Below are positions 1-64,000 of a DNA stretch of 64,000 nucleotides, piece after piece (position 1 is the stretch's first letter; each line of letters begins with the position of its first letter). The position numbers and the translations under genes were made by a program. The notes beneath the pieces are model-generated. The model was given only the letters and a program-made list of their open reading frames with translations. It had not been told where the DNA came from and searched no databases. Source of the stretch: Bradyrhizobium zhanjiangense. Its GTDB lineage: Bacteria > Pseudomonadota > Alphaproteobacteria > Rhizobiales > Xanthobacteraceae. Where the stretch lies: contig NZ_CP022221.1 in assembly GCF_004114935.1 (NCBI RefSeq), positions 6,035,001 to 6,099,000 of the forward strand, given 5' to 3'.

Positions 1-405
1 ACCCTGCTCGCCAAGGCGATCATCGCGTTCTACCTGACCTTCTTTCCGGTCACAGTGAACACGCTGCTGGGCCTGGAGACCGTCGATCCCAAGCAGGTCG
101 CATTGATGCGCAGTTTTGGCGCCTCCAACCGCCAGCTTCTGCTCCGTTTGCAACTGCCGACCGCGTTGCCGCAGATCTTCGTGGCGCTGCGGCTCGCAGC
201 CTCATTGAGCCTCGTCGGCGCCATCGTCGGCGAATGGTTCGGCGACACCACCGGCCTCGGCGTGCTGCTGCTCCAGGCCATGTTCACCGAGAATGTCGTC
301 GCGATCTGGGGTGCCCTGCTCGCCGCGGCCCTGCTCGGCACCGGCTTCTATGCGGTAGTCGCCGCTGTCGAGCGGCGGCTGGTGTTCTGGAGCGCCGAGC
401 AATGA
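1..405 (+). CDS. ABC transporter permease, partial (5' end outside window)
   Basis: The reading frame is open from the first base, so the true start lies upstream of the window. The visible 134 residues are the C-terminal half of a binding-protein-dependent permease of the NitT/TauT/SsuC type. The EAA-like cytoplasmic loop is visible (MRSFGASNRQLLLRLQLP), followed by hydrophobic segments and the family-typical end. In such systems the permease pairs with a second subunit in the inner membrane. Its stop overlaps the start of the next permease by four bases (ATGA), so the two are translationally coupled and probably form a heterodimer. The substrate cannot be read from sequence; the following monooxygenase suggests a sulfonate or N-heterocyclic compound, which is inference. 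Confidence 0.88.
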   Translation, partial: TLLAKAIIAFYLTFFPVTVNTLLGLETVDPKQVALMRSFGASNRQLLLRLQLPTALPQIFVALRLAASLSLVGAIVGEWFGDTTGLGVLLLQAMFTENVVAIWGALLAAALLGTGFYAVVAAVERRLVFWSAEQ

Positions 406-1160
406 GCCGGGCGCTCGCCTCTCCCTCGCTCGCCGTCCAGCGCGGCATTCTGGGCGCCGTCCTCCTGATCGCGTGCTGGGAAGGCGTGGCGCGCGGACTG
501 CATCTGCCGGCCTATGTACTCCCAGCGGTCAGCGACATCTTGCTGGGTCTCTGGTCCAAACGCGCAACACTGGCCGATGCCGCCGGCTACACGCTGCTCG
601 AAGCGCTGGTCGGCTACGGGCTCGGTTGCCTGATCGGCATCGGCCTCGCCGTCGCCATTGTACTGGTGCCGGCGCTTCGCAGCGCGATCCTGCCGCTCGC
701 AACCGCGATCAATTCGGTGCCCGTAGTCGGCTATTCGCCGCTGATCCTGCTCTGGTTCGGCATCGGCGTCAGCTCGAAGATCGTGATGGTGGCGATGGCG
801 GTGAGCTTCACCATCCTGCTGTCGATGCTGGCCGGGCTCGACCGGGTCGACCGCCGCGCCGTCGACCTCATGAAGAGTTTTGGCGCGAGCCGCCTCAGCA
901 TGCTCTGGCGCCTGCGCCTGCCGACCGCGCTGCCGCTGCTGCTCGCCGGCATGCGCGTCTCCACCGTGCGCAGCGTAATCGTGGCGATCGTCACCGAAAT
1001 GCTCGGCGCGCATGGCGGGCTCGGCTGGGTGATCTACCAGGCCGTGCTCCAGATCGATTTCGTCCAGGTCTGGTCGGCGATCTTCGTGGCCTCCGCCGCG
1101 AGCCTCGCCTTCTTCGGCCTGGTCGGCTTCCTCGAGCGAAAAATCCTGTTCTGGAGATGA
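402..1160 (+). CDS. ABC transporter permease, NitT/TauT (SsuC-like) family
   Basis: This is a 252-residue inner-membrane permease with several hydrophobic helices and an EAA-like loop (MKSFGASRLSMLWRLRLP) nearly matching that of the preceding permease, so the pair look like duplicated partner subunits. The ATG at 402 is chosen because it overlaps the upstream TGA; an in-frame start further upstream would run deep into the previous gene. Five bases separate its stop from the flavin monooxygenase gene, which points to a transporter-oxygenase operon. The ATPase and binding protein are presumably to the left of the window. Substrate unknown. Confidence 0.88.
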   Translation: MSRALASPSLAVQRGILGAVLLIACWEGVARGLHLPAYVLPAVSDILLGLWSKRATLADAAGYTLLEALVGYGLGCLIGIGLAVAIVLVPALRSAILPLATAINSVPVVGYSPLILLWFGIGVSSKIVMVAMAVSFTILLSMLAGLDRVDRRAVDLMKSFGASRLSMLWRLRLPTALPLLLAGMRVSTVRSVIVAIVTEMLGAHGGLGWVIYQAVLQIDFVQVWSAIFVASAASLAFFGLVGFLERKILFWR

Positions 1161-1164
1161 CGCC

Positions 1165-2469
1165 ATGAAACGACAGATGCATCTCGGATTGTTCATCCTC
1201 GGCACCGGCAGCCACGTCGCAGGCTGGCGCTATCCCGGCGCGGTCGACAGTTTTCAGGACTTTGCGGCGATCCAGGAGATCGGCCGCACCGCCGAGCGCG
1301 GCAAGTTCGACCTGATCTTCATGGGCGACAATCTCTATGCCGATGCGGCAGCCCATCCCTCCTACACGCTGCGGCTCGAACCGCTGACGATGCTGGCGGC
1401 GCTTTCGACCTCGACCAGCCATATTGGCCTCGGCGCCACCGTCTCAACCACCTACAGCGATCCGTTTTCGGTCGCGCGCGTGTTCGCGTCACTGGATCAC
1501 ATCTCAAAGGGCCGCGCCGCGTGGAACGCCGTGACGACGGCCAATCCGGCCACGGCGGCGAATTTCGGCACGACGCATCCCGACCACGCCCGCCGCTACG
1601 AGATGGCGGGCGAATTCCTCGACGTCGTCAAGGGCCTCTGGGACGGTTGGGCGGATGAGGCCATCGTCGCTGACCGCGCCAGTGGGCTCTACATCGATCC
1701 GGCAAAACTGCGCCCGATCGACCATGACGGCGCATTCTTCAAGGTGAAGGGCCCGCTCAACATCGGCCGCAGCCCGCAGGGCCAGCCCGTCGTGCTCCAG
1801 GCCGGCGGCTCCGAAGCCGGCCAGGCACTCGCCGCGCGCACCGCCGACATCGTGTTCTCGGTGGTGCAGGATATCGAGGAAGCCAAGGCCGGCTACGCCT
1901 CGCTGAAGACGCGCCTGCCGGCGTTCGGACGCAGGCCCGAGGACGTCACGGTGCTGCCAGGCGTGATGCCGGTGGTCGGCCGCACCGACAAGGAGGCATT
2001 CGAGAAGCTCAACACGCTCCAGAGCTTCGTCAGCGGCAGCAACGCGCTCGCCATCCTGTCGGACCGCTTCGGGCGCGACATGTCGGCCTACGATCTCGAC
2101 GGGCCGATCCCCGACATCGCGCCATCAGACAGCTATCACAGCTTCGCCAGCGTCATGCTCGCCAAGGGCCGCCGCGAGAACATGACGCTGCGCGATCTCT
2201 ACAATCTCACCGCCGCCGCCCGCGGCCATTGGGTGCTGTGCGGCTCGGCCGAGCGCATCGCCGACACACTCCAGCTCTGGTTCGAGGAGCATGCCGCCGA
2301 CGGCTTCAACGTCATGCCGCCTTACTTCCATGAGGGGCTCGAGGACTTCGTCCAGCTCGTCGTGCCGATCCTCCAGGAGCGCGGGCTGTTCCGTGCGGAC
2401 TATGAAGGCACGACATTGCGCGATCATCTCGGCCTCGCACGGCCCGCAAATCCGTTCTTCGCGGCTTAG
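1165..2469 (+). CDS. NtaA/SnaA/DszA-family FMN-dependent monooxygenase
   Basis: This 434-residue protein of the bacterial luciferase-like superfamily has the usual length for NtaA/SnaA/DszA enzymes, which use reduced FMN supplied by a separate reductase to oxygenate small N- or S-containing molecules. Family features visible are the N-terminal LGLFILGTGSHVAGWRYP strand, the THIGLGATVST-like strand (here SHIGLGATVST), the SKGRAAWNAVTT segment near residue 115 and the VVLQAGGSEAG phosphate-binding region. A GGAG sits eight bases before the ATG. No flavin reductase is seen nearby. Operon position behind two permeases implies that it attacks the imported compound; the actual substrate is not known. 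Confidence 0.87.
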   Translation: MKRQMHLGLFILGTGSHVAGWRYPGAVDSFQDFAAIQEIGRTAERGKFDLIFMGDNLYADAAAHPSYTLRLEPLTMLAALSTSTSHIGLGATVSTTYSDPFSVARVFASLDHISKGRAAWNAVTTANPATAANFGTTHPDHARRYEMAGEFLDVVKGLWDGWADEAIVADRASGLYIDPAKLRPIDHDGAFFKVKGPLNIGRSPQGQPVVLQAGGSEAGQALAARTADIVFSVVQDIEEAKAGYASLKTRLPAFGRRPEDVTVLPGVMPVVGRTDKEAFEKLNTLQSFVSGSNALAILSDRFGRDMSAYDLDGPIPDIAPSDSYHSFASVMLAKGRRENMTLRDLYNLTAAARGHWVLCGSAERIADTLQLWFEEHAADGFNVMPPYFHEGLEDFVQLVVPILQERGLFRADYEGTTLRDHLGLARPANPFFAA

Positions 2470-2584
2470 ACCACGCGGGCGATCTGCAGCGCCACGGAAA
2501 ACCGATAGTCTCGCGAATCAATCGCCGGTGAATAGCCGGCCCAAATTGGACAAGGGTGCCATCCAGCGCCGCATCGGAGTGATT

Positions 2585-3445
2585 ATGATTGAGGATGCTC
2601 ATTCGACAGGTCGACCGGTCGATCCCCGTTCCGCATGGTCCGTGCTATCCCAGGCAGAACGCGACGCCGCCTATGACAACAACGCGGCCGTCAAGAACAG
2701 CACGGCCCTGATTGCCGAACGGAACGAAGCCTCCAGCCGGCTGCGAGGCACGCTGAAATCCCATCTCGATCTGGCTTACGGTCAGCGGGCGAACAACAAG
2801 ATCGATCTCTACCCGGCCGCCAAGCCTGAGTCGCCCTGCCTGGTGTTCCTGCATGGTGGCTATTGGCAGCGCAATTCGCGCGAATTGTTCGCCATGCTCG
2901 TCGAAGGCATCGCCGCCCATGGCTGGTCGGTTGCCATTCCCGGCTATTCGCTGGCGCCGGAGGTATCCCTCACCGACATCGTCGCCGAAGTCCCGCGCGC
3001 GCTCGACTGGCTTGCCGCAAACGGCGCGTCCTATGGCGTTACCGGACCGGTCGTCTTGTCGGGTTGGTCCGCCGGAGCCCATCTCGCCGCGATGGCGCTG
3101 AACCATCCGAGTGTCCATGCGGGACTGGCGATCTCAGGCGTGTACGAGCTTGCACCAATCCGCGATACCGGCCTCAACAACGCGCTGAAGCTGACGGATG
3201 AGGAAATCGCCGCGCTGTCGCCGTTGCGCCTGCCCGTCACACCGAAGCGGCTCGACATCGCCTATGGCAGCAACGAGCTGCCGGCGCTCGTGTGCGATTC
3301 CATCAATCTCCACGACAAGCGCGCGGCGGCCGGAGCGCCGGGCCAGCTCATTCCGATCGAGGGCGCCGACCATTTCACCATTCTCGAGGCGCTGCGTCGG
3401 CCGGATGGCGTGCTGGTGGAGGCCGCGCGCCGGCTGCTGGATTAA
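2585..3445 (+). CDS. Alpha/beta hydrolase, arylformamidase (kynurenine formamidase)-like
   Basis: This 286-residue alpha/beta hydrolase has the HGGYW oxyanion motif at 90-94, the nucleophile elbow GWSAG with Ser162, and a C-terminal GADHF with His263. HGGYW is typical of the arylformamidase branch, which hydrolyses N-formyl or related amide bonds. The start at 2585 is taken because the family's N-terminal SxxERDAAYDNNAAV region begins just after it; the frame is open further upstream but overlaps the previous gene. It follows the monooxygenase by 115 bases and may open a product of that enzyme. Exact substrate unknown. Confidence 0.82.
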   Translation: MIEDAHSTGRPVDPRSAWSVLSQAERDAAYDNNAAVKNSTALIAERNEASSRLRGTLKSHLDLAYGQRANNKIDLYPAAKPESPCLVFLHGGYWQRNSRELFAMLVEGIAAHGWSVAIPGYSLAPEVSLTDIVAEVPRALDWLAANGASYGVTGPVVLSGWSAGAHLAAMALNHPSVHAGLAISGVYELAPIRDTGLNNALKLTDEEIAALSPLRLPVTPKRLDIAYGSNELPALVCDSINLHDKRAAAGAPGQLIPIEGADHFTILEALRRPDGVLVEAARRLLD

Positions 3446-3453
3446 AAAAGTTC

Positions 3454-3542
3454 GAAAACAACCCCATGCACAGTAGAACGCCCTTGTTTTCAAAGGTGAA
3501 TTCACGCCGCTCGTGGCTTTGACCCGTCGGGCAAAACAGGGG
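3454..3542. repeat. Candidate dispersed intergenic element with inverted arms
   Basis: The convergent gap holds GAAAACAA at 3454-3461 and its perfect complement TTGTTTTC at 3484-3491, followed by a stretch ending in GACCCGTCGGGCAAAACAGGGG near 3521-3542. From memory, sequences of this form (GAAAACAACCCCATGCACAGTAG after stop codons) recur in Bradyrhizobium intergenic regions; this was not checked. It could act as a transcript-end structure between the hydrolase and the Rieske gene. Confidence 0.4.
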
Positions 3543-3552
3543 CATAATGCCA

Positions 3553-3885
3553 TCATCGCCCCGCTTGCTGCTGCTGCACCTCAATCCAGATCTGCCCGCC
3601 CGTGATCCGCACCCGATGGAGGCGCAACGGCGGGCTCGGCCATCCCGCAGTCATCGCTCCATCGCGTAAATCGAATGATGCCGCATGACGCGGGCAATGA
3701 AGCCGGCCGGCCGTCACCTGCCCGAGCGCCAGATCGGCCTGTTCGTGCGGACACGCACGTGCGCAGGCGACAACATCGCCCGCGTTCCAGATCACGAGCA
3801 GGTCGCGCCCGGCAACGCGGACGATCGCCTCGAGCTTCAGCCGGTCGAGATCGCAGACGGCAATCCACCCGGCATCGTCATCCAC
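3553..3885 (-). CDS. Rieske [2Fe-2S] ferredoxin
   Basis: This 110-residue soluble Rieske protein carries the ligand pairs C-P-H (Cys45, His47) and C-P-R-H (Cys64, His67), spaced as in Rieske ferredoxins that feed electrons to ring-hydroxylating oxygenases or act in nitrite-reductase-type small subunits. The start is taken as GTG at 3885, which has GGAAGG nine bases upstream and overlaps the end of livF by eight bases; an ATG at 3906 in the same frame is the alternative. It is the last gene of the long minus-strand run that starts at 14339. No Rieske oxygenase alpha subunit lies in the window, so its partner is unknown; the upstream molybdenum hydroxylase is a possible one. Confidence 0.83.
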   Translation of the reverse strand: MDDDAGWIAVCDLDRLKLEAIVRVAGRDLLVIWNAGDVVACARACPHEQADLALGQVTAGRLHCPRHAASFDLRDGAMTAGWPSPPLRLHRVRITGGQIWIEVQQQQAGR

Positions 3886-4582
3886 CAAGATAGGCCTTCC
3901 GCACATGCTCGTTCTCGATCAGCTCGGAACCTGCGCCTGACAGCACGATGCGGCCATTCTCGAGCAGATAGGCGTGGTCGCACATCTCGAGCGCGGCGAA
4001 CGCATTTTGCTCGACCAGCAGCACCGTGGTGCCGGCATCGCGGATACCGCGGATGATCGCAAAGGTGCGCTCGACGATGTTGGGCGCGAGCCCGAGCGAC
4101 GGCTCGTCGAACATGATCAGCCGCGGCCGCGACATCAGCGCGCGCCCGATCGCCAGCATCTGCTGTTCGCCGCCCGACAGCGTGCCCGCCGCCTGCCGGC
4201 GCCGCTCGGCGAGCCGCGGAAATTCCGCGTAGATACGGTCGCGGTCGGCCGCGATCTCGCCCGAACCACGACGGAGGTAAGCCCCCATGTCGAGATTTTC
4301 CTCGACGCTCATGTGCGGAAATACGCGCCGGCCTTCCGGACAATGTGCGATCCCGCTGGCAAGGACGCGCGGCGGTCTCGCCCCGGTGATGTCGATGCCC
4401 TCGAACCGCATTTGCCCTGCGCGCGGCGGTACGAGGCCGGAAATCGCGCGCAGCGTCGTGCTCTTGCCGGCGCCGTTCGCGCCGATCAGGGCGACGAGCT
4501 GGCCGGCCTTCACGTCGAGCGAGATGCCGCGCAGCGCAGTGACGCCGCCATAGCCGCACACCATGTCGCGGAGCTCAAGCAC
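3878..4582 (-). CDS. livF: Branched-chain-amino-acid-type ABC transporter ATPase (LivF)
   Basis: A 234-residue ATPase with Walker A GANGAGKST (around 33-41), ABC signature LSGGEQQML, Walker B RLIMFDEP and the SLGLAPNIVE stretch that marks LivF. Together with LivG it energises a high-affinity importer of the hydrophobic amino acid transporter family. It overlaps livG by eight bases. Members of this family in soil bacteria carry many substrates besides Leu/Ile/Val, including amides, urea and aromatic acids, so the name gives the family and not the cargo. Confidence 0.92.
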   Translation of the reverse strand: MLELRDMVCGYGGVTALRGISLDVKAGQLVALIGANGAGKSTTLRAISGLVPPRAGQMRFEGIDITGARPPRVLASGIAHCPEGRRVFPHMSVEENLDMGAYLRRGSGEIAADRDRIYAEFPRLAERRRQAAGTLSGGEQQMLAIGRALMSRPRLIMFDEPSLGLAPNIVERTFAIIRGIRDAGTTVLLVEQNAFAALEMCDHAYLLENGRIVLSGAGSELIENEHVRKAYLGG

Positions 4583-5357
4583 GCCCCGCTCCGTGTCCGA
4601 GATAGGCCTCGATCACGGCCGGATCGTTGCGGATCACATCCGGGGTTCCCTCGGCGATGATACGGCCATAGTTCAGCACCACGATGCGGTCCGAGACGGT
4701 CATCACCATCGGCATGTCGTGCTCGACCAGCAGGATGGTGATGCCTCGGTCGCGGATGCTGCGGATCAGCTCGACGAAGCGGTGGGTTTCCGAGGCGTTC
4801 ATGCCCGAGACGGGCTCGTCGAGCAGCAGCATCGAAGGCTCCGCCGCCAGCGCCAGCGCGACACCGACAAGGCGCTGCTCACCGTAGGACAGCGAGCCGG
4901 CCGCATCTTGGGCGCGGCGTTCGAGGCCGACCCATTCGATCAACTCGCTGGCGCGCTGCCGCAGCCTGCGTTCCGAGGCGCGCGCGCCCGGCAGCCCGAG
5001 GATGGCATCGAGCAGCCGGACCCGGCCCTGACGATGCAGGCCGATCAGGAGATTGTCGTAGACGGTGTCGTTGGGAAACACGCTAGTGCGCTGAAAGGTG
5101 CGTATCAGGCCGAGATCGGCGATCTCGTGCGGCTTCAATCCGGTCAGCGTCGTCCCCTGATAGGTGACCTGGCCTGCGCTCGGCGTCAGGAAACCAGTCA
5201 TGACGTTGAAGGCGGTGGTCTTGCCGGCGCCATTCGGCCCGATCAGACTGACGATCTCGCCCTCACCGACCGTAAAACTCATGTCGGAGATCGCGACCAG
5301 CCCGCCGAAGCGGACGGCGACCTGCTCGATGGTCATGGCAATGCTGCGCGCGGTCAT
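4575..5357 (-). CDS. livG: Branched-chain-amino-acid-type ABC transporter ATPase (LivG)
   Basis: A 260-residue ATPase with Walker A GPNGAGKTT, a slightly degenerate signature LSYGEQRLV in place of LSGGQ (common in LivG), Walker B MLLLDEP and the LivG-specific VSGMNASETH that follows. The start is the ATG at 5357, whose A is also the last base of the livM stop (TGATG), so translation is coupled. A longer reading frame upstream would run through livM. It forms the ATPase dimer with LivF. Confidence 0.91.
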   Translation of the reverse strand: MTARSIAMTIEQVAVRFGGLVAISDMSFTVGEGEIVSLIGPNGAGKTTAFNVMTGFLTPSAGQVTYQGTTLTGLKPHEIADLGLIRTFQRTSVFPNDTVYDNLLIGLHRQGRVRLLDAILGLPGARASERRLRQRASELIEWVGLERRAQDAAGSLSYGEQRLVGVALALAAEPSMLLLDEPVSGMNASETHRFVELIRSIRDRGITILLVEHDMPMVMTVSDRIVVLNYGRIIAEGTPDVIRNDPAVIEAYLGHGAGRA

Positions 5358-6403
5358 CACGCCGGCTCCTTGGCACCGGTTTCGGTGAGCGCAACCGATG
5401 CCAGCGCCGACGCGCCGCTGCGCCGTCGGATGAAGCGCTGCGCGAGCGACGGCACGATGCCGCGGGGCAGCACGAACAGGATGGCGATCAGCACGCCGCC
5501 ATAGGCGATCCACTGCGCCTCCGGCGCCATGACCGGCCGCAACGCGACCGGCAGCAGCCCGAAGATCAGGCCGCCGACCACGGGACCGGCCAACGAGCCC
5601 TTGCCGCCGCTGATCACCATAATGACCATGGTAACGGTATTGATAAAGGCGAACACTTCGGGGTCGATGATCCGGATGTAGTGCGCATAGAGGCCGCCGG
5701 CCGCGCCCGCGATCGCGGCCGAGATCACGGCTGCCAGCGTCAGCGTTCTGGTGACGTCGATGCCGACAGAGACGGCGAGCGTCTCGTTCTCCATCAGCCC
5801 CCGCATCGCACGGCCGAAATGGGAATGAACCAGGCGGGCGATCAGGAGATAGGCGACCAGTGCCACCACCAGCACGAGATAGTAGTTCTGCATCTTGGTG
5901 CGCAGCGTCAGCTCACCAATCCCGGGCAAGGGCAGCGCGACGGATGGAATGTTGGTCAGTGCCAGCGGCCCCTGCGTCAGCTCGACCCAGTTCAGCGCGA
6001 CCAGCCGGACGACCTCGGCAAAGGAGATGGTCACGATGACGAAATAGGCGCCGCGGACGCGGAAGGAGAGCAACCCGACGAAATAGCCGCACAATCCGGC
6101 GACCAGGATTGCCAGCAAGAAGCCTGCAATCGGTGGCCAAGGTGCGTGAACCAGGCGGACGTCTCCAGGCAGACCGACGTCGAAGCCGAGCGACGTCAGC
6201 GCGCTGACATAGGCACCGATGCCGAAGAAAGCGATGTGGCCGAGGCTGAGCTGGCCTGTGAAGCCTAGCAGCAGATTGAGGCTCATCGCGCCGATGATGA
6301 AGATTCCGGTCGTGATCAGCGCGTTCAGGAGATAGGGATCGCGCAGCCAAAGCGGCACCGAGGCAAAAGCTGCGACCGCAAGAAGGGTGATGGCTGTCCT
6401 CAT
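5357..6403 (-). CDS. livM: Branched-chain-amino-acid-type ABC transporter permease (LivM)
   Basis: A 348-residue hydrophobic protein with the LivM hallmark LLLGFTGQLSLGHIAFFGIGAY near residue 48, the RGAYFVIVTISFAEV helix and the SGGKGSLAGPVVGG segment near 270. It is one of two membrane subunits of the importer. The C-terminal tail after RGIVPSLAQRF is charged and cytoplasmic. Start ATG at 6403 overlaps the livH stop by four bases. Confidence 0.92.
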   Translation of the reverse strand: MRTAITLLAVAAFASVPLWLRDPYLLNALITTGIFIIGAMSLNLLLGFTGQLSLGHIAFFGIGAYVSALTSLGFDVGLPGDVRLVHAPWPPIAGFLLAILVAGLCGYFVGLLSFRVRGAYFVIVTISFAEVVRLVALNWVELTQGPLALTNIPSVALPLPGIGELTLRTKMQNYYLVLVVALVAYLLIARLVHSHFGRAMRGLMENETLAVSVGIDVTRTLTLAAVISAAIAGAAGGLYAHYIRIIDPEVFAFINTVTMVIMVISGGKGSLAGPVVGGLIFGLLPVALRPVMAPEAQWIAYGGVLIAILFVLPRGIVPSLAQRFIRRRSGASALASVALTETGAKEPA

Positions 6404-7272
6404 CCGACGCGCTCCGAGCGCGCGAACAGGCCGGTTGGCCGGAAGATCAGGACCGCGATGATGATCAGAAAACCCATGGCGTCACGATAGCCGGACGAGA
6501 CGTAGCCGGCGCCGAGTTCCTCGGCCAACGCCAGGATGAAGCCGCCGATGACCGCACCCGTAATGTTGCCGAGACCGCCGAGAATGACGATGGCGAATGC
6601 CTTGACGGCGGCGAGATCACCCATTTGCGGGAAGATCACATAGACCGGCCCGAGCAGAGCGCCCGCGGCGGCGGCAAGGCTGGAGCCGATCGCGAAGGTT
6701 GAGGTGTAGATCATGTCCACGTTGACACCCATTAGCGACGCCGTGTCGTGGTCCTGGAACGTCGCCCGCATCGCACGTCCCAGGCTGGTCTTGTTGATCA
6801 GGAGGTACGTCACCAGGATCAACATTGCCGCCGCGGCGAGCACAAACAGGCGCAACCAGGAGACAGACACCGGCCCGAGCACCAGCGGCGCCTCAGGGAA
6901 TGGAGTTGCCACCGATTTGGCGACGCCTCCCCAGATCCACAGCGTGCACGACTGCATCGCGATCCAGGCGCCGATCATGACCAGCATCGTGGTGTCGATG
7001 TCGGAGCCGCGCAGCGGTCGCAGCAATGTCAGCTCGATGGCTGCCCCGAGCAGCCACCCGGCAAGCACCGCGACGGGCAATGCCAGGAAGAAATTCAGCC
7101 CGAGCTGCTGCACCACGATGAACATGATGTAGGCGCCGAACGTGTAGAGCACGCCGTGCGTGAAGTTCACGACGTTCATAATGCCGAAGATCAAGGTCAG
7201 CCCGATGCCCAGCAGCGCATAAGTGCCGCCGAGCACGAGCATGTTGACCAGATGCTGAAAGAATTCGCTCAA
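6400..7272 (-). CDS. livH: Branched-chain-amino-acid-type ABC transporter permease (LivH)
   Basis: A LivH-type permease with LIFGIMNVVNFTHGVLYTFGAY near the N-terminus and the IVILGGLGNITGAVIGGFIL segment near residue 240. The reading frame is open to a GTG at 7320, but the family begins with (M)SEFFQHLVNMLVLGGTYAL, which here starts at a TTG at 7272 preceded by GGGAACGG; I take this as the start, giving 290 residues. The GTG at 7320 is the alternative and adds sixteen Arg-rich residues unlike the family. It is separated from livK by a 125-base gap holding a palindromic element. Confidence 0.87.
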   Translation of the reverse strand: MSEFFQHLVNMLVLGGTYALLGIGLTLIFGIMNVVNFTHGVLYTFGAYIMFIVVQQLGLNFFLALPVAVLAGWLLGAAIELTLLRPLRGSDIDTTMLVMIGAWIAMQSCTLWIWGGVAKSVATPFPEAPLVLGPVSVSWLRLFVLAAAAMLILVTYLLINKTSLGRAMRATFQDHDTASLMGVNVDMIYTSTFAIGSSLAAAAGALLGPVYVIFPQMGDLAAVKAFAIVILGGLGNITGAVIGGFILALAEELGAGYVSSGYRDAMGFLIIIAVLIFRPTGLFARSERVG

Positions 7273-7349
7273 TACCGTTCCCGAGTGACCCGTAGTTCGG
7301 CGAGAGCGGCGCTGTACCACCCTCGCCTTTGACGAAGCCGTTATTGTTT

Positions 7350-7398
7350 GAGCATGATCTTGCCGGAAAACCGCTTCACACTTTTCCCGATCATCCTC
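7350..7398. repeat. RIME-like palindromic element between livK and livH
   Basis: The arms GAGCATGATC (7350-7359) and GATCATCCTC (7389-7398) pair at nine of ten positions, and the inner CCGGAAAA and CTTTTCCC partly pair. The layout and wording match, from memory, the rhizobial intergenic mosaic type that reads GAGCATGATC then CGGAAAAC and closes with TTTTCCGGATCATGCTC. It begins directly at the livK stop codon. In the transcript it would fold into a long hairpin that could stabilise the livK message or lower livH expression. Confidence 0.65.
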
Positions 7399-8552
7399 TA
7401 GAGCGTCTTCAACTCGACCTTGCCGTCGTTGATCTCGATGAGATAGACGTTCGGCTGGCTCTGCCCGCTCTCCTTGCCCTCCGGACCGGACTTGCGGAAC
7501 ACGATATCGCCGTTCAGTCCCTTGATATTGATGTCCCAGAGCGCCGCCTTGATTGCGGCTGGCTCGGCCTTGCCGGCCTTCTCGATCGCCGCCGCCGCAG
7601 TGCGGATGCCGTCATAGCCGCGAAAACTCTCGGTGCAGCCGGCGAACTCGAAACCGCGCTTCTTCCATTCCGTGATGAAATAGTTGGTGGCTTCCGGATT
7701 AGGCGTCTTGTCCGGGAACCACGGCAGGAAGGTGGTCAGATGCATGGTGCCGTTGGCGGCGGCACCGGCCTGGGCGATGATCTGGTCAGGGTTCTGCGAG
7801 CCGCCCGTGGTGATGATGCGCTTCTTCAGGCCCAGCGCGGCCGCCTGCTTGAAGATCAGGGTGAGCTGATCGACCGCTGTCGTGACGATCACCGTCTCGG
7901 AATCCGAGCTCTTGATCTTGGAGAGCTGCGCGCTCATGTCCTGCGCGCCCTGGTCCATGGTCTCGACGAGGCCGATGCTGATGCCCTTGTCCTTCATCAT
8001 CTTGCTGAAGTCCTCGGCCGTGCCCCGGCCCCAGTCGTTGTTGATGACGAGGAAATCGACCTTCTTGAGCGCGAGCTTGTCGACGATGCCCTTGAACGCG
8101 GCGGCCTCGACCGCCGAGGGCGGCGAGATCCGGAAGATGAAGGGATTTCCCGTCGTCGTGATCTTGCCTGAGGACGAGGTTTCCACGACCATCGGGGTCT
8201 CGTATTCCATCAACTTGGGCATCACCGCGAGCGTCAGGCTCGAGCCCCAGGCGCCCATCAGCACCGGCACCTTGTCGCTGGTGATGAGTTTTTCGGCGAC
8301 GGCGGCAGCTTCCGTCGGGTTGCTCTTGTTGTCCTCGATGACGAGCTCGATCTTCTTGCCCAAGATGCCGCCCTTGGCGTTGATCTCGTCGGCGGCGATC
8401 TTCGCGCCGTTGACGACATAGGTCCCGGAGGCCGCGAATGCGCCGGTGAGCGGCTCATTGACGCCGATCTTGATGGTCTGCGCCCCTGCCGTGCCGCCGA
8501 ACAAGGCCGTCGCAAGTGCGATGGCCGGAACCAGCCCGAGTGCTCGTGTCAT
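7398..8552 (-). CDS. livK: ABC transporter substrate-binding protein, LivK type
   Basis: A 384-residue periplasmic binding protein. The signal peptide is residues 1-25, ending TAGAQ, followed by TIKIGVNEPLTGAFAASGTYV as in Peripla_BP_6 receptors. The start at 8552 is chosen because GGAGAGA lies seven bases before the ATG and the signal peptide begins there; the frame extends further upstream without a signal sequence. It heads the livKHMGF set and lies 77 bases behind the molybdenum hydroxylase genes, so the receptor may bring in that enzyme's substrate. Ligand unknown. Confidence 0.9.
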   Translation of the reverse strand: MTRALGLVPAIALATALFGGTAGAQTIKIGVNEPLTGAFAASGTYVVNGAKIAADEINAKGGILGKKIELVIEDNKSNPTEAAAVAEKLITSDKVPVLMGAWGSSLTLAVMPKLMEYETPMVVETSSSGKITTTGNPFIFRISPPSAVEAAAFKGIVDKLALKKVDFLVINNDWGRGTAEDFSKMMKDKGISIGLVETMDQGAQDMSAQLSKIKSSDSETVIVTTAVDQLTLIFKQAAALGLKKRIITTGGSQNPDQIIAQAGAAANGTMHLTTFLPWFPDKTPNPEATNYFITEWKKRGFEFAGCTESFRGYDGIRTAAAAIEKAGKAEPAAIKAALWDINIKGLNGDIVFRKSGPEGKESGQSQPNVYLIEINDGKVELKTL

Positions 8553-8629
8553 GTTGTCTCTCCAAATCCCACGCTGTTGATATCCAGGCTCGTACAAGGC
8601 TTCGTCACTCCGCGGCCCCAGCACGCCGA

Positions 8630-9829
8630 TCATTCCGCGCCACCTTTTCCAGTGAAGACGCGACCAAACATGCGCGCCAGCCGGGCGCGCAATATGTCCG
8701 AGACAATCGACCAGCCACTGAGCTCTGCCGCGGCCACCTGCCCCGACGGCGCGCCGGACATGTGGCGGTCGAGATTGCCCGCGAACTCCGCAACGAGGCG
8801 CTTGGCAAGATCCCGCACCAGGCCGGGCCGGCCGACCTGCGCCAGCATTCCCGTGAGCGTGTAGCCGATCGAGAGTTCGACGGCGGTCGCCGCGCCGCCT
8901 TCAAGCGGAAGCAGGCGATAGCGGACCTCTCCTTGCGTCGCCGAATGGCTGCGCTGGTCGGTGCCGACGCCGACGATGCGTCCCGATCGTGTTGCGGGAT
9001 CGCGTTCGACGCGCGCGGCGCCCTCGAACGACGCCGCGATCGGCCCGAGCCTGACGCTGATCATGCCCTCCACGCGCTCCGGCGTTGGCGGCGCCGTCAG
9101 AGATACCCCGGGCAGGCAGGATGCAATACCGGCGATATCATCGAACATCGCAAACACCTTTGTGGGTGCGTGCGGCAGCGTGAAGCTCTGATCGAGAACG
9201 GTCGCCGGAATGAAATCGGAAATTCTGGCCGGTGCGGCGCCGTCTGATGCCGGCACTGGGACCTGCCGCGCAGGCCTCGGCTCGTCACCGCTGAACGTGG
9301 CTCGCCCCGATCCGGCGGGGCCGAGACTGGTCCGGCCGCCATCGGCAAGCGGCGCTATGTTGCGCGCACGCCTTGCCTCGATGACGGACTGGACGGCCCG
9401 CACAATCCCCACATAGCCGGTACAGCGGCAGAGATTACCGCTGAGGCCGACACGGATGCGCCGCTCATCGGCATCGGGCAGACGCAACACCAGGTCGCGC
9501 GCCGAGACCAGCATCCCCGGGGTGCAATAGCCGCACTGAAGGGCATGCTCGCGGGTGAAGGCTGCGCGCAACTCGGTCGTGACCTCGTCCTCATCGAGCC
9601 CTTCGATGGTGGTGATGTCAGCGCCCGCGCAGGCCACGGCATAGGTGATGCAGGAGCGCGCCGGCACGCCGTCGAGCAGCACGGTGCAGGCGCCGCAGAC
9701 GCCGTGCTCGCAACCGAGATGGGTGCCGGTCAAGTCCAGCTTATCGCGGACGAAATCGGCCAAGCTGGTCCGCGGCTCGGCCGAGAGTTCGACCGCACGG
9801 CGATTGACCTGAAGCGCAATCGTGGTCAT
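8630..9829 (-). CDS. Fused [2Fe-2S] subunit and CoxG-like domain of a molybdenum hydroxylase
   Basis: A 399-residue two-part protein. Residues 1-155 are a CoxS/XdhA-type iron-sulfur subunit with plant-ferredoxin cysteines 40, 45, 48 and 60 and second-cluster cysteines 99, 102, 134 and 136 (CGYCTPGM and LCRCTGYVG). A proline/alanine-rich linker of about 50 residues follows. Residues about 210-360 match the CoxG/SRPBCC fold (FTLPHAPTKVFAMFDDIAGIASCLPG). CoxG is normally a separate protein that helps assemble or anchor carbon-monoxide-dehydrogenase-like enzymes at the membrane. The C-terminus (about 372-395) is a short amphipathic basic stretch. It overlaps coxM-like by four bases. Confidence 0.88.
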   Translation of the reverse strand: MTTIALQVNRRAVELSAEPRTSLADFVRDKLDLTGTHLGCEHGVCGACTVLLDGVPARSCITYAVACAGADITTIEGLDEDEVTTELRAAFTREHALQCGYCTPGMLVSARDLVLRLPDADERRIRVGLSGNLCRCTGYVGIVRAVQSVIEARRARNIAPLADGGRTSLGPAGSGRATFSGDEPRPARQVPVPASDGAAPARISDFIPATVLDQSFTLPHAPTKVFAMFDDIAGIASCLPGVSLTAPPTPERVEGMISVRLGPIAASFEGAARVERDPATRSGRIVGVGTDQRSHSATQGEVRYRLLPLEGGAATAVELSIGYTLTGMLAQVGRPGLVRDLAKRLVAEFAGNLDRHMSGAPSGQVAAAELSGWSIVSDILRARLARMFGRVFTGKGGAE

Positions 9830-10662
9830 GCCGCGGCCTCCAGGACGGCGCGCTTCAACACGCTGACATGGATGTGACGCTGCGCGGCGTCGTCGATGCC
9901 GGCTTTGGTCAGAAGGCCATCCGCGACGCGAGCGTCAAAGCGCTGCTTGTAGTCGGCCGCGATCCGCCCGCCGAACAGCTCGGCGGCATCGGTGACGACG
10001 ATCGGCGTCGTGTCAATCGCACCGAGCACGACACGCGCCGAGGCAGCAACTGGATCGATCAGTACCGCGCCGATGGCGTGGGCGAACTCGCCGGTCTTGC
10101 GACAGCTCTTGGCATAGCCCCAATGGGCCGAGACCGCGCGTGACGGGACGTGAATCGCCTCGACGATTTCGCCCGCATGCAGCGCCGATTCCAGGGCGCC
10201 GACGACGAAGGCCTCGATCGCCATCGTGCGAGCGCCGGCAAGGCTGCGCAGCGTCAGGCGCGCACCCAGGGCGGCCAGCGACGAAATCCAGTCAGCGGCG
10301 GGATCGGCATGACTGAGCGAGCCGCCGATCGTGCCGCGGTTACGCACCGCGCGGTACGCAATGTTGGCGGCGACGCCACGCATGGCCCCGCGGGTCACGT
10401 CGGCCGTGCGCCCGTCCTCGATGTCGGCATGGGTGACCAAGGCGCCGAGCACGAGTTCGCCACGAGAAACCTCGGCCCGCTTGAGTTCAGCCAGACCGGA
10501 GATGTCCACGATCAGCTCCGGCTGCACCAGCCGCAGATTGAGCATCGGTCCGAGCGACTGGCCGCCGGCGATGATTTTTGCCGAACCGCTGCTTGCGGCC
10601 AGCATCGACAGCGCGGCGTCGAGATCGCGCGGACGCTCGTAACTGAAGGGCGCCGGTTTCAT
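9826..10662 (-). CDS. FAD-binding subunit of molybdenum hydroxylase (CoxM-like)
   Basis: A 278-residue medium subunit of the xanthine dehydrogenase/CODH family. The FAD pyrophosphate motifs are IIAGGQSLGPMLNLRL near residue 30 and TIGGSLSHADPAADW near 110. It passes electrons from the iron-sulfur subunit to an acceptor. Four-base overlaps with both neighbours (ATGA) show a tightly coupled LMS operon. The name Cox refers to the subunit family only; the partner large subunit lacks the CO-dehydrogenase signature. Confidence 0.9.
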   Translation of the reverse strand: MKPAPFSYERPRDLDAALSMLAASSGSAKIIAGGQSLGPMLNLRLVQPELIVDISGLAELKRAEVSRGELVLGALVTHADIEDGRTADVTRGAMRGVAANIAYRAVRNRGTIGGSLSHADPAADWISSLAALGARLTLRSLAGARTMAIEAFVVGALESALHAGEIVEAIHVPSRAVSAHWGYAKSCRKTGEFAHAIGAVLIDPVAASARVVLGAIDTTPIVVTDAAELFGGRIAADYKQRFDARVADGLLTKAGIDDAAQRHIHVSVLKRAVLEAAA

Positions 10663-13055
10663 GCCACGCTCCTTTCGGCCGCGCGTGCAGCAAGCACGGC
10701 TTCGATGACGCGATGTGGCGTGATCGGCGACTGCATCAGCTCGACGCCGAGCGGACGCAGCGCGTCGTTGACGGCGTTGGCGATGGCGGCCGGCGGCGCA
10801 ATCGCACCGCCCTCGCCGATGCCCTTCACGCCGAACTGCGTATAGGGCGACGGCGTTTCCATGTGATCGAGGCGCGCGGCCGGCACCTCGGTCGGGCCCG
10901 GCAGCAGATAGTCGGCGAGCGTCGTCGCGAGCGGCTGGCCGGAGGCATCGAACGGCATCTCCTCGTAGAGCGCGGTGCCGATGCCCTGCGCCAGACCGCC
11001 ATAGATCTGGCCGTCAACGACGAGCGGATTGACCAGCACGCCGCCGTCTTCGACGATCACATAATCCAGAATTTCGACTTCGCCGAGATCAGGATCAACT
11101 GCGACGACGGCCGCATGCGCGGCATAGCTGAAGGTGCCGCTGTCGCGCACCGGCTTGTAGCCTTGCGTCACCTCCAGCCCGCCGGCATCGACGTCGGCCG
11201 GCAGGTCTTGCGGACGGCGATACCAGGTGTGGGCGATCGCCTTCAGGCTGACACTGCCGTTGACGCCGCGTACCTCGCCGTTCTGCAACACCACCGAGGC
11301 CGGGTCATGCTGCAACAGCTTCGCGCCGATGCGCCTTGCGCGTTCGCCAAGTTCGCGGCAAGCTGTCGCCACTGCGCCCCCGGCCATCACCATCGAGCGT
11401 GAGCCCCAGGTTCCGGTCGAATAGGGCGTCATCGCGGTGTCGCCGAGAATGATGCGGATCTTTGCAACGTCGACACCGAGGATCTCGTGCGCGACCTGGG
11501 CAAGCGTCGTTTCCATGCCCTGCCCGTGCGAATGCACACCGACGCGCAATTCGAGGCCGCCGTCCGGCGTCAAGCGTGCCGAGGCCTGCTCATGACCCGG
11601 CACCATGGGGATGCCCCAGCCGGAATAGACCGAGGTGCCGTGCGCCGCCTGCTCGCAATAGATGGAGACGCCGACGCCGATGCGGCGACCGTCAACCTCG
11701 CCCAGGCTCTGTTTGGCACGAATGGACTCGATGTCGATGGCGGCGAGCGCGCGCCGCATCGCTTCCGGGTAATCGCCGCTGTCAAAGTGCTTCCTGGTGA
11801 TGTTGTCGAACGGCATCTGCTCCGGCCGCACCAGATTGCGCAACCGGACTTCGCCGGGCTCGAGACCGGCTTCGGCCGCCACGACATCAAGCATCAGCTC
11901 TAGCGCGAAGCAGACGCCGGTGCGCGCGACGCCGCGATACGGCAGGATCGGGCATTTGTTCGTAGCAACCGAGAAGGTGCGGCAGCGATAGGCCGGCATC
12001 TTGTAAGGGCCGGGCAAAATGCTCGCGATCTGCGCGGCCTCGAGACAGGCCGAGAACGGATAAGACGAGTAGGCCCCGGAATCCACGGTCGCCTCGCAAT
12101 CGATGCCGCGCAGCGTGCCGTCACGGTCCGCATAGACCGTGATCCTGTAATGATGCTCGCGGCAATTGGAGCTGGCGACGAGATGCTCGCGGCGATCCTC
12201 GGTCCAGCGCACGGGATGGCCGGTACGCATGGTCAACCAGGACAGGCAGACCTCTTCGGGCAGCAAAATGCCCTTGTGACCGAAACCGCCGCCGACATCG
12301 GGCGAGACCACGCGGATCCTGCCCTCCTCCATGCCGAGGCATTCGGCAAGGCCGCTGCGGGTGATGTGCGGCATCTGTGCCGCGGAATGCAGCGTGAGCT
12401 GATCCAGCCGCCGGTCGAACGTCGCAACCACGCCGCGGCCTTCGAGCGGCGACATGCATTGCCGCGCCGTCGCGATCTCGCGCGTCACCTTGATCGGCGC
12501 ATCGAGCGCGGCGGAGATGTCGACCTCGTAATTGGTCTCGAGGAAGATGTTGTCACCCCAATGCTCGTGCACCAGCGCCGAGCCGGGCTCGCGCGCCTTC
12601 AACATGTCGTAGACCGCGGGAAGCTCCTCCAGATCGAGCGTCACGGAGGCCGCGATGTCCTCGGCCTCGGCGCGCGTCGGCGCAAGGCACATCGCAACGA
12701 GCTCGCCGACCTGGCGCACCTTGCCGGTGGCCAGCACCGGTTGTTCGGATACCTTGAAGCCCGGCAGCCCTGATACCGCGCGGATCGGCTTGATCCCGAC
12801 GAGATCGGCCGCCGCGAACACGCTGCCGCGATAACGCTCGGGCACGTGGATGCCGCAAATGCGCGCATGCGCCATCGGGCTGCGCACGAAGGCGACGTCC
12901 TGAAGGCCTGCCAGCCTGATGTCGGCGACGTATTGGCCGCGGCCGCGCATCAGGCGGTCATCCTCCTTCCGCGGCAGCCGTGCGCCAACGCCCTGACCGG
13001 ACTTGCCAGAAGGAAACTCTAGCTCGTTGCGCACGCCGGCGTTCTCCCTCACCAC
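10659..13055 (-). CDS. Molybdopterin-binding large subunit of molybdenum hydroxylase (form II CoxL-like)
   Basis: A 798-residue catalytic subunit. The active-site loop reads PYRGVAR (around residue 387), unlike the AYxCSFR loop of true CO dehydrogenase, so it belongs to the uncharacterised form II group. The catalytic glutamate is present in GIGEGGAIAPPAAI near the C-terminus, and molybdopterin contacts appear in GGGFGHKG. It probably hydroxylates a carbon next to nitrogen in an aromatic heterocycle or oxidises an aldehyde. It starts six bases after the amidohydrolase stop. Maturation proteins (CoxD-F or XdhC type) are not in the window. Confidence 0.9.
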   Translation of the reverse strand: MVRENAGVRNELEFPSGKSGQGVGARLPRKEDDRLMRGRGQYVADIRLAGLQDVAFVRSPMAHARICGIHVPERYRGSVFAAADLVGIKPIRAVSGLPGFKVSEQPVLATGKVRQVGELVAMCLAPTRAEAEDIAASVTLDLEELPAVYDMLKAREPGSALVHEHWGDNIFLETNYEVDISAALDAPIKVTREIATARQCMSPLEGRGVVATFDRRLDQLTLHSAAQMPHITRSGLAECLGMEEGRIRVVSPDVGGGFGHKGILLPEEVCLSWLTMRTGHPVRWTEDRREHLVASSNCREHHYRITVYADRDGTLRGIDCEATVDSGAYSSYPFSACLEAAQIASILPGPYKMPAYRCRTFSVATNKCPILPYRGVARTGVCFALELMLDVVAAEAGLEPGEVRLRNLVRPEQMPFDNITRKHFDSGDYPEAMRRALAAIDIESIRAKQSLGEVDGRRIGVGVSIYCEQAAHGTSVYSGWGIPMVPGHEQASARLTPDGGLELRVGVHSHGQGMETTLAQVAHEILGVDVAKIRIILGDTAMTPYSTGTWGSRSMVMAGGAVATACRELGERARRIGAKLLQHDPASVVLQNGEVRGVNGSVSLKAIAHTWYRRPQDLPADVDAGGLEVTQGYKPVRDSGTFSYAAHAAVVAVDPDLGEVEILDYVIVEDGGVLVNPLVVDGQIYGGLAQGIGTALYEEMPFDASGQPLATTLADYLLPGPTEVPAARLDHMETPSPYTQFGVKGIGEGGAIAPPAAIANAVNDALRPLGVELMQSPITPHRVIEAVLAARAAERSVA

Positions 13056-13061
13056 GCGGCC

Positions 13062-14339
13062 CTATGCCGCGACGGCCTGCGGCAGGATCGGTGCGACCGA
13101 GTCGAAGCGCGTGCCGGCGCGCAGGCAGAAGGCCGGCTGCAGCAAGCGCTCGGCGATGACCTCGTTCTTCTCGTTGTCAGTGAGGACGAAGCGGCCGTTC
13201 TTCTCCGTGAGCACGGAGACGTCGGCACCCATGCCGACCTTGAGCGCGCCGATCTCCTCGCTGCGGCCGAGCATCTTTGCGGGATTGGAGGTGACCATCG
13301 GCACCACTTGCTCGAGCGACAGGCCGAGCGCCATCATCGAGCTCATCGCCTGGACCAGGCTGAACTTCGCCTGCCCTGCGAATGGGTGGTTCTCATCGTC
13401 CTCGTGCTGGTCCGGCGTGCCGGCCGGTGCCGGCACATGCGTATTGTAGCCGTGAATGTCGGCGCCCAGCGTGGTCGGGATGATGCCGGCGGCGATCGCC
13501 TTCCTCGCAAGCCGGTACGAGAAGTGGCTGCCGTGACCGACGTCGACCTTCAAACCGCGATCGAGCGCCGCCTGGATCACCGGATGCACCTCGCCCTCGC
13601 GGTTGACGAACCCGCCGGGATGGCGCGTGAACGGATGGGCGAGAATATCGCCTTCGCGCAAGAGCGGGATCACGCGCGTGAGGATGGTGTCCGCATCCTC
13701 GCCATTGGCGCCGCTCTCCGGCAGGCCCCAAAGCTGGCCGAAATGCACATAGACCGGGAGATCGGCGCGGCGGCCGATCTCCGCCGCCATCTCGATGACG
13801 CGAATTCCCCAGCGCGCGAAACCGCCGATCTCGGCATGGGCCTTGATGCCGCGCACGATGTCGAGATTGGCCGCCGCCGATTTGACGGTCGCATCGATGT
13901 CGACGCCGTCGGGACTGTAGAGTTGCGGATAATAGTGCCCCTCGAGTCCGCCGACGAGATAGGCCGACAGAAAGGCATAGACGCGCGACGTTGCGGGCTC
14001 GGCGATGAAGTGACGAAAGCCGGGCAGCGTCATGCAGGACGGGCCGCCCTGGTCGACCAGCGTCGTCACGCCCGACTGAACGCCGACCATGTCGGGATTC
14101 ATGCCGAAGCGGCCAGAGACATATTGATAGACATGTGCATGGGTGTCGATCAGCCCGGGCAGCACCAGCTTGCCGCTGACGTCGACGACCTCCTTGGCGC
14201 TGGTCGGCAGAATGTCGGACGCGACGGCTGCAATCCTGCCGTTGCGGATGGCGACGTCCTTGATGCCATCAACGCCGGAGACCGGACAGATCACGCGACC
14301 GCCTCGCAGTAGAAGGTCGAAGCTGGCAGTAACGGACAT
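13062..14339 (-). CDS. Amidohydrolase, dihydroorotase/deacetylase-like
   Basis: A 425-residue metal-dependent amidohydrolase. Visible ligands are the D-T-H-A-H pair in PGLIDTHAHVY near residue 65, the lysine in GIKAHAEIG, His in YVHFGQLWG and in ILAHPFTRHPGG, and Asp in TLGADIHGY. The start at 14339 has AAGGAGAGGAGA just upstream; the longer open frame extends into the marR promoter region and lacks family similarity. It opens the minus-strand operon and is divergent from marR. Likely job: hydrolysis of a cyclic or acyl amide in the same pathway as the hydroxylase downstream. Confidence 0.87.
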   Translation of the reverse strand: MSVTASFDLLLRGGRVICPVSGVDGIKDVAIRNGRIAAVASDILPTSAKEVVDVSGKLVLPGLIDTHAHVYQYVSGRFGMNPDMVGVQSGVTTLVDQGGPSCMTLPGFRHFIAEPATSRVYAFLSAYLVGGLEGHYYPQLYSPDGVDIDATVKSAAANLDIVRGIKAHAEIGGFARWGIRVIEMAAEIGRRADLPVYVHFGQLWGLPESGANGEDADTILTRVIPLLREGDILAHPFTRHPGGFVNREGEVHPVIQAALDRGLKVDVGHGSHFSYRLARKAIAAGIIPTTLGADIHGYNTHVPAPAGTPDQHEDDENHPFAGQAKFSLVQAMSSMMALGLSLEQVVPMVTSNPAKMLGRSEEIGALKVGMGADVSVLTEKNGRFVLTDNEKNEVIAERLLQPAFCLRAGTRFDSVAPILPQAVAA

Positions 14340-14385
14340 GGGCGCTCTCCTCTCCTTGAACGAGCGACCGGCATCGCCCGAATTA

Positions 14386-14399
14386 CGAAGCATGCTTCG
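14386..14399. promoter_or_regulatory. Operator O1, perfect palindrome, probable MarR site
   Basis: CGAAGCATGCTTCG is a perfect 14-base palindrome, 47 bases upstream of the amidohydrolase ATG. The flanks extend the match to the site before the NCS1 permease gene: TACGAAGCAYGCTTCGCAT is shared by both when one is read on the opposite strand. Length and symmetry suit a MarR dimer, and the marR gene is adjacent. It lies between a TTGTCA -35-like box and a weak -10 for the minus-strand promoter. Confidence 0.7.
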
Positions 14400-14403
14400 C
14401 ATT

Positions 14404-14432
14404 TTGACAAAAGCAAGCTTCGTGCCATGATC
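14404..14432 (+). promoter_or_regulatory. Probable marR promoter with overlapping second operator O2
   Basis: TTGACA (14404-14409) is followed after 17 bases by ATGATC, a weak -10. Inside the spacer, 14411-14423 reads AAGCAAGCTTCGT, whose complement ACGAAGCTTGCTT matches O1 at twelve of thirteen positions. A repressor at O2 would block marR transcription, which suggests autoregulation. The minus-strand -35-like TTGTCA overlaps the same bases, so the divergent promoters share the region. Confidence 0.5.
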
Positions 14433-14497
14433 CAGCGGTGGCGAGCGGGTTCGAATCGAGCTAAGCGCGGCAGGGATTTGGATTGGGAGAGTGTGCA

Positions 14498-14992
14498 TTG
14501 CGGCAGGCGAAGACACGTCGCGGCGGGAGCAGGCACCGCCCCTGGCCCTTGTCGCAACGACCCGGATATCTGATCCGCCGGCTGCACCAGATTCACGTCG
14601 CACTGTTTCAGGAGGCCTGCGGCGCGTTCGAGATCACGCCGCTGCAATACAGCCTCCTCTCGGCGCTGGCGGTGCGCGAAACCGCCGATCAGACCACTTT
14701 GGCGGCCGATATAGCCCTTGATCGCACCACCACGACCGGCGCATTGAAGCGTCTCGCGGCACGAAACTTGGTCGAGCGCGCGGTCAACAAGGACGATCGC
14801 CGGGCGCGCCTGTGCCGATTGACGCCGGCCGGCGCAGCCTTGCTGGTCAAGATCGAGGGCGCGGCGCGACGGGCGCATCGCGCGACACTGGGGGATCTCA
14901 GCGAGCGGGAACAGGCGCAGTTCATCGAAATGATGCAGCGCATCGTGGCCGGCCACCCCAGTCGCGACAGTGCCACTGCCTTATTCGACTAG
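14498..14992 (+). CDS. MarR family transcriptional regulator
   Basis: A 164-residue MarR protein with the winged helix visible as TTLAADIALDRTTTTGALKRLAARNLV and the wing DKDDRRARLCRLT-like segment (here NKDDRRARLCRLT), with dimerisation helices at both ends. The start is TTG at 14498, seven bases after GGGAGA; another TTG at 14483 is in frame. It is divergent from the amidohydrolase-molybdenum hydroxylase operon and upstream of the NCS1 permease. MarR proteins usually repress until a small phenolic or heterocyclic ligand binds, so the pathway substrate is the likely inducer. Confidence 0.87.
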   Translation: MRQAKTRRGGSRHRPWPLSQRPGYLIRRLHQIHVALFQEACGAFEITPLQYSLLSALAVRETADQTTLAADIALDRTTTTGALKRLAARNLVERAVNKDDRRARLCRLTPAGAALLVKIEGAARRAHRATLGDLSEREQAQFIEMMQRIVAGHPSRDSATALFD

Positions 14993-15252
14993 ACGCAGCT
15001 GCCGCGCTTTTGGGTTGGGCTGCTCAATTTATCATCGTACCGCTGCTCAGCCATGCAACGTCCCTTGCCTCTCGCCCACGGGCTCGCGCAGAGGATCGCC
15101 ACCTCGTAGTTGCGGCGGCCAGTTCACACGCGAGGTCGAAGCGCGCTTGAGAATCCAACAGCAATCCGACGCAGCGACGCTGCATCCCGGCATCCATGCG
15201 GGCCCTGCTCCGGCCGGCCACAACCGATGGCACGATTTATGCTGCGATGATG

Positions 15253-15266
15253 CGAAGCGTGCTTCG
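15253..15266. promoter_or_regulatory. Operator O3, probable MarR site before the NCS1 permease
   Basis: CGAAGC and GCTTCG flank a GT centre. Read on the minus strand the site and flanks, TACGAAGCACGCTTCGCAT, differ from O1 by one central base. It lies 14 bases before the permease ATG. A bound repressor would overlap the transcription start or the ribosome-binding region. The rest of the 288-base gap after marR holds no convincing gene. Confidence 0.68.
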
Positions 15267-15280
15267 TATTGGGGGATGTC

Positions 15281-16699
15281 ATGACGGATTCCGAACTTCG
15301 CGCTGATCTTCACAGCATCGAGCCAATTCCCGACGCGGACCGGGACTCAACCGGGCCGCAGCAGATGTGGATCTGGGCCGGCGCCAACATCGCGCCGGTG
15401 AACTGGGCGCTCGGCGCGCTCGGCATCATCCTCAAGCTTGGCCTGATGGAGACGATTGCGGTCATCGTGCTCGGCAATATCGTCGGCTGCGCGATCTTCG
15501 CGACCTTCACGGTGATGGGGCACAAGACCGGCGTCAATCAGATGGTGCTGAGCCGGTCCGCGTTCGGGGTCCGCGGCGCCTACCTGCCGAGCATCCTGAT
15601 GTTCCTGATGACGCTGGGCTGGATCGGGGTCAACACCTACTTCCCGGTCAAGATCTCGATGGGCATTCTCGGGCAGTTCGGCGTTCCCGACACATGGCCG
15701 GTCGAGATCGTCGTCATCACGCTGGTGATGGCCGTGCAGGTGCTGATCGGAATCTACGGCTTCTACGCGATCCGCACCTTCGAGAAGTACACCGTGCCGC
15801 CGACCATCGCCATCATGGTGCTGATGAGCGTTTTGGCATGGACGCGCCCGGGCGTCGTCAACTGGAACTTGACGACCTCGCTGCCTCCGGGTGCACATCT
15901 GGCGATGCTGACGCTGCTGACGACCGCGATCGGGGTCGGCTGGGGCATTTCCTGGGTGACCTGGGCCTCCGACTATTCGCGCTTCGTGCCGAAAAGCGTG
16001 CCGTCGAAATCCGTCTTCTGGTACAGCTACGTCGGCATGTTCGTGCCCACGGTCTGGCTCGGCATTCTCGGCGCGACCATCGCCTCGACGACGCTGGATA
16101 CCGATCCCGCCAAGATGGTGAGCGCGGTGTTCGGCGGGCCGGTCAGCATCCTCGTGCTGCTGATGGTGTTGCACGGCCCGATCGCCACCAACATCCTCAA
16201 CGTCTATTCGGCGACATTGGCAGCGCTGAGCGCGGGGCTGAAGTTCTCGCGCTTCTGGCTCACCGTCATCGTCGGCGTCGCCGGCTATCTGGTCACGCTG
16301 TATTTCATCTTCGCGCCGTCTTTCGCGAAAGCGTTCGACAACTGGATGATCAGCCTGTTGCTGTGGATGAGCCCGTGGGCCGGGGTGGTGCCGGCCGACT
16401 TCTTCATCAAGCGGAAGGGCAAGATCGACATCGCCGAGCTCTATCGCTCGCCGGAGACCAGCGCCTATGGCGACATCAACTGGGCCGGCATGACCGCGTT
16501 CTGCGCGGGCTTGGTCGCCGGATGGCTGGTGGAAGACGGCCTCGTCGGCGCGCTGCAGGGGCCAATCTCGATCAATCTGCTCGGCGGCGCCGATCTGAGT
16601 TGGCTGTTCGGCATCGGGGTTGCGGGCCTCGTCTATCTCGGGCTCGGCAAGTTCTCGACCTCACCCTCCTCCATCGTTGCGAGCGGCGCAGGCAGATAG
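15281..16699 (+). CDS. NCS1 family nucleobase/ureide permease
   Basis: A 472-residue integral membrane symporter of the purine/cytosine permease (NCS1) family. After a short cytoplasmic N-terminus come MWIWAGANIAPVNWALGAL and GNIVGCAIFATFTVMGHKTG, the characteristic first helices, then SRSAFGVRGAY near residue 95. The family moves cytosine, uracil, allantoin, hydantoins and related molecules with Na+ or H+. The start is ATG at 15281 behind GGGGGAT; an in-frame TTG at 15269 lies inside the operator. It forms a pair with the formamidase gene 22 bases downstream. Confidence 0.92.
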   Translation: MTDSELRADLHSIEPIPDADRDSTGPQQMWIWAGANIAPVNWALGALGIILKLGLMETIAVIVLGNIVGCAIFATFTVMGHKTGVNQMVLSRSAFGVRGAYLPSILMFLMTLGWIGVNTYFPVKISMGILGQFGVPDTWPVEIVVITLVMAVQVLIGIYGFYAIRTFEKYTVPPTIAIMVLMSVLAWTRPGVVNWNLTTSLPPGAHLAMLTLLTTAIGVGWGISWVTWASDYSRFVPKSVPSKSVFWYSYVGMFVPTVWLGILGATIASTTLDTDPAKMVSAVFGGPVSILVLLMVLHGPIATNILNVYSATLAALSAGLKFSRFWLTVIVGVAGYLVTLYFIFAPSFAKAFDNWMISLLLWMSPWAGVVPADFFIKRKGKIDIAELYRSPETSAYGDINWAGMTAFCAGLVAGWLVEDGLVGALQGPISINLLGGADLSWLFGIGVAGLVYLGLGKFSTSPSSIVASGAGR

Positions 16700-16721
16700 C
16701 AGCGGCAGTGACGGTGGAGTC

Positions 16722-17645
16722 ATGGACCACGTTCTGCGATCCATTCCCGAAAACGTCCAGTGGGGACTCTGGGACGGACGATTGAAGCCGGTGCTCCGGA
16801 TCGCATCCGGAGACCGGGTGACCATCGAGACCCTCTCGGGCGAGCCGGACGATCTGCCTGATCCGTCGTTCGGCTTTGACATCGTTCCCGGGCATGCGGA
16901 GGTGCTGGCAAGCACCTTTCGCGGTCCGGGGCCGCACCTTCTCACCGGGCCGATCCACGTCGAGGGCGCCGAGCCCGGCGACGTGCTGGAAGTGCGCGTG
17001 CTGAGTATCGAACTACGCTGCAATTGGGGCTGGAACCTGCAGGTGCCGATGCTCGGCACGCTGCCCGAGGATTTTCTCCACATTCCGCTTGACCGCGCGC
17101 GTAACGTGGCGCGCCTGCCTTGGGGACAGGAGCTGCCGCTGTCCCCCTTCTTCGGCAATTTCGGCGTCGCGCCGCCGCCGGGCTGGGGCCGGCTGTCGTC
17201 GAAGGAGCCGCGGGCGTTCGGCGGCAACATGGACAACAAGGAGCTCGGCGCTGGCAGCACGCTTTATTTTCCTGTCTTCGTGCCGGGCGCGCTGTTCTCC
17301 GCCGGCGACGGCCATGCGCTCCAGGGCGATGGAGAGGTCTGCCTGACGGCGATCGAGGCCGCGCTCACCGGCACCTTCGAATTCCACGTCCGGCGCGATC
17401 TTCGCCTCGCCTCCCCGCGCGCGGAAACCGCGGTCGACTGGATCACGATGGGATTCGATGAAGACCTCGACGATGCGGCCAAGGCGGCGCTGCGCGACAT
17501 GATCGCGCTGATTCGCGAGAGGAGCGGCCTCAGCGCGCAGGACGCCTATACGCTTTGCTCGATCGCCGCCGACCTCAGGGTTACGCAGATGGTCGACGGC
17601 AACAAGGGCGTCCACTGCGTCCTGGCAAAATCCCGCATGCCCTGA
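16722..17645 (+). CDS. Acetamidase/formamidase family amidase
   Basis: A 307-residue protein of the FmdA/AmdA family, which hydrolyses formamide, acetamide and similar small amides to ammonia and acid. Family features visible are the GPIHVEGAEPGDVLEVRVLSI strand near residue 80, FGNFGVAPPPGWGRL and GGNMDNKELGAGSTLYFPV near residue 170, including the metal-binding NMDN region. The start has GGTGGAG five bases upstream. Coupled with the NCS1 permease, it could release nitrogen from an imported amide or from a fragment made by the molybdenum hydroxylase pathway. Confidence 0.88.
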   Translation: MDHVLRSIPENVQWGLWDGRLKPVLRIASGDRVTIETLSGEPDDLPDPSFGFDIVPGHAEVLASTFRGPGPHLLTGPIHVEGAEPGDVLEVRVLSIELRCNWGWNLQVPMLGTLPEDFLHIPLDRARNVARLPWGQELPLSPFFGNFGVAPPPGWGRLSSKEPRAFGGNMDNKELGAGSTLYFPVFVPGALFSAGDGHALQGDGEVCLTAIEAALTGTFEFHVRRDLRLASPRAETAVDWITMGFDEDLDDAAKAALRDMIALIRERSGLSAQDAYTLCSIAADLRVTQMVDGNKGVHCVLAKSRMP

Positions 17646-17660
17646 GCGCGTCCTTCGCCA

Positions 17661-17690
17661 GACCAGGCGCCGCGCGAGCTGCGCCTGGTC
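17661..17690. terminator. Hairpin between convergent formamidase and dihydropyrimidinase genes
   Basis: GACCAGGCGC (17661-17670) and GCGCCTGGTC (17681-17690) are perfectly complementary ten-base arms around a ten-base loop. The right arm reaches into the dihydropyrimidinase stop codon. No clear T run follows on either strand, so the termination role is probable but not certain. Confidence 0.5.
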
Positions 17691-19110
17691 AGATCAGGCT
17701 CGACTTGCCGCGGCTCAGCACCTCACCCGAGCCTTTGTCGCCGACTATCTCGCCCTGGTCGTACACGACCCGGCCGCGTGCAATTGTGGTGACGGGCCAA
17801 CCGGTGACATCAAAGCCTTCCCAGGGCGTATAGTCCGCGCCGTGGTGAAGATCGGCCTGCTGAATCTTCTTCCTCAGCTTAGGGTCCCACAGCACGATAT
17901 CGGCATCAAAGCCGACGCCGATCGAGCCCTTGCGCGGATAGAGGCCGTAGATGCGGGCGTGGTTGGTCGCGGTCAGTTCGACGAACTTCTGCAGCGTGAT
18001 GCGTCCCTTCGAGACGCCCTCGGAGAACAGTATCGGCAGCCGCGTCTCGACGCCGGGGATGCCGTTCGGCACCCAGCGGAACGAGGTGCGGGCGTTCGGC
18101 GTCAGCTTGCCCCTGGGATCGTCGTAGCGGAACGGGCAATGATCGGACGAGAACGTCTGGAACACGCCGGTCGTGATTCCTTCCCAGATCGCCTGCTGGC
18201 TTTCGACATCACGGGGCGGCGGCGAGCAGACATATTTCGCACCGGTGATGTCCATGTTCAGGCCCTTCATATCGTCGGCCGTGAGCGTGATGTATTGCGG
18301 GCAGGTCTCCGCATGCACGGGTAACCCGCGCTGTTGCGCCCAGCGCACCTGCTCCATCGCCTCGCGTCCGGAGACGTGAACGATCATGATGGGCACGCCG
18401 ACTATCTCGGCGTGACTGATGGCGCGATGCGTCGCCTCGCGCTCGACAGCCTGCGGACGTGACACTCCATGATAATAGGGCGCGATCTGGCCGTCGCGTT
18501 CCAGCTTCGCGGTGAGGAAGCGGATGGCGTCGTAGCCCTCGCAATGGACCATGACCAGAGCTTTCTCGCGACGCGCCACATCGAACACCTCGAGCAGCTG
18601 CTTGTCGCTAAGCACGAGATCGTCATAAGTCATGAACACCTTGAACGAGGTGTAGCCGTCCTTGACGAGGGCCGGCAGCTCCTGGCCGAGCACGACGGCT
18701 GTCGGATCAGAGATGATCAGGTGAAACGCCGTGTCTATGTAGCACTCGCCCGCGGCGAGCTTGCGGTAGTCCTCGACGCAGGCGCGCAGCGAGGTGCCCT
18801 TCTCCTGGAGTGCAAAGGGCAGCACCATGGTGTTGCCGCCGGCCGCAGCAGCGCGCGTCGCCGACGCAAAGTCGTCGGCCATCACCACGTCAGGTCCCGA
18901 CGGCTGCGAAATGTGAACGTGGCTGTCGATGCCGCCCGGCAGCGCGAGCAGCCCCGTCGCATCAATCTCGCGTGTCGCGCCATCGACGTTGTCGGCAATG
19001 CTGACGATACGGCCGTCCCGAATGCCGATATCAGCGCGAAACTCGTCGCTGGCCGTCACGATGGTGCCGCCGCGGATGGCAAGATCGAGCTGCGTCACTG
19101 CCGTCTCCAT
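17689..19110 (-). CDS. hydA: Dihydropyrimidinase (D-hydantoinase)
   Basis: A 473-residue zinc hydrolase that opens dihydropyrimidines or 5-substituted hydantoins to N-carbamoyl amino acids. Metal ligands are visible: HVH in PGGIDSHVHISQPSG, the carboxylated Lys in GYTSFKVFMTYDD, His in MVHCEGYD, His in IMIVHVSGREA and Asp in TFSSDHCPFRYDD. The start ATG at 19110 shares its A with the preceding stop (TGATG), so it is coupled to the racemase/decarboxylase-like gene. Neither an N-carbamoyl amidohydrolase nor dihydropyrimidine dehydrogenase is in the window. Confidence 0.92.
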   Translation of the reverse strand: METAVTQLDLAIRGGTIVTASDEFRADIGIRDGRIVSIADNVDGATREIDATGLLALPGGIDSHVHISQPSGPDVVMADDFASATRAAAAGGNTMVLPFALQEKGTSLRACVEDYRKLAAGECYIDTAFHLIISDPTAVVLGQELPALVKDGYTSFKVFMTYDDLVLSDKQLLEVFDVARREKALVMVHCEGYDAIRFLTAKLERDGQIAPYYHGVSRPQAVEREATHRAISHAEIVGVPIMIVHVSGREAMEQVRWAQQRGLPVHAETCPQYITLTADDMKGLNMDITGAKYVCSPPPRDVESQQAIWEGITTGVFQTFSSDHCPFRYDDPRGKLTPNARTSFRWVPNGIPGVETRLPILFSEGVSKGRITLQKFVELTATNHARIYGLYPRKGSIGVGFDADIVLWDPKLRKKIQQADLHHGADYTPWEGFDVTGWPVTTIARGRVVYDQGEIVGDKGSGEVLSRGKSSLI

Positions 19111-19841
19111 CACCTGATGACTGGGGCTGTCCGGAAGATCCGGCCCCACTCTGAAAGGGTGTTGATATCGCCGCCGGCGAGGCTGAGGGTCCGCCATAGC
19201 GTCACTGCGACCGAGTCCAGCACGGCGATATCCAATTCCCGTTCGAGCGAGGCCGCAAGCCCCGCGCCGTCGAGATTGGTGCAGAGGATGACGACGGCAT
19301 CGGCGCCCTCGGCAGCGACGGCGTGGATCATGCCGGCGATCACCCTCGGCTCGACCTCGCCAAAGGAAAAATTGTCGCGCAGGCCGAGATGCCGCTCCGT
19401 GTGCGGAGCGATGCCCGCCTCGGCCCAGACGTGTCCGATCCGGCGCTGCACGTCGTCCGTGTAAGGCGAGACTAGGCCGACGCGTCTGGCTTGCAGCGCG
19501 CGCGCCGCGTCGATGCAGGCCAACGTCGACGTCGTCGCCGGCACGCCTGTGCGCGCCTTGATCGCTTCACACAGGCTCATGTCACGCTGGATGCCCAGCC
19601 AGCTCGCGGACGTGCCGTTCCAGGCGATGGCGTCGACCTTGGCGTCGGCGAGCAGATCCGCCGCCGGCAGCATCACCGAGGCGTCGAACTGGCTCAGCGC
19701 GGCGGCGTCGAGCGCGATCTCGGTGACACGGAAACGCGAGAAATGCGCCGTGACGCCGGAGGTGCCGGCCAGCACGGCGCTGGTGACGGGCTCGAGCACG
19801 GAGTTGGAGGACGGCGTGATCATGCCGAGGCGCTTGCGCAT
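19110..19841 (-). CDS. Asp/Glu racemase superfamily, arylmalonate decarboxylase/maleate isomerase-like
   Basis: A 243-residue protein that starts RLGMITPSSNSVLEP, typical of the maleate cis-trans isomerase/arylmalonate decarboxylase branch. In maleate isomerases both active-site positions are cysteine; here the first is Gly76 (in WNGTSAS) and the second is Cys187 (in ILCTNLDG). That Gly/Cys arrangement is the one known from arylmalonate decarboxylase. It is coupled to dihydropyrimidinase and follows an ABC ATPase gene by nine bases. A decarboxylase or racemase acting on a hydantoin- or pyrimidine-derived acid fits, but this is inference. Confidence 0.82.
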   Translation of the reverse strand: MRKRLGMITPSSNSVLEPVTSAVLAGTSGVTAHFSRFRVTEIALDAAALSQFDASVMLPAADLLADAKVDAIAWNGTSASWLGIQRDMSLCEAIKARTGVPATTSTLACIDAARALQARRVGLVSPYTDDVQRRIGHVWAEAGIAPHTERHLGLRDNFSFGEVEPRVIAGMIHAVAAEGADAVVILCTNLDGAGLAASLERELDIAVLDSVAVTLWRTLSLAGGDINTLSEWGRIFRTAPVIR

Positions 19842-19850
19842 GGCGACACC

Positions 19851-20627
19851 TTACGACGCCTGCGCGAGGCGCGTCGACTCCTCGCGGATCAAAGCCAGGA
19901 TATGGCGCTTGGCATCGTTGAACTCAGGACCCGTGATGTCGCGCGGGCGCGGCAAGTCAAAATTGACGGCCTCGCGGATCCGGCCCGGCCGCTTCGTCAT
20001 CACCACGATCTTGTTGCCGAGCACTAGCGCCTCGTCGACGCTGTGGGTGACGAACACGATCGTGCAGCGCCGCTTCTGCCAGATCGCGACCAGTTCCTCC
20101 TGCATTTCGAGCTTGGTCTGGGCGTCCAGCGCCGCAAACGGCTCGTCCATCAGGATCACGCTCGGATTCATCAGCAGCGCGCGGGCGATGCCGACGCGCT
20201 GGTTCATGCCGCCGGACATTTCAGAGGGATGATGGTGCTCGAAGCCGCGCAGGCCGACGAGATCTATGAACTCCATGGCGCGGTCGTGCCGTTCGGCCTT
20301 GGCGACGCCCTTGAGCTTGAGGTGGAATGCGATGTTGTCGATCGCGGTCAGCCACGGCATCAGGGTCGGTTGCTGGAATACCACGCCGCGGTCCGAGCCG
20401 GGCCGCTTCACCTGCTTGCCGTCGACAAGCGTACGGCCGGAGGTCGCCTGTTCGAACCCGGCGATGATGTTCAGGAGGGTCGACTTGCCGCAGCCGGAGG
20501 GGCCAAGCAAGCAGACGAAGTCGTTGGCCTCGATGTCGAGATTGATGTTGTCCAGTGTCAAGAGATCGCGGCCGCGCCGCTTGTCGGAAAACACCTTGAC
20601 GATGTTGCGAAGCTCGATTGCCGCCAT
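19851..20627 (-). CDS. ABC transporter ATPase, NitT/TauT (SsuB/TauB-like)
   Basis: A 258-residue ATPase with Walker A GPSGCGKST, signature [15 protein letters not shown] and Walker B VILMDEPFAALD, typical of nitrate/sulfonate/taurine-type importers. The start at 20627 shares its A with the permease stop (TGATG). The signature carries Met-Asn where most members have Gln-Gln/Arg, as is usual in this subfamily. It works with the permease and binding protein directly upstream and shares their operon with the two pyrimidine/hydantoin-type enzymes downstream. Confidence 0.9.
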   Translation of the reverse strand: MAAIELRNIVKVFSDKRRGRDLLTLDNINLDIEANDFVCLLGPSGCGKSTLLNIIAGFEQATSGRTLVDGKQVKRPGSDRGVVFQQPTLMPWLTAIDNIAFHLKLKGVAKAERHDRAMEFIDLVGLRGFEHHHPSEMSGGMNQRVGIARALLMNPSVILMDEPFAALDAQTKLEMQEELVAIWQKRRCTIVFVTHSVDEALVLGNKIVVMTKRPGRIREAVNFDLPRPRDITGPEFNDAKRHILALIREESTRLAQAS

Positions 20628-21478
20628 CAGCCCGCCCTGCCCTGCACGGTGGTTGTCTGCTGCCAGCGCAGCGTGCGCGCCATGATCGCCTTGAGGCCGA
20701 GGTCGGAGAGATAGCCGAGCAGCCCGATCGAGATCATCGCGGCCAGCACGATATCGTAGCGCAGGAAGTAATAGGAATCCCACAGCACGTAGCCGAGGCC
20801 GCTCTTCACCGCGACCATCTCAGCCGTGACCGTCAGCATCCAGGCCGAGCCGACCGCGATGCGCAGGCCGGCAAAGATCGAGGGCAGCGCCGCCGGCAGC
20901 ACGATGTCGGTCAGCATTTGGCGGCTATTGGCGCCCATCATCGCGCCGGCGCGGACGAGATTATGATCCACGGTCTTCACGCCGTGGATGCTGTTCATCA
21001 GCACGGGAAAGAAGGCGCCGAGGAAGACGAGGAAGATCGCCGGCTTGTCAGCGATGCCGAACCAGATGATAGCCAGCGGAATCCAGGACACCGGTGGGAT
21101 CGGACGCAGCATCTGCAGCGTCGGCTCCAGTGTCTTCTCGAACAGGCGCGACCAGCCGATCGCGACGCCGGCGAGAATGCCGAGCAGGCTTGCCAGCGCA
21201 AAGCCGCCGAACACGCGCAAGGCGCTTGCGAGCGCATCGCGCAGCCAGTGCCCGGAATAGGTCTGCGTGGTCTCATCGAAGCCGAACACCCAGTCGCCGA
21301 GCGCATGCAGCACCGCGCTCGGCGCTGGCAGCAGCGCCGGCGGCAGCATGCCGCTGCGGGCGAAGGCTTCCCAGCCCGCAATCAGCAGCACGGGGACGAT
21401 GAGGCGTTCGAGCCCCTGGAGCGCCCGCGTCAGCCGAAACGCCGGCCTTGCTGGCGAGACGTCAGTAACCGAGGTCAT
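20627..21478 (-). CDS. ABC transporter permease, NitT/TauT (SsuC-like)
   Basis: A 283-residue inner-membrane permease. The BPD_transp_1 domain covers about residues 85-265, with the EAA-like loop MMGANSRQMLTDIVLPAALP. The start ATG at 21478 overlaps the end of the binding-protein gene by 17 bases. The N-terminal 30 residues are cytoplasmic and Pro/Arg-rich. It forms a homodimer in typical systems. Confidence 0.89.
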   Translation of the reverse strand: MTSVTDVSPARPAFRLTRALQGLERLIVPVLLIAGWEAFARSGMLPPALLPAPSAVLHALGDWVFGFDETTQTYSGHWLRDALASALRVFGGFALASLLGILAGVAIGWSRLFEKTLEPTLQMLRPIPPVSWIPLAIIWFGIADKPAIFLVFLGAFFPVLMNSIHGVKTVDHNLVRAGAMMGANSRQMLTDIVLPAALPSIFAGLRIAVGSAWMLTVTAEMVAVKSGLGYVLWDSYYFLRYDIVLAAMISIGLLGYLSDLGLKAIMARTLRWQQTTTVQGRAG

Positions 21479-22466
21479 TCTTGGATTTTCCCGTCGCCTG
21501 CTCCAGGAACGAATAGTCCATGTTCTTCTCCGCTTCCGCGGCGACATCCTTCGAGATGTATTTGAGGTCGCGCATCATCGCGGCGATCGCCAGCGTCTGC
21601 GACCGATGGATCGCGGGATCGGGCGAGGCATTCTTCAGCGCCTCGGTCGCGACATTCTTGTCGAGGCCGGTGAGCTTGTTGATGACCTCGATCCACGGCG
21701 CCCTGTCAGCGATCAGCTTGTTGTCGAGCTCGACCACGGCGCTGACGACGCCCTGGACGCCGGCGCGCTGGCCCGCGATCACGTCGGACCGGGTGACGAT
21801 CAAATTGGTCAGATTGCCCGCGGCCTGCTCATACGGCAGCACAAAATGCTTGCCGGCGCCGGCGAGCCGGATCTGCGAGGCGAACGGCTCGACCGAGCAG
21901 ATCATGTCGACCTCGCCGCGCTGGAGCGCTGCAAGATGGTCGGAAGGGTTGGGGATGTTGATGAACTGGATGTCCTTGTTGGGATCGACGCCCTGCTTCA
22001 GGAACGCGCCGCGCATGTGGATGTCCTGCGCATTGCCGCGGGAGGCCGCAACCTTGAGCGGCTGACCGTCGCTCTTCGCCTTCGCAACGGTCGTCTTGAA
22101 CGTGGCCCAGTCCTCAGGCAGAAGGCTCAGCTTCGCGGAGGACAGGCATTCCGAGCCACCATTGATCTGGCCCGATACGGCGACGACGTCAAAACCTTTG
22201 TCGAGCGCGGTGATGTAGTGGAGGTAGGTGACCTGCGCGACGTCGATGCTCTTCGACACCAGCGCGGTGAGCACGTCATTGCCCGAGTTGAAGCCGGTGG
22301 CCTCGACCTCGACGTTCCTGGCCAACCCGGGGACCAGCGACATCGGCAGGCAGTGCGCGCATTTGGCGTAGCCGAGCTTGATCTTCGGGACTTGCGCCGA
22401 GGCGATCTCGCTTCCGCCAAGCACCGCCGCCATCACCACGAGGCCCAGTCGCAAACTCGTCCGCAT
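21462..22466 (-). CDS. ABC transporter substrate-binding protein, NitT/TauT (NMT1/SsuA-like)
   Basis: A 334-residue periplasmic receptor. Residues 1-24 are a signal peptide ending ASA before QVPKIKLGYAKCAHCLP. The domain has the NMT1/SsuA pattern (GNDVLTALVSKSIDVAQVTYLHYITAL, then CSVEPFASQIRLAG). Related receptors bind pyrimidine precursors, sulfonates or nitrate. Two cysteines four residues apart early in the mature protein (KCAHC) are unusual and could form a disulfide or bind metal. It is the first gene of the minus-strand operon that ends with dihydropyrimidinase. Confidence 0.86.
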   Translation of the reverse strand: MRTSLRLGLVVMAAVLGGSEIASAQVPKIKLGYAKCAHCLPMSLVPGLARNVEVEATGFNSGNDVLTALVSKSIDVAQVTYLHYITALDKGFDVVAVSGQINGGSECLSSAKLSLLPEDWATFKTTVAKAKSDGQPLKVAASRGNAQDIHMRGAFLKQGVDPNKDIQFINIPNPSDHLAALQRGEVDMICSVEPFASQIRLAGAGKHFVLPYEQAAGNLTNLIVTRSDVIAGQRAGVQGVVSAVVELDNKLIADRAPWIEVINKLTGLDKNVATEALKNASPDPAIHRSQTLAIAAMMRDLKYISKDVAAEAEKNMDYSFLEQATGKSKNDLGY

Positions 22467-22550
22467 CGCTTACTCCGTTTCGAAGGCGCGCGGGATCTCG
22501 CGCGTCGGAAACGATCATCCGCCGCCCTTCGCCGCAGCGCAATCCGGTTT

Positions 22551-22567
22551 TTGCATGCTGCATACAA
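22551..22567. promoter_or_regulatory. Candidate GntR operator in the divergent gap
   Basis: TTGCATGCTGCATACAA has arms TTGCATG and CATACAA that pair at six of seven positions around CTG. It lies about 85 bases from each of the divergent start codons (binding protein at 22466, GntR at 22649). FadR/VanR-type GntR regulators bind short palindromes rich in TTGTATNC-like half sites, so this is a reasonable operator for the adjacent regulator. Confidence 0.45.
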
Positions 22568-22648
22568 TTTGCGCGCTATGCCATTGTTTTCAGCGAGATA
22601 CGTCGATATTTTGGGCAAGCAAAAGGGCCGGAAACGGCTAGGATCAAC

Positions 22649-23377
22649 ATGAGAAGTGAGGCACGCGTGCAGCCAAAATCGGAAGCGCCGAAGGGACGAA
22701 AGTCGCCCAAACTCAAGCGGATGGGCCTGCATGAGCGCGCCGCTGCGCGGATGCGGACGATGATCATTCGCGGCGAGCTGCCCCCGGGATCGCAGACCCA
22801 GGAGACGAAGCTGTCGAAGGAGCTCGGGGTGTCGCGCACCCCCTTGCGCGAGGCGATGAAGGTGTTGGCGGCGGAAGGGTTGATCGAGCTGCGCCCGAAC
22901 CGCAGCCCGCGCATCGCCGATATAGCGATCGACGGCATCTCTGAGCTGTTCGAAGCGCTGGCCGGCATCGAGCGGCTGGCCGCCGAGCTCGCCGCGGAGC
23001 GCGCGACCGAGCGTGATCTCGCCCGCCTCCGCACGCTTCAGACCCGGATGGAAGGTCATCACCGCAGCGGCAAGCTCGACGACTATTTCGCCATCAACGG
23101 CGAGATCCACAACATCATCGTCCGCATGGCCCGCAACACGCCGCTGCGCGAGGCGCACGAGACGCTGATCTCGCGCGCCGAACGTGCGCGTTATCTCGCG
23201 CTCGGCGCCGACAGGCGCTGGAGCAATTCGGTCGACGAGCACGCCGATATCCTGGCCGCCCTCGAGGCGCGCGACGGCGAAGCCGCCGGCCGCCTGCTCG
23301 GCGCCCACGTCGCGCGGACCGGCACGGCCCTGCTCGAAGTCCTCGCCGCCTCTCAGGCCAAGCGGACGGCGGCGTAA
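22649..23377 (+). CDS. GntR family transcriptional regulator (FCD domain)
   Basis: A 242-residue regulator. The N-terminal winged helix (about 25-95) contains ETKLSKELGVSRTPLREAMKVLAAEGLI, and the C-terminal all-helical FCD ligand domain (about 100-230) has the Asp/His metal-binding positions in DDYFAINGEIHNII and in VDEHADILAAL. AGGATCAAC precedes the ATG. It is divergent from the NitT/TauT-type operon and two bases before the racemase-like gene, so it probably controls both in response to an organic acid. Confidence 0.9.
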   Translation: MRSEARVQPKSEAPKGRKSPKLKRMGLHERAAARMRTMIIRGELPPGSQTQETKLSKELGVSRTPLREAMKVLAAEGLIELRPNRSPRIADIAIDGISELFEALAGIERLAAELAAERATERDLARLRTLQTRMEGHHRSGKLDDYFAINGEIHNIIVRMARNTPLREAHETLISRAERARYLALGADRRWSNSVDEHADILAALEARDGEAAGRLLGAHVARTGTALLEVLAASQAKRTAA

Positions 23378-23379
23378 TC

Positions 23380-24129
23380 ATGAAGCTGCTGCTGCTCAAC
23401 CCCAACACCAGCACCGCAGTCACCGAGCTGATGCTGGGTGTCGGGCAGCGCGCGGCCTTATCAGGCACCGAGCTGATCCCCTGCACCGCGACCCGCGGCG
23501 TGCCCTATATCGCAACGCGCACCGAGGCGCAGATCGGCGGCGCCATCGCGCTGGAGATGCTGGCGGAGCAGCACAAGAAGGTCGATGCCGCGATCATCGC
23601 GGCCTTCGGCGATCCCGGCCTGTTCGCGGCGCGCGAGACCTTCGACATCCCCGTGATCGGCATGGCGGAAGCGGCCATGCTGACCGCCTGCATGGCTGGA
23701 CGGCGCTTCGCCATTGTCACTTTCGCACAAGCCTTGGGGCCCTGGTACGAGGAGTGCGTGCGCGCCCACGGATTGTGGGAGCGGTGCGCCGGCATCCGCA
23801 TGCTCGATGCGCCGTTTCAGGTGATCTCCGAGGTCGGCACCGAGAAGGAAGACGTGCTGGTCGAGCTCGCCCAGCGCGCCATCGTCGAGGACGAGGCCGA
23901 TGTACTGATCTTTGCGGGCGCGCCGCTGTCCGGCCTTGCCGAGCGCGTCGCCGACCGGATCCCTGTCCCCGTGGTCGATCAGGTCATCGCCTCCGTGAAG
24001 CAAGCCGAAGCGCTTCATGCGCTGCACCTGCGTAAGGCGAGCGCAGGCACGTTCCGCCGCCCCGCCGCCAAGCCGACCACCGGCCTTGCCGACGCGCTCG
24101 CCGCCCGGCTCGAGCATCGCGACAGCTGA
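23380..24129 (+). CDS. Hydantoin racemase-like protein lacking catalytic cysteines
   Basis: A 249-residue member of the Asp/Glu/hydantoin racemase superfamily, starting LLLLNPNTSTAVTELM as hydantoin racemases do. The first catalytic Cys (ACFxDPG in HyuA) is Ala75 here (AAFGDPG), and the second (GCAGM) corresponds to the segment IFAGAPLSG with no cysteine. A classical two-cysteine racemase reaction is therefore not possible; it may be a lyase, an isomerase of other mechanism or a binding protein. It starts two bases after the GntR gene and is probably cotranscribed with it. Related proteins are sometimes annotated HupH, a label not supported here. Confidence 0.8.
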   Translation: MKLLLLNPNTSTAVTELMLGVGQRAALSGTELIPCTATRGVPYIATRTEAQIGGAIALEMLAEQHKKVDAAIIAAFGDPGLFAARETFDIPVIGMAEAAMLTACMAGRRFAIVTFAQALGPWYEECVRAHGLWERCAGIRMLDAPFQVISEVGTEKEDVLVELAQRAIVEDEADVLIFAGAPLSGLAERVADRIPVPVVDQVIASVKQAEALHALHLRKASAGTFRRPAAKPTTGLADALAARLEHRDS

Positions 24130-25502
24130 TCAGAGAGGCGGCCGGCGATGCGAAAAGCCCAGTTCGTTCTCGAGGATAGGGCCGAAGGCAAACAAGCGGG
24201 ACTCGCATCCCGGTGGCGCGATGATCTGGATGCCGAAGGGCAGCTCATTCTCCCCTCGCGGCGCCGGCAAAGTCAGGACAGGGAAGCCGACCAGCGACAC
24301 GATGAAGGTGACGGCGAGATAGTCGATGGGCGTCTCCAGCGCGGTCCCATCGATTGCGGTGACGTCGGCGATCTCATTCGGCCAGGGGAAGACGGATGCA
24401 GCCGGCGCGACGAGGAAATCAGCACGGGTGAACAGCTCGCAGAAGCTGCGATAGATCACGGTGCGGCGTCGTTCGGCCTTCAGGTAAGCCTCCGCGGACA
24501 GCTTCGCGCCGGCCTCGATGTTCCAGATCACCGTCGGAGTGAGTTCGGTGCGCCGCATCCTCAGCAACTCGCCATAGCTGCTCGCGATGTGCGCGCCGCG
24601 CAGCGTACGAAAAGTTTCGATCGCCCCGCCACAATCGGGCGAGGACAGCTCGACATCGCCAACACGCGCGAGCGCCTCGCAAGCCGCAGCGAAGCGCGCA
24701 CGGACCTCGCGTGCAACCGGCGCCACGCCGAAATCGGGCGTGACGGCAATCCGGGGACGGCCAGCGATCGGACGATCATCACCCGCGCTTCCGAGCGAGA
24801 GGGGATCATTCGCATCGCTTCCGGCGCAGGCCGACAGCGCAAGCTCGAGATCGTCGACACTGCGGGCCAGGAAGCCATGGGTCGCCAGCATGTCCCAGCC
24901 GAGCGGCCGGCGCGGCGACGGGATGCGGCCAGGTGTCGGCCGGATCGAGGCGACGTCGCAGAAGCTGGCGGGCGTGCGCACCGAGCCACCGAAATCGGTG
25001 CCGTGCGCCAGCGGCGCCATACCGGTCGCGACGGCGACGGAAGAACCGCCGGACGATCCGCCGGAAGTCAGCGCGGGATCGAACGGATTGCGTGTCGGCC
25101 CGCGCAATTTGTTGGTGCAGACCGCACCAAAGCCGAACTCCGGCGTGTTGGTTTTGCCCAGAATGATCGCGCCGGCGCGCCGCAGCCGCGCCACGATGAG
25201 ATCGTCCTCGGCCGGGACGTGATCGCGGAACAGCACCGAGCCGTAGGTGGTCGCAAGCCCCGCGGTGTCGGTGAGGTCCTTGATCGCGACGGGCACGCCA
25301 TGCAGCGGCCCGACCGGTGCGGACGCACCATTTCCGCGGCGCGGCGGGCGCTTTCGGCATCAACGGTCACGAATGCCGCCAATTGCGGATCCCGGTCAGC
25401 GATCCTCGCCAGATGCGCCTCGACGGCGTCGCGCGAAGACAACTCGCCCTTCGCAATCGCGCGCGCAAGAGTTGTGGCCGAGAGCTCGCAAATCGATGTC
25501 AT
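24130..25502 (-). pseudogene. Amidase, interrupted by a frameshift
   Basis: The N-terminal part (MTSICELSATTLARAIAKGE onward, from 25502) is open to about 25335, where similarity leaves that frame at AESARRAAEMV. It resumes one base out of phase as ASAPVGPLHGVPVAIKDLTD and continues to the stop at 24130. The second part holds the whole amidase-signature core: Lys in VAIKD and the serines in GGSSGGSSVAV and GTDFGGSVR. A single missing base near 25310-25340 explains the break. It could be a genuine pseudogene or a sequencing error; restart from the GTG at 25296 could give a 388-residue product lacking about 75 N-terminal residues. Confidence 0.75.
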
Positions 25503-25590
25503 CGCCCCACAATGCCAAACCTCGCATCGAAAGGCGAGCATGACGGGCACGAGACTTGCTTTCTCTTCTGGGGCAACGGGAGGCAACACC

Positions 25591-26685
25591 ATGGCTGATG
25601 CGCCAAGCGGCCGATCGCTCGTCGTCGACGCGGTCACCCACCGCTATCCGAGTGGAGCGCTTGCGGTCGAGAACATCAATCTCGACATCAAGGGTGGCGA
25701 GATCATCGCGCTGCTCGGCCCGTCCGGCTGCGGCAAGACCACGTTGCTGCGTATCATCGCCGGCTTCATGGCGCAGACGCAGGGGCGGATCATCATCGGC
25801 GACGACATCGTCGACGCGTTGCCGCCGAACAAGCGCGCCGTCGGCATCGTGTTCCAGAACTATGCGCTGTTCCCGCACCTCTCGATCAGCGAGAATGTCG
25901 CTTACGGGCTCGCCGCGCGCGGCGTCGACAAGACATCGCGCCAGCGCGAGGCGCAGCGCCTGCTCGAGCTGGTGCAATTGTCGACCATGGCGGAGCGTCT
26001 GCCACGACAGCTCTCCGGCGGCCAGCAGCAGCGTGTTGCCCTTGCCCGCGCGCTCGCGATCAGGCCGTCGATCCTGCTGCTGGACGAGCCCTTTGCCGCG
26101 CTCGACAAGAATTTGCGGCTGGACATGCAGATCGAGGTCAAGCGGCTGCAGCGTGTGTCGGGCATCACCACGCTCATCGTGACGCACGACCAGGAAGAGG
26201 CACTGTCGATGGCTGACCGTGTCGCCGTTCTCAGCCACGGCAAGCTCGAACAGTTCGGAACGCCATCTGACGTCTACGACCGCCCGCAGACGCTGTTCGT
26301 GAACACGTTCGTCGGCTCCACCAACCGGATGCCCGGAATTGTGGTCGCGGCGGACCGCACGGCGGCGAAGGTGCGGCTCGATGCGGGCGCGGAGATCATC
26401 GCGCGGCCTGCGGGCGGCGCCCTTGCCGAAGGCGGGCGCGTCACCGTTTGCATCCGCCCCGAGCATCTGCAATTCGTCAGCGACGACACCGGCTTTGCCG
26501 GCGTCGTCGGCATGTCGCTGCCGCTCGGCGCGACCGTCGTGCACGAAGTCACGACCGCCGACGGCTCCGGCGTCAAGGTTTCCCAGGCGCGCATCGGCGA
26601 GACGCGCGCGCTGGAGAATGGCGCCGCGGTACGCCTCGCTCCGCTCGCGCCCTCGCTCGCCAACGCCTTTCCCGCAACACTTTAG
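25591..26685 (+). CDS. ABC transporter ATPase, spermidine/putrescine (PotA)-like
   Basis: A 364-residue ATPase with Walker A GPSGCGKTT near residue 45, signature LSGGQQQRVALARAL, Walker B ILLLDEPFAALD and a C-terminal TOBE domain (about 275-360). The length and TOBE domain place it in the PotA/CysA/UgpC group. The ATG at 25591 follows GGGAGGC. The frame is open far upstream, but that part is antisense to the amidase and has no family similarity. It heads a four-gene importer with binding protein and two permeases. Confidence 0.9.
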   Translation: MADAPSGRSLVVDAVTHRYPSGALAVENINLDIKGGEIIALLGPSGCGKTTLLRIIAGFMAQTQGRIIIGDDIVDALPPNKRAVGIVFQNYALFPHLSISENVAYGLAARGVDKTSRQREAQRLLELVQLSTMAERLPRQLSGGQQQRVALARALAIRPSILLLDEPFAALDKNLRLDMQIEVKRLQRVSGITTLIVTHDQEEALSMADRVAVLSHGKLEQFGTPSDVYDRPQTLFVNTFVGSTNRMPGIVVAADRTAAKVRLDAGAEIIARPAGGALAEGGRVTVCIRPEHLQFVSDDTGFAGVVGMSLPLGATVVHEVTTADGSGVKVSQARIGETRALENGAAVRLAPLAPSLANAFPATL

Positions 26686-26712
26686 GTCCAGTCACCATCC
26701 AGGGAGCTCGAC

Positions 26713-27759
26713 ATGATCCTCAACCGCCGAAGCCTGCTGACCACCGCCCTCACACTCGGCGCCACGAAGGCGTTTCCCGGGATGAGCTTTGCCCAGGCTC
26801 GCCCGCTGGTGTTTGCGACTTTTACCGGAAGCTGGGAGGAGGCCCATAAGGCCGTGCTGGTGCCGGCGTTCCGGAAAGCGAATGCGGATGCCGCGATCGT
26901 GCTCGATCCGATGCTCTCGGTCGACCAGATCGCGAAGGTCAACGCCGCCAAGGCCAATCCGCCGATCGACGTCATGCTGCACGATCCCGGTCCCGCGCTC
27001 GTCGCCGTCGGCCAGGATCTGGTCGAGCCCTATCCTGTCGAGAAGAGCGCCTATTACAAGGACCTGATCGCCGAGGCGCAGGAGCCGATGGGCCCTGCCC
27101 CGTTCTTCCAGGTCGTCGGCCTCACCTACAATCCGGAAGCCGTCAAGACGCCGCCGACCTCGTGGGCCGATCTCTGGAAGCCGGAGTTCAAGGGCCGTGT
27201 CGGCATCACCAATCTCAACTCGACGCTCGGCACCGGCTGGCTGGTCGAGATCGCCAAGATGCGCGGCGGCTCGGAGACCAATGTCGATCCTGGCTTCAAG
27301 GCGCTGGAGGAGCTCAAGCCCAATCTCGCCGCGGTCGCCGCAAATCCCGGCGCACTCGCGACCCTGTTCCAGCAGGGCCAGATCGACATCTCGCCCGGCA
27401 ATTTCAACGCCATCCAGATCTTGAAAGCGCGCGGCGTGCCGGTCGAGTTCGTGGCGCCGAAGGAAGGCGCCATCGCCTTCAAGACCACGATCCACATCGT
27501 CAAGAACTCGCCCAATCGCGAGCTTGCCTTCAAGCTGATCGAGGCGGCGATGACGCCGGAGGTGCAGACCACACTGATGAACCCGCCCTATCTGATCGTG
27601 CCGACCAACTCCAAGGTCACCATGGGCGGCGAGATCGCGCGCGTGCTTGCCAAGGACACCACTGAACTGAAGAAGAAATTCGTGTTCCAGGACTGGAAGA
27701 AGATCAACGAGCAGCGCTCGGCCTGGATCGAGCGCTTCAATCGCGAGATCAAGATCTAA
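26713..27759 (+). CDS. ABC transporter substrate-binding protein, PotD/Fe-type
   Basis: A 348-residue periplasmic receptor of the extracellular solute-binding family 1/13 that serves PotABC-like systems. The signal region MILNRRSLLTTALTLGATKA has a twin-arginine-like NRRSLL, with cleavage probably after SFAQA around residue 29. The GLTYNPEAVKTPPTSWADLWKPEFKGRV segment is typical of these receptors. Similar systems import polyamines, opines or 2-aminoethylphosphonate, so the ligand is open. GGGAGC lies just before the ATG. Confidence 0.88.
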   Translation: MILNRRSLLTTALTLGATKAFPGMSFAQARPLVFATFTGSWEEAHKAVLVPAFRKANADAAIVLDPMLSVDQIAKVNAAKANPPIDVMLHDPGPALVAVGQDLVEPYPVEKSAYYKDLIAEAQEPMGPAPFFQVVGLTYNPEAVKTPPTSWADLWKPEFKGRVGITNLNSTLGTGWLVEIAKMRGGSETNVDPGFKALEELKPNLAAVAANPGALATLFQQGQIDISPGNFNAIQILKARGVPVEFVAPKEGAIAFKTTIHIVKNSPNRELAFKLIEAAMTPEVQTTLMNPPYLIVPTNSKVTMGGEIARVLAKDTTELKKKFVFQDWKKINEQRSAWIERFNREIKI

Positions 27760-27762
27760 GCT

Positions 27763-28626
27763 ATGGGCGCAGCACCGGCATCACGGGACGTGACATCCTA
27801 CGGAATGGGGTTGGCAGCGCCGCTGGCGCTGTTCTTCCTGGTCTTCTTCGTCGCACCGCTGCTGCAACTGTTCTGGCTCTCGCTGCACAACGACACCGCC
27901 GGGCTCCATTGGGGGCTCGGCCAGTACCTGCACTTCCTGACCGATCCCTTCAGCCTCGGCGTGCTGGGCTCGACGCTGTTGCTGGGCGCCGAGGTGACGG
28001 CCGTCTGCCTCCTGCTCGGCTTTCCCATCGCCTGGCTGTATCAGCGGGTCGGGCCAAAGCTTCAGACCATCATCATCCTGATCGTGCTGCTTCCGCTTTT
28101 GACCAGCGTCGTGGTGCGCACCTTCGCCTGGATCGTCATCCTCGGACGCCAGGGCATCATCAATGCGACGCTGCAATCGCTCGGCATCATCGATACACCC
28201 GTAAAGCTGCTGTACACCCAGTTCGGCGTGGTGATCGCGCTGGCGCAGGTGCAGATGCCGCTGATGACGCTGCCGCTGATCACCGCGCTCGGCCGCATCG
28301 ATCCCAATCTCGACGATGCCTCCTGCTCGCTCGGTGCCGGAAGCTGGCGCACCTTCTTCCGCGTCGTATTGCCGCTGTCTCTGCCCGGCGTCATCGCCGG
28401 CTGCACGCTGACCTATGCCGCCGCGATCACTGCCTTCATCACCCAGTCGCTGATCGGCGGCGGGCAGATGCTGTTCATGCCGATGTATCTCTACCAGCAG
28501 GCCTCGACGTTGCAGAACTGGCCGTTCGCGGCCGCGATCTCGATCATTTTCCTGCTCGCCGTGCTCGCGGTGGTCTCGGTCTTCACCACGCTCGGCCGCA
28601 TGTCGCGCGGTTATGGAGGCGCCTGA
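27763..28626 (+). CDS. ABC transporter permease, PotB-like
   Basis: A 287-residue permease with an N-terminal membrane helix (GMGLAAPLALFFLVFFVAPLL), a large loop and the BPD_transp_1 core with the EAA-like segment DDASCSLGAGSWRTFFRVVLP. It is one of two membrane subunits of the importer. It starts three bases after the receptor stop and shares one base with the next permease (TGATG). Confidence 0.9.
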   Translation: MGAAPASRDVTSYGMGLAAPLALFFLVFFVAPLLQLFWLSLHNDTAGLHWGLGQYLHFLTDPFSLGVLGSTLLLGAEVTAVCLLLGFPIAWLYQRVGPKLQTIIILIVLLPLLTSVVVRTFAWIVILGRQGIINATLQSLGIIDTPVKLLYTQFGVVIALAQVQMPLMTLPLITALGRIDPNLDDASCSLGAGSWRTFFRVVLPLSLPGVIAGCTLTYAAAITAFITQSLIGGGQMLFMPMYLYQQASTLQNWPFAAAISIIFLLAVLAVVSVFTTLGRMSRGYGGA

Positions 28627-29441
28627 TGAGCGGCCGCAAGCGCACCTGGGAGGCGATCAGCTTCGAGCTCGTCATGACCGTGATCGCCGTGATCGCGCTT
28701 GTTATCATCATCGCGCCTTCGCTCGTGGTGCTGATCGTCTCCTTCACCAGCGGCTTCTCGCTGCGCTTCCCGCCGCCGGGCTATTCGCTGCGCTGGTACG
28801 CCGAGCTGTGGAATGCCTGGCAGTTGCACTTCGCCGCGAAGAACAGCCTGATCGTGGCACTGTGGGCGACCGGCCTGTCCGTCGCCCTCGGCGTCGCCGC
28901 GGCGCTCGCGATCTCGCGATCGCGCACGCTGTCGGCGCGGCTGCTCGATTCCCTCTTCATGTCGCCGCTGGTGCTGCCCGCGCTTGCCTTCGGCCTCGCC
29001 GCCCTGATGCTGTTTTCGCTGGTCGGCCTGCCGGTGTCGCTGCTGACGCTGGTGATCGGCCACACCGTGGTTTGCGTCCCCTATGTCGTGCGCAACACGG
29101 TCGCAGCGCTCGCCCAGCTCGAGCCGACCCTGCTTGAAAGCTCGGCGGTGCTGGGCGCGAGCCGCCTCTACACCTTCCGCAGGATCGTGCTGCCGCTGAT
29201 CCGGCCCGGCATCATCGCGGGCGCCTTCATCGCTTTCATGTCGTCCTTCGACAACGTGCCGGTGTCGCTGTTCCTGCGCGATGCCGCAACCGACATGCTG
29301 CCGATCCGGATGTGGCAGGACCTCGAAGGCAAGCTCGATGTCACCATCGCCGCGCTGTCGGGCGTGCTGATCATCGCCACCGTCGCGCTGGTAGCGGTCA
29401 TGGAGCGCGTCACGGGCCTGTCGCGGCGGCTGACGAACTGA
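28626..29441 (+). CDS. ABC transporter permease, PotC-like
   Basis: A 271-residue permease with the EAA-like loop ESSAVLGASRLYTFRRIVLP and PotC-type FIAFMSSFDNVPVSLFL near residue 200. The ATG at 28626 uses the last base of the upstream stop. Its own stop (TGA) directly abuts the complement of the hiuH-like stop (TGATCA), so the two convergent genes have no space for a terminator between them. Confidence 0.9.
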   Translation: MSGRKRTWEAISFELVMTVIAVIALVIIIAPSLVVLIVSFTSGFSLRFPPPGYSLRWYAELWNAWQLHFAAKNSLIVALWATGLSVALGVAAALAISRSRTLSARLLDSLFMSPLVLPALAFGLAALMLFSLVGLPVSLLTLVIGHTVVCVPYVVRNTVAALAQLEPTLLESSAVLGASRLYTFRRIVLPLIRPGIIAGAFIAFMSSFDNVPVSLFLRDAATDMLPIRMWQDLEGKLDVTIAALSGVLIIATVALVAVMERVTGLSRRLTN

Positions 29442-29780
29442 TCAGGCCCCGCGGAACAGCGAATAGCCCCAGCGCGTGAATTTCAGCGGCAGATGGAAAT
29501 GCTCGTCAACGTTCTTGATGCGGAAGCGGAACGGCGTCACGGTCAGGAAGGCGTCGCGCTCGCCAAAGAACTCGCCGAGATGAAACAGCACCTCATACTC
29601 GCCTGCCGTCACACCGGCACCTTGCGCAACGGAATGATCGAGCACGCCATTGGCGCCGAGCCGTCCGTCGGCGACGCGCACCGAATCCGGATCGATCCGC
29701 CAGATCTCGACGCGCAGCCCCTGCGCGGGCCGTCCGCTCGCCACATCGACCGCGTGAATGGAAATGCCGCCTGCCACCAT
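29442..29780 (-). CDS. 5-hydroxyisourate hydrolase-like (transthyretin family)
   Basis: A 112-residue transthyretin-fold protein. In purine catabolism the family hydrolyses 5-hydroxyisourate made from urate. The first active-site His is present (ISIHAVDVASGRPA, His9), as is the second (EHFHLPL). The C-terminus, however, is YSLFRGA where true enzymes end in YRGS, so the terminal Tyr and Ser are replaced by Phe and Ala. The ATG at 29780 has GGGAGGAAC immediately upstream; the longer frame is antisense to the amidase. Urate oxidase and OHCU decarboxylase are absent here, so activity on 5-hydroxyisourate is uncertain. Confidence 0.8.
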   Translation of the reverse strand: MVAGGISIHAVDVASGRPAQGLRVEIWRIDPDSVRVADGRLGANGVLDHSVAQGAGVTAGEYEVLFHLGEFFGERDAFLTVTPFRFRIKNVDEHFHLPLKFTRWGYSLFRGA

Positions 29781-29991
29781 GTTCCTCCCGTGAGCGCAAC
29801 TCCATGGTAGACCCAAACACGGCCGTTCGCGAGCCTGTGCGCGGCGGCCATCGCCATCAGCATGGCGCTGGCTTCGCTGGGATCGACTGCCGCCCTGCTC
29901 GATCCTGGATGGTGTGGCTGGCCTCGGCGCGGCCTTCTTCGCCTTGGCGTGCCGCGCGCTAGGCGGCACATTGGCTCTGATCTGGGAGGTC

Positions 29992-31359
29992 ATGACAAAG
30001 CCGGTCATTAGCGCGCGCGAGATTGCGGCCGACGTTACGGCCGGGCGGACGAGTGCGGTCGGAACCGCCAGGGCCGCCCTCGCTCGCATCGAGGCTGCGA
30101 AGAGCTTGAACGCTGTGGTCACGATAGATCCCTCGCGCACGCTTGCCGATGCCGCCGCCGTCGACGATCGGCTGCGCGCGGGCGAAGCGATGCCGCTTGC
30201 CGGCGTCCCCATTGTGGTCAAGGACAACATCTGGACCGGCGGCTGGCGCGTGACACAGGGCTCACGCCTGTTTGCCGATTTCGTCGCGCCGCAGGATGCG
30301 ATCGCAATCGAGCGGTTGCGCAAGGCCGGAGCCGTCGTTGTCGGCATCGGGGCAACCTCCGAGTTCGCGAGCAAGGGCGTGACGACCTCACCGCTGTTCG
30401 GGCCGACGCGGCACCCGCTCGACCCCGCGTTGACTCCCGGTGGCTCATCGGGCGGTCCGGCTGTCGCCGTCGCAGCCGGCCTCGTGCCGCTCGCGATCGG
30501 CACCGATGCGGGCGGCTCCAGTCGCAGGCCGCCAGCCCATGTCGGTGTCGCCGGCTTCAAGCCGTCCTACGGCGCAATTCCTTATGGACCGGGCTTCGCC
30601 GAGCCGTTCTTCGGTCTCTCTGTCATCGCGCCGATCGCCACCGACGTCGCCGACATCGCGCTGGCGTTCAAGACCATGGCCGGCGCCGATCGGCGCGATC
30701 CGGATTCGGCGAGCATCGCGCAAGAGACCTCCGACGTCGCCGGTCTACGCATCGCATTCTCACCTCGCCTCGGCCTCGATGTCGTCGTTGATGATGCCGT
30801 CGCGAACGGGCTCGTTTCTGCCGTCGAGCGTCTCTCGGCCGCAGGATTGCACATCATGCGAGACGAACCCGTCTGGCCGGCGGGCGTGACGGAAGATGCC
30901 ATCATGCCGCTCCAGCATGCGGGCCTTGCCGCGCTTTATGGCGAGCCGTTCCGCAAGGACCCGACCGTCTTCGATCCCGATATCGCCAAGCAGATCGAGC
31001 GGGGGCTGTCGTGGTCAGGCGCCGAGGTGGCCGGAGCGCTGCTCGCAAGCACTGCAATCGCCAAGACCTTTGCGGCGTTCTTTGGCGAGATCGACCTGCT
31101 GCTGACGCCGACCGTCCCATGCGTCGCGTGGCCACTGACGCAGTTCGGCCCTGACATGATCGGCGGAAAAGCCGCCAGCCCACGCGCCCACGCGGTGTTC
31201 ACGCCTTTCGTCAATCATGCCCGCCTGCCGGCGATTTCGATTTCGTGCGAAGCCGATCGGTGCGGACTTCCATTCGGCCTTCAGATCATCGCCGCGCGCG
31301 GACAGGACCTTACGCTGCTCGAAGCAGCGCAAGAGATCGAAGCCATATTGCGAACGTAA
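29992..31359 (+). CDS. Amidase (amidase signature family)
   Basis: A 455-residue amidase with the catalytic triad in place: Lys in VPIVVKDNIW near residue 73, cis-Ser in TPGGSSGGPAVAVAAG and the nucleophile in GTDAGGSSRRP. The GGSSGG motif is followed by Pro instead of Ser/Thr, which is uncommon. The start at 29992 follows GGGAGGT; an upstream in-frame ATG lacks this. The 211-base gap to hiuH-like contains no convincing gene. It resembles an intact counterpart of the broken amidase at 24130-25502, though the two are only distantly similar. Confidence 0.88.
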   Translation: MTKPVISAREIAADVTAGRTSAVGTARAALARIEAAKSLNAVVTIDPSRTLADAAAVDDRLRAGEAMPLAGVPIVVKDNIWTGGWRVTQGSRLFADFVAPQDAIAIERLRKAGAVVVGIGATSEFASKGVTTSPLFGPTRHPLDPALTPGGSSGGPAVAVAAGLVPLAIGTDAGGSSRRPPAHVGVAGFKPSYGAIPYGPGFAEPFFGLSVIAPIATDVADIALAFKTMAGADRRDPDSASIAQETSDVAGLRIAFSPRLGLDVVVDDAVANGLVSAVERLSAAGLHIMRDEPVWPAGVTEDAIMPLQHAGLAALYGEPFRKDPTVFDPDIAKQIERGLSWSGAEVAGALLASTAIAKTFAAFFGEIDLLLTPTVPCVAWPLTQFGPDMIGGKAASPRAHAVFTPFVNHARLPAISISCEADRCGLPFGLQIIAARGQDLTLLEAAQEIEAILRT

Positions 31360-31520
31360 ATCCTGCCGTCACACATCTCTTCCCGAAGGCCTGCTCACAT
31401 TGGCGATCATAGCCTTTTTTCTCGATCTCCCGGTGCACACGTTCCGCCCGTCCTTATCATGGATGAGCGAGACGCCGACGCGCGGCGCTCAAGCGGCCGG
31501 AAGGCACTCGTCTCTGCGGG

Positions 31521-32160
31521 TTACCAGGCCTCGCCAAACGGGCGCAGCTCGACGTTGAACGACCACGCGCTGCGATCCTGGTGAACGACGTGCCAGATCT
31601 CGTCGGCGATCGCCCGCGGCTTGATGAAGAAGTCGTCCGGCCGGTCCGGCCAGCGCTTCCTTGTCCACTCGAGGTCGATCACCGCGTCGACGACGACATA
31701 GGCGATGTGCACGCCCCGCGGCCCGAGCTCGCGCGCCATCGCCCTCGGCCAGGATCCGCTGCGCCGCCTTGGTTGGCGCGAAACCTGCGAAACCGGGCTA
31801 GCAGCGATGGCGCCCTTCCCAGCGTCGATCATCGCCGGTGCAAATCGTCTGGCGAGGTACAACAGCCCCATCGTGTTGACCTGAAAGTTGCGGTTCAAAA
31901 TGGCTGGGTCGATCTCGCGGAATGTGCCGAATGCTCCGCCGACGGCGTTGTGAACGACGACGCCAGGCTTGCCGAGATCATGTTCAACGGCGGATGCGAC
32001 CATCTCGACCTGAGCGGCATCGGATACATCGCATCGATATCCCCTGGCATTGGACAGCTCCTTTTCCAGCGCCGTAAGCCGTTCCTCATTCCGAGCCAGA
32101 AGGGCAACGCGATAGCCGCCCTCTGCAAATCGCCGGGCGAGTGCGGACCCCGTGCCGGGT
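31521..32160 (-). pseudogene. SDR family oxidoreductase, 5'-truncated with internal deletion and frameshifts
   Basis: Similarity to a short-chain dehydrogenase begins at RPGTGSALARRFAEGGYRVA just below 32160, so about nine N-terminal codons and the start are missing, including the first Gly of the cofactor motif. It continues through YRCDVSDAAQVEMV and NAVGGAFGTFREIDP. Near 31800 the sequence switches frame: GFAGFAPTKAAQRILAE is readable in a second frame, then MARELGPRGVHIAYVVVDA returns to the first. The catalytic Ser region is deleted, while the (Y)xxxK-equivalent Lys lies in the displaced frame. The product cannot be functional. Confidence 0.8.
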
Positions 32161-33261
32161 CGACGCCGACGCCATTCTAAAAAATGTGCAGAACGCTCCG
32201 GCGGATGTCGGGTTTCTGTTGCCGCTCAGCCTCGGCGCGGAAGGCAGTTGCCGGATCGGCGGTAACATCGGCACGAACGCCGGCGGGCTGTCAGTCGTCA
32301 GGTACGGGATGACGCGCGATCTGCTGCTCGGGATCGAGGCGGTGCTGGCGGACGGCACGGTGGTCTCCGACATGCGCAAGCTGCGGAAGAACAACACCGG
32401 CTATGACGTCAAGCAGTGCTTCGTTTGGGGACTCTCGGCATTGTCACCGGCGCAGTGTTGCGTCTCGCGCCTTTGCCGGTCCACCGCGCGACTGCCTGGC
32501 TGAAGCTCGGCGAGCGGCGCGCCGCTCGCCGAGCCTCTCACGTTGGTGCGTCGCGAATCCGCAGACCTGCTGGCCACGTTCGAATTCATGGCGGCCCGAT
32601 CCATCGCGCTCGCGACCGCAGCAATGACCGACCCGCCCCCTTGGAGTGAGCCCGGTAGGCGCCGTCCTCGTCGAGTTCGCCTTTTCCTCGCGCCATCTCG
32701 ATCTCGACGATCTGATGGAAGCCGTTCTGGCCGAGGCGATCGAGGCCGGATGGATCGAGGACGCGCTCCTGGCACAGAGCGGATCGCAGCGGACCGCGAT
32801 GTGGCGGCTCCGCGAGACCATCCCGGATGGGCGAGAAGCGCCGGAACGGATCGGTCAAGCACGACATCTCGGTACCGATTTCCTCCATTCAGCGCTTTCT
32901 CAATCTGGCCGGCTCGCAGGTGCGATCGTACGACGCCGACCTTGAACTGTCCGTCTACGGCCATGTCGGCGACGGCAATCTGCACTACAACGTGCTCGTT
33001 CCTCCCGATCTCGACCGGCTGGAGTTCACCAAGCGGATCGAAGGCAGCCTGTCGCTGCAACTCTACGACACGGCTGCGGCGCTCGGCGGCACGTTCAGCG
33101 CGGAGCACGGCGTCGGCCGTTTCAAGAAGCACCTTCTGGAACGGTACGGTGATGTCGGGCGTATCGCGGCGATGCGCCGGATCAAGACCGCCTTTGATCC
33201 GGCGGACATCATGAACGCCGGCGCGATCGTTTGCCCATTGGGAGAGAAGTCTGCCCGTTGA
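32155..33261 (+). pseudogene. GlcD/D-2-hydroxyglutarate dehydrogenase-type FAD oxidoreductase, truncated and frameshifted
   Basis: Pieces of one FAD_binding_4/FAD-oxidase_C protein occur in order on the plus strand: VDADAILKNVQN and GSCRIGGNIGTNAGGLSVVRYG (32155-32420), GTLGIVTGAVLRLAP in a second frame (about 32428-32520), ATFEFMAARSIALA in a third (about 32560-32640), SPVGAVLVEFAFSSRHLDLD (32646 on), then SVKHDISVPISSIQRF through GTFSAEHGVGRFKKHLLERYG to the stop at 33261. The first roughly 130 residues are absent and at least four frame changes occur. The C-terminal piece with its HVGDGNLHYN motif is well preserved, so decay is probably recent. Confidence 0.85.
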
Positions 33262-33359
33262 ACCATCGGCCGGCGAGCTGGCGATGCTTACGTCGACGCC
33301 CAAACGATGCATCTTCGGCCGAGTCACCTCGATCAGCCGAATCGTTTGCCATAAAGAAA

Positions 33360-33383
33360 GAGCCACTCCCAAAGGAGTGGCTC
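33360..33383 (-). terminator. Rho-independent terminator of the minus-strand block
   Basis: GAGCCACTCC (33360-33369) and GGAGTGGCTC (33374-33383) form a perfect ten-base stem with a CAAA loop. Read on the minus strand the hairpin is followed by TTTCTTTATGG. It lies about 78 bases after the stop of the FAD oxidoreductase at 33461, ending the run of minus-strand genes that starts at 50393. Confidence 0.8.
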
Positions 33384-33460
33384 AAGTTGGGGAGGAAACG
33401 CCCTTTAGGAACTGCTAAATCGCGATCAGGCCGCGACCTGTTCGATCGCCGGCTCGATCT

Positions 33461-34783
33461 TCAGATGGCGGCGATGTCCAGCTTCGAGCCGTCGACCAGA
33501 CGCGACAGCCGGAACGGTGTGGGATCAACGCAAGGCGTGTCGTTGACGACGAGCTGTGCGGCCAGAAAGCCGAGCCCCGGGCCCAAACCGAAGCCGTGAC
33601 CCGAGCAGCCCGCCGCGAGCACGAGGCCTTCCACCCCGTCCACCTGCGACACCACGGGCACTGCATCCGGCGTGCAATCGACGAAGCCGCCCCAGGCGCT
33701 ATCGAGCTTGATTTCGCCGAGTTGTGGGAAGGTTTTCCGGACACTCTCCACCACTTGGCTCACCAGCCATTTCAAGGGCGCGGGATCCAGCACGCGATTC
33801 TGTTCGAAGATCCGGTCGTCGTTGGTCAGCAGCGCCGGCATTGAATCCGGCCCCGAGACGAACGATTGGCCGATGCCGAGCCTGACGTTCTTCAGGCGAC
33901 GCAAGAACTGCGGCATGAATTCCCGGCTATACCGGATAGCCTGGGGCGTGATTTCGAGGTTCGCCTTGCCGCTGATCGCAAGCGTGTAGCTGCCATCCAG
34001 TCGGCGCGTAATCGTGCAGTATGGCGTCGAGACTGCCTCGCCGATGTTGATTGTCGGGGTAGAACGCAGCGCGGTCTGCCGGATGCTCGCTTGGGGGAAA
34101 CTGACCCCAAGCGGCCGAAGGAAGCGCGAGGACCAGGCGCCGGCGGCGCACAGCACCGCGTTGGTTCTGATGTAGCCCTTTTCCGTGTGCACGCCCGCAA
34201 TCTTGCCATTGGCCAGGTCGAGCGCCCGTGCGGCACATCCCTGGTGGATCGTGGCACCCAGAGTTCTGGCCGCATCGGCGATAGCCGGCGCAGCGAGCGC
34301 AGGTTCGGCCTTTCCGTCCCGCTCCGAATAGGTCCCGCCGACCCATTTGTCGCGCGCTTCGGGGACGCGCTCGGCCACCTCCGCCCGGCTCAGCACGCGG
34401 GTGTCGACGTCGTACTCCCTGGCGACCTCGCGCCACCTTTCCCAGCCGGCGAGCACAGCCTCGTCGTGGGTCGCATAGACGAGACCGCAGCGTCGAAATC
34501 CGAGGTCCCGATTGATATTCCGCGTGAGTTCGTCCCACAGCCGCATGGACAGCACCGAGAGCGGCAGTTCGCGCCGGTCGCGGTTCTGCTGGCGGCACCA
34601 ACCCCAGTTTCGGCTCGATTGCTCACAGGCGACGTGGCCCTTCTCGAGGAGCGCCACAGAGAGGCCGCGCTTCGCCAAGTAATAGGCGGCCGTAGAGCCG
34701 AGGATGCCGCCGCCGACGATGACGACGTCGGCCTCGGCCGGGAGACGCTCATCGCTGTGAATGTGCTCGACGTGGGGCGACAT
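33461..34783 (-). CDS. FAD-dependent oxidoreductase, glycine/D-amino-acid oxidase (DadA) type
   Basis: A 440-residue DAO-family flavoprotein. The dinucleotide fold is ADVVIVGGGILGSTAAYYLAKRG near residue 20, followed by EKGHVACEQSSRNWGWCRQQ, a segment almost identical to that of the protein at 50902-52227. The C-terminal FAD contact is LAAGCSGHGFGLGPGLG. The family oxidises secondary or tertiary amines, sarcosine-like compounds or D-amino acids. The ATG at 34783 is preferred; an in-frame TTG at 34822 would add 13 residues. A 300-base gap separates it from the aldehyde dehydrogenase upstream. Confidence 0.88.
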   Translation of the reverse strand: MSPHVEHIHSDERLPAEADVVIVGGGILGSTAAYYLAKRGLSVALLEKGHVACEQSSRNWGWCRQQNRDRRELPLSVLSMRLWDELTRNINRDLGFRRCGLVYATHDEAVLAGWERWREVAREYDVDTRVLSRAEVAERVPEARDKWVGGTYSERDGKAEPALAAPAIADAARTLGATIHQGCAARALDLANGKIAGVHTEKGYIRTNAVLCAAGAWSSRFLRPLGVSFPQASIRQTALRSTPTINIGEAVSTPYCTITRRLDGSYTLAISGKANLEITPQAIRYSREFMPQFLRRLKNVRLGIGQSFVSGPDSMPALLTNDDRIFEQNRVLDPAPLKWLVSQVVESVRKTFPQLGEIKLDSAWGGFVDCTPDAVPVVSQVDGVEGLVLAAGCSGHGFGLGPGLGFLAAQLVVNDTPCVDPTPFRLSRLVDGSKLDIAAI

Positions 34784-35087
34784 GTTCCGACGAACCTCGG
34801 CTGCCAGGAATGCGAAAAGCAAGTTCCGATCAGCCCTTCATCGCACCATGCGCTCGATAGAATGTGCTGAAATCATCTCGGACTTCGCAAGATGCTCGGG
34901 TTTTTGGCCGCTTGATTGAACGAAGCTGCTCATGCCCGACCGAGTCCCAGTTCGGCGAAGGGCGGCGGGACCCCTCGAGGACCGCGCCGATTGCGTTCAA
35001 AACCAATTCGCCGCGTTCGATCCTTTCGGAAACATGCTGAAATTCCCCGATCTGAATCGATTGCTCCGGTAGATCGCTGGCGTTCAC
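34784..35087 (-). other. Gap of about 300 bases with a possible small reading frame
   Basis: A frame of 85 codons opens with GTG at 35087, overlapping the aldehyde dehydrogenase stop (GTGA), and runs to 34830 (MNASDLPEQSIQIGEFQHVS at its start). I do not recognise it, see no ribosome-binding site of note, and cannot tell a short gene from untranslated leader of the FAD oxidoreductase. Nothing else stands out. Confidence 0.25.
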
Positions 35088-36547
35088 CGGTAAAATCCGA
35101 GAACGGCCTTGGTCTCCAGATACTCCTCCATGCCCTCGCGGCCGTATTCGCGACCGTTGCCGGAACGCTTGTAGCCGCCAAAGGGAGCTTTGGGGTCCCA
35201 GTCAGGATAATTGAGATGAACTTGACCCGACTGGATCTGTCCGGCGAGGATCCGCATCGTCTCCATATCAGTGCCCTGCACATGGGCGCCGAGGCCGTAG
35301 ACGGTGTCGTTGGCGATCGCGATCGCCTCGTCGACCGACTCGTAGGGAATGATCGCCAGCACCGGGCCGAAGATCTCCTCCTGCGCGATCCGCATGTCGC
35401 GACGGACGTCCGAGAAGATGGTTGGACGCGCATAGAAGCCAATCTGAAGGTCGTCGGGCCGCCCCGGCCCGCCGATGACGAGCTTGGCGCCTTCGTTCAG
35501 ACCCACATTGATCATGGTCTGCACGCGCTCGAACTGCGGCCGGTTGGCAATCGGGCCATGAGTCGTGCTTTCCACAAGGGGATCGCCGACAACCAGTTTT
35601 GAAGCGGCCGCGGCCGCCAAGGTCTCGACCTCTTCCATCTGTGCGCGAGACACGAGCATGCGCGTCGGTGCGCTGCAGGATTGGCCGAGATTGCGGAAGG
35701 CGGCACCGACGCCGAGCGGAACGGCACGGCTGAGATCGGCGTCCGGCAAGATGATATTCGGCGACTTGCCGCCGAGCTCCTGGGCAACGCGCTTGACGGT
35801 GGGCGCTGCCGCTTGCGCGACGAGAACGCCGGCGCGCGTCGAGCCGGTGATCGAGATCATGTCCACCTGCGGATGCGACGCCAGACGAGTGCCGACGATC
35901 GGACCTGTTCCATTAACGAGGTTGAAGACGCCGGGCGGACAACCGGCATCGTCCATGACCTCAGCGAATAGCAAGGCGCTCAGCGGCGACAATTCGCTCG
36001 GCTTCAACACCACCGTGCAACCGGCCGCGAGCGCGGGGCCGACCTTGGCCGTGATCTGGTAGAGAGGCCAGTTCCAGGGGGTGATGAGCCCGCAGACACC
36101 GATCGCCTCTCGCATGATCGCCGTGCTGCCGCGCGCGGCGATGAACGGATAATTCGCGAGATTGTCGCGGGCGACACGGATATGTTCGGCGGCCAGCGGC
36201 ACCTGAGCGCGCCGGGCATAGGTGATGGCAGCTCCCATCTCGCACGTAAGCGCCTGCGCGAACAGCTCCAGCCGCTGGAGGAGCAAACCATGAACCCGGT
36301 CGAGCAGCGCCGCTCTGTCACCAGGCGGTGTCATGGACCAGCCCGGGAAGGCTCGTCTGGCAGCTGCAATGGCGCAGTCCACATCATCGTCATCGCCGAG
36401 CGTAACCTCGGCGATCGGCTGCTCCGTCGCCGGATTGACGACGGTTGCTGCTGCCGCGACTGATCCGATCGGCTTCCGCCATTCTCCGTCGATGTAGAAT
36501 TTTCCGAGGAAGCCGGCTTCCGTCAGGTGTCGAAGGGGCGAGGTCAT
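35084..36547 (-). CDS. Aldehyde dehydrogenase family protein
   Basis: A 487-residue NAD(P)-dependent aldehyde dehydrogenase. Catalytic Cys291 (in NLGQSCSAPTR) and general base Glu257 (in QELGGKSPN) are present, with the ITGSTRAG cofactor segment near 233. The ATG at 36547 has AAAGGAT upstream. It follows the D-threonine-aldolase-like gene by 22 bases. An obvious role is to oxidise the acetaldehyde or other aldehyde released by that aldolase or by the FAD amine oxidases; the exact aldehyde is not readable from sequence. Confidence 0.9.
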   Translation of the reverse strand: MTSPLRHLTEAGFLGKFYIDGEWRKPIGSVAAAATVVNPATEQPIAEVTLGDDDDVDCAIAAARRAFPGWSMTPPGDRAALLDRVHGLLLQRLELFAQALTCEMGAAITYARRAQVPLAAEHIRVARDNLANYPFIAARGSTAIMREAIGVCGLITPWNWPLYQITAKVGPALAAGCTVVLKPSELSPLSALLFAEVMDDAGCPPGVFNLVNGTGPIVGTRLASHPQVDMISITGSTRAGVLVAQAAAPTVKRVAQELGGKSPNIILPDADLSRAVPLGVGAAFRNLGQSCSAPTRMLVSRAQMEEVETLAAAAASKLVVGDPLVESTTHGPIANRPQFERVQTMINVGLNEGAKLVIGGPGRPDDLQIGFYARPTIFSDVRRDMRIAQEEIFGPVLAIIPYESVDEAIAIANDTVYGLGAHVQGTDMETMRILAGQIQSGQVHLNYPDWDPKAPFGGYKRSGNGREYGREGMEEYLETKAVLGFYR

Positions 36548-36569
36548 TGGAAGCGATCCTTTCGACAGC

Positions 36570-37763
36570 CTACCAGCCGCGCATCCGTGGCCATCGTGCT
36601 TCGATCGCGTCGCTGCCGGCGGAGACGACGTTGTACAGTTCGTGTTGCGACGCCGTTGCACAGGCGTGATTGGGCAAAATCCTGACCTTCGCGCCGATCG
36701 GAAGGTCGGGCAAAGCCTGACCCGAGCCGGGCCTGATGGCGAGGATGCCGTGCTCCTGGCTCGCATGCGAAACAATCAGGTCGGAATAGACCTTGCCGGC
36801 CACATCGCAGACCAGACCGTACCCCTGGTCGACCCGCTGCGCCGCGGTGCCGCGGTCGCGCGACAGCGCCATCCAGCCTGCATCGACCAAAATCCAACCC
36901 TTCTCGGGCTTCTCGCCGATCACGGTGGCGAGCACCGAGATGGCGATGTCGTCGGTGGTGCAGACGCCGATGCCGTGCATCACCAGATCGAAGAACATGT
37001 AGACGCCGGCCCGCATTTCCGTGACGCCGGTCAGGTCTTCGGCGAAATGCGCTGTCGGCGTCGAACCGACGCTGACGACGGGACACTCATGGCCGGCCGC
37101 GCGCAACGTCGTTGCGGCGGCGACGGCCACGGCGCGCTCGTTCTCCGCAGCGGCGACAAGGGCGGCGGGCGTGCTGAGGCCGTAGGATTCGCCGGCATGG
37201 GTGAGAATGCCGGCGATCTTGACGCCGGCCTCGGCGAGCGCCGCCGCGACGGCGATGAGCTTGGAATCGGTCGCCGTCAGCCCGCCGCGGTGACCATCGC
37301 AGTCGATCTCGACGAAGGCGGATGGTGTCACACCGGCTGCGCGACCGGCCGCGGCGAGCATGGCGGCCTGCTCAGGCGAATCCAGCAGCACCTTGATGTC
37401 GATGCCTGCTTTCCGCAGGCGCATTGCTCTGTCGGCGGTGTGAGGAGCAAGTCCTACGGCATAGGTCATGTCCCGGAAGCCGTGCTGCGCGAAATATTCC
37501 GCTTCCGCCAAGGTGGAGACGGTGATTGGTCCCGCCCCGGACCGATGGGCGCGTCGGGCAACGTCGATGGATTTTGCTGTCTTCAGATGGGGACGCAACA
37601 CGACGCCTTGCCGAGCCATACGAGAGGACAGGCGCGCGAGATTGCGATCCAGCCGGTCCTTGTCGAGCAGGAGAGCCGGTGTTGCCAGCGCGCCGATCGT
37701 TGCGGCCATTTCGCCCGGACCGGCGTCCGGGGCATCTGCCCTGTCCATCTCCACCCGCAGCAT
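36570..37763 (-). CDS. D-threonine aldolase / D-serine dehydratase-like PLP enzyme
   Basis: A 397-residue fold-type III PLP protein with an alanine-racemase-like barrel and a C-terminal D-serine-dehydratase-like domain. The Schiff-base lysine is in VLRPHLKTAKS (Lys61), and the divalent-metal pair is in LPNHACATAS near the C-terminus. Such enzymes cleave D-threonine or D-3-hydroxy amino acids to glycine and an aldehyde, or dehydrate D-serine. The ATG at 37763 follows AGGGGA by eight bases. Its position between an acetyltransferase and an aldehyde dehydrogenase favours the aldolase reaction. Confidence 0.84.
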   Translation of the reverse strand: MLRVEMDRADAPDAGPGEMAATIGALATPALLLDKDRLDRNLARLSSRMARQGVVLRPHLKTAKSIDVARRAHRSGAGPITVSTLAEAEYFAQHGFRDMTYAVGLAPHTADRAMRLRKAGIDIKVLLDSPEQAAMLAAAGRAAGVTPSAFVEIDCDGHRGGLTATDSKLIAVAAALAEAGVKIAGILTHAGESYGLSTPAALVAAAENERAVAVAAATTLRAAGHECPVVSVGSTPTAHFAEDLTGVTEMRAGVYMFFDLVMHGIGVCTTDDIAISVLATVIGEKPEKGWILVDAGWMALSRDRGTAAQRVDQGYGLVCDVAGKVYSDLIVSHASQEHGILAIRPGSGQALPDLPIGAKVRILPNHACATASQHELYNVVSAGSDAIEARWPRMRGW

Positions 37764-37774
37764 CCCGATGTCCC

Positions 37775-38644
37775 CTAGCCGAATGACTGGTTGGCGAGAC
37801 CGAATATGCGCGCCGGCCCAACCCATGGAGCCGGCGTTCCCAGCACCATTGTCGTGGCATCGCTGACGCGTTGAAGGCCGATGCTTTCGAGCCAGTCCCC
37901 GAGCTGCGAGGAGGCTGGAATATCGATCCGGACGAAGACAGGCCCGAGCCGCGCGATCGTGAATTCGATCAGCGCGCGCGCATCGGTCGGGCTTTCGGCC
38001 ACGACGGGACCGATGACATGCCCACGCCCGAAAAGGCGAGAGATGGCGTAGCCGCAAAGCAAGCCGTCACGCACCAGGACATAGCCGTCACCGCTGTCAA
38101 ACAGCCGATTCAGCAACTGCCGCCGCTCCAACCCTGTGGCCGCGCGGTCGAGCCGCGCGATCGCCTCGAACTCCGATGCGGCGATTGGTCTGAGGCCTGA
38201 TCGCGGCGTTCCTTGGCTTTGGCGGGGAATTCCGTGATGCTGGTGGATGATCCCGATCGGGACGAAGCCACGGCGGCGATACAGCGTCATGCCTTCCGGC
38301 GTCGAATTCAGCGCGATGGTCCGCGGGCGCGCGGACGTCAGCAACGCATCCATCAGCCGGGCCCCATAGCCACGGCCCTGAGCGGCCTTTGCAACGATGA
38401 TCATGCCGGCGGACGCATGAGTCTCGCCGTATGGCCACCACGCCGCGGTTCCGATCACCGTCCCGTCGCGCTGCAGAACAAAGCCATGGCCCAACTGCAG
38501 CGCGACATCCCAATCCTCGATGCGGTAGGGCCAGGACATCTCCTGCGAGAGCTTCAGGGCGCCTTCCAGATGCGCTCTGGCGAAAGGAAGCAGGGCCACG
38601 TCCTCATTGTCGCGCTGCCCGACTGGATAAGCTGCGGCTGTCAT
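37775..38644 (-). CDS. GNAT family N-acetyltransferase, two-domain
   Basis: A 289-residue acetyltransferase. The N-terminal GNAT domain has the acetyl-CoA loop AAQGRGYGARLMDALL near residue 88, and the C-terminal half (about 150-275) is the second domain seen in YitI-like proteins, with LFGRGHVIGPVVAES. The same FGRGHVIGP motif and layout recur in the protein at 58681-59559, so the two are paralogues. It probably N-acetylates or deacylates an amino compound in the pathway; substrate unknown. It starts after a 214-base gap and may have its own promoter. Confidence 0.85.
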   Translation of the reverse strand: MTAAAYPVGQRDNEDVALLPFARAHLEGALKLSQEMSWPYRIEDWDVALQLGHGFVLQRDGTVIGTAAWWPYGETHASAGMIIVAKAAQGRGYGARLMDALLTSARPRTIALNSTPEGMTLYRRRGFVPIGIIHQHHGIPRQSQGTPRSGLRPIAASEFEAIARLDRAATGLERRQLLNRLFDSGDGYVLVRDGLLCGYAISRLFGRGHVIGPVVAESPTDARALIEFTIARLGPVFVRIDIPASSQLGDWLESIGLQRVSDATTMVLGTPAPWVGPARIFGLANQSFG

Positions 38645-38858
38645 GATCGGTCAACGTCTCTTGCTCGGGTTGCAGGCCTGATGGCCAGCGCCTGACCGCG
38701 TGAGGCCATCTCATGATCCCCGCGCAGTTCGCAGCGTAACTTCGGTCCGACAGCATTACGCAGCCGGACTGGCGCAAAGTTCGGCATATAATTTCATTGA
38801 TGATGCGGCAGCAGTTCAATCTGCTGTTCCGCGACAGGAGCCCTCTCGAAGGGCGTAT

Positions 38859-39887
38859 TCACGCCTTCCAGTCCAGCACGATCTTGCCGCAGTTGCCGGT
38901 GCGCATGATCTCAAATCCGGTCTTGAACTCTGTGACCGGCAGGCGGTGCGTTATAATTTTGCGGATGTCGAGACCGCTCTCGAGCATTGCGAGCATCTTG
39001 TGCCAGGTCTCAAACATCTCTCGACCGTAGATTCCCTTGACGGTGAGCATCTTGAAGACAAGCTTGGTCCAGTCGACAGTCGCGGGTCGAGCAGGGATAC
39101 CAAGCATGGCGATCTTGCCGCCCATCACCAGATTTTCAACCATTTGGTCGAACGCGGCCGGCGCACCGCTCATCTCCAGCCGGACATCGAACCCTTCCTT
39201 CATGCCGAGGCGCTGCGCTACAGACCGAAGATCTTCCTTGCTCACGTCGACGGGAACGACGTCAGCGACACCAGATGCCAATGCCAGACGATGCGGATTG
39301 ACGTCGGTAATCACGACGTGCCGCGCACCGACATGCCTGGCAACGGCGGCGCTCATGATGCCAATGGGACCTGCCCCGGTGATGAGCACATCCTCGCCGA
39401 CGAGGTCGAACGACAACGCGGTGTGGACGGCGTTGCCGAGCGGATCGAGGATGGCCCCGATCTCGTCATCGATCGCATCAGGGAGCGGCACGACATTGAA
39501 GGCGGGCAAACGCAGATATTCAGCAAAAGCTCCGGGAATATTGACGCCGATCCCCCTCGTTTCAGGATCCAGGTGAAACCGCCCTCCTCGCGCAGCGCGG
39601 CTGCTCATGCCGACAACATGGCCCTCACCCGAAACGCGCTGCCCAATCGCGAACTTCGTGACGTTCGCGCCCACTTCGGCGATCTCGCCTGCATATTCAT
39701 GGCCGACGACCATCGGGACAGGGACGGTCCGCTGCGCCCACTCATCCCAGGCGTAGATATGGATATCCGTGCCGCAGATCCCGGTTTTGTTGATCTTGAT
39801 GAGAACGTCATCCGGTCCGATCTGCGGAATCCCCCGTTCGTCGAGCCAGAGCCCGGGTTCGGCGGCTGCTTTGACAAGAGCTTTCAT
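38859..39887 (-). CDS. tdh: L-threonine 3-dehydrogenase, lacking the structural zinc site
   Basis: A 342-residue zinc-dependent medium-chain dehydrogenase that co-linearly matches E. coli Tdh and oxidises L-threonine to 2-amino-3-ketobutyrate. The catalytic site is intact (Cys38 in [10 protein letters not shown], His63-Glu64 in GHEYAGE), as are the NAD fold ([13 protein letters not shown]) and WDEW loop. The four cysteines that hold the structural zinc in E. coli (93, 96, 99, 107) are here Gly, Ser, Ala and Asp. The region is the same length, so this is substitution and not deletion. It follows kbl by 19 bases. Confidence 0.93.
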
Positions 39888-39906
39888 GAGAGCACCTTTG
39901 TAACCA

Positions 39907-41109
39907 TCAAATCACGCCAAGCGCTTTGCCGGCGTCGGCGAAAGCGTCGACGGCCTGTTCAACGTCCTTTTCGCTCAGGGCGGCGGACATCTGTGTCCTG
40001 ATCCGCGCCTTTCCTTTGGGGACGACGGGATAGAAGAACGCGGCGACGTAGATGCCGCGTTCATCCAGCGCGGCTGCCATATCCTGCGCCAGGCGCGCGT
40101 CGTGCAGCATGACCGGAATGATTGGCGTCTCTCCCGCGAGCAGTTCGAAGCCAGCCTTTTCCAAGCCCGACCGAAAGCGCCGTGTATGCGCAGCAAGAAG
40201 CTGCCGGCGGTCGTCGGCTGTTTCCGCGATCTGGATCGCCTTGATCGATCCCGCCGCCACTGCCGGGGCGAGGCTGTTGGAGAAGAGATATGGACGCGCT
40301 CGCTGTCGAAGCAGATCGACGAACGGTTGCGACGCCGCGACGAAGCCTCCCATCGCGCCGCCGAGGCTCTTACCGAGCGTCCCCGTGACAATCTCGACCT
40401 GCCTCCTTGTGCCCGTCAGCGTCGGCGTGCCGCGACCTGCTTCGCCGAGATGACCGGTGGCATGGCAATCATCGACCATAACGACAGCACCGTACCTCTC
40501 GGCCAAGGCGCAAATGGCGGGGAGCTTGGCCACGTATCCGTCCATCGAGAACACGCCGTCAGTGGCGATCAATTTGAACCGGGCTCCGTCCCTGTCCGCC
40601 TCCTTGAGCCGATCCTCGAGCTCGTTCATGTCGCCGTTGGCGAAGCGGTAGCGCTTCGCCTTGCAAAGACGCACTCCGTCGATAATTGAAGCGTGATTGA
40701 GAGAATCAGAAATGATGGCGTCGTCGGTCTCTAGAAGCGGTTCGAAGACCCCGCCATTGGCGTCGAAGCAGGCCGCGAACAGGATGGCGTCATCCTTGTC
40801 CAGATAGCGAGCGATCGTGCGCTCGAGTTCGCGGTGCAGGGTTTGCGTACCGCAGATGAAGCGCACGGATGCCATGCCAAACCCGAACTCATCCAGGCCT
40901 CGCTTTGCGGCTGCGATGACTTCGGGATGATCGGTAAGACCCAGATAGTTGTTCGCGCAAAGATTGACGAGTTCGCGCTCGGAGGACTTCGAAACGACGC
41001 GGATCCGGCCCGCTTGCGCGCCAGTGATCAGCCGCTCATGCTTGTAGAGGCCCTCCGCCTGGATCTGCGAAAGAAGCTCGCGAATTCGGCCTTCTAAGGT
41101 CGGCGCCAT
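39907..41109 (-). CDS. kbl: Glycine C-acetyltransferase (2-amino-3-ketobutyrate CoA ligase)
   Basis: A 400-residue alpha-oxoamine synthase. It cleaves 2-amino-3-ketobutyrate with CoA to glycine and acetyl-CoA, completing the Tdh route. The PLP lysine is in [16 protein letters not shown], and [11 protein letters not shown] and [16 protein letters not shown] are the usual cofactor contacts. The start ATG at 41109 matches the family N-terminus; the longer frame does not. Gene pair kbl-tdh is widespread, but here it is directly preceded by thrB and thrC. Confidence 0.95.
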
Positions 41110-41143
41110 CGTACCCCCATCCTCGCTGCCGCAAATTGGACGA

Positions 41144-42094
41144 TCATGATAATGCGAACTCTCCCCGGAGCATGAGCAAGATTCGCTCGAAGTGGCTGGG
41201 ATCATGTCGCTTAAGGAGCGCAGCCTGCCGAGGCAGGTGCACATCCCACAGGCGCGACAGCAAAAACCGGAATGCCGCAGCGCGCTGCATCGCAGGAAGC
41301 AGCTTGTGTTCGGAGGAAGTCAGCCGCCGGACGCTCTCATAAGCACCCAGGAAAGCGGCGGCTCGCTCGACATTGGGGCGGCGGGTGAGGCCGTCGACGC
41401 ACCAGTCATTGAGGCACACCGCTATATCGAACAGAAACGTGTCGCATCCGGCGAAATAGAAATCAATGACGCCGGACAGGCGCCCCCTCTCGAACAACAC
41501 GTTGTCGCGGAAGAGATCGGCGTGTATCGGCCCCCTGGGAAGTTGCCTGTAAGTCGAGGACAAAGCGAGCTCTTTCTGAAAGTTCAGTTCAGCCGAGAGT
41601 AACGAGCGTTGTCCGGCGGATACGTAGCGGCCGAGCACCGGCACGACCTCGTTCCACCATTGAAGCCCCCGCGGATTGTCTTGTTGTCGTGGATAATCGC
41701 TCCCGGCCAAGTGCAGGCGCGCCAGGCACTCCCCGACGGAACTGCAATGGGCGGCCGTAGGTTCTGCCTCGCTCGCACCAGGAAGCCTATTGACGACCAC
41801 CGCGGGCCGCTCCCTCAGCGAGAAAAGGATCACGCCATGCGCGTCAGCAACCGGATCCGGCATGGGCAAGCCGCGAGCCGCAAGATGCTTCATCAAGTGC
41901 AGGTAAAACGGCAATTGCCCGAATGTGAGACGCTCAAACAAGGTGAGCACATAGGCCTCGCCGTCCGTATCGACGAAGTAGTTCGTGTTCTCGATTCCTC
42001 CGGTAATCCCACGAAGTGAACGAGGCGTGGCGAGTCCCAGCGCTCGAAAGAACGCCGTCACCTCGTCGAATGACAATTCCGTAAATACGGCCAT
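41144..42094 (-). CDS. thrB: Homoserine kinase, APH type (ThrB)
   Basis: A 316-residue aminoglycoside-phosphotransferase-fold kinase of the alphaproteobacterial ThrB type, which makes O-phosphohomoserine from homoserine and ATP. It begins [20 protein letters not shown] and has [12 protein letters not shown], the catalytic loop [14 protein letters not shown] and the metal-binding IDFYFAGCD. It lies 26 bases after thrC and 34 before kbl. Relatives in this fold phosphorylate other amino alcohols, so homoserine as substrate rests partly on the neighbour threonine synthase. Confidence 0.9.
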
Positions 42095-42120
42095 GATTGT
42101 CCTCGATCCCAAGCAGCCGT

Positions 42121-43539
42121 TCAGCTGGTCACAATCTCGGCGATGTAGTCCTTGACTGCCCGTGCGTCCGGGGGGAGGACTCTGACGCGCCTCGGCAGTT
42201 CTTCCAGGCCCTTGTACCGTTCTGGAAGATCCGGCTCTCGCCCCAACGCTTCCTTGATCGTCGCCGCGAATTTGATTGGCAGTGCAGTTTCGAGCACGAT
42301 CATTGCCTCCTCGGCGGAGGCGTGTGTGCGCGCGACTGTGACACCATCCGCCGTGTGCGGGTCGATCACAGTGTGGTAACGCTCCCACGTATCGCGGATC
42401 GCCGCCACCCGATCAGCATGGCTGCTCTTGCCACTTCGAAAGCCAAACCTGGCGGCCGCCTCCGCGAATCGGGGATCTCCACTCAGGTCGAACCCACCCC
42501 GTTCCCTGAGCTGACCATCAAACAGCGCTTTCGTCCGACCGGCGTCGCGACCGACCAAGTCGAAGACGAACCGCTCGAGATTCGATGCCTTGGAAATGTC
42601 CATCGAGGGGCTCGACGTTTCGAGAGTGTCGGCCCGGCTCCGAGCGCGATACACGCCGGTGCGGAAAAACTCGTCCAGCACGTCGTTCTCGTTGGTCGCA
42701 ACGACCAGGCGGGATATCGGAAGCCCCATCATGCGCGCAACATGGCCGGCGCAGATGTTTCCGAAGTTTCCTGAAGGCACTGCAAAGCTTACGCCTGCCG
42801 GTCCCCGTTCGAACGCCTGCAGATAACCGGAGAAGTAATAGACGACCTGCGCAAGCAGCCTCGCCCAGTTGATCGAATTCACCGCACCGATCTTGTATTG
42901 CTGCTTGAACTCCAGATCATTCGCCACCCGCTTGACGATGTCCTGGCAATCGTCGAAGACGCCATCTATCGCGATGTTGTGGATGTTGTGGTCCTGGAGG
43001 CTGAACATCTGAGCTCGTTGAAAGGCGCTCATTCGTCCGCGGGGCGAGAGCATGAACACCCGCACCCCTTTCTTGCCGCGCATGGCGTATTCTGCGGCGC
43101 TTCCAGTATCGCCACTGGTCGCACCAAGAATATTCAAGTTCTCCTGCCGGCGCGTCAGCTCGTACTCGAGCAGATTGCCGAGCAACTGCATGGCCATGTC
43201 CTTGAACGCCAGCGTGGGACCATTCGACAGCTCCTGGAGATAAAGTCCCCTCTCCAGCTTTCGCAGCGGCGCGATGTCAGGCTTTCCGAATATCTCCGGC
43301 GTGTAGGTCTTTGCACAGATGGCTTTCAGGTCGGCGGAGGGAATATCGCCGACATAGAGTGACAGGATCTCGAAAGCCAGGTTGGCGTAGGACAGCGTAC
43401 GCCACGCATCCAGCGTGGCGTGGTCCACGCGAGGATAGGTCTCCGGGACGTACAGCCCGCCATCGGGGGCGAGGCCTTCAAGCAATGCCTCGCAGAATTG
43501 CTTGCGGCCTGAATGGCCGCGCGTGGACACGTACTGCAT
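42121..43539 (-). CDS. thrC: Threonine synthase
   Basis: A 472-residue PLP enzyme that converts O-phosphohomoserine to L-threonine. It starts MQYVSTRGHSGRKQFCEALL, carries the Schiff-base Lys in GPTLAFKDMAMQ and the phosphate loop GATSGDTGSAA. The ATG at 43539 is the family start, with AAAGAAG upstream; a TTG two codons earlier is also in frame. It stands 73 bases after a FAD amine oxidase and leads into thrB-kbl-tdh. Biosynthetic thrC is usually elsewhere, so this may be a second, catabolic copy. Confidence 0.94.
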   Translation of the reverse strand: MQYVSTRGHSGRKQFCEALLEGLAPDGGLYVPETYPRVDHATLDAWRTLSYANLAFEILSLYVGDIPSADLKAICAKTYTPEIFGKPDIAPLRKLERGLYLQELSNGPTLAFKDMAMQLLGNLLEYELTRRQENLNILGATSGDTGSAAEYAMRGKKGVRVFMLSPRGRMSAFQRAQMFSLQDHNIHNIAIDGVFDDCQDIVKRVANDLEFKQQYKIGAVNSINWARLLAQVVYYFSGYLQAFERGPAGVSFAVPSGNFGNICAGHVARMMGLPISRLVVATNENDVLDEFFRTGVYRARSRADTLETSSPSMDISKASNLERFVFDLVGRDAGRTKALFDGQLRERGGFDLSGDPRFAEAAARFGFRSGKSSHADRVAAIRDTWERYHTVIDPHTADGVTVARTHASAEEAMIVLETALPIKFAATIKEALGREPDLPERYKGLEELPRRVRVLPPDARAVKDYIAEIVTS

Positions 43540-43612
43540 CGTCAATCTTCTTTCGAGAGGCGGAAGTGCCTCCGGAATTCACGCCCTGGGTTGTAAGCTG
43601 CGCTGCCGGCTA

Positions 43613-44923
43613 TCAACGGCTGGCGCGCCACATCGCGATCCGGTCACGCATCCGGTAGCCATGAATGAAGGCAGGCATGAACCACGGATTGCCTCGATAG
43701 AACGGGATGAAGGCCGGAGGCCTGAAGTCGAACGCGGTGCGCGCCCGCTCTTCGTGTCCCATGAGCTTGTGCGCCGCATGCATACCGACCCATGGCGCCC
43801 AGACCACGCCCGACCCGCAGAAGCCGCTGGCATAGACGATACCTTCCTTCTCGAAGATGCGCGGAATCATGTCGCGGTTCATGGCCACATTGCCGAACCA
43901 ACTGTGTGAGAGGCGAACGGCATCCAGCTCAGGGAACAGATTCACCAGGCCATTGCGCAGAAGCAGCTTCGGGGCGACGGGGTCGCCGACCCGAGAGCTG
44001 TCGCGGCCGCCGAGCAAGATGCGTTTGCCATCAGGCGAGGGCCGATAATAGAAGCCGACCTCCCGGTTCTCGGTGATCATCATGCGTTTCGGCATCAGCC
44101 GCGCCATGACCTCGGGCGCAAGCTCCTCCGTCGCAATGATCCGGCTGCGAACCGGGACCAGCCGACGGCGCAGGAAGGGCGCGGCGCCATCGGTGTAACC
44201 GTTGGTACACACCAGCACCTGACGCGCCTGCACCGGACCGGCCGCGGTGAAGACGCGGAAGCCGGAGCCATCTCTGTCGATCGAGATCACGGGCGTCCGC
44301 GCGTGGACTGTCAATCCGGAAGCGAGCGCGACCCGCAGCAGTTCGGCGTGGAATTTCGCCGGGTGCAGTCCGCCGATGTCCATCCGAACCGAACCGCCGC
44401 GATAGATATCGGTGCCGATGTACTTGCGCTGCTCGGCATAGGAAACTGCGTACGCTTCGATCCCAAGTTTCTTTGCGAGCCGCTCCGCGCTCCGCGCCAT
44501 GGCTTCGTATTGTTCATAGCCGAAGGCGCCCTTGAACTGCCCCACCGGCTGGAAGTCGCAGGCGAGGCCTTCCGTCCTGATGAAATCGTACAGGAACTCG
44601 CGCGCGGCCTTGCCTTCCGCCTCGATCGCCAGCGCCTTCTCTTCTCCGAACCGGCGCGTGAGCGTCGCGTAGTCGGGCCGAATGGATCCGCTGGTGATAC
44701 CGCCGTTGCGCGTCGAAGCTCCTTCCCCAGGGTCCATAGCATCATAGGCCGCAACTGAGCGGCCCTCGCGCGCCAGCACCAGACCGGCCGAGAGCCCTGC
44801 ATAGCCCGCGCCCACGATCAACACGTCGAGCTTCTTGGCCATTGGCTGCTGAGGCGGCGGCTTAAGCGGCGCGGCTTCCCACCAATAGGGCGTGGCCTTC
44901 TCGGCAACTCTCGGCGCGTGCAT
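43613..44923 (-). CDS. FAD-dependent amine oxidoreductase (PuuB/OrdL-like)
   Basis: A 436-residue DAO-family flavoprotein. A short N-terminal lead with PYWWEAAPLKPP, typical of gamma-glutamylputrescine oxidase relatives, precedes LDVLIVGAGYAGLSAGLVLA, then STRNGGITSGSIRP. The C-terminal FAD contact is YASGFCGSGVVWAPWVG. Members oxidise N-substituted amines to aldehyde plus free amine. It lies between the dipeptide-type transporter and thrC, so the imported compound may be an N-substituted amino acid whose oxidation frees homoserine or a related amine; this is inference. Confidence 0.88.
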   Translation of the reverse strand: MHAPRVAEKATPYWWEAAPLKPPPQQPMAKKLDVLIVGAGYAGLSAGLVLAREGRSVAAYDAMDPGEGASTRNGGITSGSIRPDYATLTRRFGEEKALAIEAEGKAAREFLYDFIRTEGLACDFQPVGQFKGAFGYEQYEAMARSAERLAKKLGIEAYAVSYAEQRKYIGTDIYRGGSVRMDIGGLHPAKFHAELLRVALASGLTVHARTPVISIDRDGSGFRVFTAAGPVQARQVLVCTNGYTDGAAPFLRRRLVPVRSRIIATEELAPEVMARLMPKRMMITENREVGFYYRPSPDGKRILLGGRDSSRVGDPVAPKLLLRNGLVNLFPELDAVRLSHSWFGNVAMNRDMIPRIFEKEGIVYASGFCGSGVVWAPWVGMHAAHKLMGHEERARTAFDFRPPAFIPFYRGNPWFMPAFIHGYRMRDRIAMWRASR

Positions 44924-44976
44924 GGCTTTTCTTCTCGTATGGTTGCTGGGTTCAGCCGCGACTCGGTTGAAATCGT

Positions 44977-45855
44977 TCAGATGTGGTCGTTTCGAACGTC
45001 GAGGGCATCTCGCAGACCGTCACCGATGAAATTGAAGCTCGTTACCGCCATCGTAATCGCGGCACCGGGAATGATGGCGAGCCAGGGAGCGCTCGCCAGA
45101 TATTGCTGGGCGCCATTGAGCATGTTGCCCCAGCTGGGCAGCGGCGGCTGGATGCCGTAGCCGAGAAAGCTGATATAGGCCTCCAGAAGGATCGCGCGTG
45201 CGACGGCCAGACTTGCGGCGACGATGATTGGCCCCATGGCATTTGGCAGGATCTCGCGGAACATGATGTGCGCCCTGCTAAGCCCGACCATGCGCGCAGC
45301 CTGGACGAACTCGCGCTCGCGCAGCGAACGGACCTCGGCCTCGACAATTCGCGCCGTCTCCATCCAGCTCGTGACGGCAATGATCACCGTGATCATCACC
45401 GGGCTCGGGCGCAGCGTTGCGGCGAGCGCCAGCACGAGGAAGATCGAGGGATAGGATAGGAAGCCATCCACCATCCGCATCAGTGCGGCCCCGACCCAGC
45501 CCCCGCGATAGCCGGCCGTCACGCCGACGAGCGTACCGATCAACGTCGACAGCAACATCGCGGAGAATCCCACCGCCAGCGAGACGCGCCCGGCCATCAA
45601 CAGCCGCACCGCGAGGTCACGCCCCAAAGGATCCGTGCCGAAGTAATGGTGGCCTGTCAGGGGCGGAGCAAAGCGGGCGCGCAGATCGATATGGAGCGAG
45701 TCGTAGGGCAAGGCATAGGGACCGATGGCGCACGCCAGCACGAGCAGGCTGATCATCGCGATTCCCAGGAGTGCCAGATGGTGACGCATGAAGCGGTTAA
45801 CAGCGCGGCTGTTCCACCAGCGGGTCGGAGCTGCGTGCGCGACGATGGCGGTCAT
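44977..45855 (-). CDS. Dipeptide/oligopeptide-type ABC transporter permease (DppC-like)
   Basis: A 292-residue permease with the N-terminal OppC-type segment (RFMRHHLALLGIAMISLLVL), the TDPLGRDLAVRLLMAGRVSLAVG stretch typical of DppC and the EAA loop ARMVGLSRAHIMFREILPN. It pairs with the DppB-like protein. The family imports peptides, nickel, opines and many other solutes. Confidence 0.91.
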   Translation of the reverse strand: MTAIVAHAAPTRWWNSRAVNRFMRHHLALLGIAMISLLVLACAIGPYALPYDSLHIDLRARFAPPLTGHHYFGTDPLGRDLAVRLLMAGRVSLAVGFSAMLLSTLIGTLVGVTAGYRGGWVGAALMRMVDGFLSYPSIFLVLALAATLRPSPVMITVIIAVTSWMETARIVEAEVRSLREREFVQAARMVGLSRAHIMFREILPNAMGPIIVAASLAVARAILLEAYISFLGYGIQPPLPSWGNMLNGAQQYLASAPWLAIIPGAAITMAVTSFNFIGDGLRDALDVRNDHI

Positions 45856-45893
45856 ATCTACTCGCTCCTCTTATCTGGCGTGGGTCCGCAGGC

Positions 45894-46844
45894 TCAGGCC
45901 AGGCGAATGCGCGGATCGACGGTTGCGATCACGATGTCTGCGATCAGATTGCCCAACACGACCAGGATGGCCGAGAAGATCAACAGCCCCATCACGACCG
46001 GATAGTCGCTGTAGCCAAGGCTGTCGAGAAACAGCCGCCCCATGCCCGGCCAGGTGAACACGGTCTCCGTGACCAGCGCGCCGGTGAGAATGCTGGACAA
46101 TTGCATCCCTGCCAGCGTGATCATCGGCAACAGCGCATTGCCGATGACATGTTTCAGCAAGATGCGGCGCTCGCTCACGCCCTTGGCCCGCGCCGTCTTG
46201 ACGAAATCCTGACTCAACGCATCGAGCGTCGCCGTCCGCATGTAACGGCTCCAGATCGCGACATGAACGAGCGACAGCACCATGCTCGGCAAGATCAGGT
46301 GATGCAGATAGTCCAGGACGGAGCCGTCGCCGATCGTGTACATGTTGCCTGCGGGCACCCACCCCAGCTTCAGGGTGAAGATGTAGATGCCGATCAGGCC
46401 GAACCAGAACGTCGGAACGGACAGCGCCACCATGGCGCCGACAGTCGCGCAGTAGTCGAAGAGGGAATAGCGGTGGGTGGCACCGCGGATCCCGATCCAC
46501 GTGCCGGCCGCGATCGCCAATGCGGTGGATGTGCCCATCAGCAGCAGCGTCGCCAGCAGATGGCGACCGATCACTGCAAGCACGGAAGAGCCGTCCCGGA
46601 AAGAGTGTCCCCAGTCGCCCTGCATCAGTCGCCAGGCCCAATCGAGATACTGAATCCACAGTGGGCGATTGAGGCCCAACTGTGCAGCGAGCCGCTCGAC
46701 GTCCTTCTGGGTCATGCCGGGATCCAGCCCGAATTGGGCGAGGGGCCCGCCCGGCATGAGGTTGAGAACCGTGAAACCGATGATCGAGACGATCACCAGC
46801 AGCACGATGCTCTGGAAGAGACGATTCAGCAGGAAGGCGGACAT
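45894..46844 (-). CDS. Dipeptide/oligopeptide-type ABC transporter permease (DppB-like)
   Basis: A 316-residue permease that begins FLLNRLFQSIVLLVIVSIIGF as DppB proteins do, with the LDWAWRLMQGDWGHSF segment near residue 65 and EAA loop KTARAKGVSERRILLKHVIGN near 215. It sits 55 bases after the binding-protein gene and 38 before dppC-like. Confidence 0.91.
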   Translation of the reverse strand: MSAFLLNRLFQSIVLLVIVSIIGFTVLNLMPGGPLAQFGLDPGMTQKDVERLAAQLGLNRPLWIQYLDWAWRLMQGDWGHSFRDGSSVLAVIGRHLLATLLLMGTSTALAIAAGTWIGIRGATHRYSLFDYCATVGAMVALSVPTFWFGLIGIYIFTLKLGWVPAGNMYTIGDGSVLDYLHHLILPSMVLSLVHVAIWSRYMRTATLDALSQDFVKTARAKGVSERRILLKHVIGNALLPMITLAGMQLSSILTGALVTETVFTWPGMGRLFLDSLGYSDYPVVMGLLIFSAILVVLGNLIADIVIATVDPRIRLA

Positions 46845-46899
46845 TCGAGTCCTCCATTAGCGTGACAATGCCGTCCGCCGTGGTCCGTCCGGCAAGACA

Positions 46900-48567
46900 T
46901 CAGCTCGCCCAATACCAGGCAAGCGCGTTCCAGGACTCGGTGCGGGTATTGCCATTCGGCACGAATCCGTTGATCCCCTTCTTGAGACCTTCGACCGAGT
47001 TGCTCTGATACAGCGGCAGGAAAGGCAGGTCGCGGCGCACGAGTTCCTGCACGCGAGAGTAGATCGCGCGGCGCGCTTCGGGATCGAAGGTGCGTGCGCC
47101 TTTGTCAAGGAGTGCATCGACCTCCGGATTTGCATACTGCGCGTTGTTCGAGCCGCGGCCGCCCTTCGCTCCGATCGAGCGCGAGTGCAAGCGATTGGTG
47201 ACATCCGGATCGGCGCCAATTAGATACGAGCTGCCGACGATCACGGAATCGAACTGCGATTGCATCCAGAACTCGCCCCACATCACGGCGGCCGGCAGGT
47301 TCGATATCTTCATCTCGACGCCGACCTGCGCAAAGGTCTGCTGCAGGAACTGCTGCAGCTGCTCGCGAAGCGGATCGCCCGACGTGGTCGAATTGGAAAA
47401 GGACAGGCGAACGCCGTTCTTGGCACGAATGCCGTCCGCGCCCTTTGCCCAGCCGGCTTGATCGAGGATCTTGCCCGCGCGATTCAGGTCGAATTGGTGC
47501 AAGGTCAGGTTGGCGTTGAAGAAGAAGGACTGCCTCGGCATGAACGTCTCCGTCGGGGTCGGCACGCCGTAATAGAGCCCCTGAATGATCGCCTCCTTGT
47601 CGATCGCCGCGTAGAGTGCCTCGCGAACAGCAAGCTCCTTGAACTGCGGGCGCTCGAGGTTCAGGTAGAAGGATTCGAACGAGGTCCTCGGGAGGAGCGT
47701 CACAACCCGATTCGGCAGCGTCTTGGCTTCCACGTAATGATCGGGCGTGATGTAAGGCTGACCTACGAGATCAATGTCGCCGCTCTTGAACTGGGTGTAG
47801 AGGACCGTGAGATCGGGAATGTATTTGAAGACCAGCCTCTCGATGTGAGGGCCATCACCGAAGTATTCGGTGTTCGCAACGAGTTCGAGATGATCACCAG
47901 CAACCCTCTTGCCCCACTTGAAGGCGCCGGTGCCGACCGGGGCCTGGTTGAAGGCGGCGTTGTTCGGATTGGCCTCTTTCTCGAGGATGTGCTTGGGGAC
48001 GATGAAGGTTTCGGTCAGGAACGACAGATAGGGCGCAAAGGCCTCCTCCATTCGCCACGAGATCTCCGTCGGCGAGAGCACCGTAATGTCGCGCACGAGA
48101 GCATGGCCAGCCGTGCGCCAACTCCGGAAGTTGGGACTCGTGATCAGTTCCAGTGTGAATTTGACGTCCTCGGCGCTGAAAGGCTTGCCGTCGTGCCACC
48201 GGACGTCATCACGCAAACGAATGCGCCATTTGAGACCGTCTTCCGAAATACCGCCGTTCTTTTGGTCCGGCACTTCCACGGCAAGATTGGGCTGAATGAC
48301 GCCTTGAGGGTCGATGCGGAAGAGCGCGTCGAACACCGAGAAATGCACACCATCATCGACCTCAATGTGTGCCATCAGCGGATTGAAGACGGTCGGCTCT
48401 TGTCCAAGGCCGACGATCACGCGGCCAGTTGGCTTTGTCGGAGTGCGCGCGTGGGCCGGCTTGCCCAATAGATTGGGCGCGATCAGACCGGCAGCTCCAC
48501 CGATCGCCATCATGCGCAGAGCATCACGCCGCGAGTAGCTCGATGTCGTCGCAGAACCCTTGGTCAT
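46900..48567 (-). CDS. Dipeptide-type ABC transporter substrate-binding protein (DppA-like)
   Basis: A 555-residue SBP_bac_5 receptor. The N-terminus has a twin-arginine signal (SYSRRDALRMMAIGGAAGLI) with probable cleavage after AHA near residue 40, so it may be exported folded by Tat. Family features include LKWRIRLRDDVRWHDGKPFSAEDVKF and the C-terminal RRAIYSRVQELVRRDLPFLPLY. GGGAGGGG precedes the ATG, which overlaps the ATPase stop (ATGA). Ligand unknown; the operon suggests an amino-acid derivative or small peptide. Confidence 0.91.
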   Translation of the reverse strand: MTKGSATTSSYSRRDALRMMAIGGAAGLIAPNLLGKPAHARTPTKPTGRVIVGLGQEPTVFNPLMAHIEVDDGVHFSVFDALFRIDPQGVIQPNLAVEVPDQKNGGISEDGLKWRIRLRDDVRWHDGKPFSAEDVKFTLELITSPNFRSWRTAGHALVRDITVLSPTEISWRMEEAFAPYLSFLTETFIVPKHILEKEANPNNAAFNQAPVGTGAFKWGKRVAGDHLELVANTEYFGDGPHIERLVFKYIPDLTVLYTQFKSGDIDLVGQPYITPDHYVEAKTLPNRVVTLLPRTSFESFYLNLERPQFKELAVREALYAAIDKEAIIQGLYYGVPTPTETFMPRQSFFFNANLTLHQFDLNRAGKILDQAGWAKGADGIRAKNGVRLSFSNSTTSGDPLREQLQQFLQQTFAQVGVEMKISNLPAAVMWGEFWMQSQFDSVIVGSSYLIGADPDVTNRLHSRSIGAKGGRGSNNAQYANPEVDALLDKGARTFDPEARRAIYSRVQELVRRDLPFLPLYQSNSVEGLKKGINGFVPNGNTRTESWNALAWYWAS

Positions 48568-50393
48568 AACGTCTCCCCTCCCTTGTGCTGTCCGCCGTAG
48601 TCTGCATGTTCGGGCATGGTCCGGGCTTGCTCGCCCGGGATCGCTGCCACCAGCTCTCGCGTGTAGGTGGATTTCGGATCGAGGAATATCTGGGACGGCG
48701 GTCCGCGTTCCACGATTTGCCCTCGATGCATGACGGCGATTTCATCGCAGATTTGGCTTGCGACGCGCAGATCATGCGTGATGAAGATCATCGAGACGCC
48801 GGTCTCCCGCTGGATCTGATCAAGCAGCTTCAAGATCTGGGCCTGGATCGATACGTCGAGCGCTGAGACCGCTTCGTCGGCAATCAGCAATTTTGGTTTG
48901 AACATCAGCGCTCGAGCGATGCCGACGCGCTGGCGCTGCCCGCCGGAGAACTCGTGCGGATAGCGCTCAAAGGCGCCTGCATCCAGGCCGACATGGGACA
49001 GGAGCTCCCGCGCGCGCCCGCAAGCTTCGTCATAAGGCATGCCATGCGCGACCGGGCCGACTGTGAGAATTTGCCCGACCGTCGATCGCGGATTGAGCGA
49101 TGCGAAAGGATCCTGAAAGATCATCTGGATCTTCGGCCGTAGCGGCCGAAACTCGGCTTCGGAAAGCCCGGCGATGTCGCGGCCTTCGAACAGAATCGAG
49201 CCGCCGTCGCACTCCATGAGCTTGATCAGCAGCCGACCGAGCGACGACTTGCCCGAACCGCTTTCCCCGACGACGCCGAGCGTGCGACTCGACGTGAGGT
49301 CGAAGCTGACCCCATTGACCGCAGGCACGATGCGCTGCGTACGGAAAAGCGCGCTGCCGCTGCGATAAGTCTTTGCCAGGCATTCGACCTTCAGGATCGA
49401 CGCTCGCTCCCCGGCTTCCGAGGGAACGCGGTCCTTGCCGGTCAGGTGGGGCACGGCTGCGATCAGACGGCGCGTATAGAGATGACCGGGCGACTTCAGC
49501 ACCTGCGCGGCACTGCCCTGCTCCACGCAATGGCCCTTCTCCATCACCACAACGTGGTCGGCAATCTCCGCGACGACGCCGAAATCATGGGTGATGAACA
49601 TGACGCTCATTCCCTTGCGGCGTTGAATGTCGCGGATCAATTGCAGGATCTGCGCCTGGGTCGTCACGTCGAGTGCGGTGGTCGGCTCGTCCGCGATCAG
49701 GATCGCAGGTTCGAGGGCCAGAGCCATGGCGATCATCACCCGCTGCCGCTGCCCGCCCGAAAGCCGGAAGGGATATTGGTGATACATGAGCTGCGGATCA
49801 GGCAGACCCACTTCAATCAACAAGTCTATGGCCCGGCTGCGACGGGAGGCCGGCATGCCAACGTCGTGCGAGGCCATCACCTCCTCGATCTGCGCGCCCA
49901 CGGTCATCAGCGGATTGAGCGCTGAGAGAGGGTCTTGAAAGATCATCGAGACGACTCGGCCGCGCAGGCTGCGGAGCTTCTCAGGCGCAAGGCCCACGAT
50001 GTTCGTCCCATTCAGGTGGATCGCCCCCGAGGTGACCCTGATCACCTTCGGCAGAAGCCCCATGATCGCATTGGCGGTGACCGACTTGCCCGATCCAGAT
50101 TCCCCGATGATGCAGAGAATTTGTCCGCGCTTCAGATCAAAGGAGATGTTCTCGATGGCGTAGGCGCGCTCCATTCCTTGCGGCAGACTTACGCTCAGCT
50201 CCCGCACCGAGAGCGCGACATCGGCGGGGGCTGCAGCCGGCTTGCCAGAGGCCATCGGAACATCTTCCCTTTTTAGCTTCGTTCGGCCATCCTGCTGCGG
50301 GCCGCGCCTTCGGTTCTTTGCCTTGCCACGCTTCTTCGACAGGTCGATGATTTGACGCTCGACGTGCCATTCCTCTATTGGAGGCTGCGACAT
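48564..50393 (-). CDS. Fused dipeptide-type ABC ATPase (DppD-DppF in one chain)
   Basis: A 609-residue protein holding both ATPase domains of a Dpp/Opp system. The first has Walker A GESGSGKS at 97-104, signature [15 protein letters not shown] and Walker [12 protein letters not shown]. The second, in the C-terminal half, has [24 protein letters not shown] and [11 protein letters not shown]. The start at 50393 follows GGGGAGG by eight bases; an internal ATG at 50255 would drop a basic 46-residue leader that is not part of the ATPase fold. It is the first gene of the minus-strand block. Confidence 0.91.
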
Positions 50394-50901
50394 GATTCAG
50401 GCCTCCCCGCGCAAGAGGCAAGAACTCTTCTTCGGAGCGCGGCGCCGACCGAACGGGTCAGTTCGATCGAAGCGAAGCATGGATGGCGCCGACGTCATAG
50501 CTTGATCGCTTCCGCCAAGATCTGCTCCTGGATAAGGCTCATGCGGGTTGCCTCTATGGACTTCGATCCGTTCTGCCGATCTTGATGATTTCAATCACCG
50601 CGGAGTCGCCGAAAGGCAGCATCCGGGCAGCACGAACTTCTGAAAACGAAGTCCGATTTGGCATTTCAATCTGCGCCGCCAGGCCTGCCGTGGCCCCTGC
50701 CAGGAAGGGCGCGCGACGGATCGCAGGAGCACGTGCATCAGTCTCGCCGCCTGCAAGCTGCGACGCAAGCAAGGTATTTTCGCAATATTAGCCTGCGTCA
50801 AAGGCAGTAAACCGCAGGATATTCGGTCTCACGACGAAAGTCCGCGGGGGCTGCCGCAATTCCTCGGTTACGCTACGGCGACCACCGGAGATCCCCGTCG
50901 G
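50394..50901. other. Divergent regulatory gap, 508 bases
   Basis: This gap lies between the divergent transporter operon (from 50393) and the FAD oxidoreductase at 50902. No reading frame in it shows recognisable similarity. The arms CCTGCG (50792-50797) and CGCAGG (50813-50818) flank a short AT-richer stretch and could be a regulator site. Both promoters are expected here but no convincing -35/-10 pair was seen. Confidence 0.4.
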
Positions 50902-52227
50902 ATGAGCGCGCCGCTCCTGCATATCGAATCCAGTCCATCCTTTCCTCGTGAAGCGGACGTCGTCGTCATCGGCGGCGGCGTCGTAGGCGTGTTCACAAGC
51001 TACTATCTCGCGCGTCGCGGCCTCAAGGTTGCCTTGCTCGAGAAGGGCCGCGTCGCCGCCGAGCAGTCCAGCCGCAACTGGGGATGGTGCCGCCAACAGA
51101 ACCGCGACGCACGCGAGCTGCCGCTTGCGACCAAGAGCCTCGATCTCTGGGAACGAGTTGCCCAGGAAACGGGTGAAGACACGGGCTTTCGCCGCTGCGG
51201 CCTATTGTATTTGTCGAACGACGAGAATGAGCTGGCAGGCTGGGCCAAGTGGCGCGACTTCGCCAGGACCGTTGGCGTCACGACGCATATGTTGAGCTCG
51301 GAAGAGGCGAGCGGTCGGGGCAAGGCGACGGGTCGCAAGTGGAAGGGCGGCGTCTTCTCGCCGACAGACGGGACGGCGGATACTTCAAAGGCCGTCCCCA
51401 TCGCCGCGCGTGCGATCATGGCGGCGGGTGGCACGGTGCACCAGCTCTGCGCCGCGCGCGGCATCGAGCTCAGTGCCGGCCGGGTCAGCGGCGTGGTGAC
51501 CGAGGCGGGCACGATCCGGACGAAGACGGTCGTCATGGCAGGAGGCGCGTGGGCATCTTCGTTCTGCAACCAGCTGGGAATTCGCTTCCCGCAGGCATCC
51601 GTGCGCTCTTCGATTCTCGCCCTGGCCCCGGGCGCGGCCGGCCTGCCTGATGCCCTTTACGCAGGGCTCGTGTCGGCCACGCGACGCGGCAATGGCGGAT
51701 ACACGCTGGCCATCAGCGGGCGCGCGCGAGTCGATCCGACGCCGCAGCAGGTCAGGTTCGGCCGCGAATTCCTCCCCATGTTCGCCCGCCGCTGGCGAAG
51801 CCTCAGCCCCGGGGCCTTCGAGGGCATGCGGCAAGGCCACGAATCCCTGGCGAAATGGAGGCTCGACGAGGTGACGCCAATGGAGCTGAACCGAACGCTC
51901 AATCCCCGCCCCGACATGAGGCAGATTCGGCTGACGCATCGGCGCGCGTGCAAGCTGGTGCCCGAGCTGCGGCACCTCGCCATCTCAAACGTCTGGGCCG
52001 GCTACATCGACAGCACACCGGACGGCATTCCGGCAATCGGCGAAGTTGAATCCGTTCCAGGCTTCATCCTTGCGGCGGGGTTCAGTGGCCACGGTTTTGG
52101 AATTGGCCCGGGCGCGGGGCATGTGATCGCCGACATCATCACGGGCAGTCCGCCGATTGTCGACCCGCGCCCTTACAGGCCGGAGCGGCTGAAAATGAGC
52201 GCCTGGGGCAAGGTCAGTGAGTTCTAA
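50902..52227 (+). CDS. FAD-dependent oxidoreductase, glycine/D-amino-acid oxidase (DadA) type
   Basis: A 441-residue flavoprotein and close paralogue of the protein at 33461-34783: both have EQSSRNWGWCRQQNRD after the first strand, a FRRCGLxY segment near residue 96, LAISG(K/R)A in the middle and AAGxSGHGFGxGPG at the C-terminal FAD site. The dinucleotide fold is ADVVVIGGGVVGVFTSYYLA. Expected to oxidise an amine or imino acid with O2 or a quinone as acceptor. It is transcribed towards the Lrp gene, with an inverted repeat CCACCG/CGGTGG (52237-52250) just after its stop. Confidence 0.88.
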   Translation: MSAPLLHIESSPSFPREADVVVIGGGVVGVFTSYYLARRGLKVALLEKGRVAAEQSSRNWGWCRQQNRDARELPLATKSLDLWERVAQETGEDTGFRRCGLLYLSNDENELAGWAKWRDFARTVGVTTHMLSSEEASGRGKATGRKWKGGVFSPTDGTADTSKAVPIAARAIMAAGGTVHQLCAARGIELSAGRVSGVVTEAGTIRTKTVVMAGGAWASSFCNQLGIRFPQASVRSSILALAPGAAGLPDALYAGLVSATRRGNGGYTLAISGRARVDPTPQQVRFGREFLPMFARRWRSLSPGAFEGMRQGHESLAKWRLDEVTPMELNRTLNPRPDMRQIRLTHRRACKLVPELRHLAISNVWAGYIDSTPDGIPAIGEVESVPGFILAAGFSGHGFGIGPGAGHVIADIITGSPPIVDPRPYRPERLKMSAWGKVSEF

Positions 52228-52341
52228 AGGCAGTTTCCACCGTCCGGTGGGAAAAGATGCTGGTTGATGTTATGACAATGTATATGACGCCGAAGTCTCA
52301 AATCCTTGACGCCGTTGTCGCCCCCATCTCATGGCATTGCT

Positions 52342-52818
52342 ATGAAGCTTGATAAGATCGACATCAGGATTTTATGCGAACTGCAGAAGAACGGGCGGAT
52401 CTCCAACGTCGAGCTCGCAGAGCTGATCAATCTTTCTCCGAGCCCATGCCTGATGCGCGTGAAGAGGCTCCAGACGGAAGGCTTCATCACCGGCTATTCC
52501 GCTCAGATTGACGTTTCCAAGCTCGGCCAAACTCTGACTGTCTTCGCCGAAATCACCCTCAAGAATCATCGTCAGATCGATTTCGCGCGCTTTCTCACGA
52601 CGATCGAAAAGATCGATTCCGTGGTCGAGTGCCATCTCGTTTCGGGCGGGTACGACTATCTCGTCAAGTTCATCACGGCAGGGATCAGCGAATACCAGGC
52701 GATGATGGAGCGCCTGGTCGAGATGGATATCGGTATCGACAAATACTTCAGTTTCGTCGTGCTGAAGTCGCCGATCGTGAAATCTCATCTGCCTCTCGAA
52801 AGCATATTCAACGGCTAA
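52342..52818 (+). CDS. Lrp/AsnC family transcriptional regulator
   Basis: A 158-residue regulator with an N-terminal helix-turn-helix (LDKIDIRILCELQKNGRISN, then VELAELINLSPSPCLMRVKRL) and a C-terminal RAM ligand domain (VFAEITLKNH, VVECHLVSGGYDYLVKF). The ATG at 52342 is the family start; an in-frame TTG at 52306 adds 12 unrelated residues. Such proteins sense amino acids and often control adjacent transaminase or oxidase genes. It converges with the aminotransferase gene over a 16-base gap in which AAGGAC and GTCCTT form a short stem. Confidence 0.9.
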   Translation: MKLDKIDIRILCELQKNGRISNVELAELINLSPSPCLMRVKRLQTEGFITGYSAQIDVSKLGQTLTVFAEITLKNHRQIDFARFLTTIEKIDSVVECHLVSGGYDYLVKFITAGISEYQAMMERLVEMDIGIDKYFSFVVLKSPIVKSHLPLESIFNG

Positions 52819-52834
52819 AGGACAGGCTCGGTCC

Positions 52835-54211
52835 TTACCCTTTCATGGCCGCGCGGATGTCCTTGTCTTCGAGCGTCTGGTCGAGCGTCGTCCTGGTTCG
52901 CTCAATGGTGCCGTCGATGTCCGCATCCGTGCAGCAGAGCGGCGGCGCATAGCCCAGCACGCCCTGGGCAAAGGCGCGGATGACGAGGCCGTTGTCCCAT
53001 GCGCGGTCGAAAATACGACGCGCCGCGTCGGCTTCCGCCGGCAGCGGCGTCTTGCGCTCCTTGTCAGTCACGAGCTCGATCGCAGCCAGCATGCCGCGCC
53101 CCCTGATATCGCCGACGAGCGGATGATCGGCAAGCGCGCGAAGACCTTCCATCAGACGATGCCCGGCCTTTCGGCCGTTTTCCAGCAGGCCGCTTTCGTA
53201 AAGGTCCAGGCACGCGAGCCCGACGGCTGCACTGACAGGATGTGCGGAATAGGTGTAGCCGTGGCCGACGGGCGCCTTGCCGGCGCCGTCGGCAATGGTG
53301 TTGTAGACGCGGTCGGACATCAGAACGGCCCCCATCGGCACATAGCCCGAGGTCAAGCCTTTTGCCGTGGTCATGAGATCCGGCACGACGTCGTCCTCCT
53401 CACAGGCAAACAGCGGGCCGGTTCGGCCAAAGCCGGTGATGACCTCATCGGCGACGAAAAGAACATCATGCTCCCTACAAACAGCGTGCATGGCCTTCAG
53501 CCAGGATGGCGGCGGAACGAGGACACCTCCTGACCCCTGTATCGGCTCGACATAGAAGGCGGCGACGCGGTCGGCGCCGAGCTCGGCGATCTTGGCCCGC
53601 AGAGCGGCGACCGATGCCGCAATGATAGCCTGGGGATGCGAACCGACAGGATTGCGATAGGCGTAGTGCGATGGAATTTTGTGCTGCCAGTTGTAAGGCA
53701 CTCCGAAGCCCGCGTGAAAGGCCGGCAGCGCGGTCAAGCCGGCCCCTGCCGTCGACGATCCATGGTAGCCGGATTCGACGGAAATGAACTGATCCTTCTG
53801 CGGCCTCCCCTCGGCATGATAATAGTACCGGATGAAGCGGATCGTGCTGTCGACGGCGTCGGAGCCGCCCAAGGTGAAATAGACATGGTTCAGATCGCCA
53901 GGCGCGAGTTCAGCCAGCCTTGCGGCCAACCGGATGGCCGGGTCGGAGCCCAACCCGAAATAACCCGTCGCATAAGGCAGTTCGCGCAGCTGCCTCAAAG
54001 CCGCATTGACGATGCTGTCCTGCCCGTAGCCCGCATTGACACACCACAGGCCGGCGAAGCCGTCCAGCAATTGACGGCCCGAGACATCGGTCAGCGTCGC
54101 GCCTTTCCCTGACTTCAGCACACGGACGCCCGTCGCCTCGTGGCTGCGATAGGATGAGACCGGATGAATCAAATGCGCGCGATCGAGTTCAATCAGCGAG
54201 TTGCTCAACAT
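52835..54211 (-). CDS. Class III (omega) aminotransferase
   Basis: A 458-residue PLP aminotransferase of subgroup II (beta-alanine/4-aminobutyrate/putrescine:pyruvate type). Lys284 (in TTAKGLTSGYVPMG) is the Schiff-base residue, Asp255 (VADEVITGFGR) binds the pyridine nitrogen and SVESGYHGSSTAG is the cofactor loop. The ATG at 54211 has GGAGGACG upstream; four more codons are open before it. With a semialdehyde dehydrogenase 1.2 kb away it could convert an omega-amino acid to a semialdehyde that is then oxidised. Confidence 0.9.
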   Translation of the reverse strand: MLSNSLIELDRAHLIHPVSSYRSHEATGVRVLKSGKGATLTDVSGRQLLDGFAGLWCVNAGYGQDSIVNAALRQLRELPYATGYFGLGSDPAIRLAARLAELAPGDLNHVYFTLGGSDAVDSTIRFIRYYYHAEGRPQKDQFISVESGYHGSSTAGAGLTALPAFHAGFGVPYNWQHKIPSHYAYRNPVGSHPQAIIAASVAALRAKIAELGADRVAAFYVEPIQGSGGVLVPPPSWLKAMHAVCREHDVLFVADEVITGFGRTGPLFACEEDDVVPDLMTTAKGLTSGYVPMGAVLMSDRVYNTIADGAGKAPVGHGYTYSAHPVSAAVGLACLDLYESGLLENGRKAGHRLMEGLRALADHPLVGDIRGRGMLAAIELVTDKERKTPLPAEADAARRIFDRAWDNGLVIRAFAQGVLGYAPPLCCTDADIDGTIERTRTTLDQTLEDKDIRAAMKG

Positions 54212-54556
54212 GTCGTCCTCCAAATCGACCGCAATGCTTGTGCGGCACTCCCGATATCTTCGGAGCTCAACGTAAGACGCCCAGGACAGCAGTTGCTCCC
54301 GGGCTGAACATGGACGAAGGGCATTTTGACTATCATTGACGACCGGCGCCGCATCTTATGCGGGCATCGGGGTGCGCAAGACATTGGCGCACAAGTCGGA
54401 GGCGCCTTTTCACACAACTCTCTGCCACGGCGCCGATCCGATACGACACAATCTGCTCTCGGTCGCCGCGACAGCGGTGCTTTATCCGGTCGCCTGCCCG
54501 CTATGATCCCTGTCGTACCGGAACGCGGTGCGTGAGGACCGAAAAAGGATCGAGCC
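54212..54556. other. Divergent promoter region, 345 bases
   Basis: The gap lies between the aminotransferase (minus) and the HAD hydrolase (plus). No recognisable gene was seen on either strand. It should hold promoters for both and may be a target of the Lrp protein, but I see no clear palindrome. Confidence 0.4.
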
Positions 54557-55246
54557 ATGGCAACGTTTAGGCCCAAGTACATCACCTTCGACTGTTACGG
54601 CACGCTGACCAATTTCGACATGGCCGGCGCGGCAAGGAGAGTCTATGGCTCCGAACTCTCGTCGACGGCTATGGCAAAGCTGATCAAGGATTTTTCAGCC
54701 TATCGCCTCGACGAGGTTCTCGGCGCGTGGAAGCCGTACTTCGAGGTCGTGCACAATGCGCTGGAGCGCGCATGCAAGCGCAACGGCATCGCGTTTCGAC
54801 CAGAACATGCCCAGCGCATCAATGAGGAGATCCACACATGGGGTCCGCATCCGGACGTCCCGGCGGGTCTGGCCAAAGTTGCCAGGGAGATTCCGCTGGT
54901 CATCCTGTCGAACTCCATGAAGAATCTCATCATGTCGAATGTGGAGAAGCTCGGCGCTCCGTTCCACATGGTCATCACGGCGCAGGAGACCGGCGCCTAC
55001 AAGCCGCATATGAAGGGCTTCGAGTATATGCTGGACAAGCTGGGGTGCGGCCCGGAGGATATCACCCACGTCTCCTCTTCCTTCCGCTACGACCTGATGA
55101 CCGCCTACGACCTCGGCATCAAGAGCAAGGTCTGGGTGAACCGCGGTCACGAGCCCGCAAACCCCTTCTATGAGTACACCGAGGTCACTGGCATCGACGG
55201 GCTTGCGGCGGCAGTCGGCCTGGAACCCCTGCGCAAGAGCGCGTGA
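54557..55246 (+). CDS. HAD hydrolase, 2-haloacid dehalogenase (type II)-like
   Basis: A 229-residue HAD-fold protein. Nucleophile Asp12 lies in ITFDCYGTLTNFD, Ser118 in VILSNSMKN, Lys149 in GAYKPHMKGF and the last acidic motif region in HVSSSFRYDLMTAYDLG. It has the four-helix cap of L-2-haloacid dehalogenases, but FRYD replaces the usual NxxD context, so it may be a phosphatase. Since the neighbours handle amino and hydroxy acids, a phosphatase or dehalogenase of a short-chain acid is plausible. A strong terminator follows. Confidence 0.86.
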   Translation: MATFRPKYITFDCYGTLTNFDMAGAARRVYGSELSSTAMAKLIKDFSAYRLDEVLGAWKPYFEVVHNALERACKRNGIAFRPEHAQRINEEIHTWGPHPDVPAGLAKVAREIPLVILSNSMKNLIMSNVEKLGAPFHMVITAQETGAYKPHMKGFEYMLDKLGCGPEDITHVSSSFRYDLMTAYDLGIKSKVWVNRGHEPANPFYEYTEVTGIDGLAAAVGLEPLRKSA

Positions 55247-55321
55247 GCGTATTCTTTTCAGGTTCACTCGCGGCGTTTCAGCTCTTGGAGAGCTCCAATA
55301 GAAATCGGAGCACTGTGAAGG

Positions 55322-55350
55322 AAAAGGGGGCGGTTCGACCGCCCCCTTTT
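55322..55350. terminator. Bidirectional Rho-independent terminator
   Basis: AAAAGGGGGCGGT and ACCGCCCCCTTTT form a perfect 13-base stem around TCG, followed by CTTGTTT on the plus strand. It lies between the convergent HAD (stop 55246) and semialdehyde dehydrogenase (stop 55381) genes and, being symmetrical with T runs on both sides, can serve both. Confidence 0.9.
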
Positions 55351-55380
55351 CTTGTTTCAGATATTGATCTGATCGGCCGC

Positions 55381-56838
55381 TCAATCCAGCCCGCCGATAT
55401 GGAGCGCCTTGGTCTCGATATATTCTTCGATCCCGAGCTGGGATCCCTCGCGTCCGAGGCCCGACTGTTTGACACCGCCGAAAGGCGCCACCTCGGTCGA
55501 GATCAGGCCGGTGTTCAGGCCGACCATGCCGAATTCCAGCGCTTCGGCAACACGCCATGAACGCTTGAGGTTTTCCGTGTAGAAATAGGCGGCAAGACCG
55601 AACGGCGTGCCGTTGGCGATCGCAATCGCCTCGTCCTCGGTCTCGAACCGGAACAGCGGCGCGACCGGCCCGAAGGTTTCTTCTGAAGCCAGGAGCATCT
55701 CGGTCGTCGCTCCGCCGAGCACGAGAGGGCGCGCATACTGCCGACCTTCCGGCACCGCCTCACTCTCCGAGATGATCTTTGCGCCCTTGTCCAGGGCATC
55801 CACGACGTGCCGCTTGATCTTCTCGATCGCCGCGCCGTTGATCATCGGCCCGATTGCGACCCCCTCTTCCGTGCCAGGACCGACCTTCATTTTCACGACT
55901 CGGCTGGCTAGCTTCTGGGCGAAGGCGTCGTAGATGCCAGCTTGCACCAGGATGCGATTGCAGCAGACGCACGTTTGCCCGCCATTGCGGAATTTTGACG
56001 CAATCGCCCCCTCGACCGCTCGGTCGATATCGGCATCGTCAAAGACGATGAACGGCGCGTTGCCACCGAGCTCGAGGCTGAGCCTCTTGATGTTGTCCGC
56101 CGCGCCCTTCATCAGCAAAGCGCCGACACGCGTCGATCCGGTGAACGAGATCTTGCGCACGGTTTCGTTGGCCATCAGCTCCGCGCCAATTTCCGCCGGC
56201 ATGCCCGTCACGATGTTGATCACGCCCGCCGGGATTCCGGCCCGCTCAGCCAGAACAGCGATGGCGAGAGCTGAAAAAGGCGTAAACTCAGATGGCTTGA
56301 TGACCACTGTGCAGCCCGCGGCAAGCGCTGGTGCCACCTTGCGCGTTATCATCGCGTTGGGGAAATTCCAGGGCGTGATGATCCCGCAGACGCCGACTGG
56401 TTCTTTCAGCACCAGAATGCGGCGATCGACAGTAGGTGCCGGGATTGTCGATCCGTTGATGCGGCGGGCCTCTTCGGCAAACCATTTGACGAAGGATGCC
56501 CCATAACGGATCTCACCGAGCGATTCAGCAAGCGGCTTGCCCTGTTCCAGCGTCAGCAGAAGGGCCAAATCCTGCTCATGGCGTCGCATGAGCTCATGCC
56601 AACGCTCCAGCAGCGCAGCACGCTCTGCATGAGCCTTGGTCTTCCAATGCTTGAACGCAGCCGCCGCTGCGTCGATTGCTACCCTGGTCTCGTCTCGGCC
56701 CATATCGGGGATGGTGCCAAGCACTTTCTGGCTGGCAGGATCGATGACATCGACCCTGGCTTTCGTGCTCGCATCCCGCCAGGTGCCGCCGATCAGCGCT
56801 TGCTGGCGAAACAGATCCTTGTCCTTCAATGCAATCAT
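55381..56838 (-). CDS. gabD: Succinate-semialdehyde dehydrogenase-like (GabD type)
   Basis: A 485-residue aldehyde dehydrogenase with Cys290 in NGGQTCVCCNR, Glu256 in LELGGNAPFIVFDDAD, and the GabD-type C-terminus SGLGREGSQLGIEEYIETKA. The close extra cysteines of GabD (Cys-Val-Cys-Cys) can form a regulatory disulfide in E. coli. The ATG at 56838 follows AAGGAGC. It probably takes the semialdehyde made by the class III aminotransferase or an amine oxidase; glutarate or malonate semialdehyde are alternatives. Confidence 0.9.
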   Translation of the reverse strand: MIALKDKDLFRQQALIGGTWRDASTKARVDVIDPASQKVLGTIPDMGRDETRVAIDAAAAAFKHWKTKAHAERAALLERWHELMRRHEQDLALLLTLEQGKPLAESLGEIRYGASFVKWFAEEARRINGSTIPAPTVDRRILVLKEPVGVCGIITPWNFPNAMITRKVAPALAAGCTVVIKPSEFTPFSALAIAVLAERAGIPAGVINIVTGMPAEIGAELMANETVRKISFTGSTRVGALLMKGAADNIKRLSLELGGNAPFIVFDDADIDRAVEGAIASKFRNGGQTCVCCNRILVQAGIYDAFAQKLASRVVKMKVGPGTEEGVAIGPMINGAAIEKIKRHVVDALDKGAKIISESEAVPEGRQYARPLVLGGATTEMLLASEETFGPVAPLFRFETEDEAIAIANGTPFGLAAYFYTENLKRSWRVAEALEFGMVGLNTGLISTEVAPFGGVKQSGLGREGSQLGIEEYIETKALHIGGLD

Positions 56839-57047
56839 GAGTTTGCTCCTTGGCTTCGGGCCCGGCCTCACCACCACTGCCTGATTTGCGAGTGGCGAGA
56901 CGAAGCCGTCTCATGCGAGCAGTACAGGACCGCACGCCGCTTTTTTCGTTGAGAATGAAGTGTCGGGCCGCGTTGAATCTGCTCGGACGCGGCCCCGGAG
57001 GTCGAATATTCTGAGGGCCGCTTGATCGTGCTGCCCTCAGCATTGTC

Positions 57048-57404
57048 TCAGTCGTAATGGCAAACGTAGATCTTTCGCACGGTCTCGATCGTGCGCCAAA
57101 CGCCGACGAAGCCGGGTTTCATCACAAAGCTGTCGCCGGCGCGGTACCTTCTGGTCTCACCACCCTTTTCCTCGATTTCGATGAGGCCCGAGAGAATGTG
57201 GCAGAACTCGAAGGTGGTGCCCTTGATGGAATGGGTTTCGCCCAGCGTTGCTTCCCAAACGCCGGTCAGTACCTTCTCGCCTTTCGAGGCGTCCTGGGCC
57301 CAGGTCTTGAACGATGGATTGCCGGAGATGAGCCGTTCCGGAGCAGGCAAGGCGTTCTTCGGCGCGAAGTCCGGATTGGTGTCGATGGTGACCAGAAGTG
57401 ACAT
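57048..57404 (-). CDS. Cupin domain protein (DUF861/EutQ-like)
   Basis: A 118-residue single-domain cupin. The barrel motifs read GVWEATLGETHSIKGTTFEFCHILSG and YRAGDSFVMKPGFVGVW. It resembles Cupin_3 proteins that accompany amine oxidation genes in rhizobia. The usual metal-binding histidines are mostly replaced (one His in THSIK and one in CHILSG), so a binding or isomerase role is as likely as an oxygenase one. The ATG at 57404 lies 13 bases after the GhrA-like gene, probably cotranscribed. Confidence 0.8.
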   Translation of the reverse strand: MSLLVTIDTNPDFAPKNALPAPERLISGNPSFKTWAQDASKGEKVLTGVWEATLGETHSIKGTTFEFCHILSGLIEIEEKGGETRRYRAGDSFVMKPGFVGVWRTIETVRKIYVCHYD

Positions 57405-57417
57405 GGCGCTTTTCCTG

Positions 57418-58341
57418 TTAGTAGCCGAGCGTTCGATCGACAAGGCCGATCGGATTTCGTCCAGCGCGGTGCCGCCGGATGTTCTCTATGACGGATTGTG
57501 CTGCCGTATGCGGTTGCGTCACGGACGCGATGTGCGGCGTGATGATCACCTTCGGATGGCACCAAAGTGGATGATTTTCCGGCAGCGGCTCGGGATCGGT
57601 GACGTCGAGCATCGCTGCTGCCAAATGCCCGCTATCCAGCGCCTCGATGAGCGCGCCCTGGTCAAGCTGCGGGCCGCGGCCGACATGCAGCAGCCTCGCT
57701 CCGACTGGCAAAAGCGAGAAAAGTCTTGCGTTCAGGATGCCGCTTGTTTGCTCCGTCAGGGGGAGAAGACAGACGAGGATATCCGTTCCTCGCAGGAAGT
57801 CGCCAAGCTGGTCGTCGCCATGAAAGCAGGCGACTCCCTCGACCGTTTTCTTCGTGCGGCTCCAGGCGGCAAGCGGAAATCGAAACGGCGTCAGGCGATC
57901 GATCGCAGCTTGCGCCAGGATCCCAAGCCCGAGGAAGCCCACGCGCCGATCGGTCGACTGTACACTTGCATGGGCTTGCCATAGGCCCCTTCCCTGCTGC
58001 TCCCGATAGGCCAGCATCTCCCGATGGAGCGTCAGAGCGCCGAGCACGACATATTCCTGCATCATGCGTATGATGCCGTCTTCAACCATGCGCACGAGTT
58101 TCACGCGGTCCGGCATGGTCTCAGGCTTGAATTGATCGACCCCCGCACCGATGGAAAAGAGCATTTCCAGATTTCGAAACCGCGCGACATCATTGGGTAC
58201 GTTCCAGGTCAGCAGGTAGCGTACCTTTTCCGGTTCGACGCATTCACCGGAATGATAGAATTCCAGATCAGGGAGCTCGCGCGCAAAGGCCTGCCGGAAA
58301 ATGGCCCCGCGAGCGGCATCGGAATTGAAAAGAAACGCCAT
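57418..58341 (-). CDS. D-2-hydroxyacid dehydrogenase, glyoxylate/hydroxypyruvate reductase A-like
   Basis: A 307-residue NAD(P)-dependent dehydrogenase with the cofactor loop VGFLGLGILAQAAIDRL near residue 134 and the catalytic Arg (HVGRGPQLD), Glu (DPEPLP) and His (TPHIAS) in order. It has the GhrA-type WNVPNDVARF stretch near the N-terminus. It would reduce glyoxylate, hydroxypyruvate or another 2-oxoacid. The ATG at 58341 follows AGAGGAAT. Glyoxylate could arise from an FAD oxidase acting on an N-carboxymethyl compound. Confidence 0.87.
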   Translation of the reverse strand: MAFLFNSDAARGAIFRQAFARELPDLEFYHSGECVEPEKVRYLLTWNVPNDVARFRNLEMLFSIGAGVDQFKPETMPDRVKLVRMVEDGIIRMMQEYVVLGALTLHREMLAYREQQGRGLWQAHASVQSTDRRVGFLGLGILAQAAIDRLTPFRFPLAAWSRTKKTVEGVACFHGDDQLGDFLRGTDILVCLLPLTEQTSGILNARLFSLLPVGARLLHVGRGPQLDQGALIEALDSGHLAAAMLDVTDPEPLPENHPLWCHPKVIITPHIASVTQPHTAAQSVIENIRRHRAGRNPIGLVDRTLGY

Positions 58342-58680
58342 CGACGTATTCCTCTCATGTCCTCGCCGGGGATGCTGGGCGTTGAGACCGGCTTGGCCGG
58401 CCACTGAGGTCTGGAAGGGCGGCGAGCCCTCCAGCGAAGCCTTCAATATTCACTGGGGCTCACCCTGCCTGCTGTTGCCGGATATCGATAGGCGGCAACC
58501 AGGAGCTTTCCCTGCTGAATCGAGTTGCGCTTGCGGCGGAACATTCCGAATACCGCCTGCCAAACAGGCGAAACCTGCTGGCCTTCCGCGTTATGCTGCT
58601 GCAAAACAGGCTTGTGCGGCGCGAAGCAGAAGGCCGGCGAGGCCCCAAGTTTGGGTGCCGCAAAGGAACGGATGAGCTGA
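58342..58680. other. Divergent gap, 339 bases
   Basis: The gap lies between the GhrA-like gene (minus) and the acetyltransferase (plus). It contains an imperfect stem CTGGAAGGGC/GCCCTCCAG near 58410-58433 and a short stem GCCTG/CAGGC near 58556-58570. No recognisable gene; promoters for both directions are expected. Confidence 0.35.
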
Positions 58681-59559
58681 ATGGGACGAACGGTGCGCGT
58701 GAAGTCCTTTGAACTGGTGGCCAAGGACATCAACGACGTTGACGTGAAGCTGCTCCACGCGCTTTCGATCGGTGTCGGCTGGCCGCACCGCCCCAAGGAT
58801 TGGGATTTCCTGCGCCGCGCCGGCCACGGCATCGTTGCCGTGGATGGCATAGGGCGCGTCTTCGGCAGCGCGATGTGGTTCCCTTATGGCCACGAATTCG
58901 CGACGATTGGCCTGGTGATCACATCGCCCCGAACCCAGGCACAAGGTACAGGCCGCTGGCTCATGGAGCAGGTCTTCGAGCGGTGTGGCGATCGGAATTT
59001 GGCCCTCAACTCAACCCATGCCGCCTATCATCTGTATCTGTCGCTGGGGTTCACGAAGGAAGCCACGGTGTATCTGTGGCAAGGAGAGGCCGTCTCACCA
59101 CCTCCGCCGGTGCCGGCTCTGGCCGGTGAATTGAGCTCGCTGTCCACTGCAAACATCGGAGAGATCACGGCACTGGATGAACGCGCGTTCGGAGCTAACC
59201 GGCAGAAGCTGCTCGCATTGCTTTCTGAAGGTGCCTCAATCTCCGTCTTGCGCCGCCGCGGAGAGGCCGTCGGTTTTTCCATGAAGCGAGAATTCGGGCG
59301 CGGTCATGTGATCGGCCCGATCGTGGCCAGCAATGATTGGGACGCGGTCCATCTCACGGCTGTACATCTCAAAGACCTCGCGGGGCAATTCGTCCGCGTC
59401 GATACGCGGGAGCAGACGGGTCTGTTTGCGGACTTCCTTCAGCAGAGCCGCCTCGGGGTGAACGACACCGTCTCGACCATGTCCAAAGGAAAGCGATTTC
59501 TGAACCGGAAGGAAAACGAGCCGTGGGTCTACGGATTGGCCGGTCACGCCTTGAGCTGA
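58681..59559 (+). CDS. GNAT family N-acetyltransferase, two-domain
   Basis: A 292-residue paralogue of the acetyltransferase at 37775-38644. The acetyl-CoA loop is TQAQGTGRWLMEQVF near residue 85, and the C-terminal domain carries EFGRGHVIGPIVAS. It begins with an ATG at 58681; GAGCTG is weak as a ribosome-binding site. Its last 16 bases overlap the remains of a recombinase gene on the other strand. Substrate unknown; the shared gene context suggests an amino compound made in this pathway. Confidence 0.84.
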   Translation: MGRTVRVKSFELVAKDINDVDVKLLHALSIGVGWPHRPKDWDFLRRAGHGIVAVDGIGRVFGSAMWFPYGHEFATIGLVITSPRTQAQGTGRWLMEQVFERCGDRNLALNSTHAAYHLYLSLGFTKEATVYLWQGEAVSPPPPVPALAGELSSLSTANIGEITALDERAFGANRQKLLALLSEGASISVLRRRGEAVGFSMKREFGRGHVIGPIVASNDWDAVHLTAVHLKDLAGQFVRVDTREQTGLFADFLQQSRLGVNDTVSTMSKGKRFLNRKENEPWVYGLAGHALS

Positions 59560-59915
59560 AGCGCCGTCCATTTCAACTCGATCAACTCGCTGCGGCGGCA
59601 GCCGGTCAGCGCAAGCTGGCGAACGATGTCCACAATCGTGGTGTACTTCTCCTGCTTGGCAGCCTCGCTGAGCATCCGACCCAGTATTCGGTACTCCGCC
59701 TCCGATAGCCGACGCTTTCGCACCTGGTCCCTTGGCTTGCGGAGGCCATGGGCGAGGTTGCTTTCGACAGTGCGGCTTCGACCGCATAGGTCAGGATCCG
59801 GCCAAGGAGGCCAACGGTGCGGGTAGCCGTGCCAGCACCGCCCCGAACGATGGCCTTTCCGCGCAGCTTCTTGGTTTTGACCGACACATCAGGCGAACAT
59901 CGCCCGGCCACCGCG
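59544..59915 (-). pseudogene. Tyrosine recombinase (phage integrase) remnant with frameshift
   Basis: On the minus strand, VKTKKLRGKAIVRGGAGTAT, then RTVGLLGRILTYAVEAAL, is the end of the core-binding domain of a tyrosine recombinase. Near 59765 the frame changes and continues ESNLAHGLRKPRDQVRKRRL, SEAEYRILGRMLSEAAKQ and LALTGCRRSELIELKW, the start of the catalytic domain with its first Arg (TGCRR). It stops at 59544, so the remaining catalytic residues are missing, as is the N-terminal half. It is a dead integrase; no matching element or tRNA target was found beside it. Confidence 0.82.
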
Positions 59916-60443
59916 CGCAGTTACGCCGCGCTACGCTATAGTGGGAGGACAGACGCTGGGGCGCGACAATGCTTGCTCGTCGAGCTCTGAACCGGCGGCA
60001 GTACTACATTTGGTACGACATGATCGATCGAGGTACGACTTAAGTGCTGCTGCTGCTTCGCTTTTCGAAATGTCCCGCTCCAATCCATCATGGGCCAATT
60101 TGAGCAACCTCCAGCCAAACGATGCAAGCTGGAGCATGCCGCCAGAGCTCCTCCCAATGCGGCGAGAAAGGCACCGAACAGAAGGCGGCGAAGTCGTTCG
60201 TCTGTAAGGTGAACCGTTGTGCGCCCCGCGCATACGAAACGATATCTGTGGTTCCGATGTCCTGGTCCAATGCTGCCGCCGTTGTCCTCAATTGACATAG
60301 GCTTTGCCTTTCGGCACGCTTTGCGCCCACGGAAATGGTGAATGATTTACAGACCCGGCGACGTCGGCACGCAAACGCAGCGTGCAAACGACCGTTTGGT
60401 GCCCTATTCGAAGCCGCGTCGGCGCACCCGCTAAAGTTGATAG
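59916..60443. other. Weakly coding stretch, about 530 bases
   Basis: Several overlapping short frames exist on the minus strand (for example 59936-60298 with a hydrophobic LFGAFLAALGGALAACSSL segment), but none has a convincing start or recognisable similarity. The lower GC content and in-frame stops suggest decayed sequence next to the recombinase remnant. Confidence 0.35.
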
Positions 60444-61256
60444 ATGGCTCTTTCGAGAAAAACTATCGGCCAGCCTGATCAGCCGATGGGGCGTGATCCG
60501 TTCCACACCGCCGCTCATCGGCCGGTGGAGCGTCACCTCGCCGAGAACCAAAAGCCGGAGCCACGCGCCGAGCAAAGCAACAAAGCGCCTATAGTTCATC
60601 CGGCCCAGGAGGCCTCTGCTGCGTCATCCGCACATTTCGGTTCTGTACGAGGTGTGTCCGCCAGTGTGACCGCCTATACAGATTGGATGAAGCGAGGACG
60701 CCAAATTTGGCGCGAGCATTTGCAGCGCGGTCAACTACCCGAGGGGCCCACAGGGTCGATGGGAAACATCGAGCGCTGGTTGCTCGGATTGCTGAGCGTT
60801 GTTGTTCTCGTGAGCTGCGTTTGCGCGACGATTGTCTTCACGCAGGTCAAGTCGCTCAAAGTGGAGATCGCCACGCTGCAACGCGAGATCATCGCGCTCA
60901 AGCTCCGCGCAGCCAGGCTTGATCAGATCGCAACCGCCAACGAGGCACGTGAGAAGCCAAGCAGTGAACCGCCTAAGCCGCCGCCAGAGACCCGGCCTGA
61001 TCAGGCTTCGCTCATCCTGACGCGCGAAGAGATTCAGTTGATCCGCGACTATATCAAGCCTGCCCCGGTTGCGGGGTCCGTGACTGAGTCGATCAAGGTC
61101 GGCGATCCCGTCTCGGGAGAAACCATCCCCTTCCCTTCTCCGATCACGGAGAAGGTGCGGAAACTGCTTGGCGCGAGATTTACCATTCGCAACGGCGTCA
61201 TTGTCATTACGAGAAATGGGAGCCACTACGCTGATGCTGTGATCGGGTCCAATTGA
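60444..61256 (+). CDS. Hypothetical membrane-anchored coiled-coil protein
   Basis: A 270-residue protein I do not recognise. Residues 1-110 are hydrophilic; about 112-135 is one membrane helix (WLLGLLSVVVLVSCVCATIVF). A predicted coiled coil follows (QVKSLKVEIATLQREIIALK), then a Pro-rich linker (PPKPPPETRP) and a small C-terminal domain (residues 188-270) with TREEIQLIRDYIKPAP and LLGARFTIRNGVIVITRNGS. The layout fits an inner-membrane protein with a periplasmic tail. It converges with the Tad-locus genes and may belong to them, but this is unproven. Confidence 0.65.
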   Translation: MALSRKTIGQPDQPMGRDPFHTAAHRPVERHLAENQKPEPRAEQSNKAPIVHPAQEASAASSAHFGSVRGVSASVTAYTDWMKRGRQIWREHLQRGQLPEGPTGSMGNIERWLLGLLSVVVLVSCVCATIVFTQVKSLKVEIATLQREIIALKLRAARLDQIATANEAREKPSSEPPKPPPETRPDQASLILTREEIQLIRDYIKPAPVAGSVTESIKVGDPVSGETIPFPSPITEKVRKLLGARFTIRNGVIVITRNGSHYADAVIGSN

Positions 61257-61358
61257 CGAGCGGCGGCCCAACGCCCCTTGCAACGACTGTGAGCTTATAG
61301 AATGGCGCGCAAGGTTCGATGACCGATCTGCACGTTCAAGGGCGAGCGCCAAAGCCAG

Positions 61359-61377
61359 CCTGCAATAGCTTTGCAGG
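61359..61377. terminator. Short hairpin between convergent genes
   Basis: CCTGCAA (61359-61365) and TTGCAGG (61371-61377) pair perfectly around TAGCT and are followed on the plus strand by TAGTTATT. It may end transcription of the coiled-coil gene; the T tract is poor. Confidence 0.4.
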
Positions 61378-61389
61378 TAGTTATTCGAC

Positions 61390-61926
61390 TTATGGCTGGT
61401 TGTTCGGCGGCCGTTCAATGAACCGTCGGCTGCCGTTCAGTAGCTCAAGGTTATTGGCGATAACCGGGTTGCCTGGATCGAGCGAATAGGCCTTCTCAAA
61501 TTTCCGCCGCGCCGCACTCAGATTGCCACGCAGCATGTACGAATATCCCTGATCATTCAGGACTTGCACGGTTTCGCCTCCCAGCCGGATCGCCTGGGCA
61601 TAGGCCTGGTCAGCCAGATCAAAACGACGTATCCGATCATAGCTCGCAGCCAACCCGATCCAAGCGGTCACGTCCTTGGGCGATTTCTCGACGCCGTCCT
61701 TGAAATAGCGCTGGGCAATCCCGTAATTGCCGCGGTTGAAATGCTCCAAGCCCAGCCGTACCGGTTCGTCCGAGGGATAATATTTGACGTCGGTCGGCTC
61801 CTGGACGGGATCCCCGCCAGGCGGCTCGACGGGAGCCACGACGGCAGCCTCCCTCAGCGTCTGATCGCACCCCGCAAGGCCTATCCCCAACCAGCAACAG
61901 GTCAGCATGAAGATGATACGCCGCAT
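61390..61926 (-). CDS. TPR lipoprotein of the Tad pilus locus (TadD-like)
   Basis: A 178-residue lipoprotein. The signal peptide ends in the lipobox LAGC with the modified Cys22. Three tetratricopeptide-like units follow from about residue 58 (LGLEHFNRGNYGIAQRYFKD, AWIGLAASYDRIRRFDLADQ, LNDQGYSYMLRGNLSAARRK). TadD proteins are outer-membrane-linked lipoproteins needed for Flp pilus assembly. The ATG at 61926 is taken because the signal peptide begins there, behind GGGGACGAAGGGG. It lies 82 bases after the small lipoprotein gene. Confidence 0.82.
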   Translation of the reverse strand: MRRIIFMLTCCWLGIGLAGCDQTLREAAVVAPVEPPGGDPVQEPTDVKYYPSDEPVRLGLEHFNRGNYGIAQRYFKDGVEKSPKDVTAWIGLAASYDRIRRFDLADQAYAQAIRLGGETVQVLNDQGYSYMLRGNLSAARRKFEKAYSLDPGNPVIANNLELLNGSRRFIERPPNNQP

Positions 61927-62008
61927 AACCCCTTCGTCCCCCGCACGTCGTAGCAAATTCACTGCGCCGTTCGCAAACAGCATCGCCAAAACCACACACT
62001 AAAAATCG

Positions 62009-62407
62009 TTACCTACCGCCTCCGCCTACCCCGCCGACCGGCACCGATATTCCAGCAGTCGATCCAGCCCCCAATCCTTCTATGTTGACGTTCTGGGTTG
62101 GGGCAGTCCGCACGCCCATTTGTTTCGTCGCATCGCCAATGTCGGGAAGCTGATCCACCGGCTGTTTCGTGTTGCCATAGCGTGTCACGGCGGCGCCCAC
62201 GCGCCGGGCGTCGTATGCGATCCTGCGGTCACCGACGTTACGCGGCCAGGGATGGATGGTGTGGGTGACGGCGTTGACCTCCTTGGCATTGCCGGCACTC
62301 ATCGTGATGGTGTCGGAACGCTGGAAGTAGCGGTCCACCTCGTCATGACCGGCGACCCCGTAACATCCCCCGAGCAGGAGCGGCGCGAACAGAGCCAGAT
62401 ACCTCAT
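62009..62407 (-). CDS. Small lipoprotein of the Tad pilus locus
   Basis: A 132-residue protein with a lipoprotein signal (MRYLALFAPLLLGGCYG, lipobox LGGC). The rest is polar, with DRYFQRSDTITMSAGNAKEV and PWPRNVGDRRIAYD, and a Gly-rich tail. I do not recognise a domain. The same kind of small lipoprotein follows cpaC in rhizobial tad loci, from memory. The start at 62407 has AGGAG six bases upstream; an ATG two codons earlier is too close to that site. Confidence 0.72.
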   Translation of the reverse strand: MRYLALFAPLLLGGCYGVAGHDEVDRYFQRSDTITMSAGNAKEVNAVTHTIHPWPRNVGDRRIAYDARRVGAAVTRYGNTKQPVDQLPDIGDATKQMGVRTAPTQNVNIEGLGAGSTAGISVPVGGVGGGGR

Positions 62408-62427
62408 GGTCATCTCCTGCTTCCTTC

Positions 62428-64000
62428 TCAGTTGAGCGTTTTCACGACCGGCTGGTTCGCAGCAGCCGGTACCGGAATGGTCGCAGTGACCTCGGGAGCG
62501 ATGATGTGCCCATAGGGTCCTTTAACGTCGCCTCCGGAGTTCACGTAGTCATTGTAACGCTTGCGGACTTCCATCTGGCCATTGAGGAAGAAATCGACGT
62601 CGTTGGCCGGAAGGCGGGAGTCGAGCGGCGACGCCAGTTGCTGACCGGGCGCGGCCGGTGCGACCAGGCGCGGCGTCACGATGATGACGAGATCGGTTTC
62701 CTCCTGCTGGTACGACTTGCTGCTGAACAAGGCTCCAAGCACGGGTACCGAGCCGATCCAGGGCAATTGCGAAACGTCCTGACGGTTCCGGGTTTGCAGC
62801 AAGCCGGCGATCGCAAAGCTCTGGCCATCCCGCAGCTCGACCGTCGTGCGCGCGTCGCGGCGGGTCAATGCTGGAACGGTCGTCCCCTGGATAGTTATCG
62901 CGTTGGCGAAGTCGAGTTCGCTGACGGACGGCTCAACCCGCAGATTGATTGTGCCGCGCGAGAGCACAGTGGGCACGAAGGCTAGCTCAACACCGAACTT
63001 CTTATAGTCGATGGTAATGGTGGGGAAGCCAGTCGCCGTCGTGTTCGGAATCGGAACTGGAAATTCACCACCAGCCAGGAAGCGCGCCGCATCTCCGGAA
63101 AGTGCGATCAGGTTTGGCTCTGCCAAACGGCGGAGGACGCCTTTGGTCTCAAGCGCGGTTATCAGGAGGTCCAACGTGTTGCCATTGTTGAACTTCAAAA
63201 CACTTGTCAACAAGCTACCGAACGGCACGGCGTTTCCAGCCAACGTAGCGGCGGTACCGATCAGCGGAAGACCACCCGGAGTTGGCACGTAGCCGTTGGT
63301 CACGGGATCCTGCAAAGGCTTACCGGTAGCATCCGTCGCGATACGTCCGGCTGAGGTCACAGCACCGGCCGAACCCCCAGCACCAAGACCGGTATTGAAA
63401 CCTCGCGATCCGCTTGCGTTGGCACCATAAAGATTAACTCCTAAGTCGCGACCCGCGGACCGACCGACCTCGAGAAAGCGCACCTCCAGCATCACCTGCT
63501 GCGGCGCCGCGACGCTCATCGCGTTGACGACGACACCGCCTTTCGCAACTGTGCTGGTGGCGATGGCCATAGCCCGCTCAGCCGCGACCGCGTCGTTGGC
63601 GGTTCCGCTGAGCACCACCTGTCCCTCGGAGGCCGAGACGCGAATGCCCTGCATGCCGGTGCTGGACCGGATGTTCTGCTGCAGATTCCCGGTGTCGATC
63701 ACAACCTCGATGTCGAGGATTCCGATCTGCTTCATCGACGAGTCGAACAGGATGACGTTGGTGGTACCGGTCTGCTTACCCTGGATGTAGATCATGTGAT
63801 CGCTCAGGGACTTCACGTCGATGATGTCGGACGAGCCCGCGACGATGGTCGAAAAAGCCGTGTCGACCTTGAAGGTGCGTGACTTGTTGACGACCACCCT
63901 GACCCGCTGGACGTCGCTCATTTCGCTGACGATTACGCCGCCGGAGGAGCCCCGCCGGTCTGCAGCCGCCGCGAGGTCTGCGGACCCAAGCAAGGCGAGC
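62428..64000 (-). CDS. cpaC: Type II/IV secretin of the Tad pilus (CpaC/RcpA), partial
   Basis: This is the outer-membrane secretin for Flp pili; at least 523 residues are visible and the frame runs off the right edge, where the start of the signal peptide must lie (LALLGSADLAAAA at the edge). Residues about 25-110 are the secretin N-terminal domain (RVRVVVNKSRTFKVDTAFSTIVAG). A BON-like segment follows (GIRVSASEGQVVLSGTANDAVAA), and the C-terminal secretin domain contains LRRLAEPNLIALSGDAARFLAGGEFPVP and VPVLGALFSSKSYQQEETDLVIIVTPRLV. The small lipoprotein and TadD-like genes lie downstream. Confidence 0.92.
   Translation of the reverse strand, partial: LALLGSADLAAAADRRGSSGGVIVSEMSDVQRVRVVVNKSRTFKVDTAFSTIVAGSSDIIDVKSLSDHMIYIQGKQTGTTNVILFDSSMKQIGILDIEVVIDTGNLQQNIRSSTGMQGIRVSASEGQVVLSGTANDAVAAERAMAIATSTVAKGGVVVNAMSVAAPQQVMLEVRFLEVGRSAGRDLGVNLYGANASGSRGFNTGLGAGGSAGAVTSAGRIATDATGKPLQDPVTNGYVPTPGGLPLIGTAATLAGNAVPFGSLLTSVLKFNNGNTLDLLITALETKGVLRRLAEPNLIALSGDAARFLAGGEFPVPIPNTTATGFPTITIDYKKFGVELAFVPTVLSRGTINLRVEPSVSELDFANAITIQGTTVPALTRRDARTTVELRDGQSFAIAGLLQTRNRQDVSQLPWIGSVPVLGALFSSKSYQQEETDLVIIVTPRLVAPAAPGQQLASPLDSRLPANDVDFFLNGQMEVRKRYNDYVNSGGDVKGPYGHIIAPEVTATIPVPAAANQPVVKTLN

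Follow-up and report, generated by a model that had tools for sequence, protein, structure and literature searches.

A catabolic island of about 26 kb was found in Bradyrhizobium zhanjiangense, which probably serves to import and degrade a plant amino-acid compound. It occupies positions 33461-59559 of the window, i.e. the whole stretch of 64,000 nucleotides that was analysed. Nine of its genes, among them thrC, thrB, kbl and tdh, appear to constitute one arm of this island, with these four as an optional drain for homoserine, a reading to which we assign about an even chance.

ORF and family-model scans of the window located the nine codirectional genes on the minus strand at 38859-50393, with 19-73 bases between neighbours, except for one pair that overlaps by 4 bases. 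Number, strand and spacing agree with an earlier sequence-only reading, in which they were regarded as a candidate homoserine-to-glycine operon. The genes are (model, score and cut-off in bits for the four cassette genes):

38859-39887, minus strand, tdh, L-threonine 3-dehydrogenase, cassette (NF003808, 542, cut-off 380)
39907-41109, minus strand, kbl, glycine C-acetyltransferase, cassette (NF005394, 602, cut-off 460)
41144-42094, minus strand, thrB, APH-type homoserine kinase, cassette (NF003558, 404, cut-off 271)
42121-43539, minus strand, thrC, threonine synthase, cassette (TIGR00260, 242, cut-off 167)
43613-44923, minus strand, FADox1, DAO-family FAD amine oxidase (family scans)
44977-45855, minus strand, OppC/NikC-type permease (family scans)
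45894-46844, minus strand, OppB/DppB-type permease (named from annotated homologues)
46900-48567, minus strand, family-5 solute-binding protein with Tat-type start (family scans)
48564-50255, minus strand, fused two-domain Opp/Dpp ATPase (family scans; start from relatives)

For the permease at 45894-46844, the family scans had been run only on the incorrect frame 45871-46857 that overlaps it, and this frame gave no family match. The binding protein scored below cut-off with the NikA and Opp4A models; the top rows of its PDB matches carry generic or peptide names, and NikA-named entries appear from the sixth row on. The ATPase had been recognised correctly as a fused protein, but its start was moved from 50393 to 50255 as judged by relatives. 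The name PuuB-like, previously given to the oxidase, is loose: the protein is a DAO-family FAD oxidase and matches the models for L-pipecolate oxidase AmaA and for an aminophosphonate-associated oxidoreductase far below cut-off. The 64-kb window contained no Rfam match at gathering scores and no tRNA gene.

The frame of a nine-gene operon proved too narrow. Beyond tdh, the run continues with four same-strand genes (38644-33461), and past the ATPase a further gene block extends over 50902-59559. The twelve additional island genes, named from family scans unless indicated otherwise, are:

33461-34783, minus strand, FADox3, DAO-family oxidase
35084-36547, minus strand, aldehyde dehydrogenase
36570-37712, minus strand, D-threo-3-hydroxyaspartate dehydratase relative (E 1e-121; relatives annotated as alanine racemase)
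37775-38644, minus strand, GNATa, two-domain GNAT acetyltransferase, continuing the nine-gene run
50902-52227, plus strand, FADox2, divergent DAO-family oxidase
52342-52818, plus strand, Lrp/AsnC regulator
52835-54211, minus strand, class III aminotransferase (NF004625 subfamily)
54557-55246, plus strand, HAD type II hydrolase (nearest sequence of solved structure: L-azetidine-2-carboxylate hydrolase)
55381-56838, minus strand, succinate-semialdehyde dehydrogenase (SSADH) family
57051-57404, minus strand, EutQ-like cupin
57418-58341, minus strand, GhrA-type 2-hydroxyacid dehydrogenase
58681-59559, plus strand, GNATb, second two-domain GNAT

Loci related to the island were found in rhizobia, rhodobacteria, burkholderia and Klebsiella; the gene kinds involved are an Opp-type importer, amine oxidases, aldehyde dehydrogenases (ALDH), a class III aminotransferase, GhrA and the HAD-II hydrolase. 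A phylum-wide sample yielded 29 HAD loci, which lie in 27 genomes of other kinds; of 34 HAD places outside the own genome, all but G281:C1 and the second one in G694 entered this survey. The stretches inspected spanned at most 20 or 40 kb and some were ended by contig ends, so that all counts are lower bounds. A DAO-family oxidase was present in at least 27 of the 29 loci, a family-5 binding protein and an ALDH or SSADH each in at least 25, TTDH or GhrA in at least 21, a class III aminotransferase in at least 18, and a tartrate/D-malate-family dehydrogenase in at least 11. In the 46 control loci, this kind of oxidase, binding protein or aminotransferase was never present, nor was TTDH or GhrA; two had an ALDH or SSADH. 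Members of the FADox3 family were the commonest immediate neighbours of the HAD gene in other loci. The genome of B. zhanjiangense itself encodes a tartrate/D-malate-family dehydrogenase elsewhere, 82% like that of locus L134. Three-protein sets resembling opine oxidases were observed in L144, L146 and G700.

The cassette is distributed differently. Any of the four genes was found in 0/29 HAD loci of the phylum-wide sample (a 29% alcohol-dehydrogenase match in L142 was not counted as tdh). In Mesorhizobium (L022, L100), thrC-thrB-kbl-tdh stand in this order again, with all four genes full-length, and the order is also repeated in other Bradyrhizobium, which is more than expected by chance. Among 265 Bradyrhizobium genomes, island-type thrC (counted at E 1e-150) was present in 15 of the 41 with a window-type HAD (86% identity or more) and in none of the 224 others (Fisher p 5.6e-14). 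All four genes were intact in 6 of these 15 genomes and partial or eroded in the other nine; thrC was intact in 15/15 and the only one left in 5. The order is conserved in relatives, as the sequence-only reading had proposed to examine, and the full set is kept in some of them and reduced in others. In two Bradyrhizobium islands devoid of the cassette, the junction between oxidase and GNAT measures only 180-188 bases. The best reading is that thrC-thrB-kbl-tdh, as a cassette, are an optional part of a larger catabolic gene set.

Second copies of thrB and thrC exist elsewhere in the genome, the other thrB between ispH and rnhA; no other close copy of tdh or kbl was detected in this one-contig genome, scored 100% complete. 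The sequence-only reading had staked its catabolic interpretation on the island thrB and thrC not being the only copies, and on this point it stands. The cassette genes are under purifying selection. ThrC retains 96 of 97 positions that are invariant in 11 other ThrCs, and median dN/dS was 0.129 for thrC, with no stop in 15 sequences, and 0.052 for tdh over 6 sequences. A backup supply of threonine and glycine would suit the textbook role of ThrB and ThrC in biosynthesis and the good preservation of ThrC at the positions compared. However, the genome has other copies of thrB and thrC, the Tdh and Kbl reactions proceed downhill from threonine, and island-type thrC is confined to Bradyrhizobium genomes with a window-type HAD, which makes such a role highly improbable.

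The island ThrC is close to betaproteobacterial ThrC; in the ThrC tree, the split between the two is weakly supported (67/33) and both are far from the second ThrC of the genome. In Comamonadaceae, a homoserine dehydrogenase gene precedes thrC in 3/3 loci examined, whereas none lies beside the island thrC; no match to this enzyme was obtained among the island proteins scanned (all except the permease at 45894-46844). Genome-wide, one match exceeded the cut-off, far off at 5.42 Mb, and two were weak and partial, with a model that may miss the newly described oxidative type. With no homoserine dehydrogenase next to thrC, homoserine may be the direct input. Together with the distant position of the sole match above cut-off, the contiguous same-strand genes and the duplicate thrB and thrC, this would fit a stand-alone operon for homoserine or a derivative, served by the importer and oxidase. 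But importers and oxidases of this kind persist also where the cassette is missing, including in the two Bradyrhizobium islands with the short junction, and twelve island genes lie beyond the nine. The stand-alone operon was therefore set aside as unlikely, and the earlier suggestion that importer and oxidase point to a homoserine-containing compound or small peptide as substrate is not supported in that form. Since both are common to islands without thr genes, they are probably directed at another parent compound, of which homoserine is at most one fragment.

The HAD type II hydrolase gave its best PDB match with 3smv, named L-azetidine-2-carboxylate hydrolase (E 1e-20); it leads by 32 bits, the other enzymes that follow being an epoxysuccinate hydrolase and a haloacid dehalogenase at 9e-11. 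Identity to 3smv is 31.6%; Asp12 is kept and Lys149 aligns with Lys152 of 3smv, and Asp and Lys are the two residues mutated in PDB titles of azetidine hydrolase. The title of 8hp7, which we take to be the same azetidine hydrolase (tagged), names (2R)-4-amino-2-hydroxybutanoic acid. The reported product is 2-hydroxy-4-aminobutyrate (PMC8016842), so that a direct release of homoserine from azetidine, considered as well, was dropped. Fold scores tie between azetidine hydrolase and L-2-haloacid dehalogenases, and many close relatives bear the source name 2-haloacid dehalogenase. The protein might thus be a true haloacid dehalogenase or act on another ring, the island serving another N-substituted, opine-like amino acid, with the cassette still draining homoserine; the opine-oxidase-like sets mentioned above would suit this. 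We consider it rather unlikely, given the 32-bit lead of azetidine hydrolase and an aminotransferase, SSADH and D-malate-type dehydrogenase that would suit 4-amino-2-hydroxybutanoate.

For the amino-acid island with its homoserine drain, we infer each reaction in this organism, including the ring chemistry and the source of homoserine, as follows. An N-substituted amino-acid compound would be taken up by the Opp-type importer, and DAO-family oxidases would cut its C-N bonds to aldehydes and amino acids; the aldehydes would be oxidised by aldehyde dehydrogenases. (R)-4-amino-2-hydroxybutanoate would result when the HAD-II hydrolase opens an azetidine-2-carboxylate-like ring; its conversion to C4 acids could then fall to the class III aminotransferase and the SSADH-family enzyme, together with a dehydrogenase of D-hydroxyacid or D-malate type. 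Homoserine set free by amine breakdown would be phosphorylated by ThrB to O-phosphohomoserine, converted by ThrC to threonine, oxidised by Tdh to 2-amino-3-ketobutyrate and cleaved by Kbl to glycine and acetyl-CoA. As homoserine is toxic, turning it into threonine would be of benefit even without the later steps, and this could be why thrC outlives kbl and tdh.

Parts of this scheme resemble known systems. Canavanine breakdown frees homoserine; no lyase of this kind of breakdown was found among the island proteins scanned, and this source was rejected. Clusters for ectoine and hydroxyectoine use (Eut/Doe) share an Lrp/AsnC regulator, a class III aminotransferase and an SSADH-type enzyme with the island; no ectoine hydrolase (EutD/DoeA) was detected among its scanned proteins in the window, and a related cyclodeaminase in L100 reached 159 bits against a cut-off of 472 for EutC. 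The Pseudomonas L-azetidine-2-carboxylate hydrolase (3smv, 8ywo) shares the HAD-II fold, Asp and Lys and is the closest solved sequence; the Pseudomonas system, for which a GABA-like product was described (PMC8016842), is reported to be periplasmic with a GABA-type transporter, whereas the island has an Opp importer, amine oxidases and a HAD of only 31.6% identity. Rhizobium leguminosarum is likewise a plant-associated rhizobium, with its homoserine-use cluster on the accessory replicon pRL8; papers on it point to a homoserine dehydrogenase near that cluster (PMC10228743, PMC3333776), whereas none was matched among the scanned proteins of this island. The earlier union of biosynthetic ThrB and ThrC with catabolic Tdh and Kbl into a homoserine-to-glycine route is borne out insofar as the four genes stand together and this route, already reported in E. 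coli and for that reason less novel here, supported growth of evolved E. coli on homoserine nitrogen (PMC9792984). There, tdh and the glycine cleavage system were needed, and loss of homoserine toxicity went along with rapid thrB-dependent conversion to threonine (PMC9792984). Strain 4E likewise uses ThrB and ThrC to threonine and Tdh and Kbl to glycine, but by up-regulation of scattered housekeeping genes (PMC9792984), whereas the island holds dedicated second copies in one run.

On the boldest reading, which we hold to be less likely than not, the island would be a bacterial route for plant metal chelators, namely nicotianamine and mugineic or avenic acids. The chain would be cut by the oxidases. 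The azetidine unit would fall to HAD, aminotransferase and SSADH, a hydroxylated middle unit to the ALDH and the hydroxyaspartate-dehydratase relative, hydroxyazetidine to a HAD2-kinase-aminotransferase triple present in some relatives, and homoserine, as a unit of avenic-type chelators, to thrB-thrC-tdh-kbl. Soil microbes reportedly degrade phytosiderophores readily (PMC7946895, PMC7786132). Consumption of these compounds is reported for P. fluorescens SBW25, and P. putida strains are cited as non-degraders (PMC7786132); the candidates proposed from the iron response of SBW25 (PMC7786132) differ from the island by their annotations. Our literature search found no assignment of catabolic genes to phytosiderophores or nicotianamine. 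Of 19 plasmid loci read, 6 (L137, L144-L148) have annotated genes for metal transport or metal regulators, yet TonB, CDF and iron-ABC probes found homologues in 0/29 genome loci; this neighbourhood is a weak sign and was not taken as support for a chelator.

Should the substrate be a chelator of this kind, the island would provide concrete, widespread and deletable genes for its breakdown. Even without a chelator substrate, a catabolic locus has here recruited second copies of thrB and thrC along with tdh and kbl; the steps of cassette decay are visible within one genus, and the island represents a natural counterpart of the homoserine route that laboratory selection brought out in E. coli.

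Open reading frame and family scans of the window recovered all nine minus-strand genes, with the spacing that had been described for a candidate homoserine-to-glycine operon. Past tdh, the run continues with the two-domain GNAT acetyltransferase GNATa, a relative of D-threo-3-hydroxyaspartate dehydratase (match E 1e-121), an aldehyde dehydrogenase (ALDH) and a DAO-type oxidase. The opposite flank carries the DAO-family oxidase FADox2, an Lrp regulator, a class III aminotransferase, a HAD-II hydrolase (HAD), an SSADH-type enzyme, a cupin, GhrA and a second GNAT. The nine genes belong to an island, not to an operon alone:

33461-59559, the island, about 26 kb
38859-43539, minus strand, the cassette thrC-thrB-kbl-tdh
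54557-55246, plus strand, the HAD gene, closest solved relative an L-azetidine-2-carboxylate hydrolase

A 328-aa open frame without family match (45871-46857) overlaps a permease gene (45894-46844) and is a frame trap for ORF callers. Elsewhere in the window, a three-subunit molybdenum hydroxylase-type set, an amidohydrolase, an NCS1 transporter and a dihydropyrimidinase (8630-19197) perhaps form a nucleobase or hydantoin catabolic block; at 24148-27759, an 845-aa protein with a PhnT2/PotA-like ATPase as C-terminal part adjoins a PhnS-like binding protein.

The genome, a single contig of 9.34 Mb with the window at 6035001-6099000, was searched for second copies. Both were found: a thrC 39% identical at 9.06 Mb and a thrB 42% identical at 1.28 Mb, the latter flanked by ispH and rnhA. 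The genome thus holds two copies of each, and the objection that the cassette contains its only thrB and thrC fails. Other matches to Kbl and Tdh in this genome were short or partial, with at most 33% and 41% identity (best-scoring, 33% and 32%). One homoserine dehydrogenase exceeded the family cut-off, at 5.42 Mb, besides two weak partial matches.

Related islands were then compared using HAD as probe. Plasmid searches returned 350 records with HAD (E 1e-20) and 485 with the oxidase (E 1e-40). HAD was present in all 15 plasmid regions examined in full (L134-L148), and none contained thrC, thrB or kbl. In a phylum-wide sample, HAD occurred at E 1e-60 in 28 of 398 genomes, our own included. The 27 others gave 29 loci of at most 20 or 40 kb, some cut by contig ends, so that the following counts are lower bounds: DAO-family oxidase 27, family-5 binding protein 25, ALDH or SSADH 25, tartrate dehydrogenase-family enzyme or GhrA 21, and class III aminotransferase 18; thrC, thrB, kbl and tdh were found in none. 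Among 46 control loci (each 20 kb or longer), which are no random draw because they are thrC-centred and mostly from Burkholderiales, ALDH or SSADH occurred in two, and oxidase, binding protein, aminotransferase, tartrate dehydrogenase and GhrA in none. On annotated plasmids, thrC is surrounded by much of the island set in Bradyrhizobium sp. 195, Mesorhizobium sp. 131-2-1 and Aminobacter aminovorans; a more distant case is Burkholderia cenocepacia.

Additional sets were observed in related loci. A second HAD, an APH-fold kinase and a class III aminotransferase-like protein, the latter two corresponding to the halves of PRK06148, form a separate optional set in ten compared loci, among them L150, L164, L179 and

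L137:12015-15690, second-HAD set
L136:7246-10542, second-HAD set
L101:23042-26281, second-HAD set

In L099 and G751 the second HAD is not adjacent; kinase plus phospho-lyase chemistry is our guess. Metal genes (TonB receptor, CDF exporter, ArsR/SmtB, copper/nickel genes, iron ABC importer or P-type ATPase) are annotated beside the island in six of 19 plasmid loci (L137, L144-L148). Some islands carry, alongside the single-chain oxidases, a 2Fe-2S protein and two flavoproteins that resemble opine oxidases (L144:5849-8828, L146:17636-20453, L199). PdxA, a four-carbon acid sugar kinase and a cupin with LysR recur nearby (L100:20128-24362, L134:9771-12892, L099), joined by ltaE in L100 and L099; this set hints at a hydroxythreonine-like fragment.

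Among 265 Bradyrhizobium genomes, HAD was detected in 66 at E 1e-80, with at least 86% identity in 41, and window-type thrC in 15 at E 1e-150. All 15 fall within the 41 (Fisher p 5.6e-14, kinship of genomes ignored), and the DNA around the island was read for 17 of the 41. All four genes are intact in six of the 15 (window, G798, G823, G829, G877, G952), with full-length matches also in two Mesorhizobium loci (L022, L100); the cassette is partial or broken in nine. G933 (read as L099, at identical coordinates; Bradyrhizobium sp. 195) has all four, but tdh is split over two frames (L099:18676-19700), so that the cassette ends with a broken gene. G982 and G887 kept thrC and thrB, G887 also a 46-residue kbl remnant; in G936, thrC is accompanied by a thrB that an in-frame stop interrupts and by a remnant of kbl. 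Only thrC remains in five (G993, G857, G767, G765, G751), of which two still show remnants of thrB. Aminobacter carries thrC, thrB and kbl/tdh remnants, and in B. cenocepacia thrC and thrB follow an importer of another kind. In two islands lacking thrC (G112, G376), a gap of 180-188 bases between the oxidase FADox1 and GNATa marks the usual cassette place. The simplest reading is that an older complete cassette erodes from its far end, thrC lasting longest.

Pairwise median dN/dS, calculated for pairs with dS > 0.05 only, was 0.129 for thrC (15 sequences, zero stops) and 0.113 in thrC-only genomes (10 pairs, highest 0.280). Values were 0.206 for thrB, 0.113 for kbl, 0.052 for tdh, 0.076 for HAD, 0.096 for FADox1 and 0.246 for GNATa. 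Window ThrC matches 96 of 97 positions invariant across 11 other ThrCs (nine from a thrC homologue scan, the own second copy and one of S. meliloti pSymA). Among the 80 loci listed from that scan four were rhizobial; the others came from Burkholderiales or from assemblies whose names give just a higher rank. In the tree, island and betaproteobacterial ThrC group far from the own second ThrC, their mutual split being weakly supported (67/33). Homoserine dehydrogenase directly precedes thrC in all three Comamonadaceae loci examined, and none was found among the island proteins scanned; this suggests that homoserine itself may be the direct input. By comparison, excerpts of PMC10228743 and PMC3333776 point to such a dehydrogenase close to the R. 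leguminosarum pRL8 homoserine cluster.

The four-step route is feasible, and part of its novelty is removed, because an evolved E. coli is reported to use it: excerpts of PMC9792984 state that homoserine is first converted to threonine, and that growth on it as sole nitrogen source required both tdh and the glycine cleavage system. Quick, thrB-dependent threonine formation relieved homoserine toxicity there even without tdh; hence thrC, with the housekeeping ThrB, may have been kept after loss of kbl and tdh for such relief. No title among the literature matches listed announced a natural thrB-thrC-kbl-tdh operon.

The binding protein of the Opp-type importer scored 173 and 172 bits with the NikA and Opp4A models, both under cut-off; its first five PDB matches were generic or peptide-named, followed by NikA-named chains. 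Nicotianamine and mugineic acids consist of azetidine-2-carboxylate and aminobutyrate units, and the terminal unit of avenic acid is homoserine. The boldest reading, which is no result, would make a nicotianamine or mugineic-/avenic-type chelator the island substrate; we consider this rather unlikely. Hydroxyls vary on the western and middle units of such chelators (excerpt of PMC7821100). Excerpts of PMC7786132 infer phytosiderophore consumption by P. fluorescens SBW25 and cite an earlier report of no degradation by P. putida strains; the SBW25 candidate genes given there are, by their annotations, unlike the island. Among the matches listed, no paper was found linking nicotianamine- or mugineic-type compounds to such catabolic genes.

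The nine-gene run stands, and its proposed reading is supported in part: the four cassette genes most likely form a homoserine-to-threonine-to-glycine arm. This arm would, however, be an optional add-on, in decay, to an amine-catabolic island that is widespread and whose chemistry suggests an azetidine-type compound of plants as candidate parent substrate.
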